The position numbers and the translations under genes were made by a program. Positions 1-64,000 of a stretch of DNA of 64,000 nucleotides are shown here, piece by piece. Positions within the stretch are counted from its first letter, which is position 1. Each line of letters opens with the position of its first letter. The notes below the pieces were generated by a model. It was not told where the DNA came from. It ran no database searches and saw only the letters and a program-made list of their open reading frames with translations. This stretch comes from Quadrisphaera granulorum (GTDB lineage Bacteria > Actinomycetota > Actinomycetes > Actinomycetales > Quadrisphaeraceae): assembly GCF_003149145.1 (NCBI RefSeq), contig NZ_QGDQ01000007.1, forward strand, positions 62,001-126,000, read 5' to 3'.

Positions 1-174
1 CGCGGACAGGTCGCGGCCGACGCCGTCGCTGCGGAAGTACTTCGCGGCCGCGGCGGCGAACTCCTCCGGGAGCGCGGTCTCGCCGTGGCAGCCCTCCTCG
101 ACGTGGACGTGGACGTCGACGGCGTCGATCTCGTCGACCCTCACTGCAGCACCCGAGGTCGCCGCGGTGCTCAT
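1..174 (-). CDS. Amidohydrolase, N-terminal part only (CouO-like), cut by window edge
   Basis: Only the first 58 codons are present; the rest lies beyond the left edge. The start is an ATG at 174 that overlaps the stop of the upstream SDR (ATGA), so the two are translationally coupled. The N-terminus has the metal-binding HxH pattern of the amidohydrolase superfamily (AVDVHVHVEEG) followed by an FAAAAAKYFRSDG stretch. The same opening (IDVHTHV) is seen in the complete amidohydrolase at 26213-27073. In Rhodococcus an enzyme of this superfamily, CouO, hydrolyses the aromatic beta-ketoacyl-CoA formed from hydroxycinnamates; with the MarR/SDR neighbours that role is likely here but is inferred. 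Confidence 0.7.
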   Translation of the reverse strand, partial: MSTAATSGAAVRVDEIDAVDVHVHVEEGCHGETALPEEFAAAAAKYFRSDGVGRDLSA

Positions 175-1109
175 GAGGCCTGCGTGCTGCGGTCGAGCTC
201 GGCCGGCAGCGCGGGGAACTTCTCCCCCACGGACTGCAGGCTGGCGCGGATCTGCTCGGCTGCCACGTCGGCGATGGCGTCGGCGCTCCAGCCGCCGTCG
301 TGCTCGAGCGACAGGGCGGGCTCCGGATGGGTCCACAGCTGCAGCCGGTCACCGCCTACGCCGATGACCTGACCGTTGATGCCCGCGGCCTGCTCCGAGG
401 CGAGGTAGACGACCACGCCCGCGACGTCGTCGGTGGTCCCGAAACCGAGCTGCTTGCGGTAGAAGTCGGGCATCGGCCGCCCGGCGTCCTCGGCCTCGAT
501 GGCTGCGGCGAAGTAGGGGACGGTGCGCGTCATCGCGGTGGCCGCGACGGGGACGACGGCGTTGACGGTGGTGCCGGAGCGGCCCATCTCCAGCGCCCAG
601 GTGCGGACCATGCCGACGATGCCGGCCTTGGCGGCGGCGTAGTTGGTCTGCCCGAAGGTGCCGCGCTGACCGGTGGGCGAGCCGATGGTGACGATGCGCC
701 CGGGGGTGCCGGTCTCCTTGAAGTGCGCCCACGCCGCGCGCACGCAGGTGAAGGTGCCGCGCAGGTGCACGCCGATGACGGTGTCGAAGTCGTCGTCGGT
801 CATCTTCAGCAGCGACTTGTCGCGCAGCACGCCGGCGTTGGTGACCAGCGCGTCCAGACGACCGAACGACTCCACGGCGGTGTCGACCAGCTGCTGCGCC
901 GTCTCGGTGGGCCCGACAGGGGCGACGACGACGGCGGCGCGCCCGCCCGCGGCGCGGATCTCAGCGGCGGTGCGCTCGGCGGCCTCGGCGCTGACGTCGT
1001 TCACGACGACGGCGGCGCCGGCGGCGGCGAGCGCCTCGGCGTAGGCGGCGCCGAGGCCGCTGCCGCTGCCGGTGACGATGGCCACGCGGTCGGTGGGGGA
1101 GATGGTCAC
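171..1109 (-). CDS. Short-chain dehydrogenase/reductase, probable 3-hydroxyacyl-CoA dehydrogenase of a cou-like operon
   Basis: A 312-residue SDR. It shows the NAD(P) motif TGSGSGLG near residue 13, the NAG motif (TNAGVLRD) and the catalytic YAAAK. A C-terminal extension of about 50 residues after the usual SDR end is typical of the larger actinobacterial SDRs that act on acyl-CoA. The GTG start at 1109 is chosen because the protein then begins right before the nucleotide fold; further upstream the frame runs through the promoter. It is followed with a 4-bp overlap by the amidohydrolase and is divergent from a MarR gene. This matches couN-couO-couR organisation for p-coumarate/ferulate side-chain removal, where the SDR oxidises the beta-hydroxyacyl-CoA. 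The exact substrate is not readable from sequence. Confidence 0.75.
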   Translation of the reverse strand: MTISPTDRVAIVTGSGSGLGAAYAEALAAAGAAVVVNDVSAEAAERTAAEIRAAGGRAAVVVAPVGPTETAQQLVDTAVESFGRLDALVTNAGVLRDKSLLKMTDDDFDTVIGVHLRGTFTCVRAAWAHFKETGTPGRIVTIGSPTGQRGTFGQTNYAAAKAGIVGMVRTWALEMGRSGTTVNAVVPVAATAMTRTVPYFAAAIEAEDAGRPMPDFYRKQLGFGTTDDVAGVVVYLASEQAAGINGQVIGVGGDRLQLWTHPEPALSLEHDGGWSADAIADVAAEQIRASLQSVGEKFPALPAELDRSTQAS

Positions 1110-1155
1110 GTCGTCGTCCTCCGCACATCGGTGTGCCGGTGTCCCGGTGCTCCGG

Positions 1156-1184
1156 ACGCTACGGGCAATCGTTGAAAAAATCAA
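1156..1184 (-). promoter_or_regulatory. Promoter of the SDR-amidohydrolase operon
   Basis: On the minus strand TTGATT (1184-1179) and TAGCGT (1161-1156) are separated by 17 bp. TAGCGT is the -10 sequence seen repeatedly in this window. The -35 lies inside the palindrome at 1166-1191, the classical position for a MarR repressor. Confidence 0.55.
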
Positions 1185-1191
1185 CGGATTG
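1166..1191. promoter_or_regulatory. Probable MarR (CouR-like) operator
   Basis: Inverted repeat with arms CGTTGA and TCAACG around an A5 spacer, extended outward by CAAT/ATTG with one extra base on the right side. It sits between the divergent SDR and MarR genes and covers the -35 of the SDR promoter. Being AT-rich in very GC-rich DNA makes it stand out. Ligand and repressor are inferred from the neighbouring MarR gene. Confidence 0.6.
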
Positions 1192-1224
1192 TTCCGGGGC
1201 TGCTGCACGCGGCAGGATCGGGGC

Positions 1225-1710
1225 GTGGCGGACGAGGCGGCGGGAGCGGTTCCAGCAGAGCTCGGGAGCAGGTTCTCGAGCGCCGCGCTCGCCCACGACG
1301 TCGAGTTCCTGGCCGTCAAGGCCTTCGCCGCGGGCACCCGGCGCCTCAACCACCGGCTGCGGCCCCTGGAGCTGCGGGCGCGCTCGTACGCGGTGCTGTC
1401 CACGGCGTGCGAGCCCCAGCCGCTGACCCAGCGCGAGCTGGCGACGCTGCTCGAGCTGGACCCGAGCCAGGTGGTGGCGCTCGTCGACGAGCTGGTGGCG
1501 CGCGGCCTGGTGGTGAGGGTCACCGACGAGCGCGACCGCCGGCGGCGCCTCGTGCAGGCGTCGCCGGAGGGCCGCGCGGTGCACGCGCGGGCGAGCGAGC
1601 TGGCCGCGGCCGCCGAGGACTCCTCCCTGGCGACGCTGTCCCCCGACGAGCGCGAGGCCCTGCGCGCCCTGCTGCGGAAGCTGGTCTTCGGCCCCGACCC
1701 CGCTCCGTGA
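1225..1710 (+). CDS. MarR-family transcriptional regulator (CouR-like)
   Basis: A 161-residue winged-helix regulator. The MarR core is clear: LTQRELATLLELDPSQVVALVDELVARGLV (recognition helix region) followed by the wing VTDERDRRRRLVQASPEGR. The GTG at 1225 is chosen because earlier in-frame starts would place coding sequence over the operator at 1166-1191. It is transcribed away from the SDR-amidohydrolase pair. By family and context it probably represses that operon until a hydroxycinnamoyl-CoA-type inducer binds, as CouR does in Rhodococcus. It may also affect the MetE-like gene 60 bp downstream, which reads in the same direction. Confidence 0.75.
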   Translation: MADEAAGAVPAELGSRFSSAALAHDVEFLAVKAFAAGTRRLNHRLRPLELRARSYAVLSTACEPQPLTQRELATLLELDPSQVVALVDELVARGLVVRVTDERDRRRRLVQASPEGRAVHARASELAAAAEDSSLATLSPDEREALRALLRKLVFGPDPAP

Positions 1711-1720
1711 TCGTCGGCGC

Positions 1721-1734
1721 CGTGATCATGGGCG
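1721..1734 (+). repeat. Copy of the CGTGATCATGGGCG intergenic repeat
   Basis: Exact 14-mer CGTGATCATGGGCG just after the marR stop. Other copies lie at 3057, 29972 (one mismatch), 30457, 46384 and 46422, all at gene 3' ends. Confidence 0.6.
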
Positions 1735-1771
1735 CTGTGCACGGCCGGGCGGCCGTGGGCAGACTGGGGCG

Positions 1772-2932
1772 ATGACGTCGAGCACCGCCGCTCCGGCCAC
1801 CACCGAGGTCGTCCCCTTCCACGCCGACCACGTCGGCAGCCTCCTGCGCCCGCCAGCGCTGCGGCGGGCCCGCGAGCAGCGCGCCGCCGGCGAGATCACC
1901 GCCGAGCAGCTGCGGGAGGTGGAGGACGCCGCCATCCGCGACGTCGTGCGCCGCCAGGCCGAGCTGGGGCTGCGCGTGGTGACCGACGGAGAGCTGCGCC
2001 GCCACTACTGGCACGAGGACTTCATCCTCTCCCTGGGCGGGGTGGAGGTGAAGGAGGCGTTCACGCGGCAGTTCCACACGCTCGACGGCGAGCCCATCGA
2101 CGTGCCGCTCACCCGGGTCAAGGCCACCGCGCCGGTGCACCTGGAGCAGACGGTCTTCGCCGACCACCTGGCCTTCCTGCAGCAGGCCGCGGCCGAGGTC
2201 GGGGCTGCGTCAGGCTTCGAGCAGACCCCCAAGCTGACCATGCCGTCGCCCAACCAGGTCCACAACACCTTCATCCCGCTCGACGGCACCGAGGCCTACG
2301 GCGAGGGCGGTCCGGGCACCGAGGCCGACGCGAGGCTGCGCGCCGACATCGCCGCCGCCTACGCCGAGCAGCTGCGGCGCCTGCACGCGCAGGGCCTGCG
2401 GTACGCGCAGCTGGACGACGTGTCGCTGACGTTCTTCGGAGACCCCAAGGGCGAGGGCCTCGCGGAGAGCCGGCTGCCGGCGTTCATCGACCTGTTCAAC
2501 GCCGCCATCGCCGACCGCCCGGCCGACCTCAAGGTCGCCACCCACCTGTGCCGCGGCAACTACCGCTCCTCGTGGGCGCAGACCGGCGGCTACGAGCAGA
2601 TCGCCGACAGGCTCTTCAACACCCTCGGTGTGGACGGCTACTTCCTCGAGTTCGACGACGAGCGGTCGGGCTCCCTCGACGTCCTGCGCTTCCTGCCGCC
2701 GGGCAAGCGCGTGGTGCTGGGCCTGGTCACCACCAAGGTGCCGGCCCTGGAGGACGAGGACGCCCTGGTGCGCCGCATCGAGGAGGCCGCGACGTTCGCG
2801 CCGCTGGAGCAGCTGGCGCTCAGCGGGCAGTGCGGCTTCAGCTCCACCGAGGAGGGCAACGACCTCACGGAGGACGAGCAGTGGCGCAAGCTGGAGCTCA
2901 TCGTCCGGGTGGCGCAGCGCGTCTGGGGCTGA
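1772..2932 (+). CDS. Cobalamin-independent methionine synthase-like methyltransferase (MetE C-terminal family)
   Basis: A 386-residue protein matching the catalytic C-terminal barrel of MetE, the 5-methyl-THF/homocysteine methyltransferase. It starts with FHADHVGSLLRP, contains VTDGELRRHYWHEDF, and keeps the zinc-site pattern LCRGNYRSSW (His/Cys) with QCGFSS near the C-terminus. The N-terminal half of full-length MetE is missing, as in the short YxjG/YxjH-type homologues. In this setting, close to folate-dependent O-demethylases, it may move methyl groups from methyl-THF onto a thiol acceptor and so regenerate THF. That role is inferred; it could equally serve methionine salvage. A strong hairpin follows the stop. 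Confidence 0.75.
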   Translation: MTSSTAAPATTEVVPFHADHVGSLLRPPALRRAREQRAAGEITAEQLREVEDAAIRDVVRRQAELGLRVVTDGELRRHYWHEDFILSLGGVEVKEAFTRQFHTLDGEPIDVPLTRVKATAPVHLEQTVFADHLAFLQQAAAEVGAASGFEQTPKLTMPSPNQVHNTFIPLDGTEAYGEGGPGTEADARLRADIAAAYAEQLRRLHAQGLRYAQLDDVSLTFFGDPKGEGLAESRLPAFIDLFNAAIADRPADLKVATHLCRGNYRSSWAQTGGYEQIADRLFNTLGVDGYFLEFDDERSGSLDVLRFLPPGKRVVLGLVTTKVPALEDEDALVRRIEEAATFAPLEQLALSGQCGFSSTEEGNDLTEDEQWRKLELIVRVAQRVWG

Positions 2933-2966
2933 CCCCGGCGCCCCCCGTCGGCAGCCCCCCCTCGCC

Positions 2967-3017
2967 GGCACGGGGTGGCCCTGTGCCAGTGCTGCTGGCG
3001 CAGGGCCACCCCGTGCC
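2967..3017. terminator. Long-stem hairpin, bidirectional terminator between convergent genes
   Basis: Arms GGCACGGGGTGGCCCTG (2967-2983) and CAGGGCCACCCCGTGCC (3001-3017) pair perfectly over 17 bp. The stem continues through a T-G wobble and GCCAG/CTGGC to a 5-nt loop, about 23 bp in all. No U-tract follows on either side. It lies between the MetE-like gene and ligJ, which converge. Confidence 0.7.
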
Positions 3018-3056
3018 AGTCCGGGAGTGGCGCAGATCCACCCAGCGGTGGCCGAT

Positions 3057-3070
3057 CGCCCATGATCACG
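3057..3070 (-). repeat. Copy of the CGTGATCATGGGCG intergenic repeat at the ligJ stop
   Basis: On the minus strand the 14-mer CGTGATCATGGGCG includes the TGA stop of ligJ, so the element starts within the last codons of the gene. Confidence 0.6.
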
Positions 3071-4088
3071 GCGAGGGCGGAGCTCCGAGGTGGCGCTCGA
3101 GGCGGGGGTAGACCCGGCGGGCGTTGTGCTCGTAGACGTCGGCGCGCTGGGCGTCGGTGAGGCGGGCCGCCTCGACGTAGCGCCTGGTGTCGTCGAAGTG
3201 GTGCCCGGTGCGCGGGTCGACGCCGCGCACCGCGCCCACCATCTCGGACCCGAACAGCACGTTCGCCGTCGGCACGACGTCGAGCAGCAGGTCGACGCCA
3301 GACTGGTGGTAGACGCAGGTGTCGAACAGGACGTTGCCCATCAGCGCCTCCTCCACGGGAGGCCGTCCCAGCACGTCTGCGAGCCCCCGGAACCGCCCCC
3401 AGTGGTAGGGCACTGCTCCCCCGCCGTGCGGGATGACGAGCCGCAGGGTCGGGAAGTCGCGGAACAGGTCCGACTGCAGCAGCTGCATGAAGACGGTGGT
3501 GTCGGCGTTGAGGTAGTGCGACCCGGTGGCGTGCAGCGCGGGGTTGGTCACCGCCGAGACGTGCACCATCGCGGGCACGTCCAGCTCGCACAGCGCCTCG
3601 TACAGCGGGTACCAGGACCTGTCGCCCAGCGGCGGTGACGTCCAGGCGCCACCGCTGGGGTCGGGGTTGAGGTTCGCCCCGACGAAGCCCAGCTCCTCCA
3701 CGCATCGCCGCAGCTCCGGCACGGACGCCGCCGGCGGCGCTGCGGGCGACTGCGGCAGCTGGCAGGCGCCGGCGAACCGCCCAGGGAACAGCCCGACCAC
3801 CCGGGCGACGAGGTCGTTGCAGACCTCGCTCCAGGCCTCGCTGGTCCGCTGGTCGCCGAGGTGGTGCCCCATGGTGGAGGCGCGGGGGGAGAACAGCGTG
3901 ACGTCGACGCCGCGCTCGTCCATGAGGCGCAGCTGGCTCGCCTCGACGGCCCCGCGGACGTCGTCGTCGGAAACCTCGGGGTAGGGCGCGGGCTGATCCC
4001 CGGCCTCGCGGGCCCGCAGCAGCTCCGCGTGCCAGTCCGCGTGGGCCTGCGGCGCGGTGGTGAAGTGCCCGTGGCAGTCGATGATCAT
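3066..4088 (-). CDS. ligJ: 4-oxalomesaconate hydratase LigJ
   Basis: A 340-residue amidohydrolase-superfamily protein very close to LigJ of Sphingobium. It begins MIIDCHGHFTTAP with the metal ligand HGH, contains VTLFSPRASTMGHHLGD, NLNPDPSGG, VIPHGGGAVPYHWGRFRG and FDTCVYHQSGVDLL, and ends NARRVYPRLERHLG. LigJ hydrates 4-oxalomesaconate to 4-carboxy-4-hydroxy-2-oxoadipate in the lower part of the gallate and protocatechuate 4,5-cleavage routes. The ATG at 4088 is chosen because it puts the conserved MIIDCHGH at the N-terminus. It follows ligK with a 7-bp gap, so the two form one operon. Cytoplasmic. Confidence 0.93.
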   Translation of the reverse strand: MIIDCHGHFTTAPQAHADWHAELLRAREAGDQPAPYPEVSDDDVRGAVEASQLRLMDERGVDVTLFSPRASTMGHHLGDQRTSEAWSEVCNDLVARVVGLFPGRFAGACQLPQSPAAPPAASVPELRRCVEELGFVGANLNPDPSGGAWTSPPLGDRSWYPLYEALCELDVPAMVHVSAVTNPALHATGSHYLNADTTVFMQLLQSDLFRDFPTLRLVIPHGGGAVPYHWGRFRGLADVLGRPPVEEALMGNVLFDTCVYHQSGVDLLLDVVPTANVLFGSEMVGAVRGVDPRTGHHFDDTRRYVEAARLTDAQRADVYEHNARRVYPRLERHLGAPPSP

Positions 4089-4095
4089 CAGGGGG

Positions 4096-4800
4096 TCACT
4101 GCTGGCGGAGCCACTCGTCGTGGGTGACGTACTCGATGCCGAGGTCGGCGACCTTGCCCCGCATGCCGTACACGTCCAGCCCGAGGCGCCCCTCCTGGAA
4201 CGCCGCGCGGTTGGTCGCCTCCTTCTCCTCCCTGGCCGCTGCCGCGGCGAGCACCGCGGCCACGTCACCCCGGGGGACGACGACGACGCCGTCGTCGTCC
4301 CCGACCACCACGTCCCCGGGGTGCACGACCTGCCCGCCGAGGACGACGGGCGTGTTCACCGACCCGGGCGTCGCCTTGACCGTGCCCTGGGCGCTGACGG
4401 CGCGCGACCAGGCGGGGAAGCCCATCTGCTGGAGCTCCGCGACGTCGCGGACGCCGGTGTCGAGCACCACGCCCCGGACCCCGCGCCGCGCGAGCGCCGT
4501 GGCGAACAGCTCTCCGAAGAGCCCGTCGGTGGACGGCGAGGTGGTGGCCACCACCAGCACGTCGCCCTCGCGGCACTGCTCGACAGCCACGTGGATCATG
4601 AGGTTGTCACCGGGCCAGCACAGCGCCGTGACGGCCGTGCCGCCGATCCGCGCCCCCGGCCACGCCGGCCGGTGCTGCGGCCCGAGGTAGCCGCGCCGGC
4701 CCTGGGCCTCGTGCACGGTGGCGGTGCCGAAGCGCCCCAGGGCGGCGGCGTCCTCGACGTCGGCGCGCGGCGGGTCCGTGACCACGACCGTCCTGCTCAT
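4096..4800 (-). CDS. ligK: 4-carboxy-4-hydroxy-2-oxoadipate aldolase LigK
   Basis: A 234-residue protein of the RraA-like/HMG aldolase family. The metal-site motif GVVLDTGVRD and the preceding GDVLVVATT are present, as is the HEAQGRRGYL start region. LigK cleaves 4-carboxy-4-hydroxy-2-oxoadipate to pyruvate and oxaloacetate, the last step of the gallate/4,5-protocatechuate pathway. It is the first gene of ligK-ligJ and is divergent from a LigM-type O-demethylase across a 224-bp region that carries the 16-bp motif at 4893-4908. Confidence 0.9.
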   Translation of the reverse strand: MSRTVVVTDPPRADVEDAAALGRFGTATVHEAQGRRGYLGPQHRPAWPGARIGGTAVTALCWPGDNLMIHVAVEQCREGDVLVVATTSPSTDGLFGELFATALARRGVRGVVLDTGVRDVAELQQMGFPAWSRAVSAQGTVKATPGSVNTPVVLGGQVVHPGDVVVGDDDGVVVVPRGDVAAVLAAAAAREEKEATNRAAFQEGRLGLDVYGMRGKVADLGIEYVTHDEWLRQQ

Positions 4801-4892
4801 GCCTGCACCTCTCCTGCACCTGTCCCCGCACGGGGTGGCGGCAGCGGGCAGCGCCGCCCACCGCCGACCGTAGGCCCCTGCCCCGGGGGGCC

Positions 4893-4908
4893 GCGTGCGT
4901 CATCCGTC
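4893..4908 (-). promoter_or_regulatory. 16-bp shared regulatory motif in the ligK/ligM1 intergenic region
   Basis: Minus strand GACGGATGACGCACGC. The same sequence with T for C at one place is upstream of the ligAB operon (9816-9831) and ligM2 (27546-27561). Here it lies 93 bp before ligK and 117 bp before ligM1. A TAGCGT -10 for ligM1 is at 4979-4984, placing the motif about 80 bp upstream of that -10; TACGGT (4872-4867 minus) is a possible -10 for ligK. Confidence 0.6.
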
Positions 4909-5024
4909 GCGGTGGTCACGGGCAGCAGCGGCGGGGCGCCGTCGTCATGCGCCGGTTCCCGGCCGCTGCGGCCGTCCGTAGCGTCCGCGGCGACGGCTCC
5001 CTCACCGACGAAAGGACGCCGACC

Positions 5025-6395
5025 ATGACCCGCGAGACCTCCGGCTCCCTCGCAGACGCGCTGGCCCGCGCGGGCGACCCCGTGCAGCTGCTGCGCAACC
5101 TCCAGAGCCGGGCGACCACGTTCCCCGTGCAGCCGGAGTTCACCAACTGGCGCTCCGAGCAGCACGCCTGGACCACCACGTGCGCCCTGCTGGACCAGTC
5201 CCACCACATGACCGACCTGTTCGTCTCCGGCCCCGACGCGCAGCGCCTGCTCAGCGACCTCGCGGTCAACTCCTTCGCGGGGTTCGGCGTGGGGAAGGCC
5301 AAGCAGTTCATCGCCGTCAGCCCCGAGGGGCTGCTCATCGGCGACGCGATCCTCTTCCACCTCGAGGAGGAGCTCTTCGACCTCGTGGGGCACCCCTTCG
5401 TGCTGGACTGGGTGCAGTTCCACCTCGAGCGCGGTGACTACGACGCGAAGGCCCAGCGCGACGACAACTCCGCCGTGCGCGCCTCCGGCCCGCCGCAGCT
5501 GTACCGCTACGAGCTGCAGGGCCCCACGGCCCTCGCCGTGGTCGAGGCCGCCAGCGGCGCGCCCGTGCCCGAGGTGAGGTTCTTCGGCACCACCCAGCTG
5601 ACCGTCGCCGGGCACCGCGTCACCGCCCTGCGCCACGGCATGGCGGGCCAGCCCGGCTTCGAGCTGTTCGGCCCCTGGGCCGACGGCGCCGACGTGCTGG
5701 CCGCGCTGCTCGAGGCGGGCGAGGCGCACGGCCTGGTGCGCGCGGGAGCGCGGGCGTACTCCACGGCCAACCTCGAGTCGGGCTGGGTGCCGGCGCCGTT
5801 CCCGGCGGTCTTCTCCGACCACCCGCTCATGGCGGAGTACCGGGCGTGGCTGCCCGCGGCGAAGGTCGGGTCCGTCGGCGGCAGCTTCACCGCCGACGAC
5901 GTGACCGCGTACTCCCTGGACCCGTACGAGGTCGGCTACGGGCGCAGCGTGAAGTTCGACCACGAGTTCATCGGGCGCGAGGCGCTGGAGCGGCGCGCGG
6001 CCGAGACCACCCGCACCAAGGTGACCCTCGTGTGGGACGCCGCCGACGTCGCCGACGCCATCGGGTCGCTGTTCCGCCCCGGGCCCGGCGCCAAGCACGT
6101 CGAGCTGCCCAAGGCGCGGTACGCCACCCACCACGTCGACGCGGTGCTGCACGACGGCGCCCCGGTCGGGGTGTCCCTGGACTGCGGCTACCTCGCCAAC
6201 GAGCGGGCGTTCGTCAGCCTGGCCGTCGTCGACGTCGCCCACGCCGAGCCGGGCACGCGCGTGGACGTGCTCTGGGGCGAGTCCCCGAACTCCACCAAGC
6301 CGCAGGTGGAGCCCCACGAGCAGCGCACCGTCCGGGCCACCGTGGCGCCGGCGCCCTTCGTGCAGTTCGCCCGCGAGAGCTACCGCGCGCGCTGA
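5025..6395 (+). CDS. Tetrahydrofolate-dependent aryl O-demethylase, DesA/LigM family
   Basis: A 456-residue GcvT-fold protein of the LigM/DesA family, which moves the methyl group of a methoxybenzoate to THF. Conserved stretches include PEFTNWRSEQHAW, LLDQSHHMTDLFVSG, RHGMAGQPGFELFGP and YGRSVKFDHEFIGR. It is more divergent from Sphingobium LigM than the second copy at 27705, so a DesA-like role on syringate (giving 3-O-methylgallate) is the better guess. The ATG at 5025 has an AAAGGA Shine-Dalgarno; an earlier in-frame start would read through the promoter. Divergent from ligK. Its last 80 codons are duplicated as a broken fragment at 27217-27455. Confidence 0.85.
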   Translation: MTRETSGSLADALARAGDPVQLLRNLQSRATTFPVQPEFTNWRSEQHAWTTTCALLDQSHHMTDLFVSGPDAQRLLSDLAVNSFAGFGVGKAKQFIAVSPEGLLIGDAILFHLEEELFDLVGHPFVLDWVQFHLERGDYDAKAQRDDNSAVRASGPPQLYRYELQGPTALAVVEAASGAPVPEVRFFGTTQLTVAGHRVTALRHGMAGQPGFELFGPWADGADVLAALLEAGEAHGLVRAGARAYSTANLESGWVPAPFPAVFSDHPLMAEYRAWLPAAKVGSVGGSFTADDVTAYSLDPYEVGYGRSVKFDHEFIGREALERRAAETTRTKVTLVWDAADVADAIGSLFRPGPGAKHVELPKARYATHHVDAVLHDGAPVGVSLDCGYLANERAFVSLAVVDVAHAEPGTRVDVLWGESPNSTKPQVEPHEQRTVRATVAPAPFVQFARESYRAR

Positions 6396-6402
6396 CCTGA
6401 CC

Positions 6403-6451
6403 GCGGCGGGGGGTGCTGGGCCGCGGAGCGCGGTCCGGCACCCTCCGCCGC
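6403..6451. terminator. Hairpin between convergent ligM1 and SDR genes
   Basis: Arms GCGGCGGGGGGTGC (6403-6416) and GCACCCTCCGCCGC (6438-6451) pair over 14 positions with a single mismatch. The loop holds a second GC-rich complementarity. It fills almost the whole 59-bp gap between two convergent genes. Confidence 0.6.
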
Positions 6452-6454
6452 TGG

Positions 6455-7261
6455 TCAGTACGCGGCGTGGGAGAGGTCGAGCGCTCCGCCGTCGACCGGC
6501 AGCACGGCACCGGTGACGAACGACGACGCCGCGGACGCCAGGAACAGCACCGGCCCGCGGACCTCGTCGGGCAGGCCCATGCGTCCGAGGGGGATGGTGT
6601 CGGCCCACGCCTGCTCGAGCTCGGGGCTCAGCTCGGCCTCGCCGCCGATGCGCGTGCCCTTGATGGGTCCCGGGGCGAGCGCGTTGACGCGGATGCCGCG
6701 GGGCGCCAGCTCGAGGGCCAGCTGGCGCACGAGGTTGACCTGCGCCGCCTTGGTGGCCGTGTAGCCGTACCCGACGAAGGGGTCCGAGCGCAGCCCCGCG
6801 GTGGACGACGTGACGATGATCCGCCCGCCGTCGCCCATCACGCGCGAGGCCTCGCGCAGCGTGTTGAACGTCGACGTGAGGTTGTTGGCCAGGGTCGACT
6901 GCCACTCGGCGTCGGAGACCGCGGCGATCCGCCCCTCCTCGGTGCGGTAGCTCGGCCCGCCCGCCACACCCGCGTTGGCCATGACGACGTCGAGCCGGCC
7001 GTGCTCGGCCACGACCCCGTCCACCGCGGCGCGCACCCAGGCCGGGTCCGACGCGTCCCCCAGCACGGTGCTGGCGGAGCCCCCGGCCGCCGCGATCCCC
7101 TCGGCCACCGCGCGGGTGCGCTCGGGGTGGCGCCCGTGGACCACCACGTGCGCACCGGCCAGCGCCAGCCCCTCGGCGGCGGCCCGGCCGATCCCGGACG
7201 AGGAGCCGGTCACCAGCGCCACCTGGCCCGACAGGTCGAAGAGGTGCGTCAGGTCGTCCAC
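6455..7261 (-). CDS. Short-chain dehydrogenase/reductase
   Basis: A 268-residue classical SDR: TGSSSGIG near residue 19, MANAGVAGG, the catalytic YTATK and a C-terminal PVDGGALD. It lies 117 bp downstream of ligB in the same direction and may be the last gene of the ligAB operon. Candidates are oxidation of an aromatic alcohol or of a ring-cleavage semialdehyde; the usual 4-carboxy-2-hydroxymuconate-semialdehyde dehydrogenase (LigC) belongs to another family, so I do not assign that function. It converges on ligM1. Confidence 0.7.
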   Translation of the reverse strand: MDDLTHLFDLSGQVALVTGSSSGIGRAAAEGLALAGAHVVVHGRHPERTRAVAEGIAAAGGSASTVLGDASDPAWVRAAVDGVVAEHGRLDVVMANAGVAGGPSYRTEEGRIAAVSDAEWQSTLANNLTSTFNTLREASRVMGDGGRIIVTSSTAGLRSDPFVGYGYTATKAAQVNLVRQLALELAPRGIRVNALAPGPIKGTRIGGEAELSPELEQAWADTIPLGRMGLPDEVRGPVLFLASAASSFVTGAVLPVDGGALDLSHAAY

Positions 7262-7378
7262 GGGTGGTCCGTCCCCTCGGAGGTCTGCTGGTCGAGCGGG
7301 GGCGCCGGTGGCCTGGGGGGCGGACCCCCGCCACCCGCGGCTGGACGGGGTGCGCGGGGGCCCGCGGTCAGGGGGCGC

Positions 7379-8236
7379 TCAGGCGGTGGCCGGGGCGCGG
7401 TTGTCGAAGAGGGCCACGGCCGCGGCGGTGTTGGACGCCGGCACGAAGTAGTGCGAGTGCACCTTGGTGACCTCGGCGCGCATGGCGCCGCGCATCACCA
7501 ACCACATGATCATCTCGATGCCCTCGGAGCCTGCCTCGCGGACGTAGTCCTGCCGCGACAGGGCCGTGAGGCGCTCCGGGTCGGTCTCGACCGCCTCCAT
7601 GAACATGGCGTCGAACTCGGGGTTGATGAACCCCGCGCGGGCGCCCGCCAGCTGGTGCGACATGCCGCCGGTGCCGAGCACGCCGACCTTGAGGTCCTGC
7701 GGGAAGCTCGCGATGGCCCGGCCCAGCGCCTGCCCCAGCGCGTAGCAGCGCGCGGCCGTGGGCTGCGGGTACTGGATGACGTTGACGAGGATCGGCACCA
7801 CCGGGCACGGCCACGCCTCGCCCGGGTCCGGCGTCCACACCGACAGCGGCACGGTCAGCCCGTGGTCGACGTCCAGCTCCTGGAACACCGTGAGGTCGAA
7901 GCCCTCGTCGACCAGGCTCTCCAGCAGGTGCAGCGACAGCTCGGGGTGACCGACGACGTCGGGCACGGGCCGCTTGCCGAAGCCCTCGTCCGCCACGTCG
8001 TAGTGGTCGGACGTGCCGATCGCGAACGTGGGGACGACGTCGAGGTCGATGCCGTTGGCGTGGTCGTTGTAGATGACGATGGCGACGTCGGGCCGGTGCT
8101 CGGCCAGCCAGGCCCGCGCCGGCGCGTAGCCGTCGAAGAGGTCCTTCCAGCTGGCGTCCTCGGTCTTGCCGCGGTCCATGGCCGCCCCGATCGACGGCAC
8201 GTGCGAGGTCGCCAGACCCCAGATGACCTCAGCCAC
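7379..8236 (-). CDS. ligB: Extradiol ring-cleavage dioxygenase, large (beta) subunit LigB
   Basis: A 285-residue LigB-fold (class III) extradiol dioxygenase. The iron-binding histidines are recognisable in TSHVPSIGAA near the N-terminus and in YNDHANGIDLD; GTGGMSHQLAG carries the catalytic histidine region, and a C-terminal acidic ligand is expected in GIEMIMWLVMRG. With LigA it opens protocatechuate 4,5, gallate or 3-O-methylgallate. Context (LigJ and LigK present, no LigC or LigI) favours gallate-type substrates. The GTG at 8236 is chosen because AGGAGGACGAC sits just before it; a GTG at 8251 is possible. It overlaps ligA by 8 bp. Confidence 0.88.
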   Translation of the reverse strand: MAEVIWGLATSHVPSIGAAMDRGKTEDASWKDLFDGYAPARAWLAEHRPDVAIVIYNDHANGIDLDVVPTFAIGTSDHYDVADEGFGKRPVPDVVGHPELSLHLLESLVDEGFDLTVFQELDVDHGLTVPLSVWTPDPGEAWPCPVVPILVNVIQYPQPTAARCYALGQALGRAIASFPQDLKVGVLGTGGMSHQLAGARAGFINPEFDAMFMEAVETDPERLTALSRQDYVREAGSEGIEMIMWLVMRGAMRAEVTKVHSHYFVPASNTAAAVALFDNRAPATA

Positions 8237-8609
8237 GTCGTCCTCCTGCACGCAGGGCCGCCAGGAACTCCTCCTCGGAGGTGCCGGTGAAGACGCCCCC
8301 CAGGTACTGCATCGAGCGGCCGTCCATCATCGCCAGCTTGTACACGTAGAAGATGCTCCCGCCGAGGTCGATCATGGCCTGCCAGTCGCGGTCGAGGACC
8401 GCCCGCTGCTGCTCGGCGGACAGCCCGAACGAGGCGCAGTAGCCGGCCTCGTCGGCGGTGAAGCGCTCGCGCGCCTCGGCGGTGCGCAGGCTCATGAACA
8501 TCTTGTTCATGCGGATGCCGCGCCGGCTGGTGGCGCCGTCGAAGATCGGCGTCCCGGGCACGTCGACCCGGCCGCCTCCCGTCGGCGCCCCGGCCGTCGG
8601 GCTGCTCAC
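8229..8609 (-). CDS. ligA: Extradiol ring-cleavage dioxygenase, small (alpha) subunit LigA
   Basis: A 126-residue LigA-domain protein, all-helical, with conserved NKMFMSLRTAEARERF, GLSAEQQRAVLDRDW and SIFYVYKLAMMDG. The alpha subunit caps the active site of LigB in the alpha2beta2 enzyme. The GTG at 8609 overlaps the stop of the preceding isomerase-like gene (GTGA). In Sphingobium DesB the two domains are fused in the reverse order; here they are separate and adjacent. Confidence 0.88.
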   Translation of the reverse strand: MSSPTAGAPTGGGRVDVPGTPIFDGATSRRGIRMNKMFMSLRTAEARERFTADEAGYCASFGLSAEQQRAVLDRDWQAMIDLGGSIFYVYKLAMMDGRSMQYLGGVFTGTSEEEFLAALRAGGRRG

Positions 8610-8884
8610 GACCGCTCCTGCGGGTGCGTCGCCAGCGCCTCGACGGTGACGTCCAGCCAGGGCGCCGCCGGCAGCGACGCCAGCGCGTCGTGCAGGGCGG
8701 TGGCGTCCGGGGCCTCGTAGAGGCCGATGGTCGCCGTGCGCCCGGGCACGCGCCAGAGCCGCTTGAGGGTCCCGGCCTCCCGCAGCTCGACCGCGCGGGC
8801 TCGCTCGGCGGTGCGGATGCGCTCGCGCACCTCCGGCGGGGTCTCGGGGGGCATGCGGTTCTCGGACCGCACGAGGAACTCCAC
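8606..8884 (-). CDS. Muconolactone delta-isomerase-like small protein
   Basis: A 92-residue protein with the size and pattern of muconolactone isomerase (CatC family): MEFLVRSENRMPPETPPEVRE at the start, a REAGTLKRLWRVPGR core, then GLYEAPDATALHDALASLPAAPW. Such proteins are decameric ferredoxin-like barrels that move double bonds in lactones. There is no catechol/muconate branch in the window. It lies inside the ligAB operon, 4-bp overlap with ligA, in a pathway that needs a tautomerase for 4-oxalomesaconate and has no LigU or GalD here. A role in that tautomerisation is inferred, not shown. Confidence 0.75.
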   Translation of the reverse strand: MEFLVRSENRMPPETPPEVRERIRTAERARAVELREAGTLKRLWRVPGRTATIGLYEAPDATALHDALASLPAAPWLDVTVEALATHPQERS

Positions 8885-8939
8885 GGGCCTCTCCTGTCGT
8901 CGTCGGCAGTCGGTCTGGTGGTCGGGGTGGTCGGGGGGC

Positions 8940-9686
8940 TCAGGACGACGACGCGCGCGTCGTCCCGCGCGGTGCCGCGGCCAGCTCGAGCAGCGCGTCG
9001 GCCAGCGCCTGCGGCGCGGTGACCATCGCCTCGTGCCCGGTGGCGAGCTGCCGCACGGGCCAGCCGCGGGCGCGGGCGCGGTCGGCCTGCCCGGCGAAGA
9101 CGCCCATCCAGTCGGTGCACTCGACGAACGCGGCGGGCACGGCGTCCACGGCGCCCGTGAGCGACAGCGCGTCGGTGTAGGTGCGCCACGGGTGGGGCGT
9201 GAGCCGCGGGGTGAGCCAGGCGACGTCGGCGGGGTCGGTGACGCCGAGCACCTCCAGCGACCGCACCGGCACGAGCCACCCGAAGCCGAGCTCGGCGGCG
9301 GACTCGGCCCAGTGGTGCTCGACGCGCTCGGGCAGCAGCGCCCGGGCGGACTCGCCGTGGTCGCCGACGAAGGCGTCGAGGTGCACGCGCAGCGACACGA
9401 GGTCGGGGCGGCGGTCGGCCGCGGCGGTCACCACCTGGCCGGCGTAGCTGTGCCCGACGAGCACGACGTCGGGGTCCTGGGACCTGTCGAGCACGTCGAG
9501 CACGCGCACGACGTCCTCGACGTGCGCCTCCAGCCCGACCTGCGGCGAGAGCAGGTGCGCGCGCTCGGACAGGCCCGTGAGCGTCGGGGCCACCACGTGG
9601 TGGCCGGCGGCGCGCAGGTGCGGGGCCACGCGGTCCCAGCACCAGCCGCCGTGCCAGGCGCCGTGGACCAGGACGAACGTGCTCAC
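8940..9686 (-). CDS. Alpha/beta-hydrolase (esterase type), first gene of the ligAB operon
   Basis: A 248-residue alpha/beta-hydrolase of the plant-esterase/hydroxynitrile-lyase-like branch: FVLVHGAWHGGWCW oxyanion region, nucleophile GHSYAG near residue 80, and the histidine in LATGHEAMVTAPQALAD. The GTG at 9686 follows GGGAGGAGC at good spacing. It is 55 bp upstream of the isomerase-like gene. In the 3-O-methylgallate route ring cleavage gives a methyl ester (CHMOD) whose hydrolysis yields 4-oxalomesaconate and methanol; this hydrolase is a candidate for that step. Removal of other esters, such as feruloyl or methyl esters, is an alternative. Confidence 0.72.
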   Translation of the reverse strand: MSTFVLVHGAWHGGWCWDRVAPHLRAAGHHVVAPTLTGLSERAHLLSPQVGLEAHVEDVVRVLDVLDRSQDPDVVLVGHSYAGQVVTAAADRRPDLVSLRVHLDAFVGDHGESARALLPERVEHHWAESAAELGFGWLVPVRSLEVLGVTDPADVAWLTPRLTPHPWRTYTDALSLTGAVDAVPAAFVECTDWMGVFAGQADRARARGWPVRQLATGHEAMVTAPQALADALLELAAAPRGTTRASSS

Positions 9687-9815
9687 CGACTGCTCCTCCC
9701 GTCGCGGGTGGGTGGCGGCGGGTGCGGGCTCCGTCGCCGCAGCCCACGCTAGGCGGGCCGCGGCCGGCGGGCCACGGGCCGCGGTCGCGCCGGCCACCGC
9801 CGCAGCGGCCGGGCG

Positions 9816-9831
9816 GCGTACGTCATCCGTC
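9816..9831 (-). promoter_or_regulatory. 16-bp shared regulatory motif upstream of the hydrolase-ligAB operon
   Basis: Minus strand GACGGATGACGTACGC, identical over 16 bp to the copy at 27546-27561. A TAGCGT -10 (9751-9746 minus) starts exactly 80 bp after the motif, the same distance as at ligM2. Likely an activator site. The end of the response-regulator gene is only 26 bp away on the other side. Confidence 0.65.
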
Positions 9832-9856
9832 CCGGGCCGGGGGCTCCCGAGCCGGC

Positions 9857-10549
9857 TCACCGCGGGCTGACGAGGCCCTCCCTGACGGCGAGGAGCGCGG
9901 CCTGGGTGCGCGAGGCCAGGCCCATCTTGGCCAGCAGGTGGCTCACGTGGGTGCGTGCGGTCCGCTCGCTGATGACCAGCTGGTCGGCGATCTCCTGGTT
10001 GGAGCGCCCCTCGGCCACCAGCACGAGCACCTCCCGCTCCCGCGCGGTGAGCGCGCCGAGGCCCACGCGCGGCGCGCGCATCTCCTGCGTGAGGCGCCGG
10101 GTGACCGCGGCGTCGAGGAAGACCTCGTCGCGCACGGCGGCGCGCAGCGCGGCCTCCACCTCCGCGGGACCGGCGTCCTTGAGCAGGTAGCCGGACGCGC
10201 CGCGCTCCAGCGCGGCGTGTACGCGCTCGGTCTCCCCGAAGCTGGTGAGGATCACCACCTTGACCCCGGGGAAGCGGCGCACCACCTCCTCGGTGGCGGC
10301 CACGCCGTCCAGGCGCGGCATCTGCAGGTCCATGAGGACGACGTCGGGCAGCTCGCTGAGCACGGCCTGCTGCGCCAGGCGCTCGAGGGCGGCGCGGCCG
10401 TCCTCGGCCTCCCCCACCACCTCCACGTCCTCCAGGGCGTCGAGGTAGGCGACCACGCCGCGGCGCACCACGGCGTGGTCGTCGACGACGAGCACCGTGA
10501 TCGTGCTGCCGGTGCCGCCCGCGCCGCCCGTGCTGCCGGCGCCGCTCAC
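9857..10549 (-). CDS. Response regulator, NarL/LuxR type
   Basis: A 230-residue two-domain regulator. The receiver holds the acidic pocket VVDDHAV, the phosphorylated aspartate D74 in VLMDLQMP, T in ILTSF and K in GYLLKDAGP. The output domain is a LuxR helix-turn-helix (LTAREREVLVLVAEGRSNQEIADQLVISERTARTHVSHLLAKMG). The GTG start overlaps the stop of the kinase gene by 4 bp. It lies between the folate operon and the ligAB operon and may control one of them, including through the nearby 16-bp motif; this link is inferred from position only. Confidence 0.88.
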   Translation of the reverse strand: MSGAGSTGGAGGTGSTITVLVVDDHAVVRRGVVAYLDALEDVEVVGEAEDGRAALERLAQQAVLSELPDVVLMDLQMPRLDGVAATEEVVRRFPGVKVVILTSFGETERVHAALERGASGYLLKDAGPAEVEAALRAAVRDEVFLDAAVTRRLTQEMRAPRVGLGALTAREREVLVLVAEGRSNQEIADQLVISERTARTHVSHLLAKMGLASRTQAALLAVREGLVSPR

Positions 10550-12096
10550 CGCCGGTCCTCCCCGCGCACCACGGGCACCACCAGGCGGACCCGGGTGCCC
10601 CCGCCGTCCTCAGCCACCACGTCGACCTCTCCTCCCCAGCGGTGCGCGCGCTCGCGCATCGCCGTCATGCCGTACCCGCCGGAGCTCGCGCGGCTCCCCG
10701 GCTGCCCGCCGGCCGCTGCGGCGCCCGGCCCCGCCGCTGCGTCGTGCCTCGCGCCGCGCCCGTCGTCCACCACGTCCACCACCACGCGCGGCCCCGTGGC
10801 CGTGGCGCCGACCACCACCGCCACGTCGAGGCGGCTCGCCCCGGCGTGCTTCACGGTGTTGTGCACCGCCTCGCTGGCCACGCGGTAGACGTCCTCGGCC
10901 AGCTCGACGTCCAGCGCCGGGAGGTCGCCCCCGGCGTCGTCGATGGTGAGGTCGCAGGCCAGGGCGCTGCGCGCGGCGGTGGCCTCCAGCAGGGAGCGCA
11001 GCGCCGTCCCGAGGCTCGTGCCGGACGGCACCGCCGGGCGCAGCTCCACCACCATGCCGCGCAGGTCGGCGAGGGCGTCCTCGGCGGCGCCGCTCAGCTC
11101 TCCGGCGATGGTGGCGAGCCTCTCGGCCGAGGGCGGCAGGCCCCGCCGCGCGAGCACGCCGAGGGAGCCGGCCTGCATCATGATCGAGAAGACCTGCTGC
11201 ACCACGGAGTCGTGGAGGTCGCGCGCCAGCTTCTGCCGCTCCTCGCGGCGGGCCTCGTCCATCCGCCGCTGGAACAGCTCGGCGTGGTCGACGGCCACGG
11301 CGGCCTGGTCGGCCATGGCCAGCAGGAAGCCGAGCTCGGCCTCCCCCACCTCCTGGCCGGGCGCGAAGAAGGCGTTGAGCACGCCGACCGCGCCGCCGCG
11401 GATGCGCAGCGGCACGCTGGCGAAGGCGTCCCAGGGGGTGGCGCTCATGTAGTCGTGCAGGGGCTCCCAGGCCGGGTCGCCCATGATCGCGTCGAAGCGG
11501 TGCTGCAGCACCCGCGGGACGCCGCTGCGCAGCGACTCGACCATCTCCAGGCGCGCGCCCCGCGCCTGGCACTCCAGGAGCCTGTCGAAGAAGTCGGGGA
11601 TGCGGCTGAAGCCGGCGGTGCCCAGCACGTGCAGGCGCGCGCCGGCCGGGGTGGCGAGCAGCACCTGCACCCCCGCGAGCGCCGCGGCCTGCTGCGCCTC
11701 CTCGGCGAGGGCCTCCAGGGTGCTGGCGAGGGAGCGCTCGGCGGTGACGCTGAACGCGGCCCGGGCCATCGCGGCCAGCCGCCGCTCCTGCCGCCGGGCC
11801 TCGCTGACGTCGCGGAAGGCGACGACGCGCTGGTCGGTGCCGGGCACCGGGGCGGTGGTGCAGGCGAAGGCGCGCTGCTCGCCGTCGGGCCTGGTCCACT
11901 CGACCACCACCTCCCCCGCCTCCGCAGCGCCGTCGGCGGCGAACGGGGCGGGCCTGCCGACCAGGTCGGCGGCGGGTGCGCCGCACAGGCGGGAGGCCGC
12001 GGCGTTCGCGGCCACGAAGCGACCGGCACCGTCGACGACGGCCAGGCCCTGGGGGCTGTGGGCGACGGCGACGGCGCCCCACTCCTCCGGCTCCAC
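10546..12096 (-). CDS. Soluble sensor histidine kinase with PAS and GAF domains
   Basis: A 516-residue kinase with no membrane segment. A PAS domain (about 1-120, HSPQGLAVVDGAGRFVAANAAA) is followed by a GAF-like domain (about 140-300), a HisKA_3 dimerisation segment with the phospho-acceptor in ARDLHDSVVQQVFSI near residue 293, and an HATPase_c domain with the N-box (SEAVHNTVKHAG) and DDGRG/GGYGMTAMRERA. A Ala/Gly-rich stretch breaks the HATPase before the last motif. A cytoplasmic ligand is therefore expected. The GTG at 12096 has GGAGG at 8 bp. Divergent from purU. Confidence 0.85.
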   Translation of the reverse strand: MEPEEWGAVAVAHSPQGLAVVDGAGRFVAANAAASRLCGAPAADLVGRPAPFAADGAAEAGEVVVEWTRPDGEQRAFACTTAPVPGTDQRVVAFRDVSEARRQERRLAAMARAAFSVTAERSLASTLEALAEEAQQAAALAGVQVLLATPAGARLHVLGTAGFSRIPDFFDRLLECQARGARLEMVESLRSGVPRVLQHRFDAIMGDPAWEPLHDYMSATPWDAFASVPLRIRGGAVGVLNAFFAPGQEVGEAELGFLLAMADQAAVAVDHAELFQRRMDEARREERQKLARDLHDSVVQQVFSIMMQAGSLGVLARRGLPPSAERLATIAGELSGAAEDALADLRGMVVELRPAVPSGTSLGTALRSLLEATAARSALACDLTIDDAGGDLPALDVELAEDVYRVASEAVHNTVKHAGASRLDVAVVVGATATGPRVVVDVVDDGRGARHDAAAGPGAAAAGGQPGSRASSGGYGMTAMRERAHRWGGEVDVVAEDGGGTRVRLVVPVVRGEDRR

Positions 12097-12283
12097 GTCC
12101 GTGCCTCCGCGCTCCGGCCGCGGGCGTGCTGCCGGCGGCGCTGTCCGGACCGATGGTGGCACCCGGCCAGGATCGACCACGACGTCCTCCCGGGTGTACG
12201 ACGAACGTCTCGCCGTGCGCGGCCGGTCGACCGAGGCGCCACCGGGGGCGGCGTCCGTAGCGTCGCCGCGGAGGTGTTCACCG

Positions 12284-13228
<945 letters not shown>

Positions 13229-13239
13229 GGGGTGACGAC

Positions 13240-14103
13240 GTGACGGCACAGTTGATCGACGGCACGACGGCGGCCCGTGAGCTGCGGACGGAGGTGGCCG
13301 ACGGCGTCAGGGCCTTCGTCGCTGACGGCGGCCGACCTTCGGGGCTCGCGACCGTGCTGGTGGGTGACGACGCCGCCTCCCAGGTGTACGTGCGCAGCAA
13401 GCAGCGCGCGTGCGTGGAGGCCGGCATGGTCGACCACCACCGGCACCTGCCGGGAGACGTCACGCAGGAGCAGGCGGGTGCCGTCCTGGACGAACTGGCC
13501 GCAGACCCGGAAGTCTCCGGAGTCCTCCCGCAGCTGCCGCTGCCGGCCCACCTCGACGCTGATGCTCTGCTGGCGCGGATCCCCGCCCTCAAGGACGTCG
13601 ACGGGCTGACCACCGAGAGCGCCGGGCTGCTCGCCCAGGGACGCGCTGGGCGGCAGCCCTGCACCCCAGCCGGTGTCGTGCACCTGCTCGACCGCACCGG
13701 CGTGCAACTGCGCGGCGCGGAGGCCGTGGTGGTCGGTAGGTCGGTGCTGGTCGGGCGTCCGATGGCTCAGCTGCTCCTCCAGCGCGATGCGACCGTCACG
13801 CTGTGCCACTCCCGCACGCGCGACCTGGAGGAGGTCTGCCGCCGCGCCGACGTGCTCGTGGTGGCAGCCGGCATCCCCGGTCTCGTGGGCGCCGACGCCG
13901 TGAAGCCCGGGGCGGTCGTCGTCGACGTGGGCATCCACCGCGTCGAGGGTGGTCTGACCGGCGACGTCGACGGCCAGACCGCCGCGTCCGTGGCCGGGTG
14001 GCTGACCCCGGTGCCCGGCGGCGTCGGGCCGATGACCATCGCCGTGCTGCTGGCGAACACGCTGCAAGCGGCCCGCCTCCAGCGCGCCGCCCACGCGGGG
14101 TGA
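13240..14103 (+). CDS. folD: Methylene-THF dehydrogenase/methenyl-THF cyclohydrolase FolD
   Basis: A 287-residue bifunctional enzyme. The substrate lysine/tyrosine motif YVRSKQRA, GVLPQLPLPAH, PCTPAGVV, the dinucleotide motif VVGRSVLVGRPMA and TPVPGGVGPMTIA are all present. It oxidises methylene-THF to methenyl-THF and hydrolyses that to 10-formyl-THF, which PurU then uses. The GTG at 13240 lies 11 bp after purU. The 4-bp overlap with folE shows the operon continues. Probably a dedicated copy for O-demethylation, in addition to a housekeeping one elsewhere; that cannot be checked in this window. Confidence 0.93.
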   Translation: MTAQLIDGTTAARELRTEVADGVRAFVADGGRPSGLATVLVGDDAASQVYVRSKQRACVEAGMVDHHRHLPGDVTQEQAGAVLDELAADPEVSGVLPQLPLPAHLDADALLARIPALKDVDGLTTESAGLLAQGRAGRQPCTPAGVVHLLDRTGVQLRGAEAVVVGRSVLVGRPMAQLLLQRDATVTLCHSRTRDLEEVCRRADVLVVAAGIPGLVGADAVKPGAVVVDVGIHRVEGGLTGDVDGQTAASVAGWLTPVPGGVGPMTIAVLLANTLQAARLQRAAHAG

Positions 14104-14699
14104 GCGCCGTGCCCGCGGACCTGCTGGTCACCGACAGGCCCGGGGTCGACCTGGAGGCCGCGACCACAGCAGCCGCCGCGTTCCTGCAGGCCCTGGGAGT
14201 CGACACCGACCGGCCCGGACTGGACCGCACCCCCGAGCGCATGGCCCGCGCCTACGCCGAGCTGTTCGACGCCGGCCCGGTGGAGCTGACCACCTTCCCG
14301 AACGAGGAGGCGTACGACGAGGTGGTGCTGGCCCGGGGCATCCCCTTCCGGTCGGTCTGCGAGCACCACCTCCTGCCGTTCGTGGGGGTGGCGCACGTGG
14401 GGTACCTGCCCGGGGAGCGGATCGTGGGCCTGTCCAAGCTGGCTCGGGTGGTGGAGCACCTCGCCGCCGGCCCACAGGTGCAGGAGCGGCTCACCAGCCA
14501 GGTGGCTCGGCTGCTGCAGGATCGGCTCCGGCCGCGCGGCGTCGGCGTCGTCCTGGACGCCGAGCACCTCTGCATGAGCGTGCGCGGCGTCCGCGCCACC
14601 GGGGCCCGTACCCGCACCTCGGCACTGCTGGGGCGGATGCGTTCCGACGCCCGTACCCGGGCAGAGTTCCTCGCCCTGACGGGGACGGGGGCAGCATGA
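14100..14699 (+). CDS. folE: GTP cyclohydrolase I FolE
   Basis: A 199-residue GTP cyclohydrolase I. Zinc ligands are visible in SVCEHHLLPF (C87, H90) and in EHLCMSVRGV; GYLPGERIVGLSKLARVVE and RLTSQVA are the substrate-site motifs. It makes dihydroneopterin triphosphate, the first step of folate synthesis. The GTG at 14100 overlaps the folD stop (GTGA); a GTG at 14109 is an alternative. Placing folE in a catabolic C1 operon is unusual and suggests that folate supply is raised when methoxy-aromatics are used. Confidence 0.93.
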   Translation: MSAVPADLLVTDRPGVDLEAATTAAAAFLQALGVDTDRPGLDRTPERMARAYAELFDAGPVELTTFPNEEAYDEVVLARGIPFRSVCEHHLLPFVGVAHVGYLPGERIVGLSKLARVVEHLAAGPQVQERLTSQVARLLQDRLRPRGVGVVLDAEHLCMSVRGVRATGARTRTSALLGRMRSDARTRAEFLALTGTGAA

Positions 14700-15454
14700 G
14701 CCGTGTGGACGACGACCCCGGCACGACCTCGCCGTCCGCGGAGGGCCCCCGCTCCAGCGTGGTGACCGGGGGTGGTCGCGGGCTGGGACGCGCGATCGCC
14801 GAACGGCTCCAGCGCGACGGGCACCGCGTGGCGGTGCTCGACGTCGAGGTGGGCGCCCCCCTGCCCGGTGCGCTGCTCCTGCCCTGCGACGTCACCGAGC
14901 CCGACGCGGTGATGGCGGCGGTCGCGGCCGTCGTCGACGCTCACGGCGGGCTGGACGTGCTCGTCAACGGTGCGGGGCTCATCTCTCCGCGCACGTCGTA
15001 CCGGGAGAGCACCAAGGAGGAGCTGGTCCGCTACCTCACGACCAACGCGGTGAGCTGCGCGCTGACCGTGCAGGCCGCCCACGACCACCTCGTGGCCAGC
15101 GGCCGGGGCGCGGTGGTGAACATCGCCTCGCGGACGTTCTTCACCGGGAGCCCCGGGCAGCTCGGGTACGTGGCGAGCAAGGGCGCGGTCCTCGGCATCA
15201 CCCGCGTGCTGGCCCGAGAGCTGGGCCCGCAGGGGGTGACGGTGAACGCTGCGGTGCCCGGACAGGTCGCCACCCCCGGTACGCGGGAGCACCTGTCCGA
15301 CGCCGACTTCAACCGCACGATGGCGCAGCAGGCCATCCCCCGCCGTGGGCAGCCGCACGACCTCGCCGGGCTGGTGTCGTTCCTGGCCGGAGACGACGCC
15401 CGGATGATCACCGGCCAGACGGTCGTGTGCGACGGTGGCGGGCTGATGCACTGA
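14696..15454 (+). CDS. SDR family oxidoreductase, last gene of the folate operon
   Basis: A 252-residue SDR: TGGGRGLG, a VNGAGLIS variant of the NAG motif, catalytic YVASK and a C-terminal VVCDGGGLMH. It overlaps folE by 4 bp, so it belongs to the purU-folD-folE operon. By position it could be a pteridine or dihydrofolate reductase of the FolM/PTR1 kind, but it lacks the TGxxxR signature that marks many of those, so this is only a guess. A dehydrogenase for an aromatic substrate is the other option. Confidence 0.65.
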   Translation: MSRVDDDPGTTSPSAEGPRSSVVTGGGRGLGRAIAERLQRDGHRVAVLDVEVGAPLPGALLLPCDVTEPDAVMAAVAAVVDAHGGLDVLVNGAGLISPRTSYRESTKEELVRYLTTNAVSCALTVQAAHDHLVASGRGAVVNIASRTFFTGSPGQLGYVASKGAVLGITRVLARELGPQGVTVNAAVPGQVATPGTREHLSDADFNRTMAQQAIPRRGQPHDLAGLVSFLAGDDARMITGQTVVCDGGGLMH

Positions 15455-15481
15455 GGCGGCCTCGACCGCGATAGCAGCTGG

Positions 15482-16504
15482 TCACTCACGCCCGCACGCC
15501 GCACACGCGGGACGTGCGGCGATGGGTCGGCCGACCGGCGCCGCCGCAGCAGCGAGGTCACGGTACTGACGCGGGCTCATCCCGAACTGCTCTCGGAAGA
15601 GCCTGCTGAAGTGCGACGCCCGAGGCAGCCCGACGGCGATGGCGACCTGCTGGATGGTCGGACCACCCTGCACCTGGCTCGAGGTCAGGAGGTCTCGCGC
15701 CCGGTCGAGCCTGGTGCGCTTGAGCCACTCCGCGGGGGTGGTGCCTTCGTCGTGGAAGACCGAGAACAGGTAGCGCTCAGAGATCGGAAGCGCAGCAGCG
15801 ACCTGAGCAGGCGTGAGGTCTCCGTCGGCGAGGTGCTCGAGCATGAAGCGCCGTGCTCCCGCGAGGATCGACGCTCGGGAGGTGACGATGACCTGCGCCT
15901 GACCGCCCCTTTCCAGCACCGCCGCAGTCGCGAGGTCGACGGCGTTCCGCGCCGCGGCGTGCGCCACGCCGTCGTTCCGGTCAGTCACCATGAGCCGCAG
16001 AGCGCTCAATGTCGCCGCTGCGGTCGCTGCGAGCCCCCCTCGTCCCCCGACGGGAAGCGCCGTGCGCTTGATCACGGCATCGAGCTGAGACCCGGCCCAT
16101 CCGTGAGGGACCTGCACGAGGGTCAGGTCGCTGGTCGTTCGCAGCTCGGCCCCATAGGCCTGGGCCGCGTCGATCACGGTGAAGTCGCCTCGGTGACGCA
16201 GCTCTGCCACGCGATCGCCCTGCGTGACGCACACGTTCCCGTCCTGCAGGACGAAGAGCACCAGTGCCTCACTGGGCGACCGCCGGGCGAGCGTCCCCGA
16301 TCGGACGACGCGGTACGGCTGCGAGACGACCCGGTCGACGGCGAGCCCGCCGACCACGACCCGGTCCATCCGTGCGGAGAAGCCGGCGCGGTCGAGTCCC
16401 TCCCCAGACGACCCGTGCATGTCGTAGAAGTGATGACGGACGGTCTCCCCCCAGAAGGCGAGCTGCTTCGCCTTGGCAACGCCATGGGTCGTCACGCTGA
16501 ACAC
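15482..16504 (-). CDS. AraC-family transcriptional regulator
   Basis: About 340 residues. The N-terminal half matches the AraC-binding-like domain found in regulators of aromatic and aldehyde catabolism (KAKQLAFWGETVRHHFYD, then a beta-rich effector region); the C-terminal 100 residues form the two helix-turn-helix units (LTPAQVAAALPISERYLFSVFHDEG and QQVAIAVGLPRASHFSRLFREQFGMSPRQYR). The start is uncertain: a GTG at 16504 fits the family length, while an in-frame ATG at 16630 would add 42 poorly conserved residues. It is divergent from the acetophenone-carboxylase-like operon and is its most likely activator. Confidence 0.8.
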   Translation of the reverse strand: MFSVTTHGVAKAKQLAFWGETVRHHFYDMHGSSGEGLDRAGFSARMDRVVVGGLAVDRVVSQPYRVVRSGTLARRSPSEALVLFVLQDGNVCVTQGDRVAELRHRGDFTVIDAAQAYGAELRTTSDLTLVQVPHGWAGSQLDAVIKRTALPVGGRGGLAATAAATLSALRLMVTDRNDGVAHAAARNAVDLATAAVLERGGQAQVIVTSRASILAGARRFMLEHLADGDLTPAQVAAALPISERYLFSVFHDEGTTPAEWLKRTRLDRARDLLTSSQVQGGPTIQQVAIAVGLPRASHFSRLFREQFGMSPRQYRDLAAAAAPVGRPIAARPACAACGRE

Positions 16505-16715
16505 CAGCCGCGCTCCTTCGCTCCGCCTGGTCGACCGGCCCTCGAGGCCGGTCGTCGCTGACGAGCCTCCCACGCCCGCGCGCGGGCGACGTCCACGGTC
16601 CGTCCCCCGACAGCGCGACGAATGACTCATCGCGACCGGAGGTGGGCCGAGAGCGAGTGCACTGACGTGACAGCAGCAGTGCAGCGTGCGTGAAGACGTC
16701 CGAGGCCGCCCTGCC

Positions 16716-16721
16716 TACCGT
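16716..16721 (+). promoter_or_regulatory. Possible -10 box for the apc-like operon
   Basis: TACCGT 37 bp before the apcA start; the same hexamer precedes pcaH. No clear -35 is seen, as expected of an activator-dependent promoter. Confidence 0.35.
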
Positions 16722-16757
16722 CGCTGGCCTGGCGACCGGGGAAGGAGCCACGAGGGC

Positions 16758-18674
16758 ATGGGACCTGAGAGTCGCACTGGCGCGACGACACCCAGTGACA
16801 TCAGCGGCTGCACCATCGAGATCGACACCGGAGGGACCTTCACCGACGGCTACGTGACCGCGGGCGACCGGGTCGTCACGGCGAAGGTCGACACCACTCC
16901 CTACGACCTCTCGACGGGCGTGCTGGCCTGCATCGACAGGGCCGCGGAGCGGCTGGGGGTGACCCGCGCTGATCTGCTGCGGGCCACCGACGCGTTCCGG
17001 CTGTCCACGACCGTCGGCACGAACACCCTCATCAACCGCTCCGGGCCGGCTGTGGGACTCCTCCTGAGCCAGGGGACCGAGCACGTCGTCGACGAGCTCA
17101 GCCCGAACCTCCCGCTGAGCAGGGACCTCGTCGCCGGCGTCGCTGACGCGGCCGACCGGGCCACCACGCAGGCCGCAGTGCGGCGCCTGCTCGAACGCGG
17201 AGCGCGCGTGCTGGTCATCGCACTCCTGGGCGGCCCCGACCTCGCCGGGCGGGAGAGCGCCGTCCGCGGTCTCATCGCCGAGTCCTACCCGCGCCACTAC
17301 CTGGGTGCGGTGCCCGTGCTCCCGTCCCACCAGGTCACGCCGGTGCACGACGAGCGCCTGCGGATCCAGACCGCCGTGCTGTCCGCCTACCTGCACCCCG
17401 TCATGAGCACCTTCCTCTACCGCGTCGAGGACGCACTGCGCGCTGACGGGTACACCCGTCCGCTGCAGGTCGCCGACGCGAGCGGCGGAACCTCGCGCGT
17501 CGCCAAGACCTCGGCCCTGCGCACCTGGGGATCCGGCCCGGCCGGCGGTGTCGCCGCCAGCACGGCGCTCGCCGTGGAGCTCGACACCCCAGTCGCTGTC
17601 GGGTTCGACGTCGGCGGCACGAGCACCGACGTCTCCGTCGCCGTCGACGGCCGGTGGACCTACGAGGTGCAGCCAGCCATCGAGGGCATCGACGTCGCGC
17701 TCCCGGCGCTGTCCCTGGTCTCCGCACCGATCGGCGGGGGCACGGTGGCCCGGATCGTCGAGGGCGCGCTCGTCCTCGGACCCGACAGTGCAGGCGCCCA
17801 GCCAGGGCCCGCTTGCTTCGGCCTCGGCGGTGAGGACGTCACAGTCACCGACGCGGTGTGCCACCTGGGCCTCTTCGACCCCGACAACTTCCTCGGCGGG
17901 CGGAAGAAGCTCGACGTCGAGGCTTCCCGCCGGGTCCTGGAACGGCTCGCGCAGGAGGTGGGCTCCGACGCCGAAGCCCTCGCCACGCAGATCGTCGAGA
18001 AGGCGGGGCAGCTGATCGCCTCAGCCATCGCCGTCCAGCTCCAGGACGCGGGCGTGGACGCCGACGCCACGCTCTTCGCGACCGGCGGAGCTGGAGGCAT
18101 GCTCGCTGGCTTCATCCACATCGCAGCTCCGGCCACCGAGACCATCGCCTTCCCCATGAGTCCGGTCTTCAGCGCCTTCGGGCTCTCGCGACTGGACATC
18201 CGTCACGCCTACGAGGCGCCGGCAGACTCACCGACGCTCGACGCTGACCTCGAGGCGCTCCGACTGCGCGCCCACGCGGACATGCGGTCCGAGGGCTTCT
18301 CCCCCGAGCAGGTCCAGTTCTCGGAGGAGACCGAGGTGGTCGACGCCGCGGGCCGGGTCCGGGTCGTCTCGGGACGGCTGGACCAGCCCGAGCCCGGTGA
18401 GTCCCCCCGGCTGGTCCGACTGACCGCCTCGACCAGCAGCCGGCGAGCGCGGTTCCCCCAGGCGGGCGTCGGAGGTGATGCACCGGTGAGCACGCGGCTC
18501 GTGCAGTGGCCCGGTGGCCCGCAGAAGACACCCGTCTACGACTGGGCCGGGCTGCCGGTCGGGAGCAGCCTTCCCGGCCCGGCCGTCCTCGAGACCGACG
18601 AGACGACGGTGGCCGTGCCACCGGGCTTCACAGTGCGCATCGGGTCCATGGGAGAGGCGAGGTTGACGGCATGA
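16758..18674 (+). CDS. apcA: Acetophenone carboxylase-like subunit A (hydantoinase A/oxoprolinase family)
   Basis: A 638-residue HyuA-family protein with the ATP-binding GGTFTDG near the N-terminus, the second phosphate motif FDVGGTSTDVS and TGGAGGMLAGF. In acetone and acetophenone carboxylases this subunit phosphorylates ketone enolate and/or bicarbonate. The order HyuA (638 aa) - small Zn protein - HyuA (714) - HyuB (701) - 251-aa protein - CoA ligase is the same as apcABCDE-bal of the acetophenone pathway of Aromatoleum. ATG at 16758; a 4-bp overlap joins it to the next gene. The aromatic substrate is inferred from context. Confidence 0.72.
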   Translation: MGPESRTGATTPSDISGCTIEIDTGGTFTDGYVTAGDRVVTAKVDTTPYDLSTGVLACIDRAAERLGVTRADLLRATDAFRLSTTVGTNTLINRSGPAVGLLLSQGTEHVVDELSPNLPLSRDLVAGVADAADRATTQAAVRRLLERGARVLVIALLGGPDLAGRESAVRGLIAESYPRHYLGAVPVLPSHQVTPVHDERLRIQTAVLSAYLHPVMSTFLYRVEDALRADGYTRPLQVADASGGTSRVAKTSALRTWGSGPAGGVAASTALAVELDTPVAVGFDVGGTSTDVSVAVDGRWTYEVQPAIEGIDVALPALSLVSAPIGGGTVARIVEGALVLGPDSAGAQPGPACFGLGGEDVTVTDAVCHLGLFDPDNFLGGRKKLDVEASRRVLERLAQEVGSDAEALATQIVEKAGQLIASAIAVQLQDAGVDADATLFATGGAGGMLAGFIHIAAPATETIAFPMSPVFSAFGLSRLDIRHAYEAPADSPTLDADLEALRLRAHADMRSEGFSPEQVQFSEETEVVDAAGRVRVVSGRLDQPEPGESPRLVRLTASTSSRRARFPQAGVGGDAPVSTRLVQWPGGPQKTPVYDWAGLPVGSSLPGPAVLETDETTVAVPPGFTVRIGSMGEARLTA

Positions 18675-19003
18675 AGATCCAGATCACGGAGAACCTCGAC
18701 GTCGACGTCGAGGCGCGCCAGTGGTGCTGCCACCACTGCGGAACCTCGCTCGGCTCCGCGGACACCAACTACAAGCAGGGCTGCCTCGTGGCGGCGAGGG
18801 AGCCGGACGAGGTCTGGCAGCCGCACGTCGACGAGCAGGTCACCTTCAGCTACCACCGCGACTGGTGCCGCCTCGTGGAGTTCTACTGCCCCGGCTGCCA
18901 GTGGCTGGTCGAGGTGGAGGTCCTCCCTCCCGGCCACCCCATCACCCATGACATCGAGCTGGACCTCGACCAGCTCACCGGCCCCGTGGAAGGAGCACGC
19001 TGA
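18671..19003 (+). CDS. apcB: Small zinc-ribbon subunit of the ketone carboxylase (ApcB-like)
   Basis: A 110-residue protein with two CxxC pairs (WCCHHCGTSLG and YCPGCQW) plus further Cys and His residues, so a structural zinc site is expected. It corresponds to the 15-kDa subunit of acetophenone carboxylase and the gamma subunit of acetone carboxylase in position and style. Overlaps the neighbours on both sides (ATGA upstream, TGATG downstream), so the subunits are translated in a coupled way. Confidence 0.68.
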   Translation: MKIQITENLDVDVEARQWCCHHCGTSLGSADTNYKQGCLVAAREPDEVWQPHVDEQVTFSYHRDWCRLVEFYCPGCQWLVEVEVLPPGHPITHDIELDLDQLTGPVEGAR

Positions 19004-21147
19004 TGGGCGCGACGATGGACGTCGACATCGGCGGCACCTTCACCGACTGCCTCGTCACCCTCGACGACGGGCGCACCGCCGCCATTAAGACCCCGACGAC
19101 GAAGCACCGCCTCGCCGCCGGGTTCATGAAGACCGTCCAGCAGGCGGCCAGCCAGTTCGAGATGAGCGTCGAGGAGCTGCTGGGCCGCACCGACGTGGTC
19201 CGCTACTCGACGACCGTCGCCATGAACACCCTGATCCAGCGCAACGGCCCCAAGCTCGCGCTCATCACGACGGCTGGCCACGAGGACGTCCTGCGCATCG
19301 CCCGGGCCGCGTCCTGGACCGACTCCACGCTCCCCAAGGAGATCCGCAACGTCGCGCAGATCGACAAGCCCGAGCCGCTCGTCGAGCGCTCCCTCGTGGT
19401 CGGCGCTCGCGAACGCGTGGACTGCTTCGGTCGGGTCGTCCAGCCGCTGGCCGAGGAGCACTTCCTGCTCCAGCTGCGCGACCTCGTCGACCAGGGCGTC
19501 CGGGGCTTCGTCGTGTCGCTGCTGTTCGGGTACCAGAACCCGGTGCACGAGCGGCGCATCCGCGAGCTCATCGAGTCGGAGTACCCCGAGGGCCTGCTCG
19601 GCGCCATGCCGATCATGCTCGCCAGCGAGGTGCTGCCGAAGCGGTGGGAGTACACCCGCACCAACACCACCCTCCTCAACGCCTACCTCCACCAGGCGAT
19701 GTGGGAGGAGCTGGCGGGGATGAACGACGACCTTCGCGCCCGCGGCTACCAGCGCGGGATCATGATGGTCCACAACACCGGCGGCATGGCCGAGGTCTAC
19801 CAGACGGCAGCCGTCGAGACGTTCAACGGCGGCCCCGTCGCAGGACTCATCGGCGGAGCTGCCATCGGGCGCAAGCTGGGGCACCCCAACGTCATCGTCG
19901 GTGACATGGGCGGCACCAGCTTCGACCTGGGTGTCGTCGTGGACGGGTCCACGCGGACCTACGAGTTCCGTCCCGTGATCGACCAGTTCTGGGTGGACAT
20001 GACCATCCTCCAGACGCGCTCCATCGGCGCCGGCGGCGGATCGATCGCCTGGGTCAACACCGCCGTCGGCAACCGCCTCGAGGTGGGGCCGCGCGGTGCA
20101 GGATCCCTGCCCGGTCCGGCCGCCTACGGCCTCGGCGGCAAGGAACCGACCGTCACAGACGCTGACCTGGTCCTCGGGCTCATCGATCCCACGGGCTACT
20201 TCGGCGGCAGCCTCAAGCTCCGACCGGCCCTGGCCGAGGAGGCGATCCGAAAGCACATCGCCGAACCGCTCGGGATCAGCGTGGTCGAGGCCGCTCTGCG
20301 CATCCGCCGCATCGTGGACGCGAACATGGCTGACGTCATCGCGCGGGAGACCCTCCTGCGCGGCTACGACCCTCGCAAGTTCGTTCTGATGGCCTTCGGT
20401 GGAGCGGGCCCGACGCACTGCACGGGCTTCGCGGGCCACCTCGGAATCTCCAAGATCTACGTGCTGCCGACCTCGCCGGTGTTCTGCGCGTGGGGCTCCT
20501 CGACGATGCCCGTGGTGCACATCTACCAGCTGTCGCGCAGGCTCGATCTGCTGGAGCCGGTGAGCCAGAAGCTGCTGGCCGACTTCGAGTCCTTCAACAG
20601 CGCTGTCGCAGAGCTGCGCTCTCAAGCCGAGCGAGACCTTCGTGCGGAAGGCTACGACCCGGTCGACGCCGTGCTCACGCTGGAGCTCGACATCAAGTTC
20701 GGTGGGCAGTTCCACCTCCACCGCGCCTCCTCGCCGGTGCTGGAGATCACCAGCGACGACGACGTCAAGGCGGTGTACGAGCGCTTCGCGCAGGAGTACG
20801 CGGAGGTCTTCAGCCCGCTCAACGTCTTCCCCGAAGGGGGCGTCGAGATCCACAACTTCGTCCTCAGAGCGCAGACCGCTCCCCCGGACTGGGAACTGCC
20901 GACGCACCCGCTCGAAGGGCGTGACGCCGCAGCCGCGCTCAAGGGCAGCCGCACCGTGCACTGGCCGGACGGAGAAGCCCAGACACCGGTCTACGCCCAG
21001 GACCTCCTGCGCGCTGGCAACGCGGTCCCAGGGCCGTGCATCGTCGAGGCCCCGTACACCACCGTCGTCGTCGAGCCGGGCTACTCCCTCGAGGTCGACC
21101 AGCACCTGAACTTCGTCATCACGGCCGACAGGCAGGGGGAGTCATGA
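19003..21147 (+). CDS. apcC: Acetophenone carboxylase-like subunit C (hydantoinase A/oxoprolinase family)
   Basis: A 714-residue second HyuA-type protein with IGGTFTDCLVTLDDG at the N-terminus, the internal GDMGGTSFDLGVVVDG and AFGGAGPTHCTGFAGHLG. Two HyuA-type subunits per complex distinguish acetophenone-type carboxylases from the three-subunit acetone carboxylase. The paired ATP sites fit the use of two ATP per carboxylation in that family. Cytoplasmic complex with ApcA, B and D. Confidence 0.72.
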   Translation: MGATMDVDIGGTFTDCLVTLDDGRTAAIKTPTTKHRLAAGFMKTVQQAASQFEMSVEELLGRTDVVRYSTTVAMNTLIQRNGPKLALITTAGHEDVLRIARAASWTDSTLPKEIRNVAQIDKPEPLVERSLVVGARERVDCFGRVVQPLAEEHFLLQLRDLVDQGVRGFVVSLLFGYQNPVHERRIRELIESEYPEGLLGAMPIMLASEVLPKRWEYTRTNTTLLNAYLHQAMWEELAGMNDDLRARGYQRGIMMVHNTGGMAEVYQTAAVETFNGGPVAGLIGGAAIGRKLGHPNVIVGDMGGTSFDLGVVVDGSTRTYEFRPVIDQFWVDMTILQTRSIGAGGGSIAWVNTAVGNRLEVGPRGAGSLPGPAAYGLGGKEPTVTDADLVLGLIDPTGYFGGSLKLRPALAEEAIRKHIAEPLGISVVEAALRIRRIVDANMADVIARETLLRGYDPRKFVLMAFGGAGPTHCTGFAGHLGISKIYVLPTSPVFCAWGSSTMPVVHIYQLSRRLDLLEPVSQKLLADFESFNSAVAELRSQAERDLRAEGYDPVDAVLTLELDIKFGGQFHLHRASSPVLEITSDDDVKAVYERFAQEYAEVFSPLNVFPEGGVEIHNFVLRAQTAPPDWELPTHPLEGRDAAAALKGSRTVHWPDGEAQTPVYAQDLLRAGNAVPGPCIVEAPYTTVVVEPGYSLEVDQHLNFVITADRQGES

Positions 21148-23249
21148 CCGTCCAGACGCACGAGGTCGACGAACACCTCAGGGTCACGCCGATCACCATC
21201 AGCCCCTCGACGATGATCGAGTGGACCAAGCCCGAACCCCTCTCACCCCTGGTGCGCCGGTGCGTCGAGTCCCTGGAGCCCGGCGACTACGAGATCTACG
21301 ACGAGAAGCTCCGCAACTTCCTGGAGGAGGCGCGAGAGGTCTTCGTCCGCAGCGGTGTCACCGGCATGCTGCGTGCCGGAGACCTCATCGTGGCCGTCTA
21401 CACGGCGAACGGCGACCTCGCCAACGCATCAGCGGGCACGTACCTGCACTGCGTCACAGCGGTGCTGCCCGTCAAGTTCGTCATGCACAAGTACTTCACC
21501 AACCCTTCGGTGGGGGTGCGCGACGGCGACATCTTCTACGCGAACGAAGCTCGCTACGGGGGCATCCACAACCCCGACCAGATGGCCTTCATGCCCGTCT
21601 TCCACGAGGGTGAGCTCATCGCCTGGGTCGCCGCCCTCACGCACAACCCAGAGACCGGTGCCATCGAGCCCGGCGGCATGCCGGTCATGGCCCGCTCCCG
21701 TCACGACGAGGGCATGAAGCTCACCCCCATCAAGGTGGGTGAGGACTTCCGGATCCGCGACGACATGCTCGACATGATGGCCAACTTCACGTCGCGCGCT
21801 CCGCGCATGCAGGCCATCGACGTCCGCGCCCGAATCACCGGCGCAGACCGACTCCGGCGGCGCATCGTCGAACTGGCCGCTGACCGCGGCAACGACTTCG
21901 TGCGCGGGCTCCTGGCCAAGCTGATCATCGAGGCCGAGGACGCGACGCGCCGACGCATCAGCCGCTGGCGCGACGGCGTCTACCGCTCCTCCGCCTTCAT
22001 CGACACGATCGGGCCGAAGTCCGTCCTGGTCCGCGGAACGCTGGCTGCGACCAAGCAGGGTTCGGAGATCACCTTCGACTTCACCGGGACCTCACCGGAG
22101 AACGACGGTCCCTACAACTGCTTCCCGCACATCGTCGCCGCCCATGCGGCGGTGACGATGTACGCGTTCCAGTTCCACGACCTGCCGGTGTCCAACGGAG
22201 CTCTTGCGCCTTTCAACTGGGTCGTACCAGAAGGCACGATCTTCAACGCGAACCCCGACGCGGCCATCAGCTCCAGCCCGATGGTGAACTCCCTGACGGT
22301 CTCGGTGGTGCAGCAGGTCTTCGCCCGGATGATGTTCTCCAGCGAGGACCGCGACCAGGTCACAGGCAACATCTGCTGTCAGCCGTGCGCTCCGCTGGTG
22401 GCCGGTCCCAACCAGTACGGAGTTCCCCTGGCGGAGGTCGACAGCGCCATCCTCAACACCGACGGCCACGGTGCCCGAGGAGACCGGGACGGCGTGGACG
22501 CCTACGGCTTCGCGTACGGCCACGCCACTCGTGCTCCGGACACCGAGGACACCGAGCTGGAACAGCAGTTCCTGCGGCTCTACTTCCGCCTGCGCGCCGA
22601 CAGCGCCGGCGCGGGGACGCACCGCGGTGGCATGGGCACCGAAACCGCCCTGTGCATCTGGAACGTGCCGTTCGCGGTGTGGACGGTCTACGCGATGAGC
22701 AGCTACCTGCCGGTCACGCTGGGCGTGTTCGGTGGCTACCCGGCAGCTTCAGCACCGGGCATCAGCGTCCACGGGACGGACGTGCTGGAGAAGCTGCGCC
22801 GCGGTGACGCAGACATCCCCCGCGACTCGGTGGAGCTCGCGACCCGCAAGGCCATCTCCGGGGACTACGTCTTCGAACACAGCAACCGACCCGTCCGCCC
22901 TGCGCTCGAAGGCGACATCATCGTCGCGACCACCGGCGGCGGCGGGGGCTACGGAGACCCCCTGGCACGCGACCCCGAACTCGTCGCCAGGGACCTGCGC
23001 GACCAGGCGGTCACGGAGTGGACCGCCTGCCACGTGCACCACGTGGTGGTCGACCCGCAGACCTTCGCGGTGGACGAGAACGCCACCAACGCCGAGCGGG
23101 AGAAGGCTCGGGAGCAGAGGCGTTCCCGGGGGAAGTCCTGGGACGAGTTCCACGCGGACTGGGAGCAGCTGAAGCCGCCGGAGCCTGTGCTGGAGTACTT
23201 CGGCTCGTGGCCCGAGGGCGTGCGGGAGACCCCGCTGGCGCGGTTCTGA
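21144..23249 (+). CDS. apcD: Acetophenone carboxylase-like subunit D (hydantoinase B family)
   Basis: A 701-residue HyuB-family protein. Family stretches include RAGDLIVAVYTANGDLANASAGT, GGIHNPDQMAF, DFTGTSPENDGPYNCFPH, the Gly-rich TTGGGGGYGDPLARDPELVARD and a long C-terminal charged helix. In acetone and acetophenone carboxylases this subunit holds the carboxylation site. ATG at 21144 overlaps the apcC stop. Its length is similar to the 75-kDa subunit of the Aromatoleum enzyme. Confidence 0.73.
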   Translation: MTVQTHEVDEHLRVTPITISPSTMIEWTKPEPLSPLVRRCVESLEPGDYEIYDEKLRNFLEEAREVFVRSGVTGMLRAGDLIVAVYTANGDLANASAGTYLHCVTAVLPVKFVMHKYFTNPSVGVRDGDIFYANEARYGGIHNPDQMAFMPVFHEGELIAWVAALTHNPETGAIEPGGMPVMARSRHDEGMKLTPIKVGEDFRIRDDMLDMMANFTSRAPRMQAIDVRARITGADRLRRRIVELAADRGNDFVRGLLAKLIIEAEDATRRRISRWRDGVYRSSAFIDTIGPKSVLVRGTLAATKQGSEITFDFTGTSPENDGPYNCFPHIVAAHAAVTMYAFQFHDLPVSNGALAPFNWVVPEGTIFNANPDAAISSSPMVNSLTVSVVQQVFARMMFSSEDRDQVTGNICCQPCAPLVAGPNQYGVPLAEVDSAILNTDGHGARGDRDGVDAYGFAYGHATRAPDTEDTELEQQFLRLYFRLRADSAGAGTHRGGMGTETALCIWNVPFAVWTVYAMSSYLPVTLGVFGGYPAASAPGISVHGTDVLEKLRRGDADIPRDSVELATRKAISGDYVFEHSNRPVRPALEGDIIVATTGGGGGYGDPLARDPELVARDLRDQAVTEWTACHVHHVVVDPQTFAVDENATNAEREKAREQRRSRGKSWDEFHADWEQLKPPEPVLEYFGSWPEGVRETPLARF

Positions 23250-24004
23250 TGGCCGACCTGGAGTCCCTGCTGGCAGCCAGCGGTGACAGGAAGCTCCTCG
23301 CCCCACTGGTCTTCTGGCACGCAGCGAGCCTGGAGCAGCTGAGCCGGTCCGCGGTGCTCAGCGATCCCGATGCTGCATCGCGAGCGCTCTCCTCGGCCCA
23401 GCGCCTCTACGGACTCGACGTCGTCGCGGCTGCGCCGGCCGACGCCGTGGCGTGGGCGGTGCGCGGCGCCGCAGCACCCGGGGCGCCGCTGGCCGCCTCT
23501 GCGGCCGAGCACCCCGGCCGTCCCCTCTGCCAGCTCCCCGACCTCGATGCCCTCGAGTCCTCGAAGGCCGTGGCCCACCTGGAGGCGATCGTCACCCGCC
23601 TTCGGACCCTCCTCGCCGGCAGGGCCAAGACGGCTGTGGTCGTGCCGACCGGGGCAGCACTCGCAGCCTCGCTGGGCCCCACCGTCGACGAGGACTGGGC
23701 CGAGGACGCCGTGGGCTCTGTGCTTCGCGCCATCGGTGCGGCGCAGCCCGAGGTCGTCTTCAGGGTGGGTCCCGGCGAGCGCGGCCAGCTCGTCGCGGGC
23801 CTGTGCGACTACTTCGACATCGCCCTGGTGGAGTCGACCGGAGAGGAGTCGGAGCACCTGGCCTCCCCCACCGCGGAGGAGTTCTTGACCGGGCTGGGTG
23901 CTGGAGCGCGCCTGGTCACCACGAGCGACGAAGTGCCCGCCGGTGCTTCACCGCAGTCCGTTCGCCGGGTCGTCGAGGACCTGCGCACGGGAGGAGCGTC
24001 ATGA
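23249..24004 (+). CDS. apcE: Fifth subunit or accessory protein of the ketone carboxylase (ApcE position)
   Basis: A 251-residue protein that I place only by position: it lies between apcD and the CoA ligase with 1-bp and 4-bp overlaps, where Aromatoleum has the 34-kDa ApcE. It is Ala-rich with a conserved-looking start (KLLAPLVFWHAASLEQLSR and AQRLYGLDVVAAAPAD) that faintly recalls the uroporphyrinogen-decarboxylase/methyltransferase barrel. No catalytic motif is recognisable. It could stabilise the complex or help load the substrate. Confidence 0.5.
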   Translation: MADLESLLAASGDRKLLAPLVFWHAASLEQLSRSAVLSDPDAASRALSSAQRLYGLDVVAAAPADAVAWAVRGAAAPGAPLAASAAEHPGRPLCQLPDLDALESSKAVAHLEAIVTRLRTLLAGRAKTAVVVPTGAALAASLGPTVDEDWAEDAVGSVLRAIGAAQPEVVFRVGPGERGQLVAGLCDYFDIALVESTGEESEHLASPTAEEFLTGLGAGARLVTTSDEVPAGASPQSVRRVVEDLRTGGAS

Positions 24005-25410
24005 CGTCGACAGGCCGCCTCTGGTTCGCCGAGGAGGGCGAGGACTGGGCTGTCATCCAGGGGCGACGGGCGCAGCAGCTGCCCGGCTTCCTGCGCCAGC
24101 TGCGCGACCGCTCCGCCCTGTACGCGGATCGCCTCAGCGGTCGTGACCCCGCAGCCGCGGGCTCGCTCGAGGGCCTGGCCGGGCTGCCCTTCACCACGAA
24201 GGACGACCTGCGCGACGGTCAGGCGGAGCCTGCGGAGGACCAGGTCCTCGGGCTCCAGCAGGCTGTTCCCACGTCGGCCATCGAGCAGGTCATCTCCTCG
24301 TCGGGCACGACGGGCAACCCGGTCTACTTCGGGCTGACGCGGCGAGACCGGGAGACCTGGACCGAGGCCATCGGTGCCTTCTACGCCACCGCCGGGATCG
24401 GTCCGGGTTCGGTCGCCGGTCTGTCGACGGGCATGCCCATCGTCGCCGGCGGTGTGCCCTACGCGGACGGGATCCGGAACGCGGGAGGCGCCCTGGTCTG
24501 GTTCGGCGGTCAGACCACTCCTCGGATGGTCACCACGATCGAACGGCTCCGGGTCAACACGCTCGTGGCCACAGCGTCTTTCGTGACCATGTTCGCAGAG
24601 AAGATCGAGGAAGTCCTGGGCCATCCGGCCCGCGAGCTGGGCGTGCGGACCATCATCTCCGGCGGTGAGCCCGGCATGGGGCTCCCCGACGTCCGGGCGG
24701 CAGTCATGGAGAAGTGGGGCGCCGAGAGGATCAGCGAGGTCATGGGCCTGGGCGATGTGATGCCCGGGCTGTGGGCCGAGTGCGAGGCCGGGACCGGCAT
24801 GCACTTCACCGCGGTCCGTGACGTCCTCGTGGAGCTCATCGACCCGGCGACTGGAGACCAGCTCCCCTGGGAGACGGGGGCTGAGGGCGAGCTCGTCTAC
24901 ACGACCATCCGGAGGGAGGCGACCCCCGTCCTGCGGTTCAGGTCGCGGGACCACGTCGTCATCACCGGCATGGAGTGCTCCTGCGGCCGGAAGACGCCCA
25001 AGATCCGCTGCATCGGCCGCACCGATGACATGTTGATCTACAAGGCCATGAACGTCTTCCCGACGGCGCTGCGCGAGGTGGCGCTCGGCGCGGCGCCCGG
25101 CGAGGTGCACGAGGTGGTGAAGGTGCGCAAGGAGAGCGCCGACCAGGTGCGCTTCGACGAGGCCATCCCGCTGCAGGTCCAACCCCTCGGACCGCTCGAC
25201 GAAGCCCAGGAGTCCTCGTTGCGCCAGCGCATCGAGGCAGCCGTGCGCGAGCGGCTCCGCGTCCGGGTCGCCGTCGAGCTGGTGGAGCCCGGCACCTTCA
25301 CCATCACGGGCGACAAGAACTCGCTCGTCACGACCGGTCCTCCGGTCGCGCCCCGCCCGGGAGCACAGGTGCACGCCGACGAACGACGAACGACGAGGAG
25401 TGGGAGCTGA
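24001..25410 (+). CDS. Phenylacetate-CoA ligase-family acyl-CoA synthetase (aroylacetate-CoA ligase candidate)
   Basis: A 469-residue adenylate-forming ligase of the PaaK type. The phosphate loop ISSSGTTGNPVYFGLT, GGEPGMGL, AERISEVMGLGDVMPGLWAECEAG and the hinge GRTDDMLIYKAMNVFPTALREV are clear. A CSCGRKTPKIRCIGR zinc-like cluster is typical of this subfamily. In the acetophenone pathway a benzoylacetate-CoA ligase follows the carboxylase; this gene has the same place, 4-bp overlap with apcE. It would turn the aroylacetate into its CoA ester. Confidence 0.8.
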   Translation: MTSTGRLWFAEEGEDWAVIQGRRAQQLPGFLRQLRDRSALYADRLSGRDPAAAGSLEGLAGLPFTTKDDLRDGQAEPAEDQVLGLQQAVPTSAIEQVISSSGTTGNPVYFGLTRRDRETWTEAIGAFYATAGIGPGSVAGLSTGMPIVAGGVPYADGIRNAGGALVWFGGQTTPRMVTTIERLRVNTLVATASFVTMFAEKIEEVLGHPARELGVRTIISGGEPGMGLPDVRAAVMEKWGAERISEVMGLGDVMPGLWAECEAGTGMHFTAVRDVLVELIDPATGDQLPWETGAEGELVYTTIRREATPVLRFRSRDHVVITGMECSCGRKTPKIRCIGRTDDMLIYKAMNVFPTALREVALGAAPGEVHEVVKVRKESADQVRFDEAIPLQVQPLGPLDEAQESSLRQRIEAAVRERLRVRVAVELVEPGTFTITGDKNSLVTTGPPVAPRPGAQVHADERRTTRSGS

Positions 25411-25411
25411 C

Positions 25412-26176
25412 ATGAGCAGTGAGTTCGAGGGCAAGGTGGCCCTGGTGACGGGTGCCGGAGCGGGCCTCGGGCAGGGCGTGGCCGTCGCGCTGGGGGCACG
25501 AGGGGCATCGGTGCTGGTGCACGACCTCGACGCGGACAGCGCGCGAGCGGTGGTCGAGCAGATCACCGCTGCGGGCGGCACAGCGGTCGCCGGGCAGGGT
25601 GACGTGGCCGACCCCGCCGTGATGAAGGCGGCCGTGGAGCAGGCGGTGGAGGCGTTCGGCGGTCTGCACCTGGCGGTGAACAACGCCGGTATTGGCGGCC
25701 CCAGGGGCCAGCTCGAGGACTACGACGACTCCGACGGCTTCGCCGCCTACGACAGGCTCATCGACATCAACCTGAACTCCGTCTTCTACGGCATGCGGTA
25801 CCAGCTGCCGGCGATCATCGCGGCCGGTGGTGGAGCGGTCGTCAACATGTCCTCGATCTACGGGGTGGTGGGTGACTCCACGGTGGCTCCTTACACCGCC
25901 GCCAAGCACGGGGTGGCGGGGATGACGAAGGCGGCCGCTGCTGGTGCGGCCGCCAGGGGGGTGCGGGTGAACTCCGTGCACCCGGGCTACATCCGCACCC
26001 GGCTGCTGGAGGAGGTCTCCAAGGAGGTGCAGGACCTCATCGCCACCAAGCACCCGATCGGGCGGCTCGGGACGGTGGACGAGGTGACGGAGGTGGTGCT
26101 GTTCCTGCTCAGCGAGCGGGCCTCCTTCGTGGTGGGAGCCCAGTTCGTCGTCGACGGCGGCTTCACCGCCGTCTGA
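25412..26176 (+). CDS. Short-chain dehydrogenase (aryl-ethanol dehydrogenase candidate)
   Basis: A 254-residue SDR with TGAGAGLG, VNNAGIGG, the catalytic YTAAK and VVDGGFTAV. The ATG at 25412 has GGGAG in front; a GTG at 25400 is possible. In Aromatoleum a (S)-1-phenylethanol dehydrogenase of this family makes the acetophenone that enters the carboxylase; the same step with a guaiacyl or syringyl ethanol is plausible here. Same strand as the apc genes and directly after the ligase. Confidence 0.72.
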   Translation: MSSEFEGKVALVTGAGAGLGQGVAVALGARGASVLVHDLDADSARAVVEQITAAGGTAVAGQGDVADPAVMKAAVEQAVEAFGGLHLAVNNAGIGGPRGQLEDYDDSDGFAAYDRLIDINLNSVFYGMRYQLPAIIAAGGGAVVNMSSIYGVVGDSTVAPYTAAKHGVAGMTKAAAAGAAARGVRVNSVHPGYIRTRLLEEVSKEVQDLIATKHPIGRLGTVDEVTEVVLFLLSERASFVVGAQFVVDGGFTAV

Positions 26177-26212
26177 GAGCGCCATCCACACGACGAGCGA
26201 AGGGAGAGCTGC

Positions 26213-27073
26213 ATGGACGTCGAGGAGCTGGTGGCCATCGACGTGCACACGCACGTCCTGGCCTCGGTGGACGGTCATCGCAGCGGCGCGGGAACCGACG
26301 CGCTTGCCGGCACCTTCGGCGCGATCCCGGAGCTCACCGTGCCCGAGCTCGCCGAGCACTACCAGCAGCGGTCGATGGCAGCCGTCATCTTCACGGTCGA
26401 TGCCTTCACGCGCACTGGTGAAGGGCCTCGTGTGTCGAACGAAGAGATCGCCGAGCAGGCCGCTCGCTTTCCGGACACCCTCATCCCCTTCGCCAGCGTG
26501 GATCCGGGCCGTGGGGCTGAAGCGGTGCGCACCGCGCGCCGCTTGATCTCCGACCACGGAGTGCGCGGGTTCAAGTTCCATCCGAGCGACCAGGCGTTCT
26601 ACCCCAACGACGCGAGCGCCTACCCCCTCTACGAGGTCATCGCCGACGCCGGTCTGCCCGCGTTGTTCCACAGCGGGCAGACCGGCCTCGGCGCTGGCCA
26701 GCGTGCAGGCGGGGGTATCCGCCTGAAGTACTCGAACCCGATGCACCTGGACGACGTCGCGGTGGACTTCCCCGACATGCCGATCGTCATCGCGCACCCC
26801 TCTGTGCCGTGGCAGGACGAGGCGCTCGCCGTCGCTGCGCACAAGCCGCAGGTGTACATCGACCTGTCTGGCTGGTCGCCCAAGTACTTCCCACCCCAGC
26901 TCGTCGCTCAGGCGGGATCTCTCCTGAAGCACAAGGTCCTCTTCGGGTCCGACTTCCCCGCGATCAGTCCAGACCGCTGGTTGCGCGACTTCGAGGACCT
27001 CCCGATCAAGGACGAGGTGCGCCCCCTGATCTTGAAGGAGAACGCGGCCCGCCTGTTCGGTCTCATCCGCTAG
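26213..27073 (+). CDS. Amidohydrolase, candidate aroylacetyl-CoA (beta-ketoacyl-CoA) hydrolase, CouO-like
   Basis: A 286-residue TIM-barrel amidohydrolase: metal ligands HTH in IDVHTHV, VRGFKFHPSDQAFYPND, FHSGQTG, VIAHPSVPW and the final aspartate in LFGSDFPAISPDRW. It resembles in its N-terminus the amidohydrolase cut at the left window edge. CouO of Rhodococcus, from this superfamily, hydrolyses 4-hydroxyphenyl-beta-ketoacyl-CoA. The CoA ester made by the upstream ligase has exactly that beta-keto structure, so this enzyme would release acetyl-CoA and a free aromatic acid. Good SD (AAGGGAGAG); 36 bp after the SDR. The function is inferred from family and order. Confidence 0.75.
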   Translation: MDVEELVAIDVHTHVLASVDGHRSGAGTDALAGTFGAIPELTVPELAEHYQQRSMAAVIFTVDAFTRTGEGPRVSNEEIAEQAARFPDTLIPFASVDPGRGAEAVRTARRLISDHGVRGFKFHPSDQAFYPNDASAYPLYEVIADAGLPALFHSGQTGLGAGQRAGGGIRLKYSNPMHLDDVAVDFPDMPIVIAHPSVPWQDEALAVAAHKPQVYIDLSGWSPKYFPPQLVAQAGSLLKHKVLFGSDFPAISPDRWLRDFEDLPIKDEVRPLILKENAARLFGLIR

Positions 27074-27216
27074 GTGTTGCCACGAGCGGATCGCGACTCA
27101 CGCACCGAGGAGCAGCTCGCGCGGGCGTGAGCTGCGCCGCTCGCCACGCCCGCGCAACGTCCATGGGCCGGTGTGGTCCGTCGCGGGTCGACCGATCAAC
27201 AGCTGTTGCTCGCCTG

Positions 27217-27455
27217 GCGCCCCCATCGGGTGTCCCTGGACTGCGGCTACCTCGCCGACGAACGCGCCTTCGTCAGCCTGTTCGTCGTCGAGGCCGAGCA
27301 CGCCGAGCCCGGCACCCGGATGGAGGTGCTGTGGGACGAGTCACCGGACTCCACCAAGCCCCAGGTGGAGCCACACCAGCAGCGCACCCTGCGCGCCGCC
27401 GTGGCCCCGGCCCCGTTCGTGCAGTTCGCTCGGGGAGCTGTCGCGCCCGCTGCCC
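27217..27455 (+). pseudogene. Broken 3' fragment of a ligM-type O-demethylase gene
   Basis: Its translation (for example VSLDCGYLADERAFVSL and DSTKPQVEPHQQRTLRA) matches the last 75-80 residues of the ligM1 product closely; the DNA match runs against 6157-6396. The rest of the gene is absent, the frame reads past the position of the original stop, and no start or ribosome site is seen. It lies between the apc operon and ligM2, so it looks like a scar of duplication or of the insertion of the apc block. Confidence 0.8.
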
Positions 27456-27545
27456 CCACCCCCGACCGGGAGGAGGGGCGCGAGGCAGCAGTGGATGGTC
27501 GTGCTGCGACGTCCTGGTCGGGTCGACGCGGCGTCGTCGTCCTGC

Positions 27546-29956
<2,411 letters not shown>

Positions 29957-29971
29957 GCTGCCCCCACTCGT

Positions 29972-29985
29972 CGTGATCATGAGCG
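29972..29985 (+). repeat. Copy of the CGTGATCATGGGCG repeat with one mismatch
   Basis: CGTGATCATGAGCG, 16 bp after the metF stop, upstream of the terminator hairpin. Confidence 0.5.
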
Positions 29986-30020
29986 TCCGCGCCGCCACAC
30001 CGCGGCGGTGGGGCGTCAGG

Positions 30021-30087
30021 TGCCCGCTGGGTGCGCTGGTGCCCGGGTCCGGGCCCTCAGCCCGGGCACGGGGCCACCCAGCGGGCA
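30021..30087. terminator. Long two-part hairpin after ligM-metF
   Basis: Outer arms TGCCCGCTGGGTG (30021-30033) and CACCCAGCGGGCA (30075-30087) pair over 13 bp; inner arms GTGCCCGGG (30039-30047) and CCCGGGCAC (30061-30069) over 9 bp, with a 5-by-5 internal loop and a 13-nt apical loop. No U-tract. Confidence 0.6.
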
Positions 30088-30456
30088 GCCCCCACCCGGC
30101 GGCAGGGGGGCCACCGGGCCAGCCGGCCCTGCGCCAGGTGTCGACCACGCTCCAGCCGGCCTGAGCGCGACACCACCCGTCACCCCCTCCGTCTCGATCG
30201 AGGACGTCGGCGACACCACGCCGTCGTTGCGGTCTGGAAGGACCGGCCCATCAGAGGTGAGGCAGATCTCGGCGATCGTTGAAGCGGTGAGCATGCAGGT
30301 CACGCACTGTTCTGGCGCCAACGTCCTTGATCGTCGCGGGGGTGGGTGACGGTCCGGCGGGTCACGCGGTCAGGTCGGGCGCCCTCGAGCGATCGACGCG
30401 CGAGGGGCGCCCCGCCGAGGAACACGGCCCCGCGCAACGCCGCCCCCCGTGCGCAG
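30088..30456. other. Gene-free stretch between metF terminator and marR1
   Basis: About 370 bp with no convincing coding sequence on either strand. Base composition in the middle (30170-30320) is less GC-rich than the surroundings, and no conserved motif, tRNA or ncRNA was recognised. Confidence 0.5.
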
Positions 30457-30470
30457 CGCCCATGATCACG
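30457..30470 (-). repeat. Copy of the CGTGATCATGGGCG repeat at the marR1 stop
   Basis: Minus strand 14-mer; it contains the TGA stop codon of the marR gene, as the copy at 3057 contains that of ligJ. Confidence 0.6.
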
Positions 30471-30957
30471 AGGGGTGGGGGCGGGGGCCGGCCGCCCGGA
30501 GCTTGGCGAGCATGCCCCGCAGCACCTCGTTGAGGTGCTCGACCTCCTCCGGCGAGAGCCCCTCCAGCACGACGTCCTGCCCCGCCGCCGAGATCGGCAG
30601 CATGAGGTCGTGCAGCCGGGCCCCCTCGTCCGTGAGGTAGTGGTGCCGCGAGCGGCCGGGTCCCGCGCTGCTCGTGATGAGGCCGCGCTCCGACAGCACC
30701 CGGTTGCTGCGCGAGACGAGCGCCTCGTGGGTGCCCAGGTACTCGCTGAGCTCCGCGCCCGTCATGCCGGGCCGCACCGCCAGCGACGCCACGACCCGCC
30801 AGTCGTTGGTGCCCAGGCCGAACTCGGCCTTGAGCAGGCTCGACTCCCGGTAGACCAGCGCGTTGGAGACCAGCGCGAGGAGCCTCGGGGTGAACGCGTC
30901 GCTGGGGAGGGTCCTGGGCAGCGGCGTCGTGACGGCGTCAGCGGGGGCGTCGGGCAC
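30466..30957 (-). CDS. MarR-family regulator linked to the aldehyde dehydrogenase
   Basis: A 163-residue winged-helix regulator (FGLGTNDWRVVASLAVRPGMTGAELSEYLGTHEALVSRSNRVLSERGLI, wing AGPGRSRHHYLTDEG). It is a clear paralogue of the MarR at 35594-36190; both share FTPRL-VSNALV and GLGTNDWRV. It lies 53 bp after the aldehyde dehydrogenase gene and is probably co-transcribed with it. Likely site: TTCACATGTCAA at 32565-32576, which recurs at the transketolase promoter. The GTG at 30957 is the best start, but no strong SD is seen. Confidence 0.78.
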   Translation of the reverse strand: MPDAPADAVTTPLPRTLPSDAFTPRLLALVSNALVYRESSLLKAEFGLGTNDWRVVASLAVRPGMTGAELSEYLGTHEALVSRSNRVLSERGLITSSAGPGRSRHHYLTDEGARLHDLMLPISAAGQDVVLEGLSPEEVEHLNEVLRGMLAKLRAAGPRPHPS

Positions 30958-31010
30958 GGGACCAGCATCGCGCCGCGGTCGGTGCGGTGCTGGTCCCGTG
31001 CGCGAGCCGC

Positions 31011-32507
31011 TCAGGAGGCGGCGGGAGCGGTCCGCGCCACGGACCGGGTGTCCTGGAAGGCGCGGACGCCGGCGATGCCCTGCTCGCGCCCCATGCCTGA
31101 CTGCTTCATGCCGCCGAAGGGCGCGCGCAGGTCGAGGCGGTTGGCGCCGTGGTCGTTGACCCACACGTAGCCGACCGCCAGCCGGTTGCCGATGCTCGTG
31201 GCGGCGTCGGGGTCCTCGGTCCACACGGAGCCGCCCAGGCCGCTCCACGTGTCGTTGGCGGCGCGGACGGCCTCGTCGTCGTCGTCGAAGGAGATGACGG
31301 GGACCACCGGGCCGAACTGCTCCTCCGTGACCACCCTCAGCGAGGGGTCGGGGTCGACGACGATCGCCGGCTGCAGGAAGTTGCCGTCCGCCAGGTCACC
31401 GCCGGGCAGCTCGCCGAAGCGAAGGACCGTGGCGCCGGACTCCTCGGCCTCCGCGATGAGCTCGGCGACGAAGTCGCGCTGCGCGCGCGAGTGGAGCGGG
31501 CCCATGGTGGTGCCCTCCTCCAGCGCGTGCCCGAGCTTGGTGCGCTCCAGGCGCGCCGAGAGCCCGGCCACCAGCTCGTCCCGGCGCGAGGAGTGCACGT
31601 AGAGGCGCTTGGCGTTCATGCAGATCTGGCCGGTGGTGTCGTAGACGGCGCCGAAGAGCCGGTCGAGGGCCTCGTCGCCGAGGTCGGCGTCGGCGCGGAT
31701 GATCGCCGGGTCGTTCCCGCCCAGCTCCAGCGTCACGCGGGTGAGGCTGCGGGCGGCCATCTCCATGATCCGCCGGCCGCCGCCGACGCTGCCGGTGAAG
31801 CAGACCTTGGCGACGTCGGTGTTCTCCACCAGGCCCGACATCTCCGCGTCGCGCCCGGTGATGACGTTGAGCACGCCCGGGGGCAGCTTCTCGGCGACGC
31901 GCTGCACGAGGCGGGCGGTCGCCAGCGGCGCCGACGGCGGCGGCTTGACGATGGCGGTGTTGCCCGTGAGCAGGGCGTGCGGCAGCGCCGCCGCGAGGAT
32001 GGCGAGCGGCCAGTTGAAGGGCACGATGACCGTCACCACGCCGAGCGGCTGGTAGGAGACCGTGGTCTCCACCGCGATGCCGGGGGCGGGCGGCAGCACC
32101 GTCGCGGCCTCGACCTCGTCCGTGTGCATCAGGGCCAGCTGCCAGCGGATCTCGAAGACGAGGGCGTCCACCCAGGCCTCGTGGACGACCTTGCCGTTCT
32201 CCTGGGCGAGCACGGCGGCGTCGCCGTCGCGCTCGGCGGCGAGGTCGGCGATGGCGGCCGTCATCTGCTCGGCGCGCTGCGCCGGGGTCAGCGCGGCCCA
32301 GGCGGGGAAGGCGCCCTTGGCGGCGGCGACGGCGTCGGCGACGTCCGCCGCGGTGGCGGCGGCGGCGCGGCCCACCACCCGCGAGGGGCGGGCCGGGTCG
32401 ACGACGTCGAGGTGGTCGGCGGTGGTGCGCGCCTGCCCGCCGATGTAGAGGCCGGTCTCCACCGGGGCGGTCTCGTGGGCGGTGGGGGCGTCGAGCGTGT
32501 CAGTCAT
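31011..32507 (-). CDS. NAD(P)-dependent aldehyde dehydrogenase (vanillin/aromatic aldehyde type candidate)
   Basis: A 498-residue aldehyde dehydrogenase. The NAD-site PFNWPLAI, the glutamate motif LELGGNDP, and the catalytic cysteine in TTGQICMNAKRLYVH are in place; the C-terminus has APFGGMKQSGMGREQGI. It lies 87 bp downstream of vanB but has its own upstream motif (32565-32576), so a separate promoter is likely. With vanillate demethylase next to it, oxidation of vanillin, syringaldehyde or formaldehyde-derived products is plausible; the family does not fix the substrate. ATG at 32507 is chosen over an earlier in-frame start because the extension is not family-like. Confidence 0.82.
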   Translation of the reverse strand: MTDTLDAPTAHETAPVETGLYIGGQARTTADHLDVVDPARPSRVVGRAAAATAADVADAVAAAKGAFPAWAALTPAQRAEQMTAAIADLAAERDGDAAVLAQENGKVVHEAWVDALVFEIRWQLALMHTDEVEAATVLPPAPGIAVETTVSYQPLGVVTVIVPFNWPLAILAAALPHALLTGNTAIVKPPPSAPLATARLVQRVAEKLPPGVLNVITGRDAEMSGLVENTDVAKVCFTGSVGGGRRIMEMAARSLTRVTLELGGNDPAIIRADADLGDEALDRLFGAVYDTTGQICMNAKRLYVHSSRRDELVAGLSARLERTKLGHALEEGTTMGPLHSRAQRDFVAELIAEAEESGATVLRFGELPGGDLADGNFLQPAIVVDPDPSLRVVTEEQFGPVVPVISFDDDDEAVRAANDTWSGLGGSVWTEDPDAATSIGNRLAVGYVWVNDHGANRLDLRAPFGGMKQSGMGREQGIAGVRAFQDTRSVARTAPAAS

Positions 32508-32564
32508 CTGGTGAGCACCTCTTCGTGCGGACGGGATCGACAGGACGAGCATGGACCCTTGAAC

Positions 32565-32576
32565 TTGACATGTGAA
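32565..32576 (-). promoter_or_regulatory. Probable MarR operator upstream of the aldehyde dehydrogenase
   Basis: Minus strand TTCACATGTCAA, 58 bp before the start codon. It is near-palindromic and differs at one base from TTTACATGTCAA at 36315-36326. Both lie beside operons linked to paralogous MarR proteins. Confidence 0.55.
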
Positions 32577-32594
32577 GACCGGGGCCCGGTCGGA

Positions 32595-33644
32595 CTACGG
32601 GAGGCGCAGCACCAGCTCCGCCGGCTCGCCTCCGCCCTCGGCACCCGGCGCGGCGGCCACGCGGGACACGCACACGCACAGCGACGTGCCCGCCTCCTGC
32701 TGGCGCCGGCTGAGGAAGACGTCGCGGTGGTCGACGACGCCGCGCACGGAGGCGACCTCGATGCGGCACAGCCCGCACTCGCCCTTGCGGCAGTCGTACA
32801 TGAGGTCCGCCCCGGCCCGCTGCAGGGCCTCCAGCAGCGTGGTGTCGGGCCCCACCGTGGTGCGCAGCCCGATCTCGGGGATGCACGCGGTGAACGGCTG
32901 CGGGGCGTACCAGCCCGAGCTGCCGAACGTCTCGAACCTCAGCGTGCTCGCCGGCAGGTCGGCCGCCTCCCAGCCCCGGCGCACCGCGTCCATGAGCCGG
33001 ATCGGCCCGCAGACGTAGGCCTCCACGCCGCCGGGCACCCGCTCGTGCTCCGCGGCCAGCTCCGCCACCAGGGCGGCGACGTCGAAGGGCCCGTGCTCGT
33101 CGTCGACGTGGAGGCGGTAGCGGTCGCCCAGCAGCTCGGCCAGCTCCGCGGCGTACGCCGCCCGGGTGCGCGTGCGCACCACGTGGTCGAGGACCACGTC
33201 GGCGCCGCGCGCGGCCAGGCGCCGGGCCATCGCCACCAGCGCGGTGACGCCGATGCCGCCGGCCACCAGGTGGTAGCGCCCGGCGCCCAGGCGCAGCGGG
33301 AAGCCCTGCAGCGGGGCGCTGCACTCGACGTCGTCCCCCACCGCCAGGGAGTGCACGTAGCGCCCGCCCCCGCGGGAGGTCGGCGTGAGGAGCACCGAGA
33401 TGGCCGAGCGCGTGCCGTCGGCGCTGGCCTCGACCACGGAGTAGGAGCGCACCTCGCGCCCGGCCGGGGTGTGCACGGCCAGCTGCAGGTGGGCCCCGGG
33501 CTCGGCGGGACGCCCGGGCGCGTGCTCCAGCACCACGCGCCGGACCCCGTCGGCCACGTCGCGGGCCTCGACCACGCGCGCCGGCCGCAGCGCGGCGCCC
33601 GCCGCGGACGCACCCACCGCCGCGCTGGTCGGCGAGGCGCTCAC
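32595..33644 (-). CDS. vanB: Vanillate O-demethylase, ferredoxin-reductase subunit VanB
   Basis: A 349-residue reductase: FMN/NAD-binding domains of the phthalate-dioxygenase-reductase type (RSYSVVEAS, VAGGIGVTALVAMARRL, YVCGPIRLMDAVRRGW) followed by a C-terminal plant-type 2Fe-2S ferredoxin with CRKGECGLC and a last cysteine in SLCVCVS. VanB passes electrons from NADH to VanA. The GTG at 33644 overlaps the vanA stop (GTGA). About 30 residues longer at the N-terminus than many VanB proteins, mainly an Ala-rich leader. Confidence 0.92.
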   Translation of the reverse strand: MSASPTSAAVGASAAGAALRPARVVEARDVADGVRRVVLEHAPGRPAEPGAHLQLAVHTPAGREVRSYSVVEASADGTRSAISVLLTPTSRGGGRYVHSLAVGDDVECSAPLQGFPLRLGAGRYHLVAGGIGVTALVAMARRLAARGADVVLDHVVRTRTRAAYAAELAELLGDRYRLHVDDEHGPFDVAALVAELAAEHERVPGGVEAYVCGPIRLMDAVRRGWEAADLPASTLRFETFGSSGWYAPQPFTACIPEIGLRTTVGPDTTLLEALQRAGADLMYDCRKGECGLCRIEVASVRGVVDHRDVFLSRRQQEAGTSLCVCVSRVAAAPGAEGGGEPAELVLRLP

Positions 33645-34744
33645 ACCCGGCCCTCGGAGCGCAGCATCTCGTCGAGGATGCGCCGCACCCACATGCCGCC
33701 GGCGTCGATGTTGAGCGAGTAGAACTCCTTGCCGGGGTTGGCGTCGATGGCGCGCTGCTGCGCGGCGAGCATCGCCTCGTCCTCCCCGAACACCCCGTGC
33801 ACGCCCTCGCGCAGCTGGGTGGTGATGAGCTGGCTGTCCAGGCGGTAGTTGCGCATGAACGCCCAGAAGTAGTGCGAGCTGCGCTCGGTCTCGGGCGTGA
33901 TGGTGTTCATGACGTAGCCGTTGACGCCCTGGCTGCGGTCGCCCTCCGGAGCGCCGGTGCCCGTGGGTGCCACGCCCACGTCGATGCAGATGGTGGACGG
34001 CGCGTAGTAGTGGATGATCTGCCAGCGGTCCACGCGCCCGTCGAAGTCGGGGAACCTGTCGCGGATGTTCTTCAGCCAGAACGGCGGCGGGGCCACGTCG
34101 CGCATCCACCGGGTCACGCTGACCGACCCGTCGGCCTCGCGGCGGGTGGTGAACTCCGACTCGCTCAGCTCGTCCTGGCCGATGCTGGAGTGGTGCACGA
34201 ACTCCTCGTGCGTGAGGTCCATGAGGTTGTCGAGCACCAGCTGGTAGTTGCACGGCGCCTCGATGGTCAGGCCGTCACCGGCCCACTCCGGGGAGTCCAT
34301 CTGGTGCATGTCGGGGATGGACGCCGGGTCGGCCAGCAGCGGGTCGCCGGGCCACACCCACACGTACCGGTACCGCTGCTCCACCGGGTAGGACGTCACC
34401 AGCGCACTGGGGTTGACGGTCTCCTGCGCCGGCATCTTGGTGCAGCGGCCCGCGGAGTTGTACTGCAGCCCGTGGTACGGGCACTGGATGCCGTCGCGGC
34501 CCACCAGGGTGCCCATCGACAGCGGCGCCAGCCGGTGCCAGCACGCGTCGGCCAGCGCCACCGGGCGTCCGTCGGCGGTGCGGTACAGCGCCATCGGCTG
34601 CCCCGCGACGGTGCGCGCCAGCGGCTTCTGGGAGGTCACCTCGTGGTCCCACGCGGCGGCGTACCAGGCGTTGAGGGGGAAGGGGAAGATCTTGGCGTTG
34701 ACCTGCCCGGGCGCCGCGAGCGGCTCTGCCTGCACGTCGGTCAT
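33641..34744 (-). CDS. vanA: Vanillate O-demethylase, Rieske oxygenase subunit VanA
   Basis: A 367-residue Rieske non-heme iron oxygenase. The Rieske cluster ligands are in CWHRLAPLSMG (near residue 69) and CPYHGLQYN (near 87); the mononuclear iron site follows in NLMDLTHEEFVHHSSIG. VanAB oxidises the methoxy group of vanillate to give protocatechuate and formaldehyde. It starts an operon with vanB. A TTCCG-N5-CGGAA palindrome lies about 80 bp upstream (34826-34840). Confidence 0.93.
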   Translation of the reverse strand: MTDVQAEPLAAPGQVNAKIFPFPLNAWYAAAWDHEVTSQKPLARTVAGQPMALYRTADGRPVALADACWHRLAPLSMGTLVGRDGIQCPYHGLQYNSAGRCTKMPAQETVNPSALVTSYPVEQRYRYVWVWPGDPLLADPASIPDMHQMDSPEWAGDGLTIEAPCNYQLVLDNLMDLTHEEFVHHSSIGQDELSESEFTTRREADGSVSVTRWMRDVAPPPFWLKNIRDRFPDFDGRVDRWQIIHYYAPSTICIDVGVAPTGTGAPEGDRSQGVNGYVMNTITPETERSSHYFWAFMRNYRLDSQLITTQLREGVHGVFGEDEAMLAAQQRAIDANPGKEFYSLNIDAGGMWVRRILDEMLRSEGRV

Positions 34745-34825
34745 GGGTGCTCCTCACCGTGCTGCGTCACGTCGTCGTGGCTTCCCGGGAGGATCGGCGA
34801 CGACGACGACGCCCCGCAGCAGCGC

Positions 34826-34840
34826 TTCCGGCAGGCGGAA
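34826..34840. promoter_or_regulatory. IclR-type palindrome upstream of vanAB
   Basis: TTCCGGCAGGCGGAA, i.e. TTCCG-N5-CGGAA, in the 106-bp gap between vanA and the convergently placed end of an iclR gene; wider symmetry AGCGC...GCGCT surrounds it. The same half sites occur at 48973, 54311 and 55258 beside pca and pob genes. Confidence 0.55.
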
Positions 34841-34850
34841 GGAGCGCTGG

Positions 34851-35597
34851 TCAGGGGCGTGCGGCGGCGCGGGCCCCCAGGGCCCGGGAGATGCCCAGCG
34901 CCGCGGCGCGCACCGCGGGCACGAGCGGCGCCGCGGTGGTGCGCGCCGTGCTGTAGACCACGGAGACCGCGGCCACCACCTCGCCGCGGCCGCGCCGCAC
35001 CGGGGCCGCCACCGACGCCGCTCCCTCGGTCACCTGCTGGTCGCTGAAGGCGACGCCGGCGCGGCGCACCTCGGCGAGCAGGGCGCGCAGGCGGCCGGCG
35101 TCGGTGTCGGTGTGCTCGGTCCAGCGCCGCAGGGGCCCCGCGAGCGCGGCCTCCTGGACCTCGGAGGGCGCGTGGGCGAGCAGCACCCGGCCGACGCCCG
35201 TGGAGGGCAGCGGGAAGCGCGCCCCGACGCGGGTCATGACGTCCACGGCGTCGGGTCCGGTGAGCCGTTCGACGAAGACGCTCTCGAGGTCCTCCCGGAC
35301 CGCCAGCTGCACGTTCTCGCGGGTGGCGGTGTAGAGGTCCTCCAGGAACGGCAGCGCCGCCTCGCGCAGCTCGGGCCCGCGGGGGGCGAGCGAGGCGAGC
35401 TCCCACAGGCGCAGCCCCACCGACAGGGTGCCGTCGGGTGCCCGTTCCAGCGCCCCCCACCGGACCAGGTCGTTGACGATGCGGTGCGCGGTGGTGAGCG
35501 GCAGCCCGCTGGCCACCGCCACGTCGGCGAGCCGCAGGCGCGGGTGGCGGGGGGTGAAGGCGGCCAGGACGTCGAGCGTGCGGGTGGTGAGGGTCAC
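34851..35597 (-). CDS. IclR-family regulator, probably of vanAB
   Basis: A 248-residue IclR protein: N-terminal helix-turn-helix (LRLADVAVASGLPLTTAHRIVNDLVRWGAL) and effector domain (TATRENVQLAVREDLESVFVERLTG, STGVGRVLLAHAP, DQQVTEGAASVAAPV). A paralogue of the two IclR proteins in the pca region. GTG at 35597 overlaps the stop of a marR gene, so both are translated from one message. Directly upstream of vanA in the same orientation. Confidence 0.82.
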   Translation of the reverse strand: MTLTTRTLDVLAAFTPRHPRLRLADVAVASGLPLTTAHRIVNDLVRWGALERAPDGTLSVGLRLWELASLAPRGPELREAALPFLEDLYTATRENVQLAVREDLESVFVERLTGPDAVDVMTRVGARFPLPSTGVGRVLLAHAPSEVQEAALAGPLRRWTEHTDTDAGRLRALLAEVRRAGVAFSDQQVTEGAASVAAPVRRGRGEVVAAVSVVYSTARTTAAPLVPAVRAAALGISRALGARAAARP

Positions 35598-36190
35598 GGC
35601 TCTCGGGGTGCGTCGGTGCTGCGCCGCCTCGGGTCGAGCCGCACCGGCGGCTGGTCGAGGTCGCCCACGGGCACGGCGCCGTCGCCCTCCACGCTCTGGC
35701 CGCGCAGCTGCCCGAGCATCTCGCGCAGCAGCTCGTTGAGGCGCGTCACCTGCTCCGGCTCGAGGCCCGTGGTGATGAGCTCGTGGCCGCGGTGGGAGAC
35801 CGGGACCATCTGGTCGTGCATCTCGGCGCCGGCCCGGGTGAGGTACATCGGCCGCGAGCCGCGCGGGCCCTGGAGCAGCGCCACGAGCGCGCGGTCGACC
35901 AGGACGGCGACGCTCTTGGACACCACGGCCTTGTTGACGCCGAGGAAGCGGGTCACCTCCGTGGCCGACAGCCCGGGACGCCAGCCCAGCGCCGAGATGA
36001 CCCGCCAGTCGTTGGTGCCCAGCCCGAAGCGGCGGCGCATCTCGTGCGACTCCTGCCAGACCAGCGCGTTGGAGACGAGGTAGACCAGCCGCGGCGTGAA
36101 CTCCTCGAGGTCGATCCGCGTGCTCAGGGGCTCGGTGACGATGTCCTCCGCGGCGCGCCCGCCGTTGGGCCACTCGTGGGGCATGACCAT
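35594..36190 (-). CDS. MarR-family regulator, first gene of marR-iclR operon
   Basis: A 198-residue winged-helix protein (FGLGTNDWRVISALGWRPGLSATEVTRFLGVNKAVVSKSVAVLVDRALV), paralogous to the MarR at 30466. It has a C-terminal tail of about 45 charged residues. Divergent from the transketolase operon across a 295-bp region that holds TTTACATGTCAA over a probable -35 and a TTCCA-N5-TGGAA palindrome. It likely represses the transketolase/ABC operon and perhaps the aldehyde dehydrogenase. Confidence 0.78.
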   Translation of the reverse strand: MVMPHEWPNGGRAAEDIVTEPLSTRIDLEEFTPRLVYLVSNALVWQESHEMRRRFGLGTNDWRVISALGWRPGLSATEVTRFLGVNKAVVSKSVAVLVDRALVALLQGPRGSRPMYLTRAGAEMHDQMVPVSHRGHELITTGLEPEQVTRLNELLREMLGQLRGQSVEGDGAVPVGDLDQPPVRLDPRRRSTDAPREP

Positions 36191-36231
36191 GTGCTGCCTC
36201 GTTCCAGGAGCCGACGTCGGGTGCGACGAGT

Positions 36232-36246
36232 TTCCACCAGGTGGAA
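36232..36246. promoter_or_regulatory. Palindrome upstream of marR-iclR
   Basis: TTCCACCAGGTGGAA, perfect arms TTCCAC/GTGGAA around CAG, 42 bp before the marR ATG. It is similar in layout to the TTCCG-N5-CGGAA sites and may serve autoregulation by the operon's IclR protein. Confidence 0.45.
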
Positions 36247-36314
36247 GGGCGCGTGCGCCCGGACGCCCTCACAGCGCCATCATCGGCGCGCCAGCAAGTT
36301 GTTCCATGAAGGTG

Positions 36315-36326
36315 TTTACATGTCAA
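36315..36326 (+). promoter_or_regulatory. Probable MarR operator over the transketolase promoter
   Basis: TTTACATGTCAA; its first six bases can act as a -35, followed 18 bp later by TACGTT as -10 (36339-36344). Overlap of operator and -35 suggests repression. Matches the motif at 32565-32576. Confidence 0.5.
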
Positions 36327-36485
36327 CAGGCTGGCTGTTACGTTCCGCGGCACGAGCCACCGACACGGACGTCGGAGGTCTCGCCGAGGAGCGACCGGGT
36401 CGCTGGCGGCGTCGACGACGCGCCGCAGCGGCGCGCCCACCGCCCCGCCGCACCACCCCCGTGTGCATCGACGAGGAGACACGCG

Positions 36486-37376
36486 ATGACCGCCCAGCCC
36501 CTGACCGCCTCTCGAGACCTGAGCGTCGCCGAGCTCGAGGAGCTCTCGCACGAGCTGCGCACCAAGCTGCTCGAGCTGTGCGGCACCTACGAGGGCGCCG
36601 TGCACATCGGCGGAGACCTCTCCGCCGCCGACATCCTCACGGTGCTCTTCGAGTACGGCATGACGGTCGACCCCGACGACATCAGCAACCCGCAGCGCGA
36701 CAGGTTCGTGCTGAGCAAGGGCCACGCCGCGGTGTGCATGTACATCGCCATGGCCATCCGCGGCTTCTTCTCCTACGAGGGCATCGTCTCCAGCTACGGC
36801 CAGCTGGACAGCGCCTACGGCATGCACCCGTGCAAGGTGCAGCTGCCCGGTGTCGAGGCCTCCACCGGCTCCCTCGGCCACGGCCTGCCGCTGGCCGTGG
36901 GCATGGCCCTCAGCGCCCGCCACCGCGGTCAGCAGCACCGCGTGTTCTGCCTCCTGGGAGACGGCGAGACCGGCGAGGGCTCGGTGTGGGAGGCCGCGAT
37001 GGCCGCCCGCAGCAACCGGCTGGGCAACCTCGTGGCCTTCGTCGACCGCAACCGCCAGCTCATGACGAGCATGGCCGAGGAGCGCGTGGTCTTCGAGCCC
37101 TACACCGACAAGTGGGCGGCGTTCGGCTGGAACGTCGTGCACGTCGACGGCCACGACATGGCCGCCCTGGTCCGCGTGGTCGACGAGCTGCCCGACCCCG
37201 ACAGCGACCGCCCCACCGTGGTGGTGGCCGAGACCGTCAAGGGCAAGGGCGTCGACTTCATGGAGGGCAACCTCGCCTGGCACGCCGGCTCCCTCGGCAA
37301 GGCCGACCTCGAGCGCGCCCTCACCGCCCTCAACACCGCCTTCGAGGCCTCCCGCACGCAGAAGGAGAACGTCTGA
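36486..37376 (+). CDS. Transketolase, N-terminal (ThDP pyrophosphate-binding) subunit
   Basis: A 296-residue half-transketolase. FVLSKGHAAVCMYIAMA, STGSLGHGLPLAVGMALSA and the ThDP-magnesium motif GDGETGEGSVWEAAMAARSNRLGNLVAFVDRN are present. The partner half is encoded next to it with a 1-bp overlap. Split transketolases in sugar or polyol clusters often act on non-standard ketoses; a dihydroxyacetone-synthase-like use of formaldehyde is a further possibility. ATG 36486 with GAGGAGA in front. Confidence 0.85.
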   Translation: MTAQPLTASRDLSVAELEELSHELRTKLLELCGTYEGAVHIGGDLSAADILTVLFEYGMTVDPDDISNPQRDRFVLSKGHAAVCMYIAMAIRGFFSYEGIVSSYGQLDSAYGMHPCKVQLPGVEASTGSLGHGLPLAVGMALSARHRGQQHRVFCLLGDGETGEGSVWEAAMAARSNRLGNLVAFVDRNRQLMTSMAEERVVFEPYTDKWAAFGWNVVHVDGHDMAALVRVVDELPDPDSDRPTVVVAETVKGKGVDFMEGNLAWHAGSLGKADLERALTALNTAFEASRTQKENV

Positions 37377-38341
37377 TGCCCGTCACCTTCACCTTCGGGG
37401 AGTTCCTCTCGGCCCGGTCCGTCATCGGCTCGACCCTGGCCGAGCTCGGCGAGACGCACGACAACCTGTGGGCGCTGACCCCCGACATCGGCGCCACCCT
37501 GGTGGAGTTCCGCGAGAAGTTCCCCGACCGCTTCCTCGACGTCGGCCTCGCCGAGCAGGTCTGCGTGGGCATCGCCGCGGGCCTGGCCTACGACGGCAAC
37601 ATCCCCGTGGTCTCGGGGATGCTGCCCTTCCTGAGCATGCGGGCGCTGGAGCAGATCCGCACCGACGTCTGCTACCCGAACCTCCCCGTGAAGATCATCG
37701 GTACGCACGGCGGCCTGGTCGGCAACGGCGGCTCCACGCACTACGCCGTCGAGGACCTGGCCCTCATGTGCGCCCTCACCAACATGACGGTCACCTCCAT
37801 CGGCGACCCGCTCATGGTGGGCGAGGTGCTCCGCCAGTCGATGGCCATGAAGGGCCCGATCTACATCCGCCTCGCCGTCGGCAAGTCCGACCAGGTGCTC
37901 TACCAGCCCGGCCAGCACGACGTCCGGATCGGCAAGGGCATCGTCACCCGCGAGGGCACCGACGCCACGATCTTCACGCACGGCACCACGGTCGCCCAGG
38001 CCGTGCAGGCCGCCGAGGCCCTCGAGCAGGACGGCCGCTCCGTGCGCGTGGTGGACATGTTCACCCTCAAGCCGATCGACGCCGACCTCATCGCGCAGTG
38101 CGCCGAGGAGACCGGCGGCCGGTTCGTGGTGCTGGAGGACCACCTCGCCTACGGCGGGCTCGCCACGCGGGTGGCCGACGTCGTCGCCGACCGCGGCATC
38201 CGCCTCACCGCCTTCGAGCGCCTGGGCATCCCGCAGGTGTACGCGGGCTTCGGCGGTGACGAGGAGCTGCGCGACAAGCACGGCTACGGCCTGGCCGCCA
38301 CCGTCGCCGCCACCCGCCGGGTGCTGGCGGCCCAGCCGTGA
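37376..38341 (+). CDS. Transketolase, C-terminal (pyrimidine-binding) subunit
   Basis: A 321-residue second half: RFLDVGLAEQVCVGIAAGLAYDG carries the ThDP-activating glutamate, GTHGGLVGNGGSTHYAVEDLALM is the substrate region, and the C-terminal domain (RVVDMFTLKPIDADLI) closes the fold. It works only with the N-terminal subunit. TGATG junctions on the upstream side and a GTGA junction to the alcohol dehydrogenase show a tight operon. Confidence 0.85.
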   Translation: MPVTFTFGEFLSARSVIGSTLAELGETHDNLWALTPDIGATLVEFREKFPDRFLDVGLAEQVCVGIAAGLAYDGNIPVVSGMLPFLSMRALEQIRTDVCYPNLPVKIIGTHGGLVGNGGSTHYAVEDLALMCALTNMTVTSIGDPLMVGEVLRQSMAMKGPIYIRLAVGKSDQVLYQPGQHDVRIGKGIVTREGTDATIFTHGTTVAQAVQAAEALEQDGRSVRVVDMFTLKPIDADLIAQCAEETGGRFVVLEDHLAYGGLATRVADVVADRGIRLTAFERLGIPQVYAGFGGDEELRDKHGYGLAATVAATRRVLAAQP

Positions 38342-39399
38342 GGACCGTCGCCGTCACGAGGATCGGCAGCCTCAGGGCCACCGACGAGGGCGACCGCGGC
38401 CGCATCGGCGTGGTCGACCTCCCCGAGCACCCGCTCGGCCCGGAGGACGTCCGCATCCGCGTGGCCTACGCGGCCATCTGCGGCTCCGACCCGCACCTGG
38501 CCGAGGGCTTCTTCGGCACCGACGTGCCGATCGGGCTGGGCCACGAGGTCTCCGGGGTGGTGGAGGCGCTCGGCGAGCGCGCCACGCGCAACGGCCTGCG
38601 CGTCGGCGACCGGGTGGCCGGCAACTTCCTGAGGTTCTGCGGCACCTGCCGCCCCTGCCAGGAGGGCAGGCAGCAGTTCTGCGAGCACATCCAGGACTAC
38701 AACCGGCCCGGCATGTCCGAGACGGTCACCTGGCACGAGTCGCAGGTCTACCGGCTCCCCGAGTCGGTCACCCTGCTGCAGGGCTGCCTGCTGGAGCCGG
38801 TGTCGGTGGCGGTGCGGATCGCCGACAAGACGCGCATCCGGGTGGGTGACCGCGTCGCCGTCTGCGGCGGCGGGCCCATCGGGCAGCTGGCGCTGCAGGT
38901 GATGAGCCGGTACGGCGCCACGTCGCTGACGATGATCGAGCCGATCGCCGAGCGCCGGGCCCTCGCGCTGCGCACCGGGGCCGAGCACGTCATCGACCCG
39001 GTCGGCGAGGACCAGGGCCAGCGCGCCCTGGAGATCACGCAGGGCCGCGGGTACGACGTCGTCATCGACGCCTCCGGGTCGACGCGCGCCGTGCGCGGGC
39101 TGCTGGACATCGCCGCCAAGGGCGCCACCGTCATCTACGGCGCGATGTACCCCACCGGGTTCGAGCTGCCGCTCGACCTGTCCGAGCACCTGTACCTGCG
39201 CGAGCTCACCCTCACCGGCGTCTTCGTCTCCCCGTACGCGTTCCCCCGCGCGCTGCAGCTGCTCCCCCACCTTCAGCTGGAGGAGATGACGCAGGCCGTC
39301 TTCGACCTCGAGGACGCCGAGCGGGCGTTCGAGGTCCACCTCTCCGGCCGCTTCCCCAAGGTCGTCATCCGCTGCAACGCCGTCGAGGAGCTGGTGTGA
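38338..39399 (+). CDS. Zinc-dependent alcohol/polyol dehydrogenase (MDR family)
   Basis: A 353-residue medium-chain dehydrogenase. The catalytic zinc site is in AAICGSDPH and GLGHEVSGVV, the structural zinc cysteines are in FCGTCRPCQEGRQQFC, and the nucleotide-binding VCGGGPIGQLALQ follows. Such sorbitol/threonine-dehydrogenase-like proteins oxidise polyols. It sits between the transketolase and the sugar transporter, so oxidation of the imported compound to a ketose is likely. GTG start, 4-bp overlap. Confidence 0.82.
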   Translation: MRTVAVTRIGSLRATDEGDRGRIGVVDLPEHPLGPEDVRIRVAYAAICGSDPHLAEGFFGTDVPIGLGHEVSGVVEALGERATRNGLRVGDRVAGNFLRFCGTCRPCQEGRQQFCEHIQDYNRPGMSETVTWHESQVYRLPESVTLLQGCLLEPVSVAVRIADKTRIRVGDRVAVCGGGPIGQLALQVMSRYGATSLTMIEPIAERRALALRTGAEHVIDPVGEDQGQRALEITQGRGYDVVIDASGSTRAVRGLLDIAAKGATVIYGAMYPTGFELPLDLSEHLYLRELTLTGVFVSPYAFPRALQLLPHLQLEEMTQAVFDLEDAERAFEVHLSGRFPKVVIRCNAVEELV

Positions 39400-40967
39400 C
39401 GCTCATGACGGAACCCGCAGAGCCCGCCTCGACGACGACGGCCGCCGCCGCACCGGCCGCGGCCGCAGCGGGCCCGTTCGCGCTGGAGGCCCGCGACGTC
39501 TCCAAGCACTTCGACGGCGTCCACGCGCTGCGCGGGGCCCAGCTGGCCGTGCGCCCGGGCGAGATCCACGCGCTGCTCGGGGAGAACGGCGCGGGCAAGT
39601 CGACCCTCATCAAGGTGGTCACCGGCGTCTACGCCCCCGACGGCGGCACGCTGGTCCGCGACGGCGAGGAGGTGCAGTTCACCGGGGTGCGCGCCGCCAA
39701 CCGCGCCGGCGTGGTGGCCCTCTACCAGGAGCTGTCGATCATCCCGTCGATCTCCGTGGCGGAGAACGTGCTGCTGGGCGAGCAGATGCCCTCCCGCGGC
39801 GGCATCGTCAGCTGGCGGAGCATGAGGCAGCGCGCCCGCGTGCACCTGGAGCGGCTCAACCAGCGCATCCCGCTGGGGATGCTGGCCGGGGAGCTCTCCC
39901 CCGTCCAGCAGACGATGGTCTCGGTGGCCCGGGCCCTCGCCACCGACGCCAAGGTGCTCATCCTCGACGAGCCCACCGCGTCGCTCACGGACACCGAGAT
40001 CCGCGAGCTCTTCGTCGTCCTGAGGTCCCTGCGCGACGAGGGCGTGGCCATCGTCTACGTGTCGCACCGGCTGGAGGAGGTCTTCGAGCTCTGCGACCGC
40101 CTCACCATCATGCGCAACGGGTCGCACATCACCACCAGGGACGTCAGCGCCTCGACCATCGACGAGGTCATCTCCACGATGGTGGGCCGGGACCCCGGGT
40201 CCCTCTACCCCGACCGCGGCACGGCCACCGAGCAGGTGACGATCTCGGTCTCGGACCTGCAGGGCCGGCGCGTGAAGGACGTCTCCTTCTCGGCGCGCGC
40301 CGGGGAGGTGCTGGGGATCGGCGGGCTGGCCGGGTCCGGGCGCAGCGAGCTGCTGCGCATCCTCGCGGGGGCGCAGAAGCAGACCTCCGGGACCATCACC
40401 GTGGCCGGCACCACCGTGTCGATGCGGGCGGCCGTCCCGCAGATGCTCGAGGCCGGGGTCGCGCTGGTGCCCGAGGAGCGGCGCAGCCAGGGCGTGGTGC
40501 TCGGCGCCACCATCCGCGACAACATCGCGCTGGCCAACATCCCCACCGTCAGCTCCGCGGGCGTCGTCTCCGGCGCGCGGATCAGCACCATCGTCGAGCG
40601 GGGCATGCGCGACCTGCAGATCAAGGCGCACAGCCCCCGCCAGCCCGTGGGTGAGCTGTCCGGCGGCAACCAGCAGAAGGTCGTGCTGGCCAAGATGCTC
40701 GCCCGCAGGCCCAAGGTGCTGCTCATGGACGAGCCGACGCGCGGCATCGACGTCGGCACGAAGGCCGAGATCTACCGGCTCATCCGCCAGCTGGCCGCCG
40801 GCGGCACCACCGTCATCGCGGTCAGCTCGGAGCTGCCGGAGCTGATCGGGATGAGCGACCGCGTGCTGATCATGCACGAGGGCCGGGTCTCCGGCGAGGT
40901 CGACGCCGCGGACGCGGACGAGGAAGTCCTGCTGTCGTACTGCTACGGAAAGGCCGACGTGCGATGA
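39396..40967 (+). CDS. Sugar ABC transporter ATP-binding protein (RbsA type)
   Basis: A 523-residue protein with two ABC domains. Domain 1 has Walker A GENGAGKST and Walker B LILDEPTASL; domain 2 has a degenerate Walker A (GGLAGSGRSELL) and LSGGNQQKVVLAKML with LLMDEPTRGIDVG, the usual pattern of ribose/xylose/autoinducer-2 importers. The first domain's LSGGQ motif is altered to LSPVQQ. An Ala-rich N-terminal leader precedes domain 1. Works with the permease and binding protein that follow. Confidence 0.88.
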   Translation: MTLMTEPAEPASTTTAAAAPAAAAAGPFALEARDVSKHFDGVHALRGAQLAVRPGEIHALLGENGAGKSTLIKVVTGVYAPDGGTLVRDGEEVQFTGVRAANRAGVVALYQELSIIPSISVAENVLLGEQMPSRGGIVSWRSMRQRARVHLERLNQRIPLGMLAGELSPVQQTMVSVARALATDAKVLILDEPTASLTDTEIRELFVVLRSLRDEGVAIVYVSHRLEEVFELCDRLTIMRNGSHITTRDVSASTIDEVISTMVGRDPGSLYPDRGTATEQVTISVSDLQGRRVKDVSFSARAGEVLGIGGLAGSGRSELLRILAGAQKQTSGTITVAGTTVSMRAAVPQMLEAGVALVPEERRSQGVVLGATIRDNIALANIPTVSSAGVVSGARISTIVERGMRDLQIKAHSPRQPVGELSGGNQQKVVLAKMLARRPKVLLMDEPTRGIDVGTKAEIYRLIRQLAAGGTTVIAVSSELPELIGMSDRVLIMHEGRVSGEVDAADADEEVLLSYCYGKADVR

Positions 40968-41968
40968 CCGCCACCCCCACCCGCAACCCGGGGATCGAGG
41001 ACACCTCGGCCGGGGTGCTCGCCGTGCCCCGCCGGTCCCTGGGCCAGCGCGCCCTGTCCGGCGGCACGGTGCTCGCCCTGGTCGCCCTGGTCCTCTTCTT
41101 CTTCGCGATGCGGCCGGACGTGTTCCTGACCTTCACCAACGTCCGCAACATCCTCTACCAGGTGTCCATCCTGGCGATCATCGCCGTGGCGCAGACCGTG
41201 GTGATGGTGGTCGGCGACTTCGACCTGTCGGTGGCCGCCACCTCGAGCCTGTCGGGCTCGGTGGCCGGTGCGCTGCTCACGGCGGGCCAGTCGGTGACCG
41301 TCGCGGTGCTCGCCGCGGTGGCGGTGGGCCTGGCCATCGGGCTGGTCAACGGCCTGCTGGTCGCCTACCTGAACCTCTCGGCCTTCGTGGCGACCCTGGC
41401 GTCGATGACCTCGATCGTCGGGGCGGCGTACCTCGTGACGCAGGGGACCACGCTGTTCAACTTCCCCGCCGGCTTCACGCAGCTCGGCCAGGGCCGCCTG
41501 CTCAACATCCCGATGCCCGTCTACCTCGCCGTCCTCATCGCCCTCGTGGCGTGGGCCGTGCTGCGGTTCACCACCATCGGGCGCAGCTGGTACGCCATCG
41601 GAGGCAACGTGGAGGTGGCGCGCCTGTCCGGTATCTCCGTGCGGCGGTCGCGGCTGCTCGCCTTCACCGTGGCGGGCCTCGTGGCCGGCATCGGCGGCAT
41701 CCTCCTCGCCGCCCGGCTCGGCTCGTCGTCCGCGGTGCAGGGCAGCGACAACCTCATGTTCTCCGTGGCGGCGGTGTTCCTCGGCATGACCGTCATCAGG
41801 TCCGGGGCAGCCAACCTGGGTGGCACGGTGATCGGAGTCGCGATCATCGGGGTGATGAGCAACGGCCTCAACATCCTGGGCGTGAACTCCTACGTCCAGC
41901 AGGTGGTCACCGGGATCATCATCATCGCGGCCGTCACGCTCTCGTCGCTGAAGACGCGGAGCCGCTGA
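40964..41968 (+). CDS. Sugar ABC transporter permease (RbsC type)
   Basis: A 334-residue membrane protein with about nine to ten hydrophobic segments, starting with GTVLALVALVLFFFAM. The EAA-like loop region GRSWYAIGGNVEVARLSGISVRRSRLLAFTVAGL and the conserved GTVIGVAIIGVMSNGLNILGVNSYVQQVVTG are typical of the ribose family. ATGA overlap with the ATPase gene. Confidence 0.9.
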   Translation: MTATPTRNPGIEDTSAGVLAVPRRSLGQRALSGGTVLALVALVLFFFAMRPDVFLTFTNVRNILYQVSILAIIAVAQTVVMVVGDFDLSVAATSSLSGSVAGALLTAGQSVTVAVLAAVAVGLAIGLVNGLLVAYLNLSAFVATLASMTSIVGAAYLVTQGTTLFNFPAGFTQLGQGRLLNIPMPVYLAVLIALVAWAVLRFTTIGRSWYAIGGNVEVARLSGISVRRSRLLAFTVAGLVAGIGGILLAARLGSSSAVQGSDNLMFSVAAVFLGMTVIRSGAANLGGTVIGVAIIGVMSNGLNILGVNSYVQQVVTGIIIIAAVTLSSLKTRSR

Positions 41969-42084
41969 CCCCCGCCCCTCCCGGAGCTCCGGCTCCCCCT
42001 CCCAGCACAGCCTCCCCAGAACCCCCTCGGCCGCGCGGCACCCGCCGCGGGGCAGGTCTTCCACGCACTGACGAAGGAGTCACC

Positions 42085-43092
42085 ATGCGCATGAGGTTCA
42101 CGGCCCTCGCCGCGGCGGCGCTCGCCGCAGCCACCGTCCTGTCCGGCTGCGGCGGCAGCAGCGGCACCGACGCCGGGTCGGGCGGCGACGGCGGCTCCGG
42201 CAAGCCGTTCAAGGTCATCGCGTTCACCTCGGGCAACCAGACCCCCATCGGGGCCTGGTGGGTCAAGCAGGTCCAGGCCGACGCCAAGGCCAACGGCTGG
42301 GACCTGACCATGATCCAGGGCGACTTCGACTTCCAGAAGATGAACCCGCAGGTGGAGAGCGCCATCGGGCAGGGCGCGGACGCCATCTTCGACGGGTACA
42401 CCGACGTCGCCTCGATCAGCTCGATCGTCACCGCGGCCAAGGACTCCGACATCCCGATCTTCGCGGTGGACGCCGGCACCGAGGCGAACGACGCCTTCGC
42501 GCTCAACGTCACCTCGAACCAGCAGGGCATCGCCGACCAGACCGTGCAGGAGATCAGCAAGCAGCTGGGCGGCCTGCAGGGCAAGAACGTCATGGTCATC
42601 GGCCACGACCCGCACCCCGGCATCCGGATGCGCGCCAGCCTCGCCGAGGCGGAGCTGAAGAAGGCCGGGGCGAACATCGCCGGCGGGTCCATCCAGAAGG
42701 TGAAGTCCCCGGCCACCGGCCGCACCGAGGCCCTCGCCCTGGTCAGCGACTACCTCACCGCCAACCCCGGCGGCCTGGACGCCGTCTGGGTCGGCTGGGA
42801 CGACGCCGCCCTGGGCGCCGCGCAGGGCGTCAGCGAGTCGGGCTCGAAGGCGATCGTCACCGGGTGCGACGCCTCCAGCGAGGCGATCGCCGCCATCCAG
42901 TCGGGCACCAGCCCGCTCGTGGCCACCGTCGAGCAGCCCTGGCCGTCGGTGAACAAGACCGTCGAGGACGCGATCCTCGCCTACCAGAAGGACGGCACCA
43001 AGCCGTCGGAGACCTTCGACGCGGTGGACACCACGCTGGTGACCAAGGACAACGCCGCCTCGATCACCCCGTCGGACAAGCTCGGCAGCTGA
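42085..43092 (+). CDS. Periplasmic-type sugar-binding lipoprotein
   Basis: A 335-residue solute-binding protein. A lipoprotein signal peptide (RFTALAAAALAAATVLSGC, lipobox LSGC) is followed by a Gly/Ser linker and a type I binding fold (KVIAFTSGNQTPIGAWWVKQVQADAKANGW, AIFDGYTDVASISSIVTAAKDSDIPIFAVDAG). Expected outside the cell membrane, delivering a sugar or polyol to the RbsA/RbsC proteins. Strong GAAGGAG SD. The ligand cannot be read from sequence. Confidence 0.88.
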   Translation: MRMRFTALAAAALAAATVLSGCGGSSGTDAGSGGDGGSGKPFKVIAFTSGNQTPIGAWWVKQVQADAKANGWDLTMIQGDFDFQKMNPQVESAIGQGADAIFDGYTDVASISSIVTAAKDSDIPIFAVDAGTEANDAFALNVTSNQQGIADQTVQEISKQLGGLQGKNVMVIGHDPHPGIRMRASLAEAELKKAGANIAGGSIQKVKSPATGRTEALALVSDYLTANPGGLDAVWVGWDDAALGAAQGVSESGSKAIVTGCDASSEAIAAIQSGTSPLVATVEQPWPSVNKTVEDAILAYQKDGTKPSETFDAVDTTLVTKDNAASITPSDKLGS

Positions 43093-43166
43093 CGTCCCCG
43101 CGCCCGGCCGGGCGGGGTGCTCCCCCGCCCGGCCGGGCGCCGGACGTCTCCACAGAGGAGATGACC

Positions 43167-43949
43167 ATGGCTCTCGACAACAAGGTGGCCCTCATCACCG
43201 GCGGTGCCGGCGGCATCGGGCTCGCGACCGTCCGCGTCTTCCTGCGGCAGGGCGCCAAGGTGGTGGTCGCCGACGTCGACACCGAGCGCGCGCAGGCCGC
43301 CGCCGACGAGGTGGCCCACGAGGGCGCACCCGGGGCGGTGACCGCGGTGGGCGTGGACGTGTCCGACTTCGACGCCTTCCAGGCGGCCGTGCGGACCACG
43401 GTGGAGCGCTTCGGGCGCCTGGACGTGCTCTTCAACAACGCGGGCATCGCGGGCGGCAAGCCGCTGCTGGAGCACGACCCCGAGAAGGACTACCACCCGA
43501 TGATCAGGGTGGACCAGGACAGCGTGTACTACGGCATCCTCGCCGCGGGCCGCCAGTTCCGGGACCAGGGCGGGGGTGGCGTCATCGTCAACACGTCCTC
43601 CATCTACGGGGAGCAGGCCGCCGAGCTGGCGTTCACCTACAGCGCGGCCAAGGCAGCCGTCATCTCGTTCACGCGCTCCGCGGCCTACGAGCTGGCCCAC
43701 CAGGGCACCCGCGTGGTGGCCATCACCCCGGGCCGCGTCGCCACGCCGATCATCAACCAGTTCAGCCCCGAGCTGCGGGCGCTGTTCGCCTCCGAGCTGC
43801 TGCGGAACACGATGACGGAGCCGGAGGAGATCGCGAACGTGGTGGCGTTCCTGGCCTCCGAGGAGTCGAACGTCATCAACGGCACGGTGGTGAGCTGCGA
43901 CGACGGGTACACCGTCTTCAAGCAGCGCTTCGAGCTCCCCACCTTCTGA
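43167..43949 (+). CDS. SDR oxidoreductase of the sugar/polyol cluster
   Basis: A 260-residue classical SDR with TGGAGGIG, FNNAGIAGG, the catalytic YSAAK and VSCDDGYTVFKQRF at the end, where most SDRs have DGG. The ATG at 43167 has GAGGAG at good spacing; an ATG at 43161 touches the SD. Between the binding protein and the epimerase-like gene, so probably a polyol or sugar-acid dehydrogenase. Confidence 0.78.
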   Translation: MALDNKVALITGGAGGIGLATVRVFLRQGAKVVVADVDTERAQAAADEVAHEGAPGAVTAVGVDVSDFDAFQAAVRTTVERFGRLDVLFNNAGIAGGKPLLEHDPEKDYHPMIRVDQDSVYYGILAAGRQFRDQGGGGVIVNTSSIYGEQAAELAFTYSAAKAAVISFTRSAAYELAHQGTRVVAITPGRVATPIINQFSPELRALFASELLRNTMTEPEEIANVVAFLASEESNVINGTVVSCDDGYTVFKQRFELPTF

Positions 43950-43950
43950 G

Positions 43951-44874
43951 GTGGCGGTGAGCGACCGGGCGGTGGGCGTCGACCTCGCCTTCCACACCAG
44001 CGCCCTGCCGGTGGCCCCGGAGGGCGACGCGCTCGCCCCCGTGCTCGGGCGGCTGCGCGAGCTCGGGTACCGGCGGGCGGTGCTGCCCCCGCTCGACCCG
44101 GCGGGCACCGACGCCGCGTCGCTGCGGACGGCGTTCGAGCGGGCGGACCTCGCGCCCATCGCCATGGTCGGCCTGGCCCCCGGCCAGGACGTCTCCTCGG
44201 ACGACGACGACGAGCGCGCCGCCGGCCGCGCAGCGCTCCTCGCTGCGGTGGACCTCGCCGTCGCGCTGGGCGCGGACCAGCTCAACGGCGTGCCGTACGG
44301 CCTGTTCGGCAAGCCGGCCACCGCTCCCGGCGCCGCGGCGTTCGAGCGCAGCGCCCTGGTGGTGGGCGAGGTCGCGGACCGCGCGGCGGACCGCGGCGTG
44401 CAGCTGACCTTCGAGGTGCTCAACCGCTACGAGGAGGGCCTGGTCAACACCGCCGCGCAGGCGGTGGAGTACGTGGCGGCGAGCGGGTCGGCGCACCTGG
44501 GCGTCCACCTCGACACCTTCCACATGGCGGTCGAGGAGGCGGACCTCGCCGCCGCGGTGCGCACGGCGCTGCCCCACCTGCGCTACCTCGAGCTGGGACA
44601 GTCCGGCCGCGGCGACCTCGGCTCCGGGGCGGTGGACGTGGCGGGGGTGCTCCGTTCGGCCCTGGCCGGGGGGTACACCGGGCGCGTGGGCGTGGAAGCC
44701 TTCTCCCGTGCGCTGATGCCGGGCGCCGTCGCCGACGCCCTGGCCATCTGGCGCTCGCCCTACGACGACGGGCTCGGCCTGGCCGAGCGCGCCCTCGCGC
44801 TGGTGCAGCACGCGGCCAGCGGCACCCCCGCGCCCCACCCGGCAGTCCCGACCCAGCAGGAGGCCCGACGATGA
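43951..44874 (+). CDS. Ketose 3-epimerase-like TIM-barrel protein
   Basis: A 307-residue protein of the xylose-isomerase-like barrel. It carries the metal-site pattern of D-tagatose/D-psicose 3-epimerases: a glutamate in LTFEVLNRYEEG, HLDTFHMAVEEAD and a final glutamate in VGVEAFSRAL. Together with a transketolase, two dehydrogenases and a sugar importer it would interconvert ketoses or act as a related decarboxylase/isomerase. GTG start 1 bp after the SDR stop; ATGA overlap with the next gene. Confidence 0.75.
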   Translation: MAVSDRAVGVDLAFHTSALPVAPEGDALAPVLGRLRELGYRRAVLPPLDPAGTDAASLRTAFERADLAPIAMVGLAPGQDVSSDDDDERAAGRAALLAAVDLAVALGADQLNGVPYGLFGKPATAPGAAAFERSALVVGEVADRAADRGVQLTFEVLNRYEEGLVNTAAQAVEYVAASGSAHLGVHLDTFHMAVEEADLAAAVRTALPHLRYLELGQSGRGDLGSGAVDVAGVLRSALAGGYTGRVGVEAFSRALMPGAVADALAIWRSPYDDGLGLAERALALVQHAASGTPAPHPAVPTQQEARR

Positions 44875-46376
44875 CCGCCACCTCGCAGACCAGCACCACC
44901 GCTCCCGCCCCCACCGGCGGCCTCATCGACGAGGCGGCCGTCCGCGGCCGGATCTTCATCGACGGCCAGTGGGTGGAGGGCGCCTCGACGCTCGCGTCCC
45001 TCGCGCCCGCCACCGGCGAGACCATCGCCACCGTCGGCATCGCCGGCCCCGACGACGTCGCCCGCGCCGCCGAGGGCGCCGCCCGCGCGCAGAAGGCCTG
45101 GGCCGCCACGCCGCACCCGGCCCGCGCCGCCGTCCTGCGCCGCGCAGGGCAGCTGTGGGAGCAGCACGCCGAGGAGGTGATGGGCTGGAACATCCGTGAG
45201 GTCGGTGCCATCCCGCCGCTGGCGGGCTTCGCGCTGCACGTCACGGCCGCCGAGTGCTACGAGGCCGCCTCGCTGCCGTCGGCGCCCCTGGGCACGGTCC
45301 TGTCCAGCGAGCAGCCGCGGCTGTCGCTGGCCGAGCAGGTGCCCGTCGGCGTCGTCGGGGTCATCTCCCCGTTCAACGTGCCGCTGATCCTTGGCATCCG
45401 CGCGGTGGCGCCGGCCCTGGCGCTCGGCAACGCCGTGCTCCTCAAGCCGGACCCCCGCACCGTGATGACCGGTGGCGTGGCGTTCGTGCGCATCTTCGAG
45501 GAGGCGGGCCTGCCCGCCGGTCTGCTGCAGCTGGTGCCCGGCGGCGCCGACGTCGGCGAGGCCCTCGTCACCGACCCGCGCGTGCGCGTCATCGCCTTCA
45601 CCGGCTCCACCCGCGCCGGGCGCGCCGTGGGCGAGCTCGCCGGGCGCCACCTCAAGCGTGCCCACCTCGAGCTGGGCGGCAACAGCGCGTTCCTCGTCCG
45701 GGAGGACGCCGACGTCGACAGGGCCGTCAACCTCGCCACGTGGGGCTCGTTCCTCCACCAGGGGCAGATCTGCATGACGGTGGGCCGCCACATCGTGCAC
45801 GAGTCGGTCTTCGACGAGTACGTCGACAAGCTCGCCGCCAAGGCCGACTCGATGCACGTGGGTGACCCGGCCGCCGGGCAGGTGCACCTCGGCCCGCTCA
45901 TCGACGAGGTCCAGCGCGACCGCGTCCACTCCCTCGTGCAGGACGCCGTGGCCCAGGGCGCGCAGCTGCGCGCCGGCGGCACCTACGAGGGGCTCTTCTA
46001 CCGGCCCACCGTGCTCGCGCACACCCCGAAGGACGCGCAGGCGTACTGCGAGGAGGTCTTCGGACCGGTGGCGTCGGTCGTCTCGTACGCAGACGACGAC
46101 GAGGCGGTGGAGCTGGCTACCGCCACCGAGTACGGACTCTCCCTCGGCATCGTCAGCAAGGACGCTTTGGGGGCGCTGGACCTGGCGCGCCGCATCCCCA
46201 CGGGCATCGTCCACATCAACGACCAGACGGTGAACGACGAGGCCAACACGCCCTTCGGCGGCGTCGGCGCGTCGGGCACGGGATCGCGCCACGGCGGGGC
46301 GCAGGCCAACGTCGAGGCGTTCACCGAGACCCGGTGGATCACCCTGCGCCGCGAGCCCGGCCAGTACCCCCTCTGA
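44871..46376 (+). CDS. Aromatic aldehyde dehydrogenase (benzaldehyde/vanillin dehydrogenase type)
   Basis: A 501-residue aldehyde dehydrogenase. NAD site ISPFNVPLIL, glutamate motif LELGGNSAFLV, catalytic cysteine in HQGQICMTVGRHIVH, and the C-terminal GGVGASGTGSRHGGAQANVEAFTETRW that is characteristic of benzaldehyde and actinobacterial vanillin dehydrogenases. It therefore fits vanillin or syringaldehyde oxidation better than the other copy at 31011, although it is the last gene of a sugar/polyol operon (4-bp overlap). Confidence 0.8.
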   Translation: MTATSQTSTTAPAPTGGLIDEAAVRGRIFIDGQWVEGASTLASLAPATGETIATVGIAGPDDVARAAEGAARAQKAWAATPHPARAAVLRRAGQLWEQHAEEVMGWNIREVGAIPPLAGFALHVTAAECYEAASLPSAPLGTVLSSEQPRLSLAEQVPVGVVGVISPFNVPLILGIRAVAPALALGNAVLLKPDPRTVMTGGVAFVRIFEEAGLPAGLLQLVPGGADVGEALVTDPRVRVIAFTGSTRAGRAVGELAGRHLKRAHLELGGNSAFLVREDADVDRAVNLATWGSFLHQGQICMTVGRHIVHESVFDEYVDKLAAKADSMHVGDPAAGQVHLGPLIDEVQRDRVHSLVQDAVAQGAQLRAGGTYEGLFYRPTVLAHTPKDAQAYCEEVFGPVASVVSYADDDEAVELATATEYGLSLGIVSKDALGALDLARRIPTGIVHINDQTVNDEANTPFGGVGASGTGSRHGGAQANVEAFTETRWITLRREPGQYPL

Positions 46377-46383
46377 CCCTCCC

Positions 46384-46435
46384 CGTGATCATGGGCGTCC
46401 GCCACCTCATGGGGTGGCAGACGCCCATGATCACG
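46384..46435. terminator. Hairpin built from two inverted copies of the CGTGATCATGGGCG repeat
   Basis: Arms CGTGATCATGGGCGTC (46384-46399) and GACGCCCATGATCACG (46420-46435) pair perfectly over 16 bp; after one mismatch GCCACC/GGTGGC add 6 bp and leave a 6-nt loop. It lies 8 bp after the aldehyde dehydrogenase stop and probably ends the 10-kb transketolase-ABC operon. Confidence 0.65.
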
Positions 46436-46553
46436 ATGGGCGCCCGCCACGTGCGCACGTGGCCATCATCACAGATGGAAGTCTCCCTTCAGGGGGACAA
46501 GTGCGGTGCCGATCCAGGACGTGTCACACCGACGCACCTGGGGGACAGTCGCC

Positions 46554-48137
46554 ATGCGCCATCTAGCCGACCTGAAGGTCGCCACCAAACTCACCTTCGG
46601 CTTCGCGGCCGTCTGCCTGCTCCTGCTCACGATCAGCGGCATCGGCATCGCGAAGCTGAAGGCGTCCCAGGCGAACCTCGAAGACCTCTCCGGCAGCGGC
46701 ATGGCCTCGATCTCTGCCGTCGACGACATCAACACCTCCGTCATCGCCGCCCGCAACGCCTTGAACGGCGTGGCGCTCGCGATGGACGACCGCGACACGG
46801 AGGAAGCGACGAAGACCTTCCACGACGCCCTGACGACGGTCGAGGACGACTGGACGCTGTACCTGAGCACCGATCCCGCGAGCACCCCCCAGCAGCGAGC
46901 CGCCTTCCAGGCGAGCTGGGGTGAGCTGCGCGACGTGATGACCCGGGTGCTCCCCCTGGCAACGAGCACGGACATCACCGAGTACATGCAGCAGCGCGAC
47001 GCAGTTCTCCTGACGGCAGCAAAGAAGACCGCCGACGTGCTCAGCGAACTCGCCCAGACCGAGGACACCGCGGCAGACAGCACCACCACGGCCGCAGGCG
47101 AGGCGTATCGCTTCTCTGTGGCACTGCTCGTCGGCTGTTCGGTCGCGGCACTGGTCCTGGCAGCGGCGATCACGACGGCGGTCTCACGCTCCGTGACTCG
47201 CCCCCTGTCCAGGGTCGTGGAGGTCATGCAGGGCCTCGCCGGTGGCCACCTCGACCAGCGGGTGGGCCTGACGAGCAAGGACGAGCTCGGCCAGCTGGCC
47301 GTCGCCACGGATGCCTCCCTGGAAGCCCTGGCCGCAGCGATGCACGACATCAGCGACGAAGCGCGTTCCCTGTCGTCGGCCTCCAGCACCCTCAGCAGCG
47401 TCTCCACACAGATGGCTTCCAGCGCGCAGCAGTCGGCTGCGCAGACCCAGGTGGTGTCCGCGGCCTCCGCGGAGGTCAGCGCGTCGATCTCCACGGTCGC
47501 GGCGGCCGGGGAGGAGATGACCGCCGCCATCGCCCAGATCGCCACCGCCACCAGCGAGGCGTCACAGATGGCCGCCTCGGCGGTCTCGGCCGCGGGCTCC
47601 GCGGGAGGAGCGATCGAGCGGCTGGGTATCTCCTCCCGCGAGATCGGCGACGTCGTCAAGCTCATCACCTCCATCGCCGAGCAGACCAACCTCCTCGCCC
47701 TGAACGCCACCATCGAGGCCGCCCGCGCCGGAGAGATGGGCAAGGGCTTCGCCGTGGTGGCCGGAGAGGTCAAGGAACTCGCCCGCCAGACCGCGCAGGC
47801 CACCGACGAGATCATCAGCAAGGTGAGCGCCACCCAGGGCGACGCCGCCGCGGCAGCATCGGCCGTCACGGAGATCGGTCAGGTCATCTCCCGCATCGAC
47901 GAAGTGCAGGCCACCATCGCCGCAGCCGTCGAGGAGCAGTCGGCCACCACCAACGAGATGGTCCGTAACGTCACCGAGGTCTCCATCGGGTCGGCGCAGA
48001 TCTCAGCGAACGTCTCCGACATCGCCGCGGGCACCGTGCAGAGCCGCGAGTCCGCCGGCCACACCGCCGCCACCGCCACCTCGCTGGCGGCCTCCGCGCA
48101 CCGGCTGCAGGAACTCACAGGACGCTTCACCTTCTGA
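46554..48137 (+). CDS. Methyl-accepting chemotaxis protein
   Basis: A 527-residue chemoreceptor. TM1 is at about 13-33 ([20 protein letters not shown]), then a helical four-helix-bundle-type ligand domain (about 34-185), TM2 at about 186-210, HAMP, and a long signalling coiled coil whose tip reads [19 protein letters not shown] near residue 375. The ATG at 46554 has GGGGGA 8 bp ahead; a GTG at 46506 would add 16 residues. It stands alone between catabolic operons and may sense aromatic acids or the imported sugar; its ligand is unknown. Confidence 0.9.
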
Positions 48138-48145
48138 CGGCGCCG

Positions 48146-48958
48146 TCAGCCACCGTCAGCCAGAGCCGGCGGTGCTGAGTTCTCCGCCGCCTCCCCCACC
48201 ACGGCGGGAACCCGCGCGAGCGAACGCGAGATGCCCTGTGCAGCCACCTGCAGCGCCGCCACGAGACGGGGCCTGTCGCGGGTGAGGCTGGGGACGACGA
48301 CGCCGAGCGCCGCCACCACCTGGTCGCGCTGCACCACAGGCACGGCCACCGAGCACGCCCCCAGGCCCAGCTCCTCGGCGGTCGTGGCGAAGCCGTCGCG
48401 CAGCACGAGGGTGAGCTGACGCCGCAGACTGCCGGGCGCGGTGATGGTGAACGGCGTCAAGCGAGGCAGCTCGCGGAACACCTCCTCCTGCACCGCCGCC
48501 GGGGCGTGCGCCAGCAGCACCTTGCCGACGCCCGTCGCGTGCAGCGGCAGCCGCGAGCCGACCGTGGAGACGATCGGGAGGGAGGCGTGCCCCCGCAGCC
48601 GGTCCACGTAGAGCGCTCGGGCGCCGTCGCGCACCGCCAGGTGCACGGTGGCGCGGGTCACGCCGTAGAGGTCCTGCAGGTGAGGAGACGCGACTTCCCG
48701 AAGACCCGACTGCACGGGAGCGAGCAGGCCGATGTCCCACAGCCTCCGGCCCACCACGTAGTCACCCGAGGGCGTGCGGGTCAGCGCCCCGAACTCCACG
48801 AGGTCGGAGACCAGCCGGTGGGCCGTCGGCAGCGGCATGCCGGCCCGCTCGGCGAGGACCGTCAGCGCCAGACGGCGGTGGTCCTCATCGAAGGCTGCCA
48901 GCAGGCTCAGCGCACGGGAGGTCACACTCCGCCCCGCCGTCCCGGTGTTCCCCGCCAC
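48146..48958 (-). CDS. IclR-family regulator of the pca genes (PcaR-like)
   Basis: A 270-residue IclR protein (HTH: LALTVLAERAGMPLPTAHRLVSDLVEFGAL; effector domain LYVDRLRGHASLPIVSTVGSRLPLHATGVGKVLLAHAP). Well over half of its residues match the IclR protein at 54491. Divergent from pcaH, with a palindrome CTTCCGCTGGACGGAAG just upstream of its GTG start. It probably responds to beta-ketoadipate or protocatechuate. GTG at 48958 is preferred because upstream in-frame sequence covers the palindrome and the pcaH promoter. Confidence 0.82.
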   Translation of the reverse strand: MAGNTGTAGRSVTSRALSLLAAFDEDHRRLALTVLAERAGMPLPTAHRLVSDLVEFGALTRTPSGDYVVGRRLWDIGLLAPVQSGLREVASPHLQDLYGVTRATVHLAVRDGARALYVDRLRGHASLPIVSTVGSRLPLHATGVGKVLLAHAPAAVQEEVFRELPRLTPFTITAPGSLRRQLTLVLRDGFATTAEELGLGACSVAVPVVQRDQVVAALGVVVPSLTRDRPRLVAALQVAAQGISRSLARVPAVVGEAAENSAPPALADGG

Positions 48959-48971
48959 GACCCCATCATGA

Positions 48972-48988
48972 CTTCCGCTGGACGGAAG
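48972..48988. promoter_or_regulatory. IclR-type palindrome between iclR and pcaH
   Basis: CTTCCGCTGGACGGAAG; the core TTCCGCTGGACGGAA differs at one base from TTCCGTTGGACGGAA at 55258-55272. It lies 14 bp before the iclR start and 44 bp before pcaH. Confidence 0.65.
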
Positions 48989-49018
48989 AGGAAGCGCGTT
49001 CGGCCAGGCGTGGAGGCC

Positions 49019-49024
49019 TACCGT
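49019..49024 (+). promoter_or_regulatory. -10 box of pcaH; transcript probably leaderless
   Basis: TACCGT ends 7 bp before the pcaH ATG at 49032, so the expected start of transcription coincides with the start codon. No Shine-Dalgarno sequence is present. The same geometry is seen at pcaF. Confidence 0.5.
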
Positions 49025-49031
49025 CACTGTC

Positions 49032-49868
49032 ATGAGCAGCTCGCGGGTGATCCAGGGCGCAGCGACGCGCCACCCCAGCACGGGGCTCGTGCACCAGCAC
49101 GTCATCGATGACGAGATCGCGCAGACCAGCCGCGCGTACGAGGCCGCGGGTGCCGTCGAGCACCAGCCCCGCCTCGACTACGCGCCCTACCGCTCCAGCC
49201 TGCTGCGCCACCCCACCAAGGACCTGCACCACGCCGACCCCGAGGGTGTGGAGCTGTGGGCGCCGTGCTTCGGCGAGCGCGACATCGACCCCCTCGAGTC
49301 CGACCTCACCATCCAGGGCGGTGGCGAGCCGATCGGTGAGCGCATGGTGGTGACCGGCCGGGTGCTCGACGGCGACGGACGCCCCGTGCGCCGGCAGCTG
49401 GTGGAGATCTGGCAGGCGAACGCCGGAGGCCGCTACGTCCACAAGCGTGACCAGCACCCCGCCCCGCTCGACCCGAACTTCACCGGCGTGGGGCGCTGCA
49501 TCACCGATGACCAGGGCCACTACCGCTTCACCACCATCAAGCCGGGCCCGTACCCGTGGCGCAACCACCACAACGCGTGGCGCCCCGCGCACATCCACTT
49601 CTCGCTGTTCGGCACCGACTTCACCCAGCGCCTCGTGACGCAGATGTACTTCCCGGGAGACCCGCTCTTCGCGCTCGACCCGATCTACCAGTCCATCGTC
49701 GACCCGAAGGCGCGTCAGCGGCTCGTGGCCACCTACGACCACGACATCACCCAGCACGAGTGGGCCACCGGCTACCGCTGGGACATCGTGCTCACGGGAG
49801 GTCACCGCACGCCCCTGGAGGGCGACCTCGACGTGGAGCGCAGCGACGACGAGGAGACCTCCCGATGA
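49032..49868 (+). CDS. pcaH: Protocatechuate 3,4-dioxygenase beta subunit PcaH
   Basis: A 278-residue intradiol dioxygenase subunit. The iron ligands are visible: Tyr in GGRYVHKRDQHPA, Tyr in KPGPYPWRNHHNAWRPAHIHFS and the two His of that same stretch. It begins with the usual N-terminal domain (HHADPEGVELWAPCFGERDI). PcaHG opens protocatechuate to 3-carboxy-cis,cis-muconate. First gene of pcaHGBL; a 4-bp overlap joins pcaG. Confidence 0.95.
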   Translation: MSSSRVIQGAATRHPSTGLVHQHVIDDEIAQTSRAYEAAGAVEHQPRLDYAPYRSSLLRHPTKDLHHADPEGVELWAPCFGERDIDPLESDLTIQGGGEPIGERMVVTGRVLDGDGRPVRRQLVEIWQANAGGRYVHKRDQHPAPLDPNFTGVGRCITDDQGHYRFTTIKPGPYPWRNHHNAWRPAHIHFSLFGTDFTQRLVTQMYFPGDPLFALDPIYQSIVDPKARQRLVATYDHDITQHEWATGYRWDIVLTGGHRTPLEGDLDVERSDDEETSR

Positions 49869-50458
49869 CCCTCACGACGACGACGGACGCCGCGGCGCCC
49901 GCGCTGCCGACGGCACTGGCCCCGACCCCCGGTCAGACGGTCGGTCCGTTCTTCCACTACGCCCTCCCCTACGACGGCGACCGGGAGCTCGTCGCGCCCG
50001 GCACACCCGGGGCGCTGCTGCTCCACGGCACCGTCACCGACGGCTCGGGCCTGCCCGTGCGCGACGCGCTCGTGGAGATCTGGCAGGCCGACCCGTCCGG
50101 CCGGGTGGTCCAGCGGCAGGGCTCGCTGCGCCGCGACGGGCACAGCTTCACCGGGTTCGGCCGGTGCACCACCGACCGGACCGGGCGCTACGCGTTCACC
50201 ACGCTGCGCCCCGGCGCGGTGGAGGGCGGGCTGCCGTTCTTCGCTGTGACGGTCTTCGCGCGCGGCCTGCTCCACCGCCTCTTCACTCGCGCCTACCTGC
50301 CGCTGGACGGAGCGGAGCCGGACGCGCTGCTGCGCTCCGCCGGTGACCGCGCGGACACGCTCCTCTGCGTGGACGACGAGGGCGCGCTGCGCTTCGACAT
50401 CGGGCTGCAGGGCGAGCGCGAGACGGTCTTCCTGCGCTGGCCGCGCGAGGGCCGGTGA
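49865..50458 (+). CDS. pcaG: Protocatechuate 3,4-dioxygenase alpha subunit PcaG
   Basis: A 197-residue intradiol dioxygenase alpha subunit: TPGQTVGPFFHYALPY at the N-terminus, then LVEIWQADPSGRV and GFGRCTTDRTGRYAFTTLRPGAV. It lacks the iron ligands, as expected, and pairs with PcaH. ATGA overlap upstream and GTGA overlap with pcaB. Confidence 0.94.
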   Translation: MTLTTTTDAAAPALPTALAPTPGQTVGPFFHYALPYDGDRELVAPGTPGALLLHGTVTDGSGLPVRDALVEIWQADPSGRVVQRQGSLRRDGHSFTGFGRCTTDRTGRYAFTTLRPGAVEGGLPFFAVTVFARGLLHRLFTRAYLPLDGAEPDALLRSAGDRADTLLCVDDEGALRFDIGLQGERETVFLRWPREGR

Positions 50459-51750
50459 CGGCAGCGGGCAGGATCGAGGGCGTGGTGGACCTCGGCTCCG
50501 ACGGATGGTGGTGGCCCGGCGACCACCGCGCCGGGTCGCTCATGGCACCGGCGGCCCTCCTGCGGGCCGCGCTGCGCGTCGAGCAGACCTGGCTCGACGC
50601 GCTCGTCGACGCGCAGGTCGCCCCGCAGGAGGCCGGCGCAGACCTCGCCGCGGTGCTCGAGCTCTCCGGCGGGCTCGACCAGGCGGCGCTGGGGGTGGCC
50701 TCCGAAGCCGGCGGCAACCCCGTCATGCCGCTCGTCGCGGCGCTGCGGGCGTCGCTGCGCGAGAGCGGCCAAGAGCACGGCCCCCAGGCGGCCCGTTGGC
50801 TGCACCGCGGGCTGACCAGCCAGGACGTGCTCGACACCGCCGTCCTGCTGTGCGCGCGGGAGGGCGTCGAGGCGGTGCGCAGCGAGCTGCGCGCGCAGGT
50901 GGAGCGCCTCGCCGTCCTGGTGGAGGAGCACCGGGGGACGACGATGGTCGCGCGCACCCTGACGCAGCCCGCCGTCCCCACCACCTTCGGCGCCAAGGCG
51001 GCCGGGTGGTTGCACGGCCTCATCGACGCCGACGAGGCGCTGGCCGCGCTGCGCTGGCCGGTGCAGTTCGGTGGTGCTGCGGGCACGCTGTCCGCGGTGG
51101 TCGAACTGGCCGGCGTCGACGGCGCCCGGGCGCTGCGGAGCTCCTTCGCCGCTGCGTTGGACCTGGACCCTTCCGCGCCGTGGCACACCCGCCGCACGCC
51201 CGTGACGCGCCTCGGCGACGCGGCGGTCACGGCCACTGACGCGTGGGGGCGCATCGCCAACGACGTCCTCGCCCTCGGACGGCCGGAGATCGGCGAGCTG
51301 CGCGACGGCTCGGCCGGCGGCTCCTCGACCATGCCGCACAAGGCCAACCCCACGCTCGCCGTCCTCGTGCGGCGGACCGCCCTGAGCGCGCCGCAGCTCA
51401 CGGCGACGCTGCACCTGGCCGCCGCCGAGCAGGTCGACGAGCGCGCCGACGGCGGGTGGCACGTCGAGTGGCAGACCCTCGCCCTGCTGCTGCGCCGCAC
51501 GGCGGTAGCGGCGAGCCAGGCCAGCGACCTGCTGCGCGGGCTGCGCGTCGAGGCCGCGCACATGGCCGCCCGGCTGCACGACACGGGCGCCGACGTGCTC
51601 GCCGAGCAGGAGTCGATGACCGGGCTGACCGGCCGGCCCGCCGGCGGCACCTACCTGGGCCTGGTGGACGACCTCGTCGACGAGGCGACCTCCCGAGCCA
51701 CCGACCACCTCACGAAGTCCACACAGAAGACCGCGCAGGAGGACCTGTGA
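50455..51750 (+). CDS. pcaB: 3-carboxy-cis,cis-muconate cycloisomerase PcaB
   Basis: A 431-residue fumarase/aspartase-superfamily enzyme with the signature GGSSTMPHKANP and the upstream LHRGLTSQDVLDTA and TLTQPAVPTTFGAKAAGW motifs. It makes gamma-carboxymuconolactone from the PcaHG product. GTG start overlapping pcaG; GTGA overlap with pcaL. Confidence 0.93.
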   Translation: MTAAGRIEGVVDLGSDGWWWPGDHRAGSLMAPAALLRAALRVEQTWLDALVDAQVAPQEAGADLAAVLELSGGLDQAALGVASEAGGNPVMPLVAALRASLRESGQEHGPQAARWLHRGLTSQDVLDTAVLLCAREGVEAVRSELRAQVERLAVLVEEHRGTTMVARTLTQPAVPTTFGAKAAGWLHGLIDADEALAALRWPVQFGGAAGTLSAVVELAGVDGARALRSSFAAALDLDPSAPWHTRRTPVTRLGDAAVTATDAWGRIANDVLALGRPEIGELRDGSAGGSSTMPHKANPTLAVLVRRTALSAPQLTATLHLAAAEQVDERADGGWHVEWQTLALLLRRTAVAASQASDLLRGLRVEAAHMAARLHDTGADVLAEQESMTGLTGRPAGGTYLGLVDDLVDEATSRATDHLTKSTQKTAQEDL

Positions 51751-53000
51751 GCACCACCCTCGTCCGGCTCGCCGGGCACGACGGCCTGCCGCTGCTCGTG
51801 GTCGGCCCGTCGCTCGGCACCAGCGCCGAGGCGCTGTGGACGGCGGCCGCGGAGCACCTCGCGGACTCCTTCCACGTGGTGGGCTGGGACCTGCCCGGCC
51901 ACGGCCGCAACCGCTGGGTGCCCCAGCAGGACGTCTCGATGGCCGACCTCGCGGCGGACGTGCTGGCCGCCGTCGACGCCCTCGCCGGCCCGAAGGCGAC
52001 CTTCGACGTCGCCGGAGACTCCGTCGGCGGCGCCGTGTCGCTGCAGCTGCTGCTCGACGCGCCCGCGCGCGTGCGCTCGGCGGTGCTGCTGTGCACGGGC
52101 GCCGCGATCGGCACGCCGGCCTCGTGGGCCGAGCGCACCGCGGCCGTGCGCGCCTCGGGCACGCCATCGCTGGTGGCGACCTCCGCGCAGCGGTGGTTCG
52201 GGCCGGGATTCGTGGAGCGCGAGCCGGCGCGCAGCTCGGCGCTGCTGCACGCCCTGTCCCAGGCCGACGACGCCGGCTACGCCGCCGTGTGCGGAGCGCT
52301 CGCGCGCTTCGACGTCCGCGACAGGCTCGGCGAGGCGGCCGCTCCGGTGCTCGCCGTGGCAGGCGCCCACGACGTCGCCACCCCTCCCGCCAGCCTGCGC
52401 GAGGTGGCCGACGGCGTGCCGCGCGGCCGCCTCGTGGTGCTCGAGGACGTCGCGCACCTCGCCCCGGCGGAGGCGCCGGAAGAGGTCGCTCGGCTCGTCG
52501 AGGAGCACGTGCTCGCGGCACGCAGCGCGGCCACGGGCAGCGCAGCCGCAGGCAGCGCGACCGGCGCGTCGTCGTCCTCGGCTCCTGCGGTCCGGGACGC
52601 GATGACGGTGGCGCAGGTGCGCGACGCGGGCATGGTCGTGCGCCGCGAGGTGCTCGGCGACGCGCACGTCGACCGGGCCACCGCCGCCGCCACCGATCTC
52701 ACCCGCGAGTTCCAGCAGTTCATCACCGAGTTCGCCTGGGGCAGCGTCTGGACCCGACCCGGCCTGGATCGCCGCTCGCGTTCCGTAGCGGTGCTCACGG
52801 CGCTCATCGCACGGGGCCACCACGAGGAGTTCGCCATGCACGTGCGCGCCGCGCGCCGCAACGGCCTGAGCGTGGACGAGATCAAGGAGGTCATCCTCCA
52901 GGCGGCCATCTACTGCGGCGTGCCGGACGCCAACACCGCGTTCCGGATCGCCCAGGAGGTGCTGACCGAGAGCACCGCGCACGGACACGACGCGCACTGA
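51747..53000 (+). CDS. pcaL: PcaL: fused beta-ketoadipate enol-lactone hydrolase and gamma-carboxymuconolactone decarboxylase
   Basis: A 417-residue fusion. Residues 1-255 form the PcaD alpha/beta-hydrolase, with the nucleophile in AGDSVGG (Ser about 92), the aspartate near AGAHDVATPP and His in EDVAHLAPAE. An Ala/Ser/Gly linker (about 256-280) leads to the PcaC decarboxylase domain with FITEFAWGSVWTRPGLDRRSRS and ALIARGHHEEFAMHVRAA. The fusion is known from Streptomyces and Rhodococcus. It converts carboxymuconolactone through the enol-lactone to beta-ketoadipate. Last gene of pcaHGBL. Confidence 0.94.
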   Translation: MSTTLVRLAGHDGLPLLVVGPSLGTSAEALWTAAAEHLADSFHVVGWDLPGHGRNRWVPQQDVSMADLAADVLAAVDALAGPKATFDVAGDSVGGAVSLQLLLDAPARVRSAVLLCTGAAIGTPASWAERTAAVRASGTPSLVATSAQRWFGPGFVEREPARSSALLHALSQADDAGYAAVCGALARFDVRDRLGEAAAPVLAVAGAHDVATPPASLREVADGVPRGRLVVLEDVAHLAPAEAPEEVARLVEEHVLAARSAATGSAAAGSATGASSSSAPAVRDAMTVAQVRDAGMVVRREVLGDAHVDRATAAATDLTREFQQFITEFAWGSVWTRPGLDRRSRSVAVLTALIARGHHEEFAMHVRAARRNGLSVDEIKEVILQAAIYCGVPDANTAFRIAQEVLTESTAHGHDAH

Positions 53001-53037
53001 CCCGACGCGCACTGACCCGTCGCTGGTCCGGCCACCC

Positions 53038-54267
53038 TCACACCTGGGAGCCGGGCCAGCCGGTGTAGCCCTCCGCGAGGAGCGTCTGCCCGGCGCGTGA
53101 GGCGGCGAGCGTGGCCAGCTCGGCCTCCTGGCGACGGACGTCGAAGGGCGCGCTCCCGGGGAGGGTGTGCAGCATCGTCGTCATCCAGTACGAGAAGTGC
53201 TGCGCCTTCCACACCCGCTCCAGGGCCCGCTCGGAGTAGGTGTCCAGGCCCGTCGTGTCGTCGCGCAGGACGGCGTCTGCCAGGGCGGGGGCGAGCACGC
53301 GGACGTCGGCGACGGCGAGGTTGAGTCCCTTGGCGCCGGTGGGCGGCACGGTATGCGCGGCGTCGCCCGCCAGCAGCATGCGCCCGTGGCGCAGCGGGGC
53401 GTGCACGAAGCTGCGGAAGCGCAGGACGGCGGCGTCGCGCACCGGGCCCGTCTTCAGCTCCAGGCCGTTGACGGCGGTGCGGCGGCGCATCTCCTCCCAG
53501 ATGCGGTCCTCGCTCCAGGCGGTGACGTCTTCGTCGGGATCGCACTGGAAGTACATCCGCTGCACGGTGTCCGTGCGCTGGCTGACCAGCGCGAACCCGT
53601 GCGGGGAGTGGCTGTAGACCAGCTCCGGCGCGCTGGCGGGGGCGTCGGTGAGGAAGCCGAACCACGCGAAGGGGTACTCGCGGCCGGTGTTCTGCCCCTG
53701 CCCCTCGGGCACCGCGCGGCGGCACGCGCTGCGCGAGCCGTCGGCGCCGACGAGGAAGTCGGGGAGCACCTCGTGCTCGAGGCCCTCGGCATCGCGGTAG
53801 AGGATCCGCGGCTGGTCGCCCTCGAGGTCGACGACGCGGGCGTCCTGCACACCGAACCTCACGTCACCGCCGTCGCGCTCGCGGGCATGGGCGAGATCGG
53901 CGAAGACCTCCGTCTGCGGGTACAGCCACACGGAGGCGGCGACGAGGTCGTGGAAGTCGACGCGGTGGCGGCGCCCGCCGAAGGCCAGCTCGACGCCCTC
54001 GTGCTCGTAGCCCTCCTCGAGCACCCGGCGGGAGGCGCCGTCGGAGTAGACGCCGGAGTCGAGCAGCAGCTGGACGGTGCCGTGCTCGAGGATGCCCGCG
54101 CGCACAGTCGTGGAGATCTCCTCCCGACTGCGGCTGTCGACGACGACGGACGGCACGCCCGCGCGGTGCAGGAGGTGGCTGAGCACGAGACCCGCGGGAC
54201 CGCCGCCGACGATGCCGACGGGCGTGCGGGTGGAGGAAGCGAGCGCTGCAGGACGGTCATCGGCCAT
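53038..54267 (-). CDS. pobA: 4-hydroxybenzoate 3-monooxygenase PobA
   Basis: A 409-residue flavoprotein hydroxylase: FAD motif VGIVGGGPAGLVLSHLL, RAGILEHGTVQLL, VGADGSRSACRR, and the GDAAHTVPPTGAKGLNLAVADV motif of the second FAD/NAD site. It hydroxylates 4-hydroxybenzoate to protocatechuate with NAD(P)H and oxygen, feeding PcaHG. It converges on pcaL with a 37-bp gap. Upstream lie an IclR-type palindrome at 54311 and three further palindromes at 54368-54470. Confidence 0.94.
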   Translation of the reverse strand: MADDRPAALASSTRTPVGIVGGGPAGLVLSHLLHRAGVPSVVVDSRSREEISTTVRAGILEHGTVQLLLDSGVYSDGASRRVLEEGYEHEGVELAFGGRRHRVDFHDLVAASVWLYPQTEVFADLAHARERDGGDVRFGVQDARVVDLEGDQPRILYRDAEGLEHEVLPDFLVGADGSRSACRRAVPEGQGQNTGREYPFAWFGFLTDAPASAPELVYSHSPHGFALVSQRTDTVQRMYFQCDPDEDVTAWSEDRIWEEMRRRTAVNGLELKTGPVRDAAVLRFRSFVHAPLRHGRMLLAGDAAHTVPPTGAKGLNLAVADVRVLAPALADAVLRDDTTGLDTYSERALERVWKAQHFSYWMTTMLHTLPGSAPFDVRRQEAELATLAASRAGQTLLAEGYTGWPGSQV

Positions 54268-54310
54268 GGGCTGAGACTGCCCCGCCGTCGTCGTCGTCCC
54301 CAGCCGATCC

Positions 54311-54325
54311 TTCCGTCCAACGGAA
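54311..54325. promoter_or_regulatory. IclR-type palindrome upstream of pobA
   Basis: TTCCGTCCAACGGAA, the exact reverse complement of TTCCGTTGGACGGAA at 55258-55272. It lies 43 bp before the pobA ATG. Confidence 0.65.
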
Positions 54326-54367
54326 CCGCCACCCGCTGGCCCACCCCGCCACCTCCCCCACCTCCCC

Positions 54368-54470
54368 GCACTTTCCGCGGCAAGTGCGACTCAGGAAACC
54401 CCTCTTCTCGCACTTTCCGCGGCAAGTGCGTCTCCCAGGGCCGTCTTGGCGCACTTTCCGCGGCAAGTGC
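54368..54470. repeat. Three direct copies of a 20-bp palindrome upstream of pobA
   Basis: GCACTTTCCGCGGCAAGTGC occurs at 54368-54387, 54410-54429 and 54451-54470. Each copy is itself a near-perfect palindrome centred on CCGCGG. The start-to-start distances are 42 and 41 bp, about four helical turns, so all copies face the same side of the DNA. The spacer sequences are unrelated. The array lies 100-203 bp upstream of pobA and just after the stop of the iclR gene. Confidence 0.85.
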
Positions 54471-54490
54471 GATAAGGGGCGGGGCGGGGC

Positions 54491-55249
54491 TCAGCGGGCG
54501 GCGTGCAGGGCGAGCCGCCGACCGATGCCCTGGCTGGCGACGCGCAGGCCCGCCACCAGCTCGGGGCGCCCGTGGCGCAGGTCCGGCACCACCGCGCCGA
54601 GCGCTGCGACCACCTCGTCTCCGACGCACACCGGCACCGCCACCGAGCACGCCCCGCGGCTCATCTCCTCGGCGGTGGTAGCGAACCCGTCGCGGCGCGC
54701 GCGGCGCAGCTGCTCGTCGAGGATCGCCGGTGAGGTCACGGTGTGCGGCGTGTGCCGCGTCAGCGAGCCCAGCACGCGCAGCCGGACCGCGTCCGGGGCG
54801 TGCGCGAGCAGCACCTTGCCCACGGCCGTGGCGTGCAGCGGCAGTCGCGAGCCGACCCGGCTCACCACCGGGGTGGACACGGAGCCCGACAGCCTGTCGA
54901 CGTAGAGCGCCCGGTCGTCGTCGCGGACGGCCAGCTGCACGGTGGCACGCGTCGCGGCGTGCAGGTCCTGCAGGAAGGGAGCCGCCACCGAGCGCAGGTC
55001 GGTGTTGACGGGGGCGAGGAGCCCGAGGTCCCACAGCCGCCGGCCCACGGCGTAGCCGCCAGCGGTGGTCCGGTCGAGCGCGCCCCACTCCAGCAGCTCC
55101 CCCACGAGGCGGTGCGCGGTGGCCACGGGCAGGTCCGCGCGCTGCGCCAGGTCGGTCAGCGACAGCTCGCGCGAGCCGGCGTCGAAGGCGGCCAGCACCG
55201 CGAGCACCTTGCTGGTGACCGTGCGGCCCGGGGACTCGTTGCGGGACAC
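54491..55249 (-). CDS. IclR-family regulator of pob/pca genes (PobR/PcaR-like)
   Basis: A 252-residue IclR protein (HTH: LSLTDLAQRADLPVATAHRLVGELLEWGAL; effector domain ATRATVQLAVRDDDRALYVDRLSGSVSTPVVSRVGSRLPLHATAVGKVLLAHAP). A close paralogue of the regulator at 48146. The GTG at 55249 is chosen because GGAAGG lies 7 bp ahead; the palindrome TTCCGTTGGACGGAA (55258-55272) covers that ribosome site, which suggests autoregulation. It reads towards pobA, from which it is separated by the repeat array. Confidence 0.83.
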   Translation of the reverse strand: MSRNESPGRTVTSKVLAVLAAFDAGSRELSLTDLAQRADLPVATAHRLVGELLEWGALDRTTAGGYAVGRRLWDLGLLAPVNTDLRSVAAPFLQDLHAATRATVQLAVRDDDRALYVDRLSGSVSTPVVSRVGSRLPLHATAVGKVLLAHAPDAVRLRVLGSLTRHTPHTVTSPAILDEQLRRARRDGFATTAEEMSRGACSVAVPVCVGDEVVAALGAVVPDLRHGRPELVAGLRVASQGIGRRLALHAAR

Positions 55250-55257
55250 CGGTGTCC

Positions 55258-55272
55258 TTCCGTTGGACGGAA
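55258..55272. promoter_or_regulatory. IclR-type palindrome at the iclR start
   Basis: TTCCGTTGGACGGAA, 9 bp before the GTG start and overlapping the Shine-Dalgarno region. Confidence 0.65.
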
Positions 55273-55368
55273 CCTCGAGGATCACACACCGCCGCGGTCG
55301 ACGCTGCGACCCCTCCTCCGGTCGTGGCGCGGAGCTGCATGATCGTCACGAGTGGGAGGTCGGCGCCC

Positions 55369-56253
55369 TCAGGGGGTCGTGGCGGCGCGGACGGCGTCCA
55401 CCACGCGACGCACGAGCGGGCTGGGGTCAGCGCGGTGCACGAGGGCCAGCGGTACCTCGACGGGGTCGCCGGCGAGGGGCCGGTAGACCACGCCGTCCAG
55501 GCGCAGCGCGCGCACCGCGTCGGGGACCAGCCCGAACCCCAGCCCGGCGGCCACCAGCGCCACCAGCGTGCCGGTCTCGCCCACCTCGATGACCTCCGGC
55601 TCGAAGCCGGCCGCCCGGCAGGCGTCGAGCACCAGCGGCTGCAGCGTCGAGCGCCGTCCCGAGGGGTGCGCCACCAGCACCTCCCCCGCCAGCTCCCCCA
55701 GCGCCACGGCCTCCCGCTCCGCCAGCCGGTGGCCCGCGGGCAGCGCCACCACCAGCGGCTCCCGGCGCAGCTCCTCCACCACCAGCCCGGCCGGTGGCGG
55801 CCCCGACGGGCGCAGGACGGCGAGGTCGAGCCCGTCGCCGAGCACCCTGTCGAGCAGCGCCGGCGCGAGCAGCTCGCCGTGCAGCTCCAGCTCCACGCCC
55901 GGCAGCTCGGCGCGCACCCGGCGCGCGACGCTGGGCAGCAGCTCGTAGGTGGCCGTCCCGACGAACCCGAGCCGCACCCGGCCGGCGCGCCCGGAGGCCA
56001 CGAGCGCGAGGTCGGCGGCGGTCCGGTCGAGGTCCGCCAGCACCTGCTGCGCCCGCTCCTGCAGCAGCGCACCGGCCGCGGTGAGCCCCACCTTCCGCGT
56101 GGACCTGTCCAGCAGCCGCGCGCCCAGCTGCTGCTCGAGCTGCTTCAGCTGCTGCGACAGCGCGGGCTGGGCGATGTGGAGCCGGGCCGCCGCGCGGCCG
56201 AAGTGCTGCTCCTCCGCGAGCACCACGAAGGAGCGCAGCAGCCGGGTCTCCAC
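55369..56253 (-). CDS. LysR-family regulator, divergent from pcaF
   Basis: A 294-residue LysR protein: HTH METRLLRSFVVLAEEQHFGRAAARLHIAQPALSQQLKQLE, then the two-lobed effector domain (VRLGFVGTATYELLPSVARR). The GTG at 56253 gives the typical N-terminus. The 81-bp gap to pcaF contains the pcaF promoter and an imperfect dyad near CTTATCAATGACGG. By position it activates pcaFIJ, in the way CatR, PcaQ or CatM act; the inducer is not known. Confidence 0.86.
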   Translation of the reverse strand: METRLLRSFVVLAEEQHFGRAAARLHIAQPALSQQLKQLEQQLGARLLDRSTRKVGLTAAGALLQERAQQVLADLDRTAADLALVASGRAGRVRLGFVGTATYELLPSVARRVRAELPGVELELHGELLAPALLDRVLGDGLDLAVLRPSGPPPAGLVVEELRREPLVVALPAGHRLAEREAVALGELAGEVLVAHPSGRRSTLQPLVLDACRAAGFEPEVIEVGETGTLVALVAAGLGFGLVPDAVRALRLDGVVYRPLAGDPVEVPLALVHRADPSPLVRRVVDAVRAATTP

Positions 56254-56297
56254 GCACCCATCATGCACTCCGCTTATCAATGACGGCAGAACACGTC

Positions 56298-56327
56298 TTG
56301 GACGGCGATCGATCGGCGGCCTAGCGT
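56298..56327 (+). promoter_or_regulatory. Promoter of pcaF; transcript probably leaderless
   Basis: TTGGAC (56298-56303) and TAGCGT (56322-56327) are 18 bp apart. The ATG follows 7 bp after the -10, so transcription should start at the start codon or 1 bp away. No SD sequence is present. Confidence 0.5.
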
Positions 56328-56334
56328 CGTCACC

Positions 56335-57530
<1,196 letters not shown>

Positions 57531-57534
<4 letters not shown>

Positions 57535-58280
57535 GCCGCACGCAGTTCCACTCGGGCGTGACCGCTGCCGAGGCGGCCGACGCCGCGTTGGCGGCCTCAG
57601 GGATCACCTCCGGCATGACGGTGCTCGTGGGCGGCTTCGGGATGGCCGGGATGCCGGTGGACCTCATCGACGCCCTCATCCGCCACGGCGCCGACGAGCT
57701 CACCGTGGTGAGCAACAACGCCGGCAACGGCGACACCGGCCTGGCCGCGCTGCTGGCCGCCGGCCGCGTGCGCAAGGTCGTCTGCTCCTTCCCCCGCCAG
57801 CACGACTCCTGGGTCTTCGACGGGCTCTACCGCGCCGGGAAGGTCGAGCTGGAGGTGGTGCCGCAGGGCACTCTCGCCGAGCGGATGCGCGCGGCGGGAG
57901 CCGGGATCGGCGCGTTCTTCTGCCCCACCGGGGTCGGCACCCTGCTGGCCGAGGGCAAGGAGACGCGGGTCATCGACGGACGCGACCACGTCCTCGAGAC
58001 CGCGCTGCGCGGGGACGTAGCGCTCATCAAGGCCCACCGCTCCGACGGTGTCGGCAACCTCGTCTACCGCAAGACCGCCCGCAACTTCGGCCCCGTCATG
58101 GCGACGGCGGGCGCCGTCACCGTCGTCCAGGTCGACGAGGTGGTGCCCACCGGTGCCCTCGACCCCGAAGCGGTGGTGACCCCGCGCATCTACGTCGACC
58201 ACGTGGTGGACCTGTCGACGACGACCGGCCAGACGACCGCTCCCACGACCGCCCCCACGACCGAGGAGCCGCAGGCATGA
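57531..58280 (+). CDS. pcaI: 3-oxoadipate CoA-transferase subunit A PcaI
   Basis: A 249-residue CoA-transferase alpha subunit: SGMTVLVGGFGMAGMPVDLIDALI with the GGFG motif, VSNNAGNG, PQGTLAERMRAAGAGIGAFFCPTGVGT and KTARNFGPVMATAG. With PcaJ it activates beta-ketoadipate from succinyl-CoA. The C-terminus has a Thr/Pro-rich tail (about 15 residues) not usual in the family. GTG start. Confidence 0.92.
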
Positions 58281-58957
58281 GCACTCCCAGCACTCGCTCC
58301 ACCGTCGAGCACCTCGACCGTGGACCCCTGTCACGCGACGAGATGGCCGCCGTCGTCGCCCGCGACATCCCCGACGGCTCCTTCGTCAACCTCGGCATCG
58401 GCCAGCCCACGAGCGTCGCGGGCCACCTGCGTCCGGAAGCCGGCGTGGTGCTGCACACCGAGAACGGGATGCTCGGGATGGGGCCGGAGGCCCACGGCGA
58501 CGAGGTCGACCCCGACCTCACCAACGCCGGCAAGGTGCCCGTCACCGAGCCGCCGGGGGCGGCGTACTTCCACCACGCCGACTCCTTCGCCATGATGCGC
58601 GGCGGCCACCTCGACGTGTGCGTGCTCGGCGCGTTCCAGGTCTCCGCGAGCGGCGACCTCGCCAACTGGCACACCGGCGCCCCGGACGCCATCCCCGCCG
58701 TCGGCGGGGCGATGGACCTCGCGAACGGCGCCAAGGACGTCTTCGTGATGATGACGCTGTTCGCCAAGGACGGCTCCGCCAAGCTCGTCCCGACGTGCAC
58801 GTACCCCCTGACCGGCGTCGGGTGCGTCAGCCGGGTCTACACCGAGGTCGCGCTGTTCGACGTCAGCGGACCCGAGGTCGTGGTCCTGGAGACCTGGGGG
58901 ACGTCGGTGGACGATCTGGCCGCCCGCTTGGACGTCCCCCTGCACCGCGCTGGCTGA
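58277..58957 (+). CDS. pcaJ: 3-oxoadipate CoA-transferase subunit B PcaJ
   Basis: A 226-residue CoA-transferase beta subunit. VNLGIGQPTSVAGHL and the catalytic glutamate in LHTENGMLGMG are present, with HLDVCVLGAFQVSASGDLANW and CTYPLTGVGCVSRVYTEVALF. ATGA overlap with pcaI. A hairpin follows the stop. Confidence 0.93.
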   Translation: MSTPSTRSTVEHLDRGPLSRDEMAAVVARDIPDGSFVNLGIGQPTSVAGHLRPEAGVVLHTENGMLGMGPEAHGDEVDPDLTNAGKVPVTEPPGAAYFHHADSFAMMRGGHLDVCVLGAFQVSASGDLANWHTGAPDAIPAVGGAMDLANGAKDVFVMMTLFAKDGSAKLVPTCTYPLTGVGCVSRVYTEVALFDVSGPEVVVLETWGTSVDDLAARLDVPLHRAG

Positions 58958-58964
58958 CCCCCCG

Positions 58965-59001
58965 CCTCCGGGTTCGCCCTGGTCTCGAGCGAGCCCGGAG
59001 G
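58965..59001. terminator. Hairpin after pcaJ
   Basis: CCTCCGGG (58965-58972) pairs with CCCGGAGG (58994-59001), loop 21 nt, between the convergent pcaJ and MetX-like genes. Confidence 0.45.
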
Positions 59002-59048
59002 GGGTTCACGGCCGCAGCACGCGGGGGGAACGCGCTGCGGCTGGTCTG

Positions 59049-60110
59049 TCAGACCGGTGTGGCCAGGAGCTCGGACAGGAGCGCGTCGACCTGGGGCATG
59101 TACCCCGCGGAGACGCCGAAGAGTCCCAGGTGACCGGCGACGTCGTTGATGACGCGCAGCTCGCTCCCCGGGACGAGCGCCTGCTCGGCGGCGCAGTCGC
59201 GCACGGGGAAGAACATGTCCTCGTCGATGGGCGTGACGAACGTCTTGGCCGAGATGCGCCCCAGTGCCGCGGCGAGGTCGCCGCCGGTGTGGCGTGCGAC
59301 GTCTCCGCGCTGCCACTTCCACGCCATGGTCAGCAGATCGTTGGGGTCCATGGCGGTGAAGTACGGCTCGAGGAACTGCTCCATGAACTGCTCCACCGTC
59401 TCGAAGCCGAGGGAACGCCACGCCTCGGTCTTGAAGTACTCCGTGGAGAAGCCGACCACGGCCCAGATGCCGGCGTGCCGCTTGAGGCCGTCCACCACCT
59501 GCTCGTGGGAGCTGTACTCCCCTCCAGCGAAGCCGGGGTCGCAGGTGATGGTGTCGATGAGGGCCTTGGTGAACAGGAAGTCGTGAGGGGTGTTCTGCGC
59601 GGTGCCGGCGATCGGGGCGGCCCGCTTGACCTTCTCGGGGAAGCGGACGGCCCACTCGTAGGTCTGCTGGGCACCCATCGAGCCGCCGGTGACCAGCTGC
59701 AGCGTCTCGATGCCGAAGTGCTCGCGCAGCAGCCGCTCCTGCGCGACGACGTCGTCGCCGATGCGCACGTGGGGGAACTTCGACATCGCGATGCCCGCGT
59801 TGGCACCCGTGGCGTTGTGGGGGGACGTCGACAGGCCGTTGCCGATCTGGTCGACCACCACGATGAAGTACTTCGTCGGGTCGAGGGCGTGGTCGGGACC
59901 GATGTAGGCGTCGCGCCAGATCTGGTGAGTGCCGGAGTACCAGGTGGAGACGAAGATCGCGTTGTCCCGGGCTGCGTTGAGCGTCCCGAAGGTCGCCACC
60001 GCCAGCTCGCAGTCGGGGATGACCCCGCCCTCCTCGAGCTGCAGCTCTCCGATGCTGACGAGCTCGTACTCGCCGTGGTGCTCGTGGGTGTAGTAGCTGT
60101 TCTCGATCAT
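59049..60110 (-). CDS. MetX-like alpha/beta-hydrolase (homoserine O-acetyltransferase superfamily)
   Basis: A 353-residue alpha/beta-hydrolase of the MetX-type branch: GTLNAARDNAIFVSTWYSGTH, DQIGNGLSTSPHN, the nucleophile in TGGSMGAQQTYEWA (Ser about 140), the acid in TPIDEDMFFP and His in VAGHLGLFG. Missing are several acyl-CoA-binding features of true homoserine acetyltransferases, and the neighbours are not methionine genes, so a hydrolase is as likely. A PucR regulator is 122 bp upstream in the same direction. ATG 60110 with AGGAG ahead. Confidence 0.7.
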   Translation of the reverse strand: MIENSYYTHEHHGEYELVSIGELQLEEGGVIPDCELAVATFGTLNAARDNAIFVSTWYSGTHQIWRDAYIGPDHALDPTKYFIVVVDQIGNGLSTSPHNATGANAGIAMSKFPHVRIGDDVVAQERLLREHFGIETLQLVTGGSMGAQQTYEWAVRFPEKVKRAAPIAGTAQNTPHDFLFTKALIDTITCDPGFAGGEYSSHEQVVDGLKRHAGIWAVVGFSTEYFKTEAWRSLGFETVEQFMEQFLEPYFTAMDPNDLLTMAWKWQRGDVARHTGGDLAAALGRISAKTFVTPIDEDMFFPVRDCAAEQALVPGSELRVINDVAGHLGLFGVSAGYMPQVDALLSELLATPV

Positions 60111-60232
60111 GGGTGGTGCTCCTCCAGACGTCGTCGTCCTTCGCAGCGAAGACTGCCCGTGCTCACCGGGGCACGGAACCGGCAGTCGGCGGCTCCTCGG
60201 CGGTGCGCTCCCCGCCATCTGGCGGGGACGGC

Positions 60233-61276
60233 TCAGGTCCGTGGCGGCGCCGGAAGGTCGAGCACGCGCGAATGCCGCAGGCGCCACCTCAGCCAGGCCA
60301 CTCCCAGACGCGCGCGGCCGTACCCGGCCAGCGGGTCGAAGCCCAGCGTCGCGGTGACCTCCTCGACGCGTGCGCTCATGGTCTTGTGGTGCACGCCCGC
60401 GAGGCGCGCCGCCTGCCGTACGGACGACGCCTGCACCAGCGCCTCCAGCGTGCCGGCCCCCCAGGCGTGCGCGACGACGACCTCCAACCTGTCGACGTCG
60501 CCGCCGCTGGCGCCGGCCGCGTCGTCGGGGAGGTCCACCAGCAGCTCGACCAGCCCGCCGAACCTGTCCGCGTGCGAGGTGGGGCCGCAGCCCTCGTCCC
60601 ACAGCCGCAGCGCCGTCGTAGCCGTCCGCAGGGCGCGCGGCAGGTCGTCGACGGTGCTGGGGGCGCTGGTGCCACTCGGAGAGGCACCCACCGCCTCCAC
60701 CCCCTCGGGAACCACCAGCACGTGCAGGGGACCGTACGGGGAGGGCACCACGTCCTCGGGGACCACCGGGTGCGCCGTCCACCGGGCGAAGAGGGGCGCC
60801 ACCACCACGCAGCTGCGTCGCTGGGGTGGCACCCCCAACGCACTGGCGGCCGCGCGCCGGGTCTCCACCGGGACCGTCGCGTCGAGCAGCGTCGCCATGT
60901 GGCGGCGCTCGACGAGCGCGGCCCGCCCCCGGCCGTGTCGGATGCGCAGCGCCAGCGCGAGTCGCTCCAGGATGATCGCGTCGTGCGGTCCCGGCGCGCC
61001 CTGACGGACCAGCCAGCTCACCTGGCCATCCACGACCTCCGCCCCGGGTGGAGGCGCCCCGGGAGCGAGCAGCTCGCCGTCTCCGGCGACCCGCAGTTGC
61101 ACGGGAGGGTGGTCCTGCTGGAAGCCGGCGGGGCAGCCGGCCAGTGCGGCGGCCGCGCTGAGCAGGGCCCGTGTGCCGACGTTGCCGAGCACCAGCTCGT
61201 CGAAGCACGCGATGACGCGCAGCCCGTGGCTGGCGTCGGGGTCGAGCGCGGTGAGGCGCCCGAGCAGTTCCTGCAC
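60233..61276 (-). CDS. PucR-family transcriptional regulator
   Basis: A 347-residue regulator with the C-terminal PucR helix-turn-helix (TLEALVQASSVRQAARLAGVHHKTMSARVEEVTATLGFDPLAGYGRARLGVAWLRWRL). The N-terminal part is an unrecognised ligand domain rather than a classical PucR sensor. It probably controls the MetX-like gene that follows. GTG start at 61276. Confidence 0.75.
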   Translation of the reverse strand: MQELLGRLTALDPDASHGLRVIACFDELVLGNVGTRALLSAAAALAGCPAGFQQDHPPVQLRVAGDGELLAPGAPPPGAEVVDGQVSWLVRQGAPGPHDAIILERLALALRIRHGRGRAALVERRHMATLLDATVPVETRRAAASALGVPPQRRSCVVVAPLFARWTAHPVVPEDVVPSPYGPLHVLVVPEGVEAVGASPSGTSAPSTVDDLPRALRTATTALRLWDEGCGPTSHADRFGGLVELLVDLPDDAAGASGGDVDRLEVVVAHAWGAGTLEALVQASSVRQAARLAGVHHKTMSARVEEVTATLGFDPLAGYGRARLGVAWLRWRLRHSRVLDLPAPPRT

Positions 61277-61411
61277 CGGTCCATCCTCGCGCCGCGGCCC
61301 CCCCTACGGAAGATCTCGGCCCAGTCGACGACGAGGCCGAGCCCGCTGGACGCGGGTCGTTGCACGCAGGTCGCTGGATCACGTCCGGGCGGGGCGCGCC
61401 GTCCGCCTACC

Positions 61412-63979
61412 ATGGGGACAACGTCCCCTGACGCGAAGACCCGGGCACGATGCCCGCTGGTCCGCCGCCTGCTCCAGCGCGAGCGCCGCCGAGTCAGCGG
61501 GCGACGACGTGGCGCTCCTGCGCCTCGACGCCTCCAGGAGGTGGCATTGGCCCAGGGCCAACGCGGTGGCCAGGGCCGCCGCAGTACCGGCAGCACGAGC
61601 AGTACCGGCAGCGCGCCTCGCGGCGACGCTCGCGGTCGCGCCAGCGGCACCAGCAAGAACGGGACCGGGGGACGGCGCCCTGCGCCGCGCCCCCGCAAGG
61701 ACGTGGTCGCCGTGCTGCTCGATGGCGTGCGCGAGGTACAGCAGGCGGTGAAGACGGGGCGGTTGACACCCGCCGTCCGCTCCCGGTTCCAGGCCGTGGC
61801 ACTGCTGCTGCGCGAGGAGCGCGCTCGCGTGCAGGCGGCGGCCATCAGCGACGCCCGCCGCGCGGAGCGCCTCAAGCGGCTCGACCAGGTGGCCCAGCAA
61901 CTGGCGGTGGCCGCCGTCCGCGACGCGGGCCTGCTCCACCTCCTCAGCGACGACGCCGTGGTGGCGCCCTCCTCGCGCTCCCTGCTCCGGGAGATGCAGC
62001 GCGAAGCCGGGATCGAGCCGGCTACGCAGGAGGTCCCGGTGCCGCCGACGGCTGCCTCGACGGCCGCCCCGTTCGCGCCGCCCTCCGGCGCCGCAGCGCC
62101 GGCAGCGGCGTCCGAGCGCGCCGTCGTCCCGACGTCGGTGGCCTCCCGGCAGCTGGCCAACCCGTTCCTCGCGCCCGTCTTCACGACCCAGCCCGACCAC
62201 GCCGTCCTCCCCCGCCGTCTGGGCGGCTGGGACCTCGTGGCGGCGCTGCTGTCCGCCTTCGAACGGGCCGGCGGCGGCGACGCCGCGTGCATGGAGCTCC
62301 CCGAGCCGACGTCGCAGTACACGCCGGCGGGCAAGGAGTTGATGCAGCACCAGGGCGAGCTGGTGGCCGCCGCCGCGCAGGGCCACCGCACGTTCCTGCT
62401 CGCCGACGAGCCGGGCCTGGGCAAGACCGCGCAGGCGCTGCTCGCCGCCGAAGCCGCGATGGCGTACCCGCTGCTCGTCGTCGTCCCGAGCGTCGTGAAG
62501 ACCAACTGGGCCCGCGAAGCGGGGCTGTGGGTGCCGCACCGCTCCACCACCGTGGTGCAGGGCAGCGGCGAGAGCGTCAACGGCTTCGCCGACGTTGTGG
62601 TGGTGAACTACGAGGTGCTCGATCGGCACCTGGGGTGGCTGGGCGACTTCGGCTTCCGCGGGATGGTGGTCGACGAGGCGCACTTCATCAAGAACAAGAC
62701 CTCCCAGCGGTCCCAGAACGTGCTGGCCATCGCCGACCGCGTCCGCGCTCGTACGCCGGACCCGCTGGTCATGGCGCTGACGGGCACGCCGCTCATCAAC
62801 GATGTCGACGACTTCCGCGCCATCTGGCAGCTGCTCGGCTGGACCGACGGCACCCGCCCGGTGCCGGCGCTGCTGGAGGCCCTCGAAGACCTCGACAGGA
62901 CCCCCGCCGACCCTGACTTCTACCCCGGGGCGCGCCGGGCCGTGGTCGACCTGGGCATCGTGAGGCGCCGCAAGGTCGACGTCGCCGCGGACATCCCCTC
63001 CCGCCGCGTGGCGGACCTCCCGGTGGACCTCGACGGGCCCGCCGGCCGCTCCGTGCGCGCCGCCGAGCGCGACCTCGCGCTGCGCATGGTGGAGCGGTAC
63101 CACCGGGCACTGGCGCACCGGGCCGCCGCTGGCCTGGACGGCGTGCTGGCGATGGATTCCGACGACGACGAGAGCCGCAGCGTGGTTGCCGCTGTCGCCG
63201 CGCCGACCATCGGAGCCCAGACAGAGGCCGAGGCAGCCGCTCAGGCCGAGGCCGAGGCCGCGGCCGTGCTCGAGGAGGCCTACGAGGCCCTCGGCGCCAC
63301 ACCGGCCTCGGCGGCACCGGCCGCACCGGTCATCGACGCCGCGCTCGTGCGCCGGGTGGCCAAGGCTGAGCTCAAGGACTCCGAAACCGCCGACGGCGAG
63401 AACGTCTTCAGCGTGGTGCGCCGCATCGGCCGGGCCAAGGCCGAGCTGGCGGCCGACTACACAGCCCAGCTGGCGCGCAGCGCGGGCAAGGTCGTGTTCT
63501 TTGCCAAGCACGTGGAGGTCATGGACACCGCCGAGGAGCTGTTCGCCCGGCAGGGCCTGCGGTTCTCCTCCGTGCGTGGCGGGCAGACGCCGGAGGTGCG
63601 GCAGCGCAACGTCGACGCCTTCGTCAACGACCCCGACGTCGCCGTCGTCGTCTGTTCCCTGACAGCTGCCGGGGTGGGGCTGAACCTGCAGGTCGCCTCC
63701 GACGTGGTGCTCGCCGAGCTGTCGTGGACCGACGCGGAGCAGACCCAGGCGATCGACCGTGTACACCGCATCGGCCAGACCGAGCCGGTGACCGCGTGGC
63801 GCGTGATCGCTGCGCAGACGCTGGACGCACGGATCGCCGCGATGATCGACAGCAAGGCGGGGCTGGCGGCGCGGGCGCTGGACGGCTCCGACGAGGAAGT
63901 CGCCGACTCGGTGAACGTGCAGCTGGAGGCGCTGGTGGGCCTGCTGACCGACGCCCTCGAGGAGGGCCTCACCCCCTGA
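61412..63979 (+). CDS. SNF2-family DEAD/DEAH-box helicase
   Basis: About 855 residues. After a low-complexity basic Gly/Arg/Ser N-terminus and a helical domain, the SNF2 core begins with YTPAGKELMQHQGELV and Walker A DEPGLGKT (about 332-339); DEAHFIKN, ALTGTPLIND and the C-terminal helicase motifs VVFFAKHVEVMDTAEELF, SLTAAGVGLNLQVASDVVLAE and DRVHRIGQTEPV follow. An acidic Ala/Glu-rich insert lies between the lobes (about 590-635). The start is uncertain: the ATG at 61412 overlaps a TACCAT -10-like box, and a GTG near 61540 is an alternative. A DNA-remodelling housekeeping or phage-defence-like role; no link to the catabolic genes is seen. Confidence 0.82.
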   Translation: MGTTSPDAKTRARCPLVRRLLQRERRRVSGRRRGAPAPRRLQEVALAQGQRGGQGRRSTGSTSSTGSAPRGDARGRASGTSKNGTGGRRPAPRPRKDVVAVLLDGVREVQQAVKTGRLTPAVRSRFQAVALLLREERARVQAAAISDARRAERLKRLDQVAQQLAVAAVRDAGLLHLLSDDAVVAPSSRSLLREMQREAGIEPATQEVPVPPTAASTAAPFAPPSGAAAPAAASERAVVPTSVASRQLANPFLAPVFTTQPDHAVLPRRLGGWDLVAALLSAFERAGGGDAACMELPEPTSQYTPAGKELMQHQGELVAAAAQGHRTFLLADEPGLGKTAQALLAAEAAMAYPLLVVVPSVVKTNWAREAGLWVPHRSTTVVQGSGESVNGFADVVVVNYEVLDRHLGWLGDFGFRGMVVDEAHFIKNKTSQRSQNVLAIADRVRARTPDPLVMALTGTPLINDVDDFRAIWQLLGWTDGTRPVPALLEALEDLDRTPADPDFYPGARRAVVDLGIVRRRKVDVAADIPSRRVADLPVDLDGPAGRSVRAAERDLALRMVERYHRALAHRAAAGLDGVLAMDSDDDESRSVVAAVAAPTIGAQTEAEAAAQAEAEAAAVLEEAYEALGATPASAAPAAPVIDAALVRRVAKAELKDSETADGENVFSVVRRIGRAKAELAADYTAQLARSAGKVVFFAKHVEVMDTAEELFARQGLRFSSVRGGQTPEVRQRNVDAFVNDPDVAVVVCSLTAAGVGLNLQVASDVVLAELSWTDAEQTQAIDRVHRIGQTEPVTAWRVIAAQTLDARIAAMIDSKAGLAARALDGSDEEVADSVNVQLEALVGLLTDALEEGLTP

Positions 63980-64000
63980 GAGTGAGGATGTCGGCGGCCC

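Follow-up and report, generated by a model that had tools for sequence, protein, structure and literature searches.

The closest described systems for degradation of 3-O-methylgallate are those of Pseudomonas NGC7 and Novosphingobium aromaticivorans. In NGC7, MgaAB, the alpha/beta-hydrolase MgaC, and the putative MgaD are assigned to the sequence from 3-O-methylgallate to CHMOD, CHMA, and finally OMA (PMC12314914). Deletion of mgaC stopped growth and led to a buildup of PDC, which NGC7 cannot use, and without mgaD, cultures on syringate ended at roughly half the density of the wild type (PMC12314914). In N. aromaticivorans, the alpha/beta-hydrolase DesC and the glutathione-S-transferase DesD (PMC12997858) act on CHMOD (PMC6888825), a compound that cyclises spontaneously to PDC (PMC8091115). 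Both MgaD and DesD are described as nonessential (PMC12314914). LigU/GalD delivers KCH, the substrate of the hydratase (PMC12314914, PMC6888825), and for a gallate cleavage product only the keto form was observed (PMC8431788). Bacterial syringate catabolism has been called largely unknown, and, on the basis of homologues of known enzymes, some Actinomycetes have been predicted to possess complete syringate pathways (PMC12314914); the accessible text of that paper mentions no MIase protein in connection with this prediction. Among the open-licence papers listed, judged mostly by their titles and the beginnings of their abstracts, we found none that connects 3-O-methylgallate, CHMA, or OMA with a protein of the muconolactone-isomerase family.

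The locus described here lies in a 64,000-nt stretch of the Quadrisphaera granulorum genome, referred to in its entirety as the window. An open reading frame at 8606-8884 on the minus strand, with a GTG start codon, encodes a 92-aa protein whose only Pfam family is PF02426 (MIase; E 2.8e-30), covering residues 1-89 at 104.7 bits against a gathering score of 26.7; it has no PrpF (PF04303), SnoaL, or GST homology. The original prediction of a 92-aa CatC-family protein overlapping ligA holds, since the 3′ end of the gene and the start of ligA overlap by 4 bp. The frame is a real gene rather than a chance one, given a copy with 97% identity in one genome of the same genus (four of the five other genus genomes have no copy of the clade) and 79 further loci at 68 to 83% identity. 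Along the minus strand, the alpha/beta-hydrolase gene (8940-9686, PF12697) comes before the isomerase gene, ligA (8229-8609, PF07746), and ligB (7379-8251, PF02900), after which lies a short-chain dehydrogenase (6455-7261, minus strand, PF13561) that is inconstant among relatives. The ligA-like gene encodes the small subunit and the ligB-like gene the catalytic subunit of a class III extradiol dioxygenase; among solved structures, the latter matches 1b4u_B best (E 2.6e-96). The hydrolase gene, 55 bp upstream of the isomerase gene, is proposed to encode a CHMOD methylesterase with an MgaC/DesC-like role. Its closest solved relatives are in the SABP2/hydroxynitrile-lyase group, the match extending mainly across the first half of the protein; methylesterases are among the members of this group.

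The isomerase resembles MgaD, the proposed CHMA tautomerase, in having genes for a LigAB-type dioxygenase and an alpha/beta-hydrolase alongside its own, but MgaD belongs by description to the SnoaL/NTF2 family rather than PF02426, and NGC7 also has GalD (PMC12314914). DesD is similarly a partner of an alpha/beta-hydrolase, DesC, in the conversion of CHMOD (PMC6888825), whereas by description it is a member of the GST family (PMC12997858). LigU/GalD differs in belonging to the PrpF family, and CatC and ClcF differ in their gene partners, as the window isomerase is not in the company of catA or catB. When CatA and CatB of this genome were used as tblastn queries against the window, CatB had no match and CatA a single partial one (34%, 49293-49658), about 40 kb away, in agreement with the statement, made from the DNA alone, that catechol and muconate genes are not close by.

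Also on the minus strand of the window lie ligK/galC, for the CHA aldolase (4096-4800; above the cut-off of NCBIfam NF006731 and slightly under that of TIGR02798, at 294.3 of 304.5), and ligJ, for the KCH hydratase (3066-4088; best solved match LigJ 6dwv, E 2.5e-152). A LigM/DesA-type H4folate-dependent O-demethylase is encoded on the plus strand at 4947-6395 (best solved match LigM 5tl4, E 1.2e-120), and a second one, 49% identical to it, at 27705-29105 (plus strand, PF01571). Just 5′ of this second gene (47%), a 71-aa stretch at 27221-27433 (plus strand) is 80% identical to the window LigM and seems to be what is left of a further LigM gene. The cobalamin-independent methionine-synthase-like protein at 1772-2932 (plus strand, NF005085 above cut-off) is possibly used for methyl-H4folate disposal; a like-named gene is also found close to the Rhodococcus opacus plasmid cluster discussed below. 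Genes for GTP cyclohydrolase I and for a short-chain dehydrogenase lie at 13803-15454 (plus strand), and this region, with the two H4folate-dependent demethylases, may represent a folate supply for O-demethylation. The window also contains a VanA/VanB-like pair (33620-34681 and 32661-33575, both minus strand) with 36% and 38% identity to the pair from Microtetraspora. Upstream of the operon, a NarL-type response regulator (9857-10549, minus strand, PF00072 and PF00196) and a GAF/PAS histidine kinase (10546-12864, minus strand, PF07730 and PF13185; ORF limits, true start uncertain) together form a candidate sensor for methoxylated aromatics at 9857-12864 (minus strand).

The AlphaFold model of the window isomerase has a pLDDT of 96.3, and its best structural matches are ClcF and CatC, with TM scores of 0.92 to 3znu and 0.91 to 1mli; among the closest solved structures is 3zo7, titled as ClcF E27A with substrate. 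In CatC and ClcF, a carboxylate base shifts a proton on a conjugated lactone, and 3zo7 points to Glu27 as that base. Glu27, encoded at 8804-8806 in the window, is kept in 79 of 79 isomerase rows and in all 12 CatC/ClcF rows, so that the catalytic residue of CatC, the conservation of which the original prediction had put forward as a check, is retained. Length, Trp44, Arg45, Gly48, His65, and His87 are also common to the clade and CatC. A 91-row tree separates the 79 isomerases (the window protein and 78 loci; L100, with a truncated isomerase, was omitted here and from the conservation table) from the 12 CatC/ClcF rows with branch support of 100/100, although it comes from a short alignment in which long branches meet and thus shows a split, not a dated history. 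The clade differs steadily from CatC at positions 28, 35, 40, 54, and 76, and in most cases also at 9 and 52, with the caveat that the 79 loci were required to contain one of two exact peptides of the query, EFLVRSEN or ATIGLYEA, so that selection accounts for part of the constancy at positions 2-9 and 51-58. CatC has Val at 9, Asn at 52, Ser at 54, and Tyr at 76. Arg28, Arg35, and Arg49 are found in 79 of 79 clade rows, but in few or none of the 12 CatC/ClcF rows; these arginines would suit a tricarboxylate substrate. In an independent class sample with eight members of the clade, Arg28, Arg35, Arg49, Gly54, and Trp76 are invariant (8/8), with Arg42 in seven and Asn9 and Thr52 in six.

Beyond this clade, more distant proteins of the MIase family were also seen. 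Two 1.5-Mb genomes (L222, G377; L224, G484) encode proteins of about 40% identity, outside the clade, that have Glu27 and Trp76 but not Arg28 or Arg35. Proteins at 46 to 53% identity (L218, L220, L221, L233, and L234) form at least one further branch with another residue set; two members of this set are plasmid borne, in stretches without annotated LigAB, and one such plasmid entry is a 1.7-kb gene, reflecting either a fusion or the annotation. The neighbourhoods of two relatives at 46% were unlike the LigAB-type cluster.

A scan of genome contigs yielded the 79 loci, all titled Actinomycetota; counts for these are lower bounds, as contig ends cut some flanks. The most constant partner of the isomerase is the alpha/beta-hydrolase, paired with it in 78 of 79 loci, always codirectional and with a median gap of 31 bp; the one locus without it, L100, is that with the truncated isomerase match. 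Of the 79 loci, 66 have LigA and 69 have LigB no more than 10 kb from the isomerase, and 69 have at least one of the two. The survey of actinobacterial operons envisaged in the original prediction did reveal the same neighbour, with isomerase, ligA, and ligB directly consecutive in 37 loci. In 15 others, ligAB lies further downstream on the same strand, in 9 the order is ligA-ligB-hydrolase-isomerase, and 5 have other arrangements (L037, L038, L040, L050, and L078); four have ligB only (L028, L029, L034, and L095), and nine have neither. LigK, LigJ, or GalB is within 10 kb in 41 of 79 loci, a LigM- or VanA-type demethylase (at least 40%) in 60, and a NarL-type regulator and a kinase are both nearby in 56. 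CatB is near the isomerase in none of the 79 loci, and CatA is present in six, only as distant matches (32 to 36%). Five loci (L093, L095, L096, L099, and L100) have none of ligA, ligB, ligK, ligJ, galB, and ligM under the thresholds used. In four Demequina genomes the hydrolase-isomerase pair is away from ligAB, with LigB elsewhere at just 53 to 54%.

The class sample of 394 genomes, which was not picked by isomerase motifs, supports the hydrolase-isomerase pairing: the hydrolase is within 1.5 kb of the isomerase in seven of eight clade members besides our own. The exception, L214 (G321), has galB and ligK beside the isomerase and, in the same genome, a 68% hydrolase beside ligAB. A LigB-like match is found in 18 of the 394 genomes. 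The isomerase clade (at least 63%) is present in 6 of 6 genomes with LigB of at least 70%, compared to 3 of 388 others (Fisher p 1.7e-11, a value that overstates the association, related genomes not being independent). The LigB and isomerase draws were taken as the same genomes, as the listed handles agree. Among the six, the isomerase is within 1.5 kb of ligB in four, and in G295 and G391 the two are on one contig, 12 to 15 kb apart. Five genomes have LigB at 52 to 55% only, and two of these (G321 and G383) have the isomerase clade; G331, the third extra holder, lacks any LigB-like match at 1e-30.

The dioxygenase itself gives some indication of the substrate. In SYK-6 LigA, Phe103 sets selectivity for the C5 substituent, and replacing Phe103 made the enzyme more active toward gallate and 3-O-methylgallate, the replacements named in the accessible text being residues other than Met (PMC10094722). 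In an alignment with 1b4u_A, Met100 of the window LigA takes this position. Met is likewise present in 66 of 66 LigAs of the 79 loci, in the LigA of the R. opacus plasmid, and in the six closest LigAs of the class sample. Seven class LigAs at 33 to 46% identity have, in loose alignments, Tyr, Leu, Ile, Phe, Ile, Asn, and Asn. Both of those with Ile (L185 and L187) come from the isomerase holders G321 and G383, so Met is not universal among holders. Met at this position fits with room for a bulkier C5 group, which falls short of proof for 3-O-methylgallate.

The original prediction also noted that no LigU or GalD was visible. This is true genome-wide: PF04303 gave no matches in the window genome (99% complete, 86 contigs), so a ligU/galD gene elsewhere under the same control, named there as grounds for refutation, was not found, and there were none in all six genomes of the genus, our own included. 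We looked further in 50 relatives hand-picked from the 79 for their genera and contexts. PrpF is present in 32 of these, together with the same isomerase, and missing in 18. In 28 of the 32 it is within about 6 kb of ligK, and one such ligK-adjacent PrpF matches solved LigU at E 1.6e-114. Across the 79 loci PrpF is within 10 kb of the isomerase in five; in Kineococcus rubinsiae a single run contains hydrolase, isomerase, ligA, ligB, ligK, PrpF, and then ligJ. The isomerase thus does not make LigU dispensable everywhere, and in those other genomes PrpF may serve for OMA derived from gallate or PDC. LigJ or GalB is found in 49 of the 50 relatives (LigJ at no less than 57% identity, GalB at 1e-20, with two of the GalB matches partial), and one or both are kept by 17 of the 18 relatives that lack PrpF, the exception being G188, in which the isomerase is truncated. 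The GalB query matches the solved 4-oxalomesaconate hydratase 5cgz at E 2.1e-74. Five other amidohydrolase ORFs in the window genome were given no NCBIfam name, and one of them might be LigI. LigB is at 70% or above in 40 of the 50 and at 52 to 54% in 5; in the remaining cases, three Microtetraspora genomes are at 37 to 39% and G187 and G188 are without a good match.

Seven genomes, from Microtetraspora, Pseudonocardia, Planosporangium, and Micromonospora, have runs with one gene per step, and none of the seven contains PrpF. In Microtetraspora (L028, L029, and L034), eight genes in one direction encode VanB-like, GalB, LigK/GalC, LigB-like, LigA-like, and VanA-like proteins, the hydrolase, and the isomerase, the LigB-like/LigA-like pair being mgaB-mgaA. 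In L041, L042, L039, and L052, the order is VanB-like, GalB, LigK, VanA-like, hydrolase, isomerase, ligA, and ligB; the L041 genome has a LigJ match elsewhere, with an in-frame stop. Planosporangium mesophilum (L023) has a run of the L041 type minus GalB, in a genome with LigJ and PrpF. Most simply, the one-gene sets would lead from syringate through 3-O-methylgallate, CHMOD, CHMA, KCH, and CHA to pyruvate and oxaloacetate, and the window-type isomerase would be the sole gene of a known isomerase family in such runs. In Nonomuraea (L048), genes for LigM, LigK, and GalB are divergent from a methylenetetrahydrofolate reductase gene, followed by ligA, ligB, hydrolase, and isomerase.

A related set is found on a plasmid typed as mobilizable, the 745-kb pRop44186_a of R. 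opacus DSM 44186 (NZ_CP082159.1, 469738-494013; L229), with an isomerase of 73% identity. It includes genes for an aminomethyltransferase and MTHFR, purU, a folD-like gene, a small gene that carries the annotation protocatechuate 3,4-dioxygenase but aligns with LigA, one for a class III extradiol dioxygenase subunit, the hydrolase, the isomerase, a regulator, a putative kinase, and LigK and PIG-L genes. The record names the pair generically, as alpha/beta fold hydrolase and muconolactone Delta-isomerase family protein. The plasmid also has folE, folP, pabB, and an FdhF-type oxidoreductase. A hydrolase plus SnoaL pair in a LigAB operon was sought near plasmid-borne relatives of the hydrolase (46 to 51%), and in three of the 150 matching records the neighbourhoods were of other kinds.

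The computations show the family and fold of the protein, the conservation of Glu27, a clade of its own, its gene partners, and the absence of PrpF from the window genome. Starting from these, we lean slightly toward the view that the window protein belongs to the ring-cleavage route for 3-O-methylgallate (syringate), as a specialised isomerase of the MIase family. In this route, LigAB would open 3-O-methylgallate to give the methyl ester CHMOD, which the neighbouring alpha/beta-hydrolase would demethylate to the dienol CHMA (4-carboxy-2-hydroxymuconate). CHMA is a dienol tricarboxylate, for which protonation at C5 should give KCH and at C3 OMA. With Glu27 as a proton shuttle as in CatC and ClcF, the isomerase would convert CHMA to KCH (or OMA); LigJ or GalB would hydrate KCH to CHA, and LigK/GalC would cleave this to pyruvate and oxaloacetate. 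We favour the ester route with CHMA over plain gallate cleavage because of the constant hydrolase partner (78/79) and the Met-containing LigAs (66/66), and KCH as the product because PrpF is absent from genomes that keep a hydratase. The logic of dioxygenase, alpha/beta-hydrolase, and tautomerase parallels that of NGC7, where mutants support it (PMC12314914). Against our view stand the relatives with PrpF, the Ile in the LigAs of G321 and G383, and the Demequina pairs apart from ligAB. Given that MgaD and DesD are nonessential, the isomerase may merely speed a partly spontaneous step; in addition, the window LigM could turn 3-O-methylgallate into gallate, bypassing the ester route.

The original prediction was of an OMA tautomerase, in which keto-OMA from gallate would be converted to KCH by the isomerase as a nonhomologous stand-in for LigU/GalD. 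This had the right kind of reaction: isomerase chemistry fits, the window genome has LigJ and LigK, PrpF is lacking from the six genus genomes and from 18 of 50 relatives, 17 of them with a hydratase, and for gallate, a cleavage product has been observed in the keto form alone (PMC8431788). However, it leaves the constant hydrolase partner, which had been overlooked, unexplained, and because PrpF coexists with the isomerase in 32 of 50 relatives, mostly near ligK and in Kineococcus within one gene run, the protein is not simply a LigU replacement. The pathway branch is probably wrong, and we regard this reading as unlikely. One can also envision, in line with what has been suggested for MgaD and DesD, an accessory cis-trans isomerase that acts on only a single stereoisomer of CHMOD or CHMA, with the LigU-like step carried out by another protein or occurring spontaneously. 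The partial growth of the mgaD mutant on syringate (PMC12314914) and the presence of PrpF in those 32 relatives would be consistent with such a role, but the PrpF-less genomes with complete runs would then be without a known next isomerase, making it, in our estimation, a little less likely again.

There are two further readings. In the catechol branch, CatC and an alpha/beta-hydrolase act successively on lactones. A CatC/PcaD-like pair might work on a pyrone, with the hydrolase opening the lactone PDC and the isomerase acting on PDC or its product; the known PDC hydrolase, LigI, is, against this, an amidohydrolase. The spontaneous cyclisation of CHMOD to PDC (PMC8091115) favours such a pair, yet loss of the hydrolase in NGC7 led to PDC accumulation in a strain unable to use PDC (PMC12314914), and we consider the idea very improbable. 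Finally, the PF02426 match and the retained catalytic Glu could be those of an ordinary muconolactone isomerase misplaced in the operon. At 72.3 bits, the protein is well short of the TIGR03221 equivalog cut-off of 130.6, and two other PF02426 proteins of the same genome score better as CatC, one adjoining genes of the catechol-dioxygenase and MLE types and the other an MLE-type gene. With the separate clade and the lack of CatB at all 79 loci, these results rule out an ordinary CatC for practical purposes, and we find a misplaced one scarcely credible.

Returning to the isomerase of the 3-O-methylgallate route, the sequence comparisons indicate a real, conserved subfamily of known fold whose role is probably new; it would be the third unrelated isomerase for this step, after MgaD (SnoaL) and DesD (GST). 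More tentatively, and with a probability that we would put somewhat below even, the isomerase takes CHMA to KCH in one step, so that a single gene for each reaction, without LigU/GalD, would suffice to degrade syringate to pyruvate and oxaloacetate, through recruitment of the muconolactone-isomerase fold across many Actinomycetota. If our proposal is true, the isomerase and methylesterase steps would be filled for a compact syringate route held by Geodermatophilaceae, Streptomyces, Pseudonocardia, Nonomuraea, Rhodococcus, and others; two generically annotated genes would gain names, and a third unrelated family would be added to one isomerisation step.
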